The notes under the pieces: generated by a model
What the model was told of the DNA's origin: nothing
The model's input: the letters and a program-made list of their open reading frames with translations, nothing else
Database searches by the model: none
Translations under genes and position numbers: made by a program
Assembly (NCBI GenBank): GCA_021774265.1
Contig: JAJFJG010000138.1
Location: 1-32,201 of the forward strand
DNA length: 32,201 bases
Reading direction: 5' to 3'
Origin: Nitrosomonas sp.
GTDB lineage: Bacteria > Pseudomonadota > Gammaproteobacteria > Burkholderiales > Nitrosomonadaceae
Part shown: piece after piece, positions 1 through 32,201 of the stretch
Layout: every line of letters starts with the position of its first letter
Position numbering within the stretch: position 1 is the first letter of the stretch

Positions 1-135
1 AATGTCATCTTCATCTCTTAAGCGCCGCGCTAATCTGACCTCTTCATCCTGCGAAAGTATAGGAAATACATTGGCAGATTGTGTGTAGTTTTCAATGCTT
101 GCGCCCATTGATGGCAATGTTAAAGCAAAAGTCAT
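1..135 (-). CDS. rpoH: RNA polymerase sigma-32 factor, N-terminus (partial, runs off window)
   Basis: Reverse complement from 135 reads MTFALTLPSMGASIENYTQSANVFPILSQDEEVRLARRLRDEDDI..., typical RpoH N-terminus (region 1.2); preceded by a ggagag RBS. Confidence 0.85.
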   Translation of the reverse strand, partial: MTFALTLPSMGASIENYTQSANVFPILSQDEEVRLARRLRDEDDI

Positions 136-519
136 AATGTGCTCTCCTTATCTCAATATTATGCCTGCTCGTTGAAAGTCGAGCGTTTTAGCACTCTGCT
201 AATGAGAGTGCCAATATAACCGGAAGGTTCCCCGGCAGAAGTAAACAGATGGGGGTTATTTAAGGTTTACCCGGCAAATGCGCCCACGTTAAATAAAAAC
301 GCATGTTGTAAGATAGGTAAAAGACTCGGAAATTGCCATTGGTTTTAATGACATGGCTTTTTCACCATGTATATGAGCTTGCTGTATTACATCTTTGGCA
401 TGATCGAGTATTTTTCTGCAGTACGTAATTTTATAGCGGATGCCATAATTATTGTCATATGAGATGACTGCTGGCGACATAGATGTCCTCGTAATCAGGA
501 GAAATAAGTGCGACGTTTT

Positions 520-835
520 CGAATGGGATCGATTGACTGGAAAACGGTTTATCTTGACTTTTCGATGTAAAGAGTGACATGCATCAATGCCAAACGGTAG
601 TGCGTTATCTTGAGGTGCGCTGGGATTTGGTTAAGGAAATATAAAAGCACAACCTGCGTAAGCGTTATCGGCTGCTGAAATTATCAACAGTCAAGCCAAG
701 GTAAGAAGCTGGGCTATTTAGTTATATTGTGATGGATCTTCAACGTGGCACAGTAATTTTTGTTGGCAATAGGAAAAAGACAATTGCGCTGATTCCGTTT
801 TGGATGCGCTTAAAATCGGGCTGTCATGCTCACAA
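520..835 (+). pseudogene. Degenerate ISL3-family transposase fragment
   Basis: Frameshifted pieces VRWDLVKEI*KHNLRKRY and VMDLQRGTVIFVGNRKKTIALIPFWMRLKS resemble the ISL3 motifs 'swdtvKeI' and 'vlDL..g.vvfVg.gk..aL.pFw..l'; interrupted by stops. Confidence 0.5.
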
Positions 836-919
836 ATACTTTGAATATTCCAAGTTTACAAGACGCGGGTTCGACCTGTTCTGTCATTACTGTTATTGCT
901 TCTCAATCTTACTGTTTTA

Positions 920-1560
920 AATTGGTTGATCGTCCTGCATCTCAGTCAACAGCGCCCAAGAAATCCTGGTGTTCTTGTTGGCCAGGGCGATGACTGTAAT
1001 ATTATTATTACGTCGTTTATTCAATGCAATGTTTTTAGCCAACGACCGCGTGGATCATCTTTATGCTTAGCCGTTTATAGCACGGCTCGTTCACTATAAG
1101 GCGTTCTCAAGTAAGCATTTCTGCGCTTGCTGATATCGAGTGGTTGGCTCTTACCAGCCACTATGGTGCTGCCGAGGAACCAGCTCCAGAGATGTATCCA
1201 TGTCTCTGCAAAGTTGAAGCTGAGCGCCATTTCCTACTGCACAGACCAAAGCTGTCGCCGTAATCGGGGGCCAATATCGGAAATTTATTGTAATCGCTTT
1301 GCGGTCTCATTTTCTGTCCCTGGATGCTGGATTCCTTCATCCATTTCTTTTGTTCGACTATCCAGTTGCACCAGATCCTCCGGTATCTCTGGTATCGCTA
1401 CTTCGTGGCCTTTTCCTCTGTCTGTTAAGCAGCGACAATTCCATATTCCGCAAGCAGTCCTCGAATCTGGTTGTGCTTAGCTGTGCGTTGCTCGATCAGC
1501 TCGCTGCGTATGCAGTGTATCTCATACTTACATGTCCTGTTGCGAAATTGTCTTAGTTAG
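920..1560 (-). pseudogene. Degenerate IS110-family transposase (C-terminal two thirds)
   Basis: Minus strand pieces: ELIEQRTAKHNQIRGLLAEYGIVA, VQLDSRTKEMDE, ETAKRLQ, LELVPRQHHSG, LDISKRRNAYLRT, AKHKDDPRGRWLKTLH, ITVIALANKNTRISWALLT; matches the IS110 C-terminal domain, with many frameshifts/stops. Confidence 0.75.
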
Positions 1561-1931
1561 GGGAAAGGAGTGCATCCATTTGGGCTAGGCAATACGCGTG
1601 ATGAGCGTCAATATCTGGCCTCAATCAAACAAAGCCTTAGCTCAACAGGCATTAGGCAAGTGGATCAAAAAGCAACCGCTTTGAATGTCAATATGTTCAG
1701 GTAGTTTTTCAGAATGTTGCATGAAGCATGAAACCAAATATGCCCTGGTCAGCTGAACCCGTATGTGCGTATTCGCCGGTTGAACCGATTTTTTCTTAAA
1801 TTAAAGAGTTTCCTTATTTCTTCTTTTTAATAACCTGGCAATAATATGTCAAACCTAGCTAAGTAAGTTTTATTAGGTTGGCTTCTAATTTGAAAGTTAG
1901 AAAGAATTGCTTATTATTTATGGAGATAAAA

Positions 1932-3500
1932 ATGAACGAATTTAATAAAAAAATTATAGTTACCAGTATTATTCTGGCTTTTGGTGCATCAGGTAGTGTT
2001 TGGGCGAATCCGACCAATACAGCTACTGATGCTGTTAATCAAACTGCAACTGCTGACAGCAACCAAAGTGGTGTTGGCATAGGAGCCAACGAATTCTCAA
2101 CAGCAGAAGACAATACTGACAACAGCAACAACAGCGATAACAGCAATAACAGCGATAACAGCAACAACAGCGATAACAGTAACAACGGTGACAATAGCGA
2201 CAATAGTCAGATGACTCAGGCTGATGATAACAGCAACAACAGCGATAACAGTAACAACAGCGATAACAGTAACAACAGTGATAACAGCAACAACGGTGAC
2301 AATAGCGACAATAGTCAGATGACTCAGGCTGATGACAACAGTAACAACAGCGATAACAGCAACAACAGCGATAACAGCAACAACAGCGACAACAGCAATA
2401 ACAGCGACAATAGCGACAATAGTCAGATGACTCAGGCTGATGACAACAGCAACAACAGCGACAACAGCAACAACAGCGACAACAGCGACAATAGTCAGAT
2501 GACTCAGGCTGATGACAACAGCAACAACAGCGACAACAGTAACAACAGCGACAACAGCGACAATAGTCAGATGACTCAGGCTGATGATAACAGCAACAAC
2601 AGCGACAATAGTAACAACAGCGACAACAGCAACAACAGTGATAATAGCGACAACAGTCAGTTGACTCAGACTGATGATCATAGTAACAACAGCGACAATA
2701 GCAACAACAGCGACAACAGCAACAACAGTGACAACAGTGACAATAGTCAGATGACTCAGGCTGATGACAACAGCAACAACAGCGACAACAGCAACAACAG
2801 TGACAATAGCGACAACAGCAACAACAGCATCAACAACGCCAACAGCAACAACACTGACAACAGTGCGGCCAATGCAACTGATGCAGCTGCTAATAACGGC
2901 AGTACCGCTACATCAGATCGTTCAGATAACAGCGCTGCAAGTGCTGCTGGAGAAGGTTCTGCAGCTGCGAATAATGGCAGCACCTCAACGGTTGATAACA
3001 GCGATAACAGTGACAACAGTTTTGCGGATGCAAGTGCTGAAGGTTCTGCCGCTGCAAATAATGGCAGTACCTCAACGGTTGACAACAGCGATAACAGTGA
3101 CAATAGCTCAGCAGAAGCAAGTGCTGAAAATTCAGCAGCTGCAAACAATGGCAGCACTGCGATGGTTGATAACACCAATAACAGTGACAACAGCACGACT
3201 GCTGCAAATGGTGATGGATCCGCAGCGGCAAAAAATGGTGATGCAACCGTTAATTACTCGGTTAACAATTCTGACTTGAGTGGCACGGTAACAGGTGCTG
3301 GTGTCGGCGCAATTGTGACTACTGGTGAAGGTGAAGGTAGTGCATCCTTGACTGCTTCAAATAATATTTCTGATTCATTTAATGGAGCGGCAGGTATTAA
3401 CCAAACCGTTCAAAACCATGGCGCCAATGCTTTAACACAACAACAAGTCTCTTTTCAAGGCAACGTGAATGTTAATGCTGCAACTCCTACTATTGACTAA
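1932..3500 (+). CDS. Secreted Asn/Ser/Asp-rich repeat protein, putative major fibre/amyloid-like subunit 1
   Basis: Preferred ATG 1932 with ggaga RBS; signal peptide MNEFNKKIIVTSIILAFGASGSVWA; (NNSDNS)n tract with seven SQMTQADD-type spacers, four AAANNGST repeats, conserved C-terminus FNGAAGINQTVQNHGANALTQQQVSFQGNVNV. Confidence 0.85.
   Translation: MNEFNKKIIVTSIILAFGASGSVWANPTNTATDAVNQTATADSNQSGVGIGANEFSTAEDNTDNSNNSDNSNNSDNSNNSDNSNNGDNSDNSQMTQADDNSNNSDNSNNSDNSNNSDNSNNGDNSDNSQMTQADDNSNNSDNSNNSDNSNNSDNSNNSDNSDNSQMTQADDNSNNSDNSNNSDNSDNSQMTQADDNSNNSDNSNNSDNSDNSQMTQADDNSNNSDNSNNSDNSNNSDNSDNSQLTQTDDHSNNSDNSNNSDNSNNSDNSDNSQMTQADDNSNNSDNSNNSDNSDNSNNSINNANSNNTDNSAANATDAAANNGSTATSDRSDNSAASAAGEGSAAANNGSTSTVDNSDNSDNSFADASAEGSAAANNGSTSTVDNSDNSDNSSAEASAENSAAANNGSTAMVDNTNNSDNSTTAANGDGSAAAKNGDATVNYSVNNSDLSGTVTGAGVGAIVTTGEGEGSASLTASNNISDSFNGAAGINQTVQNHGANALTQQQVSFQGNVNVNAATPTID
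2100..2850 (+). repeat. In-frame DNA tandem repeat coding for (NNSDNS)n with SQMTQADD spacers
   Basis: Repeated aacagcgacaacagcaac units (18 bp) interrupted by gacaatagtcagatgactcaggctgatgac spacers, seven occurrences including one variant SQLTQTDDH. Confidence 0.95.
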
Positions 3501-3546
3501 TAAATTTTCACGATAACTAAGATTAGAAGAAATTTTAGTTGGAGAG

Positions 3547-3588
3547 CATGATTGCTGGAGGATGGTTTGTTTACCTCTGGCAATCATG
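3547..3588 (+). promoter_or_regulatory. Intergenic mRNA hairpin after fibre subunit 1
   Basis: CATGATTGC...GCAATCATG perfect 9 bp arms, extended inward by TGGAGG/CCTCTG; no U-tract follows. Confidence 0.65.
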
Positions 3589-3686
3589 ACTGAATAAAAG
3601 CGAATAGCTAACTGGTTTAATAAATTGGAACCATCTCAATTATTTCATTCGGTTAATAAAATTTGAAATTCTCAAGGAGAAAGAAA

Positions 3687-5129
3687 ATGAATCAATTCAA
3701 CAAAAAAATCATCGTTGCAAGTATTATCCTTGCTTTTGGTTCTGCGGGTAATGCCTGGGCAAACCCGACTAATACGGCTGAAACTGCCGAAGATCAAACT
3801 GCGTCCGCTATTAGCGATCAAAATTCTTCTGGCATAGCCGCCAACGAATACTCGGATGCAACGGACAACACTGACAATAGTGATAACACTGATAACAGTG
3901 ATAACACTGATAACAGTGACAACAGCAACAACAGCGACAACAGCAACAATAGCAACAACGCTGTTGCGACAAATACTGATAACAACAGTGACAACAGCAA
4001 CAACAGCGACAACAGCAACACCAGTGACAACAGCAACAACAGCGACAACAGCAACAATAGCAACAACGCTGTTGCGACAAATACTGATAACAACAGTGAC
4101 AACAGCAACAACAGCGACAACAGCAACAATAGCAACAACGCTGTTGTGACAAACACTGATAACAACAGTGATAACAGTAACAACAGTGACAACAGCAACA
4201 ATAGCAACAACAGTGTAGCGACGCATACTGATAACAACAGTGACAACAGCAACAACAGCGACAACAGCAACAATAGCGACAACAGCAACAACAGCAACAA
4301 CAGTGTAGCAACTAACACTGATAACAACAGCGACAACAGCAACAATAGCGACAACAGCAACAATAGTGACAACAGCAACAATAGTGACAACAGTGTTGTG
4401 ATGAATACTGATAACAACAGTGACAACAGCAACAACAGCGACAATAGCAACAACAGCAACAATAGCGACAACAGCACTAATAACACCGACAGTTACAATG
4501 TTGACAGTAGCTCAGCTAGTGCAGTTGATGCTGCCGCCAATAATGCTAGTACCGCTACATCAGATCGTTCAGATAATAGCAGTGCAGATGCTGCTGGGAC
4601 CGGTTCTGCAGCAGCCAACAATGAAAGCACCGCCACTGTCGACAACAGCGACAACAGTGACAATAGTAGTGCAAGCGCTAGTAGTACAGGTGCAGCAGCA
4701 GCTAACAATGAAAGCACCGCCACTGTCGACAACAGCGACAATAGCGACAATAGTAGTGCAAGTGCTAGCGCAGCAGGTTCTGCAGCAGCCAACAATGAAA
4801 GTAGCGCGACTGTTGATAACACTGATAACAGCGACAACAGCTATACAGAAGCTAACGGCGCTGGATCTGCGGCAGCTCAAACTGGCAACGCTACCACCAC
4901 CTACTCGGTTAACAATTCAGCCTTGAGTGGCACTGTAACAGGTGAAGGTGCTGGCGCAGGTGTAACAGTCGCTTCAGGCGCTGGTGATGCTACTTACCAG
5001 GCCGACAACACCATTAGCGGTTCTTTCAATGGTGCTGCCGGCATCAATCAGACTGTTCAGAATCATGCTGCCGATGCTTTGACACAGCAACAAGTGTCTT
5101 TCCAAGGCAACGTAAATGTTAACCCTTAA
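3687..5129 (+). CDS. Secreted Asn/Ser/Asp-rich repeat protein, putative fibre/amyloid-like subunit 2 (paralog)
   Basis: Preferred ATG 3687 with aaggag RBS; signal peptide MNQFNKKIIVASIILAFGSAGNAWA; six (A/S)VATNTDN-type spacers in an NNSDNS tract; AAANNEST repeats; C-terminus FNGAAGINQTVQNHAADALTQQQVSFQGNVNVNP nearly identical to the upstream gene. Confidence 0.85.
   Translation: MNQFNKKIIVASIILAFGSAGNAWANPTNTAETAEDQTASAISDQNSSGIAANEYSDATDNTDNSDNTDNSDNTDNSDNSNNSDNSNNSNNAVATNTDNNSDNSNNSDNSNTSDNSNNSDNSNNSNNAVATNTDNNSDNSNNSDNSNNSNNAVVTNTDNNSDNSNNSDNSNNSNNSVATHTDNNSDNSNNSDNSNNSDNSNNSNNSVATNTDNNSDNSNNSDNSNNSDNSNNSDNSVVMNTDNNSDNSNNSDNSNNSNNSDNSTNNTDSYNVDSSSASAVDAAANNASTATSDRSDNSSADAAGTGSAAANNESTATVDNSDNSDNSSASASSTGAAAANNESTATVDNSDNSDNSSASASAAGSAAANNESSATVDNTDNSDNSYTEANGAGSAAAQTGNATTTYSVNNSALSGTVTGEGAGAGVTVASGAGDATYQADNTISGSFNGAAGINQTVQNHAADALTQQQVSFQGNVNVNP
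3870..4490 (+). repeat. In-frame DNA tandem repeat coding for (NNSDNS)n with AVATNTDN spacers
   Basis: 18 bp aacagcaacaacagcgac units plus the recurring caacgctgttgcgacaaatactgataac spacer. Confidence 0.95.
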
Positions 5130-5180
5130 TCCTGTTAACTAAATGCCAACATATATTATTTTAGTTGAATGATGGCAAAC

Positions 5181-5213
5181 TTGCCGGTGAGGAAGAAACT
5201 CACTCACCGGCAA
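5181..5213 (+). promoter_or_regulatory. Strong intergenic mRNA hairpin after fibre subunit 2
   Basis: TTGCCGGTGAG-gaagaaactca-CTCACCGGCAA: 11 bp perfect stem; not followed by a U-tract. Confidence 0.75.
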
Positions 5214-5257
5214 CTACTGGTAACTACATACAGTATTAATGGAATGAGGGGGATAGG

Positions 5258-5626
5258 ATGAAATCGATTTTAAAGAGTGGTGTGCTTCTTCTCTTTTCCC
5301 TGGCTTTACCTGTTCACACAGCGATGGCGTTTTCTACTCAGCCGAAGGAGAATGATTTGTTACCTTTTTCTTCAGCAAAAACTGTGTCGATAGATGAACT
5401 TGAAAATGCAAGAGGCCGCGAAGGTGTAGATATAACTGCGCTTAATAACATGAATGTCAGTGCAACATTAAGAGACAACACTGCAAATAATAATGTAACA
5501 GGTGCTAATGTTATTGACACTAGCTCGTTCGCAGGTGCTAGCGGGATGTTCTCTGTGATTCAGAATACCGGCAACAACGTTGTCATCCAGGATTCAACGA
5601 TTGTGAATGTAACCATTCTTCCCTGA
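5258..5626 (+). CDS. Small secreted protein, possible minor fibre component/nucleator
   Basis: Signal peptide MKSILKSGVLLLFSLALPVHTAMA; SIDELENARGREG motif; C-terminus FAGASGMFSVIQNTGNNVVIQDSTIVNV resembles the C-terminal motif of the two large subunits. Confidence 0.75.
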   Translation: MKSILKSGVLLLFSLALPVHTAMAFSTQPKENDLLPFSSAKTVSIDELENARGREGVDITALNNMNVSATLRDNTANNNVTGANVIDTSSFAGASGMFSVIQNTGNNVVIQDSTIVNVTILP

Positions 5627-5679
5627 TGACTTTTTAAATTGCAGATGATACTGCCTAATATTTTTAGTTTACTGCTGAT

Positions 5680-6393
5680 ATGAAATATTTCTACACTAAA
5701 TGCGCTTTGCTCACAATATTTGCATTAATGTGCGGCAAAGCCAATTCTGTTGACCTGAATGATCTTGCAGGCGGGGGTAACTATCATGTTTCGGTAAAAA
5801 GCTTTGCCGAAATGAAATTTAGTACAGTTTATAAGCAGCAATTTGACTTTAGTTGCGGTTCAGCCGCTTTAGCAAGTTTACTTGCTTTTCATTATGACGA
5901 TGAAGTAAATGAGCAGAGTGTATTTCTTGATATGTTTCAACATGGAGATCAGGAGAAGATTAAAGAATTGGGATTTTCATTGCTGGACATGAAAAACTAT
6001 TTGGAACGGCGCGGTTATCGATCTGATGGTTTTAAAATGAAACTGGATCAGTTACACGAAGCAAATGGTCCAGCAATAACCATAATTGATGCAGACGGTT
6101 ACTTGCATTTTATTATTATTAAAGGATTGACGAAGCAGGAAGTGCTTGTTGGTGACCCAGCTATTGGCGTTGATATCATACCCAGAGACAAATTTGAAGA
6201 AATGTGGGGAGATCGCATTCTGTTTATGGTCCATGCTGAAAATGGAATCCAGGCAAAAAACTTTCAAAGTCTGGAGGAGTGGCAGATGCGCATGGCCCCG
6301 GTGGCTAATGCGATTGATCGGAGCAGTTTAGGTGAATACCATGTTTTAATGCGAGGCCAAGCACAAGAGCTTGGTGGTCCTTTAGATTTCTAA
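5680..6393 (+). CDS. Exported C39-family cysteine peptidase (FapD-like)
   Basis: Signal peptide; catalytic motif KQQFDFSCGSAALASLL (Q..C), His in GYLHFIIIKG, Asp in VLVGDPAIGV; no ABC transporter domains. Confidence 0.88.
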   Translation: MKYFYTKCALLTIFALMCGKANSVDLNDLAGGGNYHVSVKSFAEMKFSTVYKQQFDFSCGSAALASLLAFHYDDEVNEQSVFLDMFQHGDQEKIKELGFSLLDMKNYLERRGYRSDGFKMKLDQLHEANGPAITIIDADGYLHFIIIKGLTKQEVLVGDPAIGVDIIPRDKFEEMWGDRILFMVHAENGIQAKNFQSLEEWQMRMAPVANAIDRSSLGEYHVLMRGQAQELGGPLDF

Positions 6394-6403
6394 ATTTAGT
6401 GGG

Positions 6404-6907
6404 ATGTTTAAAATGAGAAAAAACAAGTTAAGCATCTACCAGAAAATATTGAAGGTTATATCTTTATCAATTATTTTTGTAAATGTAAGTTTTTCCAATC
6501 AAGTTTTGGCAGATGAGTCGTTGAACGAGTCTGCTTCTAACAATAATATTTATGCTAACTGGGATAGGGCAACCGACGATGAATTAGCGCAACAAAGAGG
6601 TGGTTTCATGCTTCCAAATGGCGTGATTGTCGATATCAGTCTGGAAAGAATTATTTTCTTAAATGGAGTTGAAACCATTTCATCTTACTTTCAGTTTTCT
6701 GATAATGGTGTTTTGTTACAGAATGGCAGTGAAAATATGGCGCCAGACTCGATTGGCTCAGCATTGAGTTCTGTGATTCAAAATAACCTAGATGATCAGG
6801 CAATAAAAGCCATCAATGAATTTAACATAGAAATAAGTGGTCTGCAGAACGTCGATTTAGACAACCATACTAATACCCTTGATTCTATTTTGCCAATATT
6901 ACAATAA
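6404..6907 (+). CDS. Small secreted protein with ELxxxRGG motif (position equivalent to FapE)
   Basis: N-terminal hydrophobic signal segment ending SNQVLA; DDELAQQRGGFMLPNGVIVDISLERIIFLNG; in-frame start at 6413 also possible. Confidence 0.65.
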   Translation: MFKMRKNKLSIYQKILKVISLSIIFVNVSFSNQVLADESLNESASNNNIYANWDRATDDELAQQRGGFMLPNGVIVDISLERIIFLNGVETISSYFQFSDNGVLLQNGSENMAPDSIGSALSSVIQNNLDDQAIKAINEFNIEISGLQNVDLDNHTNTLDSILPILQ

Positions 6908-7279
6908 CCAAAGCCAGATGCCCAATGCGTGAATTGGGTATGCAATTTTCCTAACGTTATAAAAATTGCAGCAGATAAACAGAATGGTTACTGTCTATTG
7001 CTTCCTAGGCCATCACCCCACCCTGGCGCTGTCATTTAACGGCGCTGATCTCTTCTCAAACTACCGTTGCACACCTTTTTTTCATTCCACGTGAAATATA
7101 TACGCCCCAAAAAGCAACAAGCTACGTCTATTTTAGTAATGAATTTGCTTGGTATTTTAAATTCATAATGACACGTTTAGGTATAGTTATATGTCGCAGT
7201 TTATGATTATGGCGATTACAACAAGCGTTTATAATACAGTTTGTTTTGTTTGTATAAAGTTTTACCAACTTAATTTAAA

Positions 7280-8614
7280 TTGACAAAAGACTTTAATGAA
7301 ATGTATAAAAAATTTGGCCATATGAATTGTCTTTCTATGAGATTAATCAAGCGCATTATTTTTATCGCTTGTTTTTTTGTTATCAGCGAAAGTTATGCGG
7401 AAACAAATAAGTCAGAAAATTTATTAGAACAATATAGACAACTTCTTTCTGAGCAAGAAAAAAAGTTTGAGGCGCAACGCCAGATTCTTAATCAGCAAGG
7501 CAAAGAATTAGAACAATTAAGAAAAAATATTGATACGCTTTCTAACCAGGCGCCAGGTGCCGCAGAAAAAGCAAGTTCACCGTCACAAACGACGACATCG
7601 GCCGCCAACAAAGATGAAACAGGAAAAACACCTGATCAGCCGCCTTCTGGGCCTGTCGGTCAAGCGCCACCAAAGCCAAAGGAGCCTGAACGTCCACCCG
7701 AAATGCCCAGACTTACTGAAACGGTTGGCGGCGTTTTAACAAGAAAGGGCAATATCGTTGTTGAGCCGGCGCTAAGCTATTCCTTTGCCGGCAACAATCG
7801 CGTTTTTGTGGATGCGTTCACATTTTTACCTGCCATTACTATCGGCCTTACTGACATTCGTCAAGTAAAGCGACATAGTATTTTTGCCAGCCTTGGTTTG
7901 CGTTATGGCGTAACAAGTCGTCTTGAAGTGGAAGCCAGGGTTCCTTATGTCTATCGTGCTGATATCCAGCGAGCTCGACCTTTTAATATTGGTGTTGCTA
8001 ATGACCAAGTTTTTAATGCGGACGGAAGCGACATCGGAGATCTTGAGTTCACTGCCCGTTACCAGTTGTCAAATGGCTCAGGTGGCTGGCCTATACTGGT
8101 GGGTAATATGCTTACAACGGTTCCGACAGGAAAGAGTCCCTTTGATCTCAAATTTGAAGAGACATCAATAGAAGGTACGCCATTCAGATTTCCTATAGAA
8201 GTACCAACCGGAACAGGTTTTTTTACCTTCCAACCCAGCTTAACCGCACTGTATCCAACCGCTCCCGCAGTTTTTTTCGGAAATCTCAACTATACTTATA
8301 CGATGAGTACCAACGAAAATATAGGCAAGGTCGATGCAGGCGATGCCGTGGGTATGACTTTTGGCATGGGGTTTTCGGTTAATAATCGGACATCATTTAA
8401 TTTAGGGTACTCACATCGACATTTTTTTAATACAAAAATTGATGGCGATAAAATAGGTGGTAGTGCGCTGGATATTGGACAATTATTGTTGGGTTATTCA
8501 TTCAGATATTCTAAACAGACTAATTACAACTTGTCGGTGGGCGTAGGCACGACTGACAATGCGCAAGATGTGAGTCTTAATTTTAGAATGCCGATGAATT
8601 TTTCAATTTTCTAA
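7280..8614 (+). CDS. Outer-membrane beta-barrel exporter with N-terminal coiled coil (FapF-like)
   Basis: ORF opens with TTG; ATG at 7322 or 7337 gives a better signal peptide (MRLIKRIIFIACFFVISESYA). Heptad-rich LLEQYRQLLSEQEKKFEAQRQILNQQGKELEQLRKNIDTL, Pro-rich linker, then alternating aromatic/hydrophobic beta strands ending MPMNFSIF (terminal Phe). Confidence 0.78.
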   Translation: MTKDFNEMYKKFGHMNCLSMRLIKRIIFIACFFVISESYAETNKSENLLEQYRQLLSEQEKKFEAQRQILNQQGKELEQLRKNIDTLSNQAPGAAEKASSPSQTTTSAANKDETGKTPDQPPSGPVGQAPPKPKEPERPPEMPRLTETVGGVLTRKGNIVVEPALSYSFAGNNRVFVDAFTFLPAITIGLTDIRQVKRHSIFASLGLRYGVTSRLEVEARVPYVYRADIQRARPFNIGVANDQVFNADGSDIGDLEFTARYQLSNGSGGWPILVGNMLTTVPTGKSPFDLKFEETSIEGTPFRFPIEVPTGTGFFTFQPSLTALYPTAPAVFFGNLNYTYTMSTNENIGKVDAGDAVGMTFGMGFSVNNRTSFNLGYSHRHFFNTKIDGDKIGGSALDIGQLLLGYSFRYSKQTNYNLSVGVGTTDNAQDVSLNFRMPMNFSIF

Positions 8615-9321
8615 TAATATATAGTGCTGGAGTAGCCAGATTTGCCGCTTTATTAATTGACTTAGATCTAGGGGCCTGTCGAGTTTAACACTGATGCTTC
8701 TATTTGAAATGCAGTGGGTAATCGAATTTAGTTTTCCGCAAAGGAAATGGAATTAGCAATACATGGTCCGACAAAATTTATAATTCTCGACAATGAGACC
8801 GAGTCGTGTCGGCAAACTTTATGAAAGCTGGGATTTTGACTGTTTCGACTTCAGCTTCATTGCCTCAAGAAACCATTTGTTGCATGTTAACTAAGAATTT
8901 CTCAGAGATTATTAAACAACGCCCTTATTAATGCCATTGCAAACGCTTTAAATAGCAGGGTGAATCCGCTGCCAGTTAGAGGTCAAGGAAAACTACAATA
9001 GTGCGAATTCTGCTGTCTCTTGTGGTGATTCGTGATATCGCACAATGAAGATAACATTTATGCTCAAAAAAAACTTAAATGTTGCCACGGCCTTTCTACA
9101 GTGTCACGCGCATAGCAGAGTACTTTCGTTTCATCTAGAAAGCGAGAGCCAGATACAAATTCAATGTGCCAGATACTTCAAATAAAATAATTAAGTATTC
9201 GAAGTGTCTGTTTTTCGTGTCATTTCAAAACTTAATGCATTTCTTATAGAAAACAATCAGGTATAGTACAACTTTTCATTATCTGAAAAGATAAAACTTA
9301 AAAGAAAGTTTTGCGCATGAA

Positions 9322-12225
9322 ATGAAAAAACAAGTAAAGTTCCTCAGTCCTGATACTAAAGCGATTAAATCAGATACTAAGTCTAGCGCTGAAACGGATA
9401 TATTTCCGGTTGTTGGTATTGGCGCTTCTGCGGGTGGACTGAACGCATTCACACAATTACTCCATGCGCTACCAGTGAATACAGGCATGGCTTTCATTTT
9501 GGCGCAGCATCTCGACCCCAAACATGCCAGTCTGCTGCCTGAATTGATGACGCGAGTAACCGTCATGCCAGTCATCGAAGCGAGTGATGGTCTACACATC
9601 GAGCGCAATCACATTTATGTGATGCCATCAACGCATAGCCTAACACTATTAAATGGTGTTTTGCACTTGATACAGCGTCCGGAAGGACGTGAGAAATATC
9701 TACCAATTGATGATTTTTTAAATAGTCTTGCGCAAGATCGAAAGAATAGTGCCATTGGCGTTATTCTTTCAGGCGTAGCCTCTGATGGAACACTAGGTTT
9801 GCAGGCAATCAAGTCGGCTGGCGGTATCACTTTTGCACAAAGTGAGGGTTCTTGTGAATTCAGTGATATGCCGCACAATGCAATCACAGCAGGTCATGTA
9901 GATTTCATCCTAACACCAGAAGAAATTGCCAGAAAACTAGCATTAATTGCGCACTACCCTTACCTAAAGTATCCGTTGCTGAATGTCGAACCGAGAGCAA
10001 CAATCCAAGAAGATGAAGAACTCAAAAAGATTTTCCTACTATTACACGAACATAACGGCATTGATTTTACCAATTACAAGAGAAATACCATTTTGCGTCG
10101 CGTCAAACGACGCATGACAGTGCATCAGCTGGATAGAATGATCGATTACATCAAGTTTCTGCAGATACATCCACAAGAACAGGATAAATTATTTAAGGAC
10201 ATGCTAATCAACGTCACAAGTTTTTTTCGTGATCCGGAAACTATTGAGGCGCTCAAGAAAGAAGTTTTTCCTCAAATTATACAACAAAACTCCAATGAAA
10301 AAGCAATACGTATTTGGATACCGGCTTGTTCCACAGGTGAAGAAGCCTACTCAGTGGCAATCGCATTATTTGAATTTCTCGGCATTCAAGCCAACACCGT
10401 GTATATTCAAATCTTCGCTTCCGATATTGATAAACAATCAATCGACAAGGCACGCCAAGGTATTTATTCACAAAGTATTGATGGAGTCGTTAGTTCGGAG
10501 CGGTTGCAACAGTTTTTTGTCAAAAAAAACTCTAGTTACCAGATATGTCAAGCCATACGTGATGTCTGCGTTTTTGCGGTTCAAAATGCTTTAGAGGATC
10601 CACCTTTCTCACGGCTTAATCTGATCTGTTGTCGTAACTTAATGATTTACTTTAATATAAATTTGCAAAAAAAAATATTGCAAATTTTTTACTATGCTTT
10701 ACGCCCCAATAGTTTCTTAATGTTGGGCGCTTCAGAAACTATTGGTAGCGAAACGAATCTTTTCTCTCTTGTCGATAAGAAGAATAAGATCTATATTTGC
10801 AAACCAAATGTAGCCCAACCACGCTTCCGTTCTACCCAGCCAAGTTACACGGAACGGCGGTTTCCTGAGTATCTTTCCGATACGACGACCAAGTCTTCTG
10901 CTGCAGTCATTGTTCAACAGACAGCTGATGATATCATTCTGAGGACGTATGCCCCACCGAGTGTAATTATTGATCAGAGCATGCAGATACACCATTTTCG
11001 TGGACAAACAAACCCCTACATCGAACCATCAACTGGTGGCGCTAGCCTCAATTTATTAAAAATGGCACGTCAAGAACTAGTGATGGAGCTACGCGTGCTT
11101 GTGCGTAAAGCCATAACGGAAAACTGCAGCATGCGTAAGGAAGGTATACGTATAAGTTATAACAATACTTGTAAATATATAAATTTGCAGGTAACGCCTC
11201 TCTTCAACCCGGAAGTAGTTGCGCCATACTATTTAATAGTATTTGAACCTGTTGTTAAAATCATGCCTCAGTCCAGTAATTTGTCAACAGAAGTTAAAAA
11301 TAAAGATGCCAACGGAAAGACATTGTATATCAAAGAATTAAAAGATGAGCTGGCTGCCGAGCGAGAATACATGCAGTCAATTATTGAGGAGCGCGAAGAA
11401 ATAAATGAAGAATTGCAATCCGCTAATGAAGAAGTCCTGTCCACTAATGAAGAGCTGACTGCAATCATTGAAGAGCATGATAGTCGCTATCAAGAGTTAA
11501 GCGTCCTTAACAATGATCTAACTAATTTTCTGGTGAGTATTGATATCGCCATTGTTATTTTGCACAATGATCTGATTATCCAGCGCTTTACGCCACTAGC
11601 AAAACCACTGCTAAATCTTCTTGATGCCGACATCGGGAAGAGTATCGAGAATATTCGTCCAAATGTTAATATTCCCGATTTTAAAAGGCATATACAGCAG
11701 GTGATGAAAACTGCTCTAATAAAAACTCTGGAAGTACAAGATACTGACGGGCATTGGTACGATTTACGAATACATCCATGCTGGACACAAAACAATCATG
11801 TTAGCGGCGTAGTAATTGTGCTTATTGATATTGACAGCATCAAGCGGCATGCCGAACAGCTAAGCAAGGCACTGCAACATGAAAAACGCTTGGCTGCAAT
11901 GATACGCGACTCCAACGACGCTGTGACTGTGCAGGATTTTTTAGGTCATATCTTGGCCTGGAACGAAGGCGCAACGAAGATATTTGGTTATAACGAAAAA
12001 GAATCGCTGTTGATAGAAGCTGACACGCTAATTCCAGATGAATTGCTAAAGGAAATGCATGCTTGCATAGAACAACTTAAACAAGGCGAGAACGTAGCGC
12101 CCTTTAAAACTAAGCGTCGCGCTAAGGATGGTCGTTTACTCAATGTATGGATGACTATTTCATTATTGCTTGACGAAATGGGCAAACCATACGCTATGAT
12201 CATTACTGAAAGGGAGTTAACATGA
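9322..12225 (+). CDS. CheB methylesterase-CheR methyltransferase-PAS hybrid protein
   Basis: CheB: VVGIGASAGGLNAFTQLL, AQHLDPKH, GVILSGVASDGTLGL; CheR: LINVTSFFRDPE, IWIPACSTGEEAYSVAI, LICCRNLMIYF; long coiled coil EEREEINEELQSANEEVLSTNEELTA; C-terminal PAS domains; no N-terminal REC domain. Confidence 0.92.
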   Translation: MKKQVKFLSPDTKAIKSDTKSSAETDIFPVVGIGASAGGLNAFTQLLHALPVNTGMAFILAQHLDPKHASLLPELMTRVTVMPVIEASDGLHIERNHIYVMPSTHSLTLLNGVLHLIQRPEGREKYLPIDDFLNSLAQDRKNSAIGVILSGVASDGTLGLQAIKSAGGITFAQSEGSCEFSDMPHNAITAGHVDFILTPEEIARKLALIAHYPYLKYPLLNVEPRATIQEDEELKKIFLLLHEHNGIDFTNYKRNTILRRVKRRMTVHQLDRMIDYIKFLQIHPQEQDKLFKDMLINVTSFFRDPETIEALKKEVFPQIIQQNSNEKAIRIWIPACSTGEEAYSVAIALFEFLGIQANTVYIQIFASDIDKQSIDKARQGIYSQSIDGVVSSERLQQFFVKKNSSYQICQAIRDVCVFAVQNALEDPPFSRLNLICCRNLMIYFNINLQKKILQIFYYALRPNSFLMLGASETIGSETNLFSLVDKKNKIYICKPNVAQPRFRSTQPSYTERRFPEYLSDTTTKSSAAVIVQQTADDIILRTYAPPSVIIDQSMQIHHFRGQTNPYIEPSTGGASLNLLKMARQELVMELRVLVRKAITENCSMRKEGIRISYNNTCKYINLQVTPLFNPEVVAPYYLIVFEPVVKIMPQSSNLSTEVKNKDANGKTLYIKELKDELAAEREYMQSIIEEREEINEELQSANEEVLSTNEELTAIIEEHDSRYQELSVLNNDLTNFLVSIDIAIVILHNDLIIQRFTPLAKPLLNLLDADIGKSIENIRPNVNIPDFKRHIQQVMKTALIKTLEVQDTDGHWYDLRIHPCWTQNNHVSGVVIVLIDIDSIKRHAEQLSKALQHEKRLAAMIRDSNDAVTVQDFLGHILAWNEGATKIFGYNEKESLLIEADTLIPDELLKEMHACIEQLKQGENVAPFKTKRRAKDGRLLNVWMTISLLLDEMGKPYAMIITERELT

Positions 12226-13436
12226 GTCAGAACAACAAAAAAAGAAGGATGGATGATGAATTACGCAGCAAATTAGAGCTTATTAGCGACCTTCAGGTTC
12301 ATAAAACAGAGCTGGAGGCACAAAATCAAGAACTTAAGGAAGCACAGCAAGAATTAGAAATAGCACGTGATCGCCATGTAGATCTCTATGATTTTGCGCC
12401 TATAGGTTATCTTACTTTGGACAAATTCGGTTGTGTTCAGTCAATTAATCTGACTGGTGCAACTTTGCTTGGTGTACATCGCCAATACATCATCGGTAAA
12501 CCCCTGCTGACCTGTCTTCCTAAAGTTGACAGCAATGCTTTTCTTCACTATTTAAAGGGAATCTTTAATTCGTCCAGTAACACTGTAATCGAATTAACTA
12601 TCACAGACTCAAACCAAGTAGAGAAGCATCTTCGTCTGGTAAGCTCATTGATCAGCAATGGCGGTTCTTGCCGTATGGTGATATCTGATATTACTCAGCT
12701 CAAAGAAACCGCACAACGAAATCAAGAATTGTTGCTTGAAAATCGGCGACTGTTGCAAAATCTATATAAAATCCAAGAAAAAGAACGACGTGTGTTAGCA
12801 CATGAGTTACACGATGAACTCGGCCAATGGCTTTCCGCTATTCATGCTGAAGCTGAAATTATTTGCAGCTCCCTTGGCGATAATTCTGTCGTCCAAGAGA
12901 GTGCGGCATCTATTAAAGAGTCTGTCAATGAAATGCATATAGTGATACGCAGTATGCTGCATAAATTATGTCCCGCGCTACTGGATGCACTTGGGTTAAA
13001 GGATTCGTTGCTTGATTTGAGGGATAAATGGTGTGTACATCATGCTAATATTACCCTCGAATTTAAGCTAAAAGGCAAGCTTGATGATTTAGACGGGCAT
13101 ATTAACATTACGGTTTACCGTATCGTTCAGGAGGCACTCACCAATATCTACAGACATGCCGACGCTACCCAGGCAAGTGTTAACTTGCATCGTATCGGCG
13201 ATAAGAATTCTGAAACGGATTATTTGTTACTGAGCGTGCAAGATAATGGCAAAGGGTACGATACCAGCAAAAAGCCCAGTGGACTGGGACTATTGGGTAT
13301 GCGTGAGCGCGTAATCGCAGTGGGCGGTGAACTTATGGTGCGCAGTATATCAAATGATGGAACGCAGATTGATATCAAATTGCCGCTTAGCGCTGTAAGC
13401 TATAACAGAAGAGCCGAGGACAAAAAACAAATATGA
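12222..13436 (+). CDS. Soluble PAS-domain HisKA_3 (NarX/LuxR-type) sensor histidine kinase
   Basis: PAS-like DFAPIGYLTLD; HisKA_3 LAHELHDELGQWLSAI; HATPase VQDNGKGYDTSKKPSGLGLLGMRERV; no TM segment seen; ATGA overlap with upstream gene. Confidence 0.9.
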   Translation: MSQNNKKRRMDDELRSKLELISDLQVHKTELEAQNQELKEAQQELEIARDRHVDLYDFAPIGYLTLDKFGCVQSINLTGATLLGVHRQYIIGKPLLTCLPKVDSNAFLHYLKGIFNSSSNTVIELTITDSNQVEKHLRLVSSLISNGGSCRMVISDITQLKETAQRNQELLLENRRLLQNLYKIQEKERRVLAHELHDELGQWLSAIHAEAEIICSSLGDNSVVQESAASIKESVNEMHIVIRSMLHKLCPALLDALGLKDSLLDLRDKWCVHHANITLEFKLKGKLDDLDGHINITVYRIVQEALTNIYRHADATQASVNLHRIGDKNSETDYLLLSVQDNGKGYDTSKKPSGLGLLGMRERVIAVGGELMVRSISNDGTQIDIKLPLSAVSYNRRAEDKKQI

Positions 13437-14086
13437 TACAAGAACCCATCACTTTGATGCTTGTCGATGACCATCCCATAGTGCGATCCGGTTTTTGTCG
13501 CTTACTTGAAGGACAAAAGAATTTTCAGGTTGTCGCAGAAGCTGGCGACGGCGAAACCGGCTGTATCCTATATCAAGAATTTAAGCCAGATATATTGATT
13601 CTTGATCTTAGCTTGCCAGGCATAACTGGTATCGAAACCATTTCTCGTATTAAGGAGCAAGATGAAGCTGCTCGTATACTGATATTTTCCATGCATAATA
13701 ACAAAACCATGCTAAGCAAAGCGCTAAAAGCTGGGGCATTAGGCTACGTTACCAAAAATAGTGGCATTAAAGTTCTGGTTGAGGCAATTACTCAGATAAA
13801 AGCAGGGAAGTTATATGTTAGCGCTGACTTACTTGCTAACGATACCAATGATTCATTAATTACGGATTTTCAGTATAATCCATTAAGCGTGCTTACTGAG
13901 CGAGAATTTCAGATATTCAAGTTACTCGCAGAGGGAAACTCCTGCAGGAAAATTGCAGATCGCATTGCTATCAGCCCGAAAACTGTCAGCGTTCATCATA
14001 CCAATATTATGAAGAAATTAGATCTGCATAATCCTGTTCAATTGATTCATCTAGCAATCAAAAATAACATTATTCCCCTAGACTAG
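13433..14086 (+). CDS. NarL/FixJ-family response regulator
   Basis: REC domain LMLVDDHPIVRSGFCRLL, DILILDLSLPG; LuxR HTH LTEREFQIFKLLAEGNSCRKIADRIAISPKTVSVHHTNIMKKL; ATGA overlap with upstream kinase. Confidence 0.93.
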   Translation: MIQEPITLMLVDDHPIVRSGFCRLLEGQKNFQVVAEAGDGETGCILYQEFKPDILILDLSLPGITGIETISRIKEQDEAARILIFSMHNNKTMLSKALKAGALGYVTKNSGIKVLVEAITQIKAGKLYVSADLLANDTNDSLITDFQYNPLSVLTEREFQIFKLLAEGNSCRKIADRIAISPKTVSVHHTNIMKKLDLHNPVQLIHLAIKNNIIPLD

Positions 14087-14587
14087 AAATCACACAGCCA
14101 CAACCATCATCTATTGTACTAATTCCTACCGTAATAAATTACAGTACAAACCTAACCAAATTTCTGCTGCGAATCAACACACGAAGTCCCCAATAGAGCA
14201 CTGTGTTCTACTAACTTTAAATTATTCCATCGAACTTGTCCGCCAATAGTTATCATCTCTATGCACGCTCGCGATAATATGATTTAAAGTCCACTCAAAT
14301 ACGTTTAACGCTCAAGTAAGAAGTTTCAATTTAAAACAGAAATTAAAGAGCCCTCATATTTTCACGGCCATACTTTGTAAATACAATTCGGGCGTTAATA
14401 ACGCATGCGTATGACTTGTTGGTGTTTTGCCGAGGTAGGCGGGCCTGTACATTCGTTTTATGTTTGATTGCACCCAATGGTATTCTTGATAGACGGTCAA
14501 TATTAAATTCCCTTTTTCAAAAATAACGAAAGTTTTTTATGTGTCCGGAATATTTTTCTGGGCACTGTTTCTTCAGTAAGGATTTTT

Positions 14588-14863
14588 ATGAGTAAAACAA
14601 AGAAACAACTCAAGAATCACCAGCTGTACTATTTTGCATCTTGCCCCTTTTGTATCAAAGTCCGGCTCGCGCTCTGGTGGATGGGGTTTGAGTTACAACA
14701 AAAAGATATTATTTCTTCTAATAAAAATAAAAATGAGTTACTGGTTGGTGGCGGGAAAACGCAAGTGCCTTGTTTACGTATCGAACATGAAGAAGGTGAT
14801 GTGCAGTGGTTGTATGAGTCTGAAGATATCATTCGTTATTTAAAACAACGATCCGTTTGTTGA
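14588..14863 (+). CDS. Glutaredoxin/GST-N-like thioredoxin-fold protein
   Basis: YYFASCPFCIKVRLAL with CPFC active site; QVPCLRIE; WLYESEDIIRYL. Confidence 0.8.
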   Translation: MSKTKKQLKNHQLYYFASCPFCIKVRLALWWMGFELQQKDIISSNKNKNELLVGGGKTQVPCLRIEHEEGDVQWLYESEDIIRYLKQRSVC

Positions 14864-15010
14864 CACTTAACGGGGTAAATTTCACCGTTTGATGCCCCAC
14901 TTTGGGCGCTCTTGCTTTGCATATACTGGGATTGTGTTGGCTTGTTTGTTCTGATAAATTTTTGTGGTAATTCCCCTTGTTTCATTAATAACTAAGGATG
15001 GCTATATAAT

Positions 15011-15262
15011 ATGATTAATATGGCGGTGCAGTTGCTTTCTGGGCAGCTAAATCAATATTTGATAAGGACTTACAACCTTAATGAAGATGTTGTGGTGATT
15101 TCAAACTTGGTTGATTTAGATGGTAGTGTTGCGCCTAATGTGAATTTGCAGGTCATGATGGCGGTGCATTTTAATGGCAATAATTACCCAGAAGCGTTGA
15201 AATTTATATTCAGCACCATTATATTTTTTCAGTGTCACCCATCGTCATCGATTAAAGGATGA
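15011..15262 (+). pseudogene. Internally deleted remnant of a Pvc16/DUF4255 contractile injection system protein
   Basis: MINMAVQLLSGQLNQYLIRTYNLNEDVVVISNLVDLDGSVAPN resembles the DUF4255 N-terminus; NGNNYPEALKFIFSTIIFFQCHP resembles a later DUF4255 segment; the middle is missing. Confidence 0.6.
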
Positions 15263-15332
15263 TTTTTTATTGTCGTGTGCATTAGCTTAGAAGCTTCATT
15301 CCAGTAAAAATAATGTTACAAAGGTGTCACTT

Positions 15333-15797
15333 ATGAACAAGAAGTATGAGGATTTTAAAAGAAATACGTCCAAATTCAAGGAAATTTTGACCGAGTTACA
15401 GTTCCATGTCACGCAAAAAGCGGGGACTGAGCCACCATTTCAGAATGCGTTTTGGGATCATAAAGCTAAAGGTATTTATGTGGATATCGTTTCTGGCGAA
15501 CCATTGTTTGCTTCCATGCATAAATTTGATTCGGGCACGGGCTGGCCGAGTTTTTATCAGGTGATTGATGAAGGTTACATCACGTTAAAAAAAGATTTTG
15601 AATTGTTGATGCCTAGAGTTGAAGTGCGTAGTCGTCATGGAGATAGTCATTTGGGACATGTTTTTGAAGATGGCCCCCCACCCACAGGGTTACGGTATTG
15701 CATTAATTCAGCATCTTTAAAATTTGTCGGGAAAGAAGATTTGCGTGCGATGGGTTATGAGGCGTACGAGTATTTGTTTGTTGAGCCAACCGGATGA
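15333..15797 (+). CDS. msrB: Peptide-methionine (R)-S-oxide reductase
   Basis: [49 protein letters not shown]: hallmark MsrB motifs with catalytic RYCINS. An in-frame upstream start at 15324 exists. Confidence 0.95.
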
Positions 15798-17215
15798 TGG
15801 TCAACGAAACACCAGAAGAAGAAACTTCGTCTGATTGCCGATCGCCATCGTTTCTACATGCCGTGATTTGTATTATGGGTGTGTTTTTAATGATTTCATT
15901 GGGTATGTTTGCGTATGAAATCAGCTTGCACGCGATTATTTTTCTCGCGTTGATGTGGGTGGGTGTACAAGCAGGGGTCTTGGGTTATGCTTTTGCTGAT
16001 ATTCGTAATATGATGAATAACGGGATCATTAAGGCATTGCCAGCCATTTATATTTTTTTGTTGATCGGCATGGTGATTGCGAGTTTTATGCAAAGTGGTA
16101 CCATTGCGAGCCTGCTCTATTATGGAATTGATTTATTAAGCCCGGCGGTTTTTCTAGTGGCTGGGTTGGTGCTGTGTGGTTTTATGTCGGTTGCCACGGG
16201 GACTTCCTGGGGTACAGTAGGTACCGTGGGTGTCGTGCTGATCGGTATTGGCGAGACCATGGGTATTCCATTGCCGATTGTGGCGGGTATGATCATTTCA
16301 GGTGCGACATTTGGCGATAAGTTGTCGCCCATATCGGATACTACCAATCTGGCCGCCATGAGTGCGGGCACGAATCTTTATCGGCATATTTATGCCATGC
16401 TCTACACTACTGTGCCGACTTTTATTATTGTTTTAGTGATTCTGAGTGTTTTGGGTATGCAATACGCTGACAATGCGTTACCGACAGCGGATATTCACAA
16501 TATTCAAGCGGCTTTGATGAGTGCATATGAATTAAACCTCTGGGTGACTTTGTTGCCGCTGTTGCTGATGTTTGGCATGAGTATGAAGCGCTATTCGCCG
16601 GAATTGAGTATGTCGAGCAGTATTATTTTGGCGATGTTAGTGGCTATTTTTTACCAAGGTAAAGATAGCGTCGATGTGTTGAATACGTTGTGGTTGAACT
16701 CACCGGCTAATACCGGGATTGAAAGTATTGATGCGTTGCTAGGACGTGGTGGACTTTACAGTATGGCTTGGACGCTGCTGCTGTCAATTATGGCATTGGC
16801 ACTTGGTGGCATCATGCAACAGGCGGGGTTCTTGCGAGTATTGTTAATGCATATTATTGCTCATATAAAACATGTTAGTACATTGGTTGCAACCACAATT
16901 GCTGCTGGGCTAGTGGGTAATATGGCGATGGGAGAGTCTTACATTTCTATTATTCTGAGTTGCCAGTTGTTTAAGGATTCATATCAACAGCAGCAGCTGG
17001 ATAAAGCCATGTTATCGCGTTCAGTTGAAGAAGGCTCAACCATGACAACTGGTTTGATCCCATGGACAACCGCTGGCGTATTTTATGCGGCAACATTAGG
17101 AGTTCCGACGCTGGAGTATGCGCCTTATACATTTTTGAATTTGCTGAACCCTGTTGTTTCTATTGTGATGGCTGGACTAGGTATTGGACTGTTACAACAA
17201 AATAAGTATAAGTAA
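15794..17215 (+). CDS. nhaC: NhaC-family Na+/H+ antiporter
   Basis: Polytopic; [31 protein letters not shown] motifs; overlaps the msrB stop. Confidence 0.9.
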
Positions 17216-17362
17216 TTTTATGAAAAATACTGTAGCGCAATTTTTTTTGTTACATTGACGCTTAGTTGGTAGGGTGTTATATTTTTTTACAAAAAGACGG
17301 ATTGTAGTCCTATAATAACTTTTGATTATAAAAACTATAAAATAACGCTAAGGGGAGGAAAA

Positions 17363-17755
17363 ATGGCTTTATCAAATCAGGTGTTCATCAGTTTTGCTTT
17401 AAAAGATGTTGCGTTGAGAGACACACTGGAAGAGCAGATAGGTAAAATAAATACAAAAATGAAATGTGTTGATATGCCAATGAAAAAATCATGGGAAAGT
17501 GCTTGGAAAGCAGAGACCATGGAAACAGTTAGAGGTTGCGATGGTGTCATAGCGATTATTTCAGAGAGTATTGTTAGGGCGGATGGCCAAGTGTGGGAGT
17601 TGCGTTGTGCTTATGATTCTGGCTTGCCTGTATTATTGGTTTTTGCCAAAGAGGCAGAAGACATGCGTGAAAAAGATCTACCCGAGTTGATCAGAGAAAA
17701 AGATATTGCTAAATGGGATGAAATGGTTATCTCAATGTTTCTGAATAAGTTATAA
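17363..17755 (+). CDS. TIR-like domain protein (DUF1863/ThsB-like)
   Basis: QVFISFALKDVALRDTLEEQI; W..AW..E..ETVRGCDGVIAIISES; DGQVWELRCAYDSGLPVLLVF, with Glu in the WELR motif corresponding to the usual TIR alpha-C glutamate. Confidence 0.7.
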   Translation: MALSNQVFISFALKDVALRDTLEEQIGKINTKMKCVDMPMKKSWESAWKAETMETVRGCDGVIAIISESIVRADGQVWELRCAYDSGLPVLLVFAKEAEDMREKDLPELIREKDIAKWDEMVISMFLNKL

Positions 17756-17785
17756 AATTTTGCAATATAAAAAATGAATTATCGG

Positions 17786-17820
17786 AACAGCTTCTGCGAC
17801 TTACGGGCTGTTTCGTTTTT
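17786..17820 (+). terminator. Intrinsic-terminator-like hairpin
   Basis: AACAGC...GCTGTT stem followed by TCGTTTTT. Confidence 0.55.
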
Positions 17821-17938
17821 GTCTGTTGCTGAGTAAATTCGACCTCTTAAATTCAAATTTATAATGCTCGCGATTCGGTAAGCTGACCGTTTAGATCCCC
17901 AATTTACTTTATAACCATCTCATAGGTAGGTTAGAGAG

Positions 17939-18748
17939 ATGATTACTCGACTTCTTTCACGTACATTTATTAAATCTGAAGTTTCTTCATATCGATCATT
18001 AAAAAAGAATTTAACCAGAGTAGATTATAAAGTTATATCAATCTGCGTGATTGTTGCTTTATCTGTGACTTGTGAGCGTTATTTTAATGATTATAGGTTT
18101 CTTGGCTCGATGCTTCAAAGCCTCGAATTGCTTAAATTTTCGCAAGCATATGACGCCGTTATGCTAACGCATGTCGATGCTGAATTGTATCGATTGCTCT
18201 ATTGGGCAACGGTCGTTATTTTATTTTTCTTTGTCGTTCCGTGTGTTTTTATCGTATTTGTTCTTAAAGAAAAATTAACAGATTATGGATTAGGTTTTAG
18301 CGGAGCTTTAAAGGATTATCAGCTAGTTATCTTAATGTTGGCGATCATGCTGCCAATAATTATCTATTTCTCAGGTACAAAAGGCTTTTTAGCGACCTAT
18401 CCGTTCTATAAACCAGAAGAAGACGAAAATCTTTATCCAAACTTCTTTATTTGGGAATCGTTTTATTTCATGCAATTTGTCGCACTTGAATTCTTCTTTC
18501 GTGGGTTTGTTTTGCATGGAACCAAAGAACGATTCGGGTTTTATGCCATATTTGTCATGATGATTCCTTATTGCATGATCCATTTTGATAAACCGATGAT
18601 GGAAACAATAGCCGCCATCATTGCCGGGATTATTTTAGGTATCATGAGTTTAAGGAGTAAGAGTATATGGATGGGTGTTTTCATGCATTGCTGCGTTGCG
18701 TTGACAATGGACCTGTGTGTCTTGTATCGAAAAGGGATGTTGTTGTAA
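17939..18748 (+). CDS. CPBP-family intramembrane metalloprotease (CAAX protease-like)
   Basis: Multiple TM segments; EFFFRGF (EExxxR-like) and MIHFDKP, LRSKSIWMGVFMHCCVALTMD motifs. Confidence 0.75.
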   Translation: MITRLLSRTFIKSEVSSYRSLKKNLTRVDYKVISICVIVALSVTCERYFNDYRFLGSMLQSLELLKFSQAYDAVMLTHVDAELYRLLYWATVVILFFFVVPCVFIVFVLKEKLTDYGLGFSGALKDYQLVILMLAIMLPIIIYFSGTKGFLATYPFYKPEEDENLYPNFFIWESFYFMQFVALEFFFRGFVLHGTKERFGFYAIFVMMIPYCMIHFDKPMMETIAAIIAGIILGIMSLRSKSIWMGVFMHCCVALTMDLCVLYRKGMLL

Positions 18749-18777
18749 GGTCAATGAGACCATTTGAATAACAATTA

Positions 18778-18816
18778 CTGAGCCTAAGTGTGAGTTGCTT
18801 TCACCCTTAAGCTCAG
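18778..18816. terminator. Bidirectional hairpin between convergent genes
   Basis: CTGAGCCTAAGTGTGA-gttgctt-TCACCCTTAAGCTCAG, 14/16 pairs, between the plus-strand CPBP gene and the minus-strand doxX. Confidence 0.6.
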
Positions 18817-19003
18817 TTCTGCCACGCTGTAGACTACATAAGCGAAGCGCCATGCGAGGCTTATGATCGCTTGCGTTGATTTAGAGAAGCGAAATTACGC
18901 GAAGCGTTTGTTAAATCTCCCAAGTTTGTTCGGGCTTCCTAATATCGCTCATATGCTTCATTGTTTCGAAAACCCAGCAAAATAGCTACAACAATTTATA
19001 TAT

Positions 19004-19429
19004 TCAGTCCGGCCTAAATGCGAATTTTCCACTTCCCATAAGAATAATCGCCAAACCACAAAATAAGAAAAATCCTTGTAACTCAAGTGCCCAGCCGCCG
19101 GAATCTCCCAGGCTTAAAAATTCATTGCTATGCACCAAAACAATGGCAAAAACCATATTGCCTGCTATTAAAAGCCCGCCAAAACGAGTAAAAATACCAA
19201 AAATAATTAATAGCGGTGCAATTACTTCTCCCAAAAACACACCGTAAGTTAAATAAGGGCTAAGACTCAGTGATGCAAGTTGTCCCTTGATAAACTCTAG
19301 TGAGCTAGGGTTAAGAATTTTTGCAATGCCATGAAAAAGCATAAAAATACCTAATGTTAATCTCAATAATAGTTTGCCCAACGCGTCGCCATTGCCAAAG
19401 TCTATGTTTTTAGATGAATCGTTCATCAT
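19004..19429 (-). CDS. DoxX family membrane protein
   Basis: LLLRLTLGIFMLFHGIAKILNP, GVFLGEVIAPLLIIFGIFTRFGGLLIAGNMVFAI; typical DoxX. Confidence 0.85.
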   Translation of the reverse strand: MMNDSSKNIDFGNGDALGKLLLRLTLGIFMLFHGIAKILNPSSLEFIKGQLASLSLSPYLTYGVFLGEVIAPLLIIFGIFTRFGGLLIAGNMVFAIVLVHSNEFLSLGDSGGWALELQGFFLFCGLAIILMGSGKFAFRPD

Positions 19430-20183
19430 TCTTCCTTATCTGAATTGATAATATGTTCTTACCGCGGGTTTTTAAAATGAATTATCAGATGGAACAAAAG
19501 AGGTATTCATTATAAATGTTGGGTAACCCTTATGTCATCACTAACAATAATTTCTTATAAAAGATAAAAGATAAAAGGGTCAAACCATACGTCGTTACCG
19601 ACGCCCTATCTAACAGGTTAAAGTCCTACCCCGATCAATAAACGAGTTATTGTTAAATTTGGTGTTTGATCATTAAATCAAGCGGCGACAATCACCATTT
19701 CGTAAAATGGGACGGAAAAAATCTTCACGCCCTTTCTGCCAAAAAGCTAACTTTCCATACTTAAGGTGATATCAATATCGTATGATGTTACAGATACTTG
19801 TAGCGCTCGGTAAATAGTCTGCATTTATCCTTCAGAAATAATATTAATTGCAAACATAAAATTTAAATTGGGATTCTAATGGTGTTTGATCATTTTGTAA
19901 TTCCTGGATTCTGACCGGCGCTAGCTTGCTATTATCCGGCAAGATTATTATTATAACGTCACTAGGTTAATACGAGTTTCAGACCATTAAATATTTATAA
20001 CTAGCATTGAATCAATTGTTTTGATGAGAAAACGCTCTTATATGAACAATGGTTTAGCCAGAATCCTATAAAACCCTGGGGTCTTCTGTTGATAAGTACT
20101 TTATTCGTATCTTTATGAGAGGATACTGATAAGACTGGCTCATAAACTCAAGTTTCATCGTCGTTCAAAAAAAGGGGTTATAC

Positions 20184-21260
20184 ATGCCAAATGTAAACTT
20201 TCAGGACCGTGCCTGCGGCGCCATTATGGGCGCATTTATTGGAGACGCACTGGCGCTTGGCCCGCACTGGTATTACAATCTTGATGAACTTCATCGTGAT
20301 TACGGGCTATGGATCGATAGCTATACGGATCCTAAACCCGACCGGTACCATTCGGGCCTGAAAGCCGGCCAAATGTCGCAGGCCGGATTCATCCTAACTT
20401 TGATGGTACGATCGCTTGTTGAATGTAATGGCTATGACAAAGCCAATTTTTGCCGCCGTATGGATGAAACGCTGTTTCCGTTGCTAGACGGAACACCAGT
20501 CTGTGGCCCCGGGGGATATACGAGCCAATCCATCCGTAAAGTCTGGCGCCAGCGTGTGCAGCAGAAATTATCATGGGAACAAACTGGGAGCAATGCGGAC
20601 ACCACCGAGGCGATAGAACGTACGCTTGCTATTGCCGTGCGCTATGCTCTGCATCCCGAACAACTTGCTTCAGCCGTTACCGAAAATACCCTGCTCACTC
20701 AGTCCGATGAGACTATCGTCTCCATGACAGTCGCATATGGCGCCGTAATGAGTCTTTTAATTCAGGGACATAAGCTGGATACGGAGCTTTCGAGCAAGTT
20801 GATGATGTTGACCAAGGAGGGCAAGTTGCCTTTTCATGTCGTAACACAGGGTAATCTGCAAAATCCACGGCCCGGTGATCCAGATCCGCCTCATGCGGGC
20901 CGTTTTGCCTCGCCGGATGCCCTGCTCACGCCGTCATACATGGCGGCAGCTGCGGTGGACCCCGGAATTCATATCGAGCCGGCATGGAAAGTGTCCATCG
21001 TATACGGTATGCCTTGTGCCATTTATCATCAGCTGCCAGCTGCTTACTATCTTGCAGCCCGTTTTTATGCTGATTTTGAATCAGCCGTACTCCATGCGGT
21101 TAATGGCGGGGGGCAAAACCAGGCGCGAGCTATTCTTACGGGTGCTCTAACAGGTGCTCAGACCGGTTTGTCGGGTATTCCTAGGCGCTTCATCGATGGG
21201 CTTGAGAAAGCTGCAGACCTTGAGAAACTGGCTATGGATTTAGCTGTAAGTATTGAATAG
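20184..21260 (+). CDS. ADP-ribosylglycohydrolase-family protein
   Basis: DRACGAIMGAFIGDALALGPHWYYN and ADTTEAIERTLAIAVRY; family fold signature, metal-site residues partly non-canonical. Confidence 0.7.
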   Translation: MPNVNFQDRACGAIMGAFIGDALALGPHWYYNLDELHRDYGLWIDSYTDPKPDRYHSGLKAGQMSQAGFILTLMVRSLVECNGYDKANFCRRMDETLFPLLDGTPVCGPGGYTSQSIRKVWRQRVQQKLSWEQTGSNADTTEAIERTLAIAVRYALHPEQLASAVTENTLLTQSDETIVSMTVAYGAVMSLLIQGHKLDTELSSKLMMLTKEGKLPFHVVTQGNLQNPRPGDPDPPHAGRFASPDALLTPSYMAAAAVDPGIHIEPAWKVSIVYGMPCAIYHQLPAAYYLAARFYADFESAVLHAVNGGGQNQARAILTGALTGAQTGLSGIPRRFIDGLEKAADLEKLAMDLAVSIE

Positions 21261-21429
21261 ACTGCTTTTTATGAGGCAAGCAATTGGAACGATACATAGC
21301 GAACACAACAAGCAATCCAAACCAATCAGGCCGCCAACACTTTTTTCAAGCCGTAGCAAGCTCGGTCGGTACTAGCACTGTATCATCGTAGTCAGAGTTA
21401 ATAATCTGCCATCCGGGATGGCGCTACGC

Positions 21430-22596
21430 TTATTCAGGCTTCAACACTCGCCGAATATTCTCCAACACCGTCATAATCGTATGACGTGGCGCTCCAATAT
21501 TCAAACGCATAAACCCGCTACCCTCTTTTCCAAACAGAGTGCCAGGACTCAGACCAACACCCGCTTCATGGACCAAGAAACGTTTGAGTTCTGCGTCGTT
21601 CATGTTCAATCCACGACAATCCAGCCATAAGAGGTAAGTGCCTTCTGATGGGGTGAGTTTTATTTGTGGGAGGTGTTCTGTCAGATAAGCTTGCACGCAA
21701 TCGCGTGTGTCGCTCAGATAAACTAATAAGTTATCCAGCCAAGGTTCGCCTTCCCGGTACGAGGCCTCAAAGGCGGCGATGCTGAATGGGTTGGAGGCGC
21801 TGATGTGCATGGCGTCAAATACTTTGGAAATTTTTTTGCGTGCTTCCGGGTTGGGGATGATTAGTGTGGATAGGTTGAGGCCGGGGATGTTGAATGTTTT
21901 GCTGGGTGTGATGGCGGTCAAGATATTTGCTGTGTTGTCAGTTAACGTGGCAAGCGAATGATGCTGGTTACCGGGGTAGATTAAGTCTGCGTGAATTTCG
22001 TCTGAAAATATCATCAAGTCATATTGTTCTGAAATTTGCAGCAGGCGTTCTAGCTCTTGTTTGTTCCATACTCGCCCTACAGGATTATGCGGTGAGCAGA
22101 GCAGGAGTAGATGGGCTGCTTTCGCGCATTGTTCCAAGTGGTCGAAATCAATGGTGTATTTGCTGTCTAAATAATGCAGCGGGTTTTCAACTAGCTTTCT
22201 GCCGGTCTGTGTTGCGGCTGAGAAGAATGGGAAATAGACTGGGGGTTGAATGATGATGGATTCACTGGGTTGGGTGAAGGCCATAGCTGCGGCATTCAGT
22301 GATGGTACGACGCCGGGGCACATGACGATCCAGTCGCGTTGAATTTCCCAGTGGTGGCGTCGTTTTAGCCAGTCGATGATAGATTCATACAGGCAGTCTG
22401 GGTAGATGGTGTAGCCATAAATTGGGTGGTTGGCGCGCTCAATCAGTGCTTGCGTGACGGCTGGGGGGGCGGCAAAGTCCATGTCTGCCACCCACGCAGG
22501 GATAACGTCGGCTTTGCCAAAAATATCTTGTCGCGCATCATATTTTACGCTGTGTGTTCCATCGCGACTGATGTCGTGGTCAAAGCCAATACTCAA
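21430..22596 (-). CDS. ovoB: PLP-dependent C-S lyase, MalY/PatB family; probable ovothiol beta-lyase OvoB
   Basis: VIPAWVADMDFAAPPAV, CSPHNPVGRVW, FSDEIHADLIYPG, TPSKTFNIPGL (PLP Lys); overlaps the ovoA stop. Confidence 0.82.
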   Translation of the reverse strand: MSIGFDHDISRDGTHSVKYDARQDIFGKADVIPAWVADMDFAAPPAVTQALIERANHPIYGYTIYPDCLYESIIDWLKRRHHWEIQRDWIVMCPGVVPSLNAAAMAFTQPSESIIIQPPVYFPFFSAATQTGRKLVENPLHYLDSKYTIDFDHLEQCAKAAHLLLLCSPHNPVGRVWNKQELERLLQISEQYDLMIFSDEIHADLIYPGNQHHSLATLTDNTANILTAITPSKTFNIPGLNLSTLIIPNPEARKKISKVFDAMHISASNPFSIAAFEASYREGEPWLDNLLVYLSDTRDCVQAYLTEHLPQIKLTPSEGTYLLWLDCRGLNMNDAELKRFLVHEAGVGLSPGTLFGKEGSGFMRLNIGAPRHTIMTVLENIRRVLKPE

Positions 22597-24707
22597 GTAA
22601 TTTTCTCCCAGATGGTGGCTTCAGCCAGGGTATGCTGGTATTTGCGCTTGGTTTCTCGAATTACAAACGGTACGGCTTGCGGGCCTTGGATGAGTCTGAA
22701 ATGTTTACCCAAGGCTTCTTTTAGGCCGTCTAACGTGGTGAAGTTTTCACCGTCACGTTTATAGCCGCCGACCCACGCTTCTTTCTTTGTGTGTTCTTCC
22801 AGCCAGGTATAAGGTGAGGTGATCATCAGTAAACCGCCGGTGTTGATTCTTTCGTGGATGACGTTGAGGAATTTAGCGGGGTTGTACAGGCGGTCAATCA
22901 AGTTCGCCGCGAGAATCAAATCATAGCCGGCATGAATGGATTTTAGGTTGCAGGCATCGCCTTGGAAAAATTCCACTTTGTCTTTGATGTGCTCAAGCCC
23001 CAGCCCTGTTAATGTGCGTTCTTTATAGGAAACCAATTCACCTTCGTCGGTGAGGGTGTAGCGCAAAATACCTTGTTGCGCTAGTTGTACACCTTGACCT
23101 ATAAAGCGTGCGGAGAAATCAACGCCGGTGACATGTTCAAAATGACGAGCCAGTTCAAAGGTTGAACGCCCTGACGCACAGCCGAGATCAAATGCTTTAC
23201 GCGCAGGACGGTCGCTCATGGCGGCAATGGCAATTTCGGCCAATGTTTTGGGGAAATTAGGTACGTCAAAATAAGTATCGCCATAGTGAAACTCAGCGTA
23301 CTCAGACAATAGTTTATCGGTTTCGTAGTTAGAGCTTTCTAGAATAGCGGGTGTATCAGTCATTACGTAGCGGAATCCAGCATGTTGAAAAAAATGTCGG
23401 CGGAAGGCGTAACGTGCGCTTTTGAGTGATTCATTGCCGCAGGCAATCCAAGAGCCGCCTTTAATAAGATTATGTTGACTATCGAAAGTTGGGGTAGTGA
23501 AGTCGTCATAATGCGGGTGAACATCAAACCCCTCAAATGGGTAAGTTGGTGTTTCGACCCATTGCCAGACGTTGCCCACGATGTCGAAGAATTCACCTTG
23601 CTGGAATTCAGTTACTGGGCAGCTGGAATTATAGTGATCCAGATGAAGATTGCCCGCTGCGGGTGCGTCATGTGGCACTTCAGACAGGTTTGCGACATCA
23701 TACAAGCGATACCATTCATCTTCCGTCGGCAAACGAATTGGCTGCTTGCTGGTGGTCGATTTCCAGCTGCAGAAAGCTTTGGCTTCATGGTAATTTACGT
23801 CAACTGGCCAGTCCCATGGCATGGCGATTTCTTCAGTCATCACACGTAGTTGCCAGCTAGTGCCTTTTTTGACCCAAAATGTTGGGTGCTCAGCGCCGAT
23901 ATGCCGTTGCCAAGCACGACCTTCTTCTTGCCAATAACTTTCAGTGGAATAGCCATTGGCTTCAACAAAAGCTAAGAACTCTTGGTTGCTAACTAGGTAT
24001 TTACTGGCTTGGAAAGCGGGGATATCAGCAGCATGATTGCCATATTCATTGTCCCAGCCATAATGTTTCTGGGTTGCTTTGTTTTCGCCAATTTGTACCT
24101 TGCCTGCAGCTACATTAATGAGCTCGTTTTTAGGTGCGATGCTGGATTTCTTGCAGGGTTGCCAATCTTTATGCGATTGAACATATTCAAGTTTGTGTTG
24201 ACGAATTAAAACCGAGGAGGTTTCTAGGTGAATACGTTCATGCTCAATCCCCATCAAGATGGTCCACCAAGGGCTTTCCCAAGTGATGGGTAATGATAGT
24301 GGTAAATCGGTGATGAGTTGATCTACCGTTTGACGGATGATATTGCGGTATGCGTGGACGGCTTCGACGGCAGGCCAGTCGTAATGGGTGGTGTCCAAGT
24401 CATCCCAGCTCATTTCATCAACACCAACGGCAAAAATGGATTCCATTTTTGGGTCAATGCGTTTTGGAATGATACCTGCTAGAACTAGCTTGTTAACAAA
24501 AAAAGTGGCTGTGTGTCCCAGATAAAAAATTAGCGGGTGGCGCAGTGAAATGGGCTTTTTGTAATACGCTTCATCGCTACTGAGTGTCTCAAAAAGTAGT
24601 TCGTAGCAATCCAATGTATTGTGGAAGTAAGACCGTATTTCCTCACGTTTTGCACTGATATCGCTTCCGTAGAGTATAGGTGTTCTTTTGCAGCGTAAAT
24701 GTGGCAT
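22593..24707 (-). CDS. ovoA: 5-histidylcysteine sulfoxide synthase / mercaptohistidine N-methyltransferase
   Basis: DinB-like HPLIFYLGHTATFF and IEHERIHLETSS; FGE-sulfatase domain LPTEDEWYRLY, GNVWQWVETP, LIKGGSWIACGNE; C-terminal methyltransferase AFDLGCASGRSTFELA. Confidence 0.93.
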   Translation of the reverse strand: MPHLRCKRTPILYGSDISAKREEIRSYFHNTLDCYELLFETLSSDEAYYKKPISLRHPLIFYLGHTATFFVNKLVLAGIIPKRIDPKMESIFAVGVDEMSWDDLDTTHYDWPAVEAVHAYRNIIRQTVDQLITDLPLSLPITWESPWWTILMGIEHERIHLETSSVLIRQHKLEYVQSHKDWQPCKKSSIAPKNELINVAAGKVQIGENKATQKHYGWDNEYGNHAADIPAFQASKYLVSNQEFLAFVEANGYSTESYWQEEGRAWQRHIGAEHPTFWVKKGTSWQLRVMTEEIAMPWDWPVDVNYHEAKAFCSWKSTTSKQPIRLPTEDEWYRLYDVANLSEVPHDAPAAGNLHLDHYNSSCPVTEFQQGEFFDIVGNVWQWVETPTYPFEGFDVHPHYDDFTTPTFDSQHNLIKGGSWIACGNESLKSARYAFRRHFFQHAGFRYVMTDTPAILESSNYETDKLLSEYAEFHYGDTYFDVPNFPKTLAEIAIAAMSDRPARKAFDLGCASGRSTFELARHFEHVTGVDFSARFIGQGVQLAQQGILRYTLTDEGELVSYKERTLTGLGLEHIKDKVEFFQGDACNLKSIHAGYDLILAANLIDRLYNPAKFLNVIHERINTGGLLMITSPYTWLEEHTKKEAWVGGYKRDGENFTTLDGLKEALGKHFRLIQGPQAVPFVIRETKRKYQHTLAEATIWEKIT

Positions 24708-24949
24708 AAGGTTGATTTTTTTGTTTCTTCAATATTGATTTGCCAAGCATTATACCGTTTCAAGCTATGGATTTCACTGGCAATGTCTTTGTGGGTTTAT
24801 ATCACTAACGTGAATGGCATATTAATACTGTTTTAGATTGGGGTTTCGCTTGTGGTGAATGTAAGGGTTTGAGCTGTTATTATGAACGTTAGTGTAAGGA
24901 AAAACGAGTGTGCTCGACTAATGATAAATTTTTAAAATTTCTCGTCATT

Positions 24950-25636
24950 ATGAAAAATTCAGAAGTCCTGGTTTTAGTATGTAAGCAACCCAAGCTCGGA
25001 TTTGGAAAACAGCGTTTGTCTGCTAGTTTAGGTGTAGAGATGACGCAACGCGTAGCTGAAGCATTATTAAACTGTGCGTTAGAAGACTTACGAAGCTGGG
25101 TGGGTTCGGTTGTGATTGCGCCGTCATCCCAGGAAGATGTTGAGTGGGCTGCTTCATTAGTGCGCCAGCCGAATGTTTATGTGCAGCCACAGATGCAGGG
25201 TAATTTAGGCCAACGGTTGAATACGTTAGATTTTGAATTGCGCAGCAAAGGGATGAAACGGTTGATATATATCGGCAGTGACTCGCCGGGACTGATTGAA
25301 GCAGATTATGCCGCTGTATGTGACGCGATGCAGCATCATGATGTGGCGTTGATGCCAGCAATAGATGGTGGCGTTGTATTGATGGCAAACAATCGTCCTT
25401 GGCCACTTTTAACAGACTTGCCATGGAGTTCAAATCAATTGGGAAATGCATTGATGGACTGTTGCCGTGATGAGGGTCAATCGGTTGCTACTTTAGATGA
25501 AAGTTTTGATATTGATGAGTTGGCAGACCTGGTTAAATTAATTGAAGTATTGGAGGATGATCCACGACCTGCACGCAGTATATTGCGTCAGCTAGCAAGC
25601 GACATTACTTCTATAGTGGGAGTAAATCATGCTTAG
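24950..25636 (+). CDS. DUF2064/TIGR04282 transferase 1, rSAM/selenodomain-associated
   Basis: VLVCKQPKLGFGKQRLSASLG, YIGSDSPGL, DGGVVLMA; ATG 4th methionine at 24950 preferred over the 24908 start. Confidence 0.8.
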   Translation: MKNSEVLVLVCKQPKLGFGKQRLSASLGVEMTQRVAEALLNCALEDLRSWVGSVVIAPSSQEDVEWAASLVRQPNVYVQPQMQGNLGQRLNTLDFELRSKGMKRLIYIGSDSPGLIEADYAAVCDAMQHHDVALMPAIDGGVVLMANNRPWPLLTDLPWSSNQLGNALMDCCRDEGQSVATLDESFDIDELADLVKLIEVLEDDPRPARSILRQLASDITSIVGVNHA

Positions 25637-26318
25637 CTTTAGTGTCATAATTCCTTGTTATCGTGATGAAGATAAATTGGCGTATTTACTATATCAATTG
25701 CATCAATTACCCAGGGGCCCGGAAGAAATTATTGTTATCGATGGTGCTGATAGCGAGCGTTGTCGTGAAATCTGTAATCAATATTCGGTGCACTGGCTGA
25801 CAAGTGAGCCTTGTCGTGGGGAACAATTACGTGCAGGTGCTGCATTAGCTAAAGGTGAAGTGCTGTGGTTTTTGCATGCGGATGCACGTTTTTCAAAAGA
25901 GTCATTAGGTGCAATGACATCGGCTCTTGAGCAGGGTGCTGTCGGTGGTTATTTTCGTTTTCGCTTTGATGTCCCACGTACTTGGCCTGCTTTAATATTG
26001 GAGCCAGCAATTGCGCTACGTTGTCGCTATGGTGTTCCCTATGGTGATCAGGGTATTTTTGTGTTGCGGGAAATTTATAAGAAAGCGGGAGGGCATGGTC
26101 CTTGGCCTTTATTTGAAGAGGTGCCTTTGGTACGCCGGGTGAGGCGACTTGGCCATTTTCAGTCGCTGCGCGAGCCTATATTAGTAGATCCCTGCCGTTG
26201 GCAACAGGATGGATGGTGGCGACGGACTTGGAAAAATCGTCAGTTAGCATTGAACTTTGCGCGTGGCGTTGCGCCCAATGAATTGGCTTCACGTTACGGT
26301 TCGGATTCTCATTTCTAA
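25629..26318 (+). CDS. TIGR04283-like glycosyltransferase family 2, transferase 2 rSAM/selenodomain-associated
   Basis: FSVIIPCYRDEDKL, PCRGEQLRAGAALAKGEVLWFLHADARF; overlaps the upstream gene. Confidence 0.85.
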   Translation: MLSFSVIIPCYRDEDKLAYLLYQLHQLPRGPEEIIVIDGADSERCREICNQYSVHWLTSEPCRGEQLRAGAALAKGEVLWFLHADARFSKESLGAMTSALEQGAVGGYFRFRFDVPRTWPALILEPAIALRCRYGVPYGDQGIFVLREIYKKAGGHGPWPLFEEVPLVRRVRRLGHFQSLREPILVDPCRWQQDGWWRRTWKNRQLALNFARGVAPNELASRYGSDSHF

Positions 26319-26351
26319 ATACAAAATATAACTTCAATGATAAGGATTGTC

Positions 26352-27395
26352 ATGAAAGAGGATGTTCAAAAATATTATGGTGAAACACTCAGTAATACGC
26401 AGGATTTGCAAACTAATGCCTGCTGTACAGATTCGGATTTACCCGGATTTGTAAAGCCATTACTGGCTCAAGTTCATGATGAAGTGTTGACGCGTTATTA
26501 CGGCTGCGGTTTGGTTTTACCTGAATTATTGGAAGGCTTAACTATTTTGGATCTTGGTTGTGGTGCAGGACGCGATGTTTATGTGCTTTCTCAATTGGTC
26601 GGTGAGCAGGGCCAAGTTATTGGTGTGGATATGACTGCTGAGCAGTTGGCTGTTGCACGTCAACATGAAGCGCATCACCAAGAAGTTTTTGGCTTTAGTC
26701 GCAGTAATGTGCGTTTTCTGCATGGCTACATTGAACACCTAGATGAGCTTGAGCTGGTAGATAATAGTGTGGATATTATTGTCTCGAATTGTGTGATTAA
26801 CTTAGCTTCTGATAAAGGTGCTGTATTGCGTGAAGCGCTACGTGTATTAAAGCCGGGCGGAGAGTTATATTTCTCAGATGTTTATAGTGATCGACGTATT
26901 CCATTTGCATTAACACAAGATCCCGTGTTGTATGGTGAATGCTTGGGTGGTGCATTGTATTGGAATGATTTTTTGCAGTTGGCACAGAAATCTGGCTTTA
27001 TGGATCCGCGCTTAGTTGAAGACCGCCCTATCACGATTGATAACGATGAATTGGCTGCACGGACAGGCAACATTCGTTTTTATTCTGCGACGTATCGTTT
27101 ATTCAAATTAAATAATCTTGAGCTGGCTTGCGAGGATCATGGTCAGTCTGTGATTTATAAGGGCACAATTCCGCATCATCCCCACGTATTTGTGCTGGAT
27201 AAACATCACACCATTGAGGCGGGTAAACAGTTTCAGGTCTGTGGCAATACATGGCGTATGTTGCATGACACACGCTTCAAAGAACACTTCGATTTTTACG
27301 GCAATTTTGATAATCACTACGGTATTTTTCCGGGTTGCGGTATGGGTATTCCGTTTAATGATAGTGCTGGCGAACAAAAGGGTGGGTGCTGCTAG
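26352..27395 (+). CDS. arsM: Arsenite S-adenosylmethionine methyltransferase-like protein
   Basis: ILDLGCGAGRDVYVLSQLVG, VSNCVINLASDKGAVLREALRVLKPGGELYFSDVYSDRR, YGECLGGALYW; Cys residues at ArsM-like positions, N-terminal NACC, C-terminal GGCC. Confidence 0.85.
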   Translation: MKEDVQKYYGETLSNTQDLQTNACCTDSDLPGFVKPLLAQVHDEVLTRYYGCGLVLPELLEGLTILDLGCGAGRDVYVLSQLVGEQGQVIGVDMTAEQLAVARQHEAHHQEVFGFSRSNVRFLHGYIEHLDELELVDNSVDIIVSNCVINLASDKGAVLREALRVLKPGGELYFSDVYSDRRIPFALTQDPVLYGECLGGALYWNDFLQLAQKSGFMDPRLVEDRPITIDNDELAARTGNIRFYSATYRLFKLNNLELACEDHGQSVIYKGTIPHHPHVFVLDKHHTIEAGKQFQVCGNTWRMLHDTRFKEHFDFYGNFDNHYGIFPGCGMGIPFNDSAGEQKGGCC

Positions 27396-27397
27396 TG

Positions 27398-28324
27398 ATG
27401 GATGCTCAGGTGTCGCCAGCACGTTCAAAACTGTGGGATCAAACATCAGAAGGTCAGCCGCGTGGTTTCATCAATTCTTATGCATTGGATGAGTTGTGGC
27501 TACATACCGGTACGGCTTGTAATCTAGCTTGTCCTTTCTGTTTAGAAGGTTCCAAGCCAGGTGATAATCGGTTACAGCTGATGCGTTTTGACGACGCTAA
27601 GCCCTATATTGATGAAGCGCTCACGTTGGGTGTTAAGCAGTTTTCGTTTACGGGAGGTGAGCCATTCATTAATAAGGATATGGTACGTATTCTTGAGTAT
27701 TGTCTACAACATCGCCCTTGTTTGGTGTTGACGAATGCGACGGAGCCATTAATCAAGCGTTTGAAACAATTAACACCCTTGCTGGATCGTGAGAATAAGC
27801 TACATTTTCGCGTCAGTTTAGATCATTTCGATGCTTCAAAGCATGATGCGGGTCGTGGTGAAGGAATGTTTGCCATGGCGTTGCGAGGTATGAGAGCGTT
27901 GCATGAAATGGGTTTTGCATTGTCAGTTGCTAATCAGGCACTACCAGGCATATTACCTGAAGAAACGGCCAAAAAGTTTACTGATGTTTTTTATGCCGCA
28001 GGTTTGCCAGAAGATATGCAGCGTATTGAATTCCCTGAGTTTTATCCGCCCGAATCGAACATATCTGCCCCGCAAATCACTCAAAGTTGCATGACCGATT
28101 TTCAAACAGAAAAAACGCGCCGTGATTTTATGTGCGCGTTTAGCCGGATGGTGGTGAAAATTGATGGGCAGACAAAAGTATATGCTTGTACCTTGGTTGA
28201 TGATGACCCAGATTATGCGTTAGGTGAAACGTTAACGCAGAGCTTGCAAGTGCCTGTGAGCATGAAACATCATCGCTGTTATAGTTGCTTTCAGTTTGGT
28301 GCTTCTTGTAGTGAAATGAAATAA
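27398..28324 (+). CDS. Radical SAM enzyme of the ArsM/TIGR04282-associated cluster
   Basis: LHTGTACNLACPFCLEGSKPG (CxxxCxxC), FSFTGGEPFINKDM, C-terminal extra cysteines CAFS...YACT...CYSCFQFGASC. Coordinates start at in-frame ATG 27398; ORF track starts at 27386. Confidence 0.82.
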   Translation: MDAQVSPARSKLWDQTSEGQPRGFINSYALDELWLHTGTACNLACPFCLEGSKPGDNRLQLMRFDDAKPYIDEALTLGVKQFSFTGGEPFINKDMVRILEYCLQHRPCLVLTNATEPLIKRLKQLTPLLDRENKLHFRVSLDHFDASKHDAGRGEGMFAMALRGMRALHEMGFALSVANQALPGILPEETAKKFTDVFYAAGLPEDMQRIEFPEFYPPESNISAPQITQSCMTDFQTEKTRRDFMCAFSRMVVKIDGQTKVYACTLVDDDPDYALGETLTQSLQVPVSMKHHRCYSCFQFGASCSEMK

Positions 28325-28336
28325 CAAAGGAAAGAA

Positions 28337-30472
28337 ATGAAAAATCGTTGGTGGATACTCGTTTTATTTGGATTATTGATGGGTTTGTTTTTTATTTTTG
28401 ACCTTGGACGGTTCTTTAGTTTAGATGTGTTAAAGGCAAGCCATGATGAACTGCAGAAAGCCTATCATGAGCAACCATTTCTAATTGTTGGCATTTATTC
28501 CTTAACTTACATTATGATGGCGGCTTTGTCCTTGCCGGGTGCCGCGGTCATGTCGTTGGCTGGTGGTGCGATGTTCGGATTATGGGTTGGTGTGCCAATT
28601 GTTTTAATTTCAGCCACTATTGGTGCAACATTGGCTTTTTGGGTGGCTCGTTATGTGTTGCGCGATACGGTGCAACAACGTTTTGGTGATCGCTTGGAGA
28701 CCATTAATAATGGCCTTGAACGTGACGGCGCATTCTATTTGTTTTCCTTACGCTTGGTGCCGGTCTTTCCATTCTTCTTGATTAATCTACTGATGGGGTT
28801 GACTAAGATTCGTAGTGGTACGTTTTTCTGGGCAAGTTTGATTGGTATGTTTGCAGGGAGCGCCGTGTATGTTAATGCGGGTACTCAACTAGCGTCACTT
28901 ACCAGCTTATCAGGTATTTTATCTCCGGCATTAATTGGTTCTTTTGTATTGTTAGCAGTGTTTCCATGGCTGGCACGATGGGGTGTCGGGTTGATTAAAA
29001 TGCGTCGACTCTATACGCGCTGGACAAAGCCCGCGCAATTTGACCGTAATTTGGTGGTTATTGGAGCCGGTGCCGCTGGATTAGTGACTTCTTATATTGC
29101 CGCAGTAACGCGTGCCAAGGTAACGCTGATTGAAGGTCATAAAATGGGTGGCGATTGTCTTAATTATGGTTGTGTGCCGTCCAAAGCGTTAATTCATTCC
29201 GCTGCTTTTCTTAAACAAGCGCAAACGGCTGAAACACTCGGTTTTACCACTGCAACCGTTGATTACAACTTTAGTGATGTTATGACGCGTGTTCAACGAG
29301 TTGTCAGCGCGGTTGAGCCACATGATTCGGTTGAGCGATACACTCAGTTGGGTGTTGAAGTGTTGCAAGGCAATGCACGCATAACATCACCGTGGACGGT
29401 TGAAGTGAATGGGCAAACACTCACTACCCGTGCCATAGTCATTGCGACAGGCGCACGCCCTGCCGTGCCGAATATACCCGGTTTGGAAACGGTTCGTTAC
29501 TATACATCCGATACTATCTGGTCATTGACTGAGCGGCCAGAACGGTTGCTAGTGCTAGGTGGCGGACCAATTGGTTGTGAATTGGCACAGACTTTTGCGC
29601 GCCTTGGTTGCCAAGTAACACAGGTAGAGATGGGTGATTTGATGGCGCGTGAAGATGCTGACGCGGCGGCGTTGGTTAAGGTGGCATTACAAGATGATGG
29701 TGTGCAAATACTGACACAGACGGTAGCCGTACGCTGTGAAATAGATGCTGAAGCGCAGTATCTGGTTGTGTGCGATAAAGATGGTGAAGAAACTCGACTA
29801 GCATTTGATGCCTTGTTATGTGCTGTAGGCCGAGCGCCACGTACTGAAGGTTTTGGTCTGGAAGAATTGGGTATTCCTGTTACAAAAAGACGTACGATTG
29901 AAACTAATGCGCAATTACAAACCATCTATCCTAATATCTATGCCTGTGGCGATGTCGCTGGACCATACCAGTTTACACATACTGCTGCGCATCAAGCCTG
30001 GTATGCATCGGTGAATGCGTTGTTTGGTGATTTTAAAAGTTTTACGGTTGATTATTCTGTGATCCCATGGGCAACATTTACTGATCCAGAAGTGGCGCGT
30101 GTTGGATTGTCAGAAAATGAGGCAAAAGCACAGGGTAAAGCCTATGAAGTGACGCGCTATGGTTTGGATGACTTAGATCGTGCGATTGCCGATGAAGCTG
30201 CGCATGGTTTTGTAAAAGTATTGACTGTTCCAGGAAAAGACCGAATTTTAGGTGTGACCATTGTTGCTAAACATGCTAGTGATTTATTGGCTGAATTTGT
30301 GTTAGCAATGAAACACGGACTGGGTTTGAATAAAATTCTCGGCACGATACATACTTACCCTACTTGGTCTGAAGCCAATAAATATGCCGCTGGAGAGTGG
30401 AAACGTGCGCATGCGCCCAAGCGATTGTTGGATTGGGTGGAGAAGTTTCATACTAAAAGGCGGGGTGGATAG
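28337..30472 (+). CDS. TVP38/TMEM64 membrane domain fused to pyridine-nucleotide-disulfide oxidoreductase
   Basis: N-terminal SLPGAAVMSLAGGAMFGLWVG...FPFFLINLLMGLTKI (TVP38); C-terminal VVIGAGAAGLVTSYIAA, GGDCLNYGCVPSKALIHSA redox disulfide, YACGDVAGPYQFTHTAAHQ. Confidence 0.9.
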   Translation: MKNRWWILVLFGLLMGLFFIFDLGRFFSLDVLKASHDELQKAYHEQPFLIVGIYSLTYIMMAALSLPGAAVMSLAGGAMFGLWVGVPIVLISATIGATLAFWVARYVLRDTVQQRFGDRLETINNGLERDGAFYLFSLRLVPVFPFFLINLLMGLTKIRSGTFFWASLIGMFAGSAVYVNAGTQLASLTSLSGILSPALIGSFVLLAVFPWLARWGVGLIKMRRLYTRWTKPAQFDRNLVVIGAGAAGLVTSYIAAVTRAKVTLIEGHKMGGDCLNYGCVPSKALIHSAAFLKQAQTAETLGFTTATVDYNFSDVMTRVQRVVSAVEPHDSVERYTQLGVEVLQGNARITSPWTVEVNGQTLTTRAIVIATGARPAVPNIPGLETVRYYTSDTIWSLTERPERLLVLGGGPIGCELAQTFARLGCQVTQVEMGDLMAREDADAAALVKVALQDDGVQILTQTVAVRCEIDAEAQYLVVCDKDGEETRLAFDALLCAVGRAPRTEGFGLEELGIPVTKRRTIETNAQLQTIYPNIYACGDVAGPYQFTHTAAHQAWYASVNALFGDFKSFTVDYSVIPWATFTDPEVARVGLSENEAKAQGKAYEVTRYGLDDLDRAIADEAAHGFVKVLTVPGKDRILGVTIVAKHASDLLAEFVLAMKHGLGLNKILGTIHTYPTWSEANKYAAGEWKRAHAPKRLLDWVEKFHTKRRGG

Positions 30473-30635
30473 AGCAATAAGCTTGATTTGATTTTGTGTG
30501 GGTGAGGTAAGTTTTTGCCCATCAAGGTAATGCATTACGTCCAAATTGATTTATAATCTACAATTAAACTTAAAAATTGAGTATTGCGTCAGTTCGTTTC
30601 GCAAGCTTGTTGGTAAGAGATAAGGGAGATCATCA

Positions 30636-31757
30636 ATGCATATAGGCATACCCGCAGAGATTCGCGGGGGAGAAACTCGCGTAGCTGCTACGCCGGAAAC
30701 TGTCAAAAAATTTACAGCTAAAGAACTGCATGTTGTTCTAGTTCAGTCGGGGGCTGGCGCAGGTGCGAGTATACCGGACGAGGCATATCAAGAGGCAGGT
30801 GCAATCATTGTTGCTGATGCAGCTTCGCTATATGCACAATCTCAAATTATTCTGAAAGTGCGCGGGCCGAAAGCTGACGAATTAGCACTGATGAAAAAAG
30901 ATGCGGTTTTGCTTGGCTTGCTATCGCCACATCAGGCAGAAGGAATAAGTGCGCTGACTAGTCATGGCTTAACAGCTTTCTCAATGGAAAAGTTACCACG
31001 TATTTCTCGCGCGCAAAGTATGGATGTTTTGTCATCACAGGCAAATATTGCGGGTTATAAAGCAGTGATAATGGCTGCTGATGTTTACCAGAAATTTTTT
31101 CCGATGTTAATGACTGCTGCGGGTACTGTGAAAGCAGCGCGTGTTTTGATTTTGGGTGCAGGTGTGGCAGGTTTGCAGGCTATCGCGACTGCTAAACGAT
31201 TGGGTGCAGTAGTAGAAGCATTTGATGTGCGTCCTGCAGTGAAAGAGCAGGTCGAAAGCTTGGGTGGAAAGTTTGTTGAAGTACCACTGACTGATGAAGA
31301 AAAAGCGAAAGCAGAAACTGCCGGTGGTTATGCCAGTGAAATGTCTGACGATTATAAGCGTCGACAAAGTGAATTAATTGATCAGCGTGCGATAGCCGCA
31401 GATATTATCATTACGACAGCGTTGATTCCTGGACGCCCAGCGCCGGTGTTAATCAAAGAAGAAACAGTTAAGTCCATGAAGCCTGGTTCAGTAATTGTGG
31501 ATATGGCAGTAGAGGCTGGTGGCAATTGTCCGTTGTCTGAGTTAAATCAGAATGTTGTGAAGCATGGTGTTCATCTAATTGGTATTGCTAATTTGCCCGG
31601 TTTAGTTGCTGCAGATTCTAGTGCATTGTATGCACGTAATCTTATGAATTTTCTTAACTTGATGCTTGATGCGGAAAGCGGTGAATTAAAAATAGACCGT
31701 GAAGACGAAATTGTAGCAGGGACGATAGTTTGCACAAATGGGGAAGCGGTTAGTTAA
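30636..31757 (+). CDS. pntAA: NAD(P) transhydrogenase subunit alpha part 1
   Basis: IGIPAEIRGGETRVAATPETVKK; ILGAGVAGLQAIATAKRLGAVVEAFDVRPAVKEQVESLGGKFVE. Confidence 0.95.
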   Translation: MHIGIPAEIRGGETRVAATPETVKKFTAKELHVVLVQSGAGAGASIPDEAYQEAGAIIVADAASLYAQSQIILKVRGPKADELALMKKDAVLLGLLSPHQAEGISALTSHGLTAFSMEKLPRISRAQSMDVLSSQANIAGYKAVIMAADVYQKFFPMLMTAAGTVKAARVLILGAGVAGLQAIATAKRLGAVVEAFDVRPAVKEQVESLGGKFVEVPLTDEEKAKAETAGGYASEMSDDYKRRQSELIDQRAIAADIIITTALIPGRPAPVLIKEETVKSMKPGSVIVDMAVEAGGNCPLSELNQNVVKHGVHLIGIANLPGLVAADSSALYARNLMNFLNLMLDAESGELKIDREDEIVAGTIVCTNGEAVS

Positions 31758-31833
31758 GCATTTAGAGAACGGATTCGGGGCAATATTGATGTTAACTTAT
31801 GTCTCATGGTAAACGAATTTAGAAGGAGCAATT

Positions 31834-32142
31834 ATGATCGGTGATGTCGATCCAACGATTATTAATCTTACAGTTTTTGTATTGGCGGTATTTGTTGGCT
31901 ATCACGTGGTATGGAATGTTACGCCAGCTTTACATACTCCGTTGATGTCTGTAACCAATGCAATTTCTGGCATTATTCTAGTGGGTGCAATGCTGGCGGC
32001 TGGGCCAGCTGAGACTGACTGGGGTGTCTGGCTAGGCGCGGTTGCAGTAACACTTGCTGCAATTAATGTGTTTGGTGGATTTCTTGTTACCCAGCGGATG
32101 CTGGAAATGTTCAAAAGAAAAGATAAAAAAGGAAGCACATAA
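31834..32142 (+). CDS. pntAB: NAD(P) transhydrogenase subunit alpha part 2
   Basis: [54 protein letters not shown]. Confidence 0.95.
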
Positions 32143-32201
32143 ATGTCTGCAGATTTAGTTGCTCTCGCATATTTAGTTGCCTCAGTTTTCTTTATATTGG
32201 C
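32143..32201 (+). CDS. pntB: NAD(P) transhydrogenase subunit beta, N-terminus (partial)
   Basis: MSADLVALAYLVASVFFIL immediately after pntAB; runs off window. Confidence 0.85.
   Translation, partial: MSADLVALAYLVASVFFIL

Follow-up and report, generated by a model that had tools for sequence, protein, structure and literature searches.

The window analysed here, i.e. the whole stretch of DNA under study (32,201 nucleotides from Nitrosomonas sp.), carries near its start a gene cluster that encodes, in this order, a repeat protein (A), its paralogue (B), a small protein of 122 aa, a FapD-like periplasmic C39 peptidase, another small protein of 167 aa and a FapF-like outer-membrane barrel. Protein A (1932..3500, + strand; ORF of 522 aa starting with ATG), a predicted fibre or matrix subunit according to its ORF and composition, successively displays a signal-like N-terminus, a conserved segment (NPTNTA...GANEFS), a tract rich in N, S and D, a series of about four repeats of 29 aa and, at the C-terminus, a conserved module. 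The predicted Sec signal peptide of A extends to about aa 26 (1932..2009, + strand; MNEFNKKIIVTSIILAFGASGSVWA followed by N); all signal peptides, including this one and its cleavage site (between ...VWA and NPTN), were assigned by eye. Paralogue B (3687..5129, + strand; 480 aa), recognised from its ORF and by sequence comparison, has the same architecture with spacers such as NNAVATNTDN and is 70% identical to A in the matched part. No third copy of A or B was found in the genome. Searches of Pfam and NCBIfam with A, B, their C-terminal modules and the family of the 122-aa protein gave no meaningful family, and searches of PDB sequences with A and the profiles A3 and A4 returned chance-level matches alone (OspA, GAFP-1).

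Downstream genes encode a CheB/CheR/PAS protein, a UhpB-like histidine kinase and a NarL-type response regulator (9322..14086, + strand; Pfam and NCBIfam). As the locus is accompanied by relatives of the kinase and/or of the regulator in five further genomes of Nitrosomonas, in some cases on its opposite side, they are plausible regulators of the locus, and all three proteins are probable, putative regulators of it. The remainder of the window includes a small ORF (17363-17755, + strand), whose N-terminus VFISFALKD resembles TIR/SEFIR-like or toll-type domains and which has no NCBIfam match at E 1e-20. It also includes ovothiol genes (21430-24707, - strand), encoding OvoA (a 5-histidylcysteine sulfoxide synthase with a methyltransferase domain, above cut-off for both TIGR04344 and TIGR04345) and then a PatB-family C-S lyase. 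Finally, a cluster resembling those for arsenosugar biosynthesis (24908-28324, + strand) comprises a glycosyltransferase of the TIGR04282 type (below cut-off), another ORF resembling a glycosyltransferase, a methyltransferase similar to ArsM and a radical SAM protein.

The tract of A (aa 62-311; 2115..2864, + strand), delimited by its composition and predicted to be disordered, consists of (N/D)NS triplets arranged in NNSDNS hexapeptides. Its 250 residues, a length that could be wrong because the draft assembly (220 contigs) may have collapsed repeats, include 95 N, 65 S and 48 D (83% N/S/D), neither K/R nor aromatic residues, and bear a net charge of -48. The hexapeptide NNSDNS is found 22 times; in 2000 shuffled versions of the tract, it appears 0.165 times on average and at most twice. 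The runs are interrupted by spacers, all on the + strand and read from the sequence: SQMTQADDN for spacers 1 to 5 and 7, which start at aa 92 (2205..2231), 128 (2313..2339), 164 (2421..2447), 188 (2493..2519), 212 (2565..2591) and 272 (2745..2771), and a variant, SQLTQTDDH, for spacer 6 at aa 242 (2655..2681). The initial annotation had proposed a secreted, modular, low-complexity protein with a very acidic tract of N/S/D hexapeptides and seven spacers, one of them variant, and the present data agree with it on all these points. It did not include the neighbouring paralogue B, the 29-aa repeat block, the conserved C-terminus or the export locus located downstream. Its statement that K/R and aromatic residues are lacking holds for the tract and not for the whole protein, which contains 3 K, 1 R, 6 F, 1 Y and 1 W, the single Trp being located in the signal peptide. 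Its 48 Asp among 250 residues and its lack of basic ones make the tract a possible, putative binder of divalent cations; no RTX or dockerin calcium motif was seen by eye. The hexapeptide repeats of left-handed beta-helices were also considered for NNSDNS and rejected, as the unit includes no aliphatic residue.

Between copies, the DNA of the tract differs almost exclusively by silent changes of the third codon base (AAC/AAT for Asn, AGC/AGT for Ser), two Ser-to-Gly changes being seen in 65 triplets; the copies are not independent for this comparison owing to repeat homogenisation. Between species, the N-terminus, the 29-aa block and the C-terminal module of A are kept and the tract is not: it is rewritten from one species to another according to the same plan, i.e. 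(N/D)NS runs broken by short pieces of alternating polarity. These pieces are QMTQA in A, VATNT in B, VQNIA, VASVA, VLTTA or QVSMT in other Nitrosomonas, and DVAVS or LDVAI in Colwellia. The spacers are short beta-strand-like pieces, as judged from their residues, whose presence is conserved and whose sequence is not. NSD-rich tracts with such spaced pieces are found in most orthologues, including those of distant gammaproteobacteria, which implies that a function of composition and length is kept. In Colwellia, N, S and D account for up to 0.69 of the large protein. The spacer-bearing tract appears to have been assembled anew, and separately, in several lineages. In Paraglaciecola and N. nitrosa, repeats of the 29-aa type are interspersed with the tract, which suggests that the tract derives from an expanded DNSDNSDNS loop of these repeats.

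The block of about four 29-aa repeats (GSAAANNGSTSTVDNSDNSDNS type; aa ~317-441; 2880..3254, + strand), recognised by TRF, self-identity and AlphaFold2, is the candidate beta core of A. Indeed, TRF detects a period of 87 nt, self-identity at lag 29 is robust, at 0.59 for A and 0.59-0.61 over A and B, and the AlphaFold2 model of A displays weak beta strands about 29 residues apart between residues 324 and 440 (pLDDT 55-70). The confidence of this model is low overall (pTM 0.34) and a fold search with it against the PDB gave no match with E below 5; for both reasons, a beta-solenoid made of the 29-aa repeats stays hypothetical. The conserved C-terminal module (3255..3497, + strand; ...SFNGAAGINQTVQNHGANALTQQQVSFQGNVNV), defined by alignment across beta- and gammaproteobacteria and by its homology to the 122-aa protein, is almost unchanged between Nitrosomonas and Colwellia (TAGINQNVQNLGNNALTQQQVSFQGNVNVN). 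The homology between the modules of A/B and the 122-aa family reaches 96.5% in hhalign (E 7e-10). The module also weakly matches the last FapB repeat (score of 23.2 vs 14.8 for the best of 30 shuffles), and profile comparison with FapC repeats is not significant (12.2 vs up to 16.0 for shuffles).

The 122-aa small subunit (5258..5626, + strand) carries, according to alignments, a signal peptide, a C39-type leader (SIDELENARGREG) and the module shared with A and B. AlphaFold2 gives it no fold (mean pLDDT 58.8), which says nothing about its fibre state. The 167-aa protein (6404..6907, + strand; alignments) is FapE-like and also has a C39-type leader (ATDDELAQQRGGF). The leaders of C39 (double-glycine) substrates end in E-L-x(3)-x-G-G or a similar motif, after which the mature part begins, a pattern found as DELENARGREG in the 122-aa protein and as DELAQQRGGF in the 167-aa protein. 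In 37 small proteins, the L is invariant and the G is present in at least 90%; nearly all recognised homologues of the 167-aa protein have ELxxxRGGF, and relatives from Oxalobacteraceae and related Burkholderiales have canonical LxxLRGG leaders (LAELRGGT or LQDLRGGF). The two small-protein families match one another (96.4%, score of 56.4 vs a shuffle maximum of 16.9). The FapE proteins of apparent fap operons carry a conserved ELxxMRG[RK][FY] segment (ELSGMRGRF, ELNLMRGRY or VLAQMRGKF). The 167-aa family aligns with them over 37 columns around the leader alone (E=2.4e-6; 43.6 vs a shuffle maximum of 16.7), these operons having been picked by full-length model score and by FapB/FapC repeats (eye, pattern), with none above the curated FapD cut-off. 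FapD is known to require its catalytic cysteine and FapE was found to be N-terminally processed, the target of FapD being left open and Fap proteins being described as devoid of a canonical C39 site (Rouse and colleagues, PMC5557850). By its resemblance to a C39 leader, the ELxxMRG[RK][FY] segment of FapE is a candidate FapD cleavage site, and the leader motif predicts the exact sites where FapD-type peptidases would cut.

The peptidase itself (5680..6393, + strand) is a FapD/FilB-like C39 protein (Pfam PF03412, E=1.3e-18) that, like FapD, has a signal-like N-terminus. It matches the FapD model NF058616 with E=9.9e-38 and 129.6 bits; as the cut-off is 330, it should be considered a FapD homologue and not an equivalog. 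Its match to the FilB model is similarly placed (E=2.9e-36, 125 bits, cut-off 475). Residues C59, H143 and D159 are invariant in 14 aligned sequences. The outer-membrane transporter (7280..8614, + strand, the true start being possibly a later codon) consists of a coiled-coil N-terminus and a barrel. It is assigned through the NCBIfam FapF model NF058560 (E=6.6e-35, 120.7 bits, cut-off 700), and its residues 155-440 match the solved FapF structure 5o67 (E=1e-20). In the four genes besides A and B, dN/dS vs the nearest relative ranges from 0.08 to 0.26.

The close C39 gene was found in 18 of 125 Nitrosomonadaceae genomes and a distant one alone in five others; the locus is absent from most of the genomes of this family that were searched. 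The order small protein, C39 peptidase, 167-aa protein and FapF-like barrel is kept in the 15 Nitrosomonas loci compared and in three from Methylobacter, with one or two N/S/D-rich proteins encoded upstream. The same genes are found in Kineobactrum, Paraglaciecola and Colwellia, where the barrel (fapF) is encoded on the strand opposite to the others. Some Nitrosomonadaceae also carry a second C39 and barrel arrangement, in which the distant C39 gene (~35% identity) lies about 4 kb downstream of several genes for short secreted proteins that have an [ML]DxxTAG motif in common; these look like another family of C39 substrates. The distant loci were set aside, given their different arrangement, their MDxVTAG leaders and their lack of NSD proteins.

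Because the adjoining genes resemble the machinery that exports the biofilm amyloid of Pseudomonas, A and B are probably the building blocks of a surface fibre or matrix that has so far not been described. More precisely, we consider, with a probability of about two in three, that Nitrosomonas has a fibre or matrix system of Fap-like (FapD/FapF) type, of which they would be the major secreted subunits. This reading builds on what the sequences show directly: how they are organised and conserved, the homologies of the C39, FapF-like and C-terminal modules and the selection acting on the machinery genes. Several results count against it: the FapD and FapF scores fall under the curated cut-offs, the three-repeat FapC core is missing, the beta strands are predicted with little confidence, AlphaFold2 does not fold the 122-aa protein, no PDB fold resembles the model, and most of the Nitrosomonadaceae genomes searched lack the locus. 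According to their signal-like N-termini, A, B and the 122-aa and 167-aa proteins would cross the inner membrane by Sec. The conservation of the motif suggests that the periplasmic C39 peptidase would then trim the leaders of the 122-aa and 167-aa proteins at DELxxxRGR/RGG, and homology suggests that the FapF-like barrel would export the subunits unfolded. Outside the cell, in what is the least certain step, A and B could assemble through their C-terminal module and 29-aa repeats into a small core of cross-beta or beta-solenoid type. The 122-aa protein, which has the same module, would nucleate this core in the manner of CsgB and perhaps FapB. The NNSDNS tract would stay unfolded and constitute a brush that is charged, hydrophilic and able to hold water, corresponding to the variable FapC linkers. 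A broader and tentative proposal is that ammonia oxidisers, methanotrophs and marine gammaproteobacteria share a Fap-like branch of 'brush' fibres. In these, a minimal beta core of 29-aa repeats and terminal module would be sheathed by long, acidic, polyampholyte-free (N/D)NS loops evolving by composition and spacing and not by sequence, and FapD-type C39 peptidases would cut double-glycine-like leaders of FapE-type and nucleator-type proteins.

The tract could be given other roles. One is that of a stalk or glycosylation scaffold, with sugars on its serines (and NxS sequons) as on the serine-aspartate (SD) repeats of staphylococcal surface proteins; the protein would then display or coat and not form a fibre core. 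Staphylococcal SD repeat proteins carry a long acidic low-complexity Ser/Asp tract that probably acts as an extended stalk, and the composition of the tract of A appears near that of these SD repeats. Granules in which ammonia oxidisers abound also hold a glycosylated amyloid-like protein, although a tryptophan-rich one unlike A (PMC6291783). However, none of the genes recognised in the locus encodes a glycosyltransferase, A has no cell-wall anchor, and an export context of FapF type speaks for a fibre that is assembled, so that this role taken alone is unlikely; it can be compatible with a Fap-like fibre. It would be just as improbable that the whole protein is amyloid or prion-like, its Asn-rich hexapeptides stacking into the fibre core and its spacers forming the turns. 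High Asn content does resemble that of prion-like sequences, and the spacers alternate polar and non-polar residues in the manner of beta-strands. However, one residue in five is an Asp devoid of counter-charge, which should oppose stacking. The structure prediction that the initial annotation had advised, run with AlphaFold2 (18 sequences), moreover gives the tract a pLDDT of ~35 and no strands. This absence of strands, together with the turnover of the tract sequence between species, in contrast to the conserved 29-aa block and C-terminus, makes the tract unlikely to be the amyloid or solenoid part of the protein. The suggestion of a secreted matrix polymer, possibly amyloid, is therefore favoured by the FapD-like and FapF-like neighbours and loses ground as far as the tract is concerned, and a beta-solenoid, if present, is more likely to involve the 29-aa repeats. 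Finally, a neutral, microsatellite-like expansion of a DNSDNS loop, tolerated outside the core, would fit the loop sequence of the 29-aa repeats, the nested periods shown by TRF and spacers homogenised within a protein and different between species, as unequal recombination would give, but is improbable given the almost solely silent variation inside the tract and the recurrence of such tracts in most orthologues.

If A and B are indeed subunits of a Fap-like fibre, the locus is a candidate gene set for an amyloid-like matrix in ammonia oxidisers, which often aggregate in wastewater. Granules dominated by these bacteria yielded an amyloid-like, glycosylated, hydrogel-forming and tryptophan-rich protein to which no gene was assigned (PMC6291783). 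A direct link with A is not supported, because A is Trp-free outside its signal peptide. No mention of FapC together with Nitrosomonas was found in the literature searched, and the main text of the N. mobilis Ms1 transcriptome paper does not mention the genes of the locus. The leader motif makes the published question of the FapD substrate testable, and the tracts provide a natural series of low-complexity polymers that keep composition and spacing while their sequence changes, which is useful for work on disordered brushes and hydrogels.

Among known systems, staphylococcal SD repeat proteins differ from A, which has Gram-negative export, no cell-wall sorting signal, (N/D)NS units and putative beta repeats adjoining the tract. 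Curli share with the Nitrosomonas locus a small subunit proposed as nucleator, and the curlin repeat Q-x-G-x-x-N is reminiscent of the QNxGxNxxxQ of the C-terminal module of A. However, the transporter is FapF-like and not CsgG, and A, B, the small proteins and the barrel gave neither a curlin repeat by Pfam at E up to 1 nor a CsgG match. The Fil system of Acinetobacter, a putative pilus, likewise associates a C39 peptidase with a FapF-like protein (FilC), but the FapF model fits the Nitrosomonas barrel far better than that of FilC (E=1.1e-9, 38 bits, cut-off 630). The closest system is Fap of Pseudomonas, encoded by fapABCDEF (PMC3792158, PMC5557850, PMC12392863). Both have a periplasmic C39 peptidase, a FapF-type trimeric-barrel transporter or its homologue, secreted N/Q/S-rich subunits encoded in one cluster with two related subunit genes, and a protein at the FapE position with a matching leader. 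FapC also offers a precedent for long, length-variable disordered stretches around a core, since its linker 2 measures between 35 and 259 residues, the periphery of the fibres being softer where linkers are longer (PMC12392863). By contrast, FapB and FapC usually have three ~39-aa repeats with the motif GN.G.N.aaG..NqQN, which the Nitrosomonas subunits lack. The latter are dominated by N/S/D, have 29-aa repeats and are accompanied by a separate leader-bearing small subunit of 122 aa; by eye, no ORF of the locus was recognised as a candidate for FapA, a chaperone that Fap systems often lack. As the three-repeat FapC core is missing and the C39 and barrel scores are below the FapD and FapF cut-offs, the locus is not a strict member of the Fap system; its predicted substrates are a variant outside known Pfam/NCBIfam families. 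Co-located fapD and fapF homologues were reported from five additional phyla, the main text of that report not describing their substrates (Rouse and colleagues, PMC6173800). The Nitrosomonas locus is one such pair, and its substrates, identified here by sequence, supply concrete candidates for at least one group of these orphan fapD-fapF pairs.
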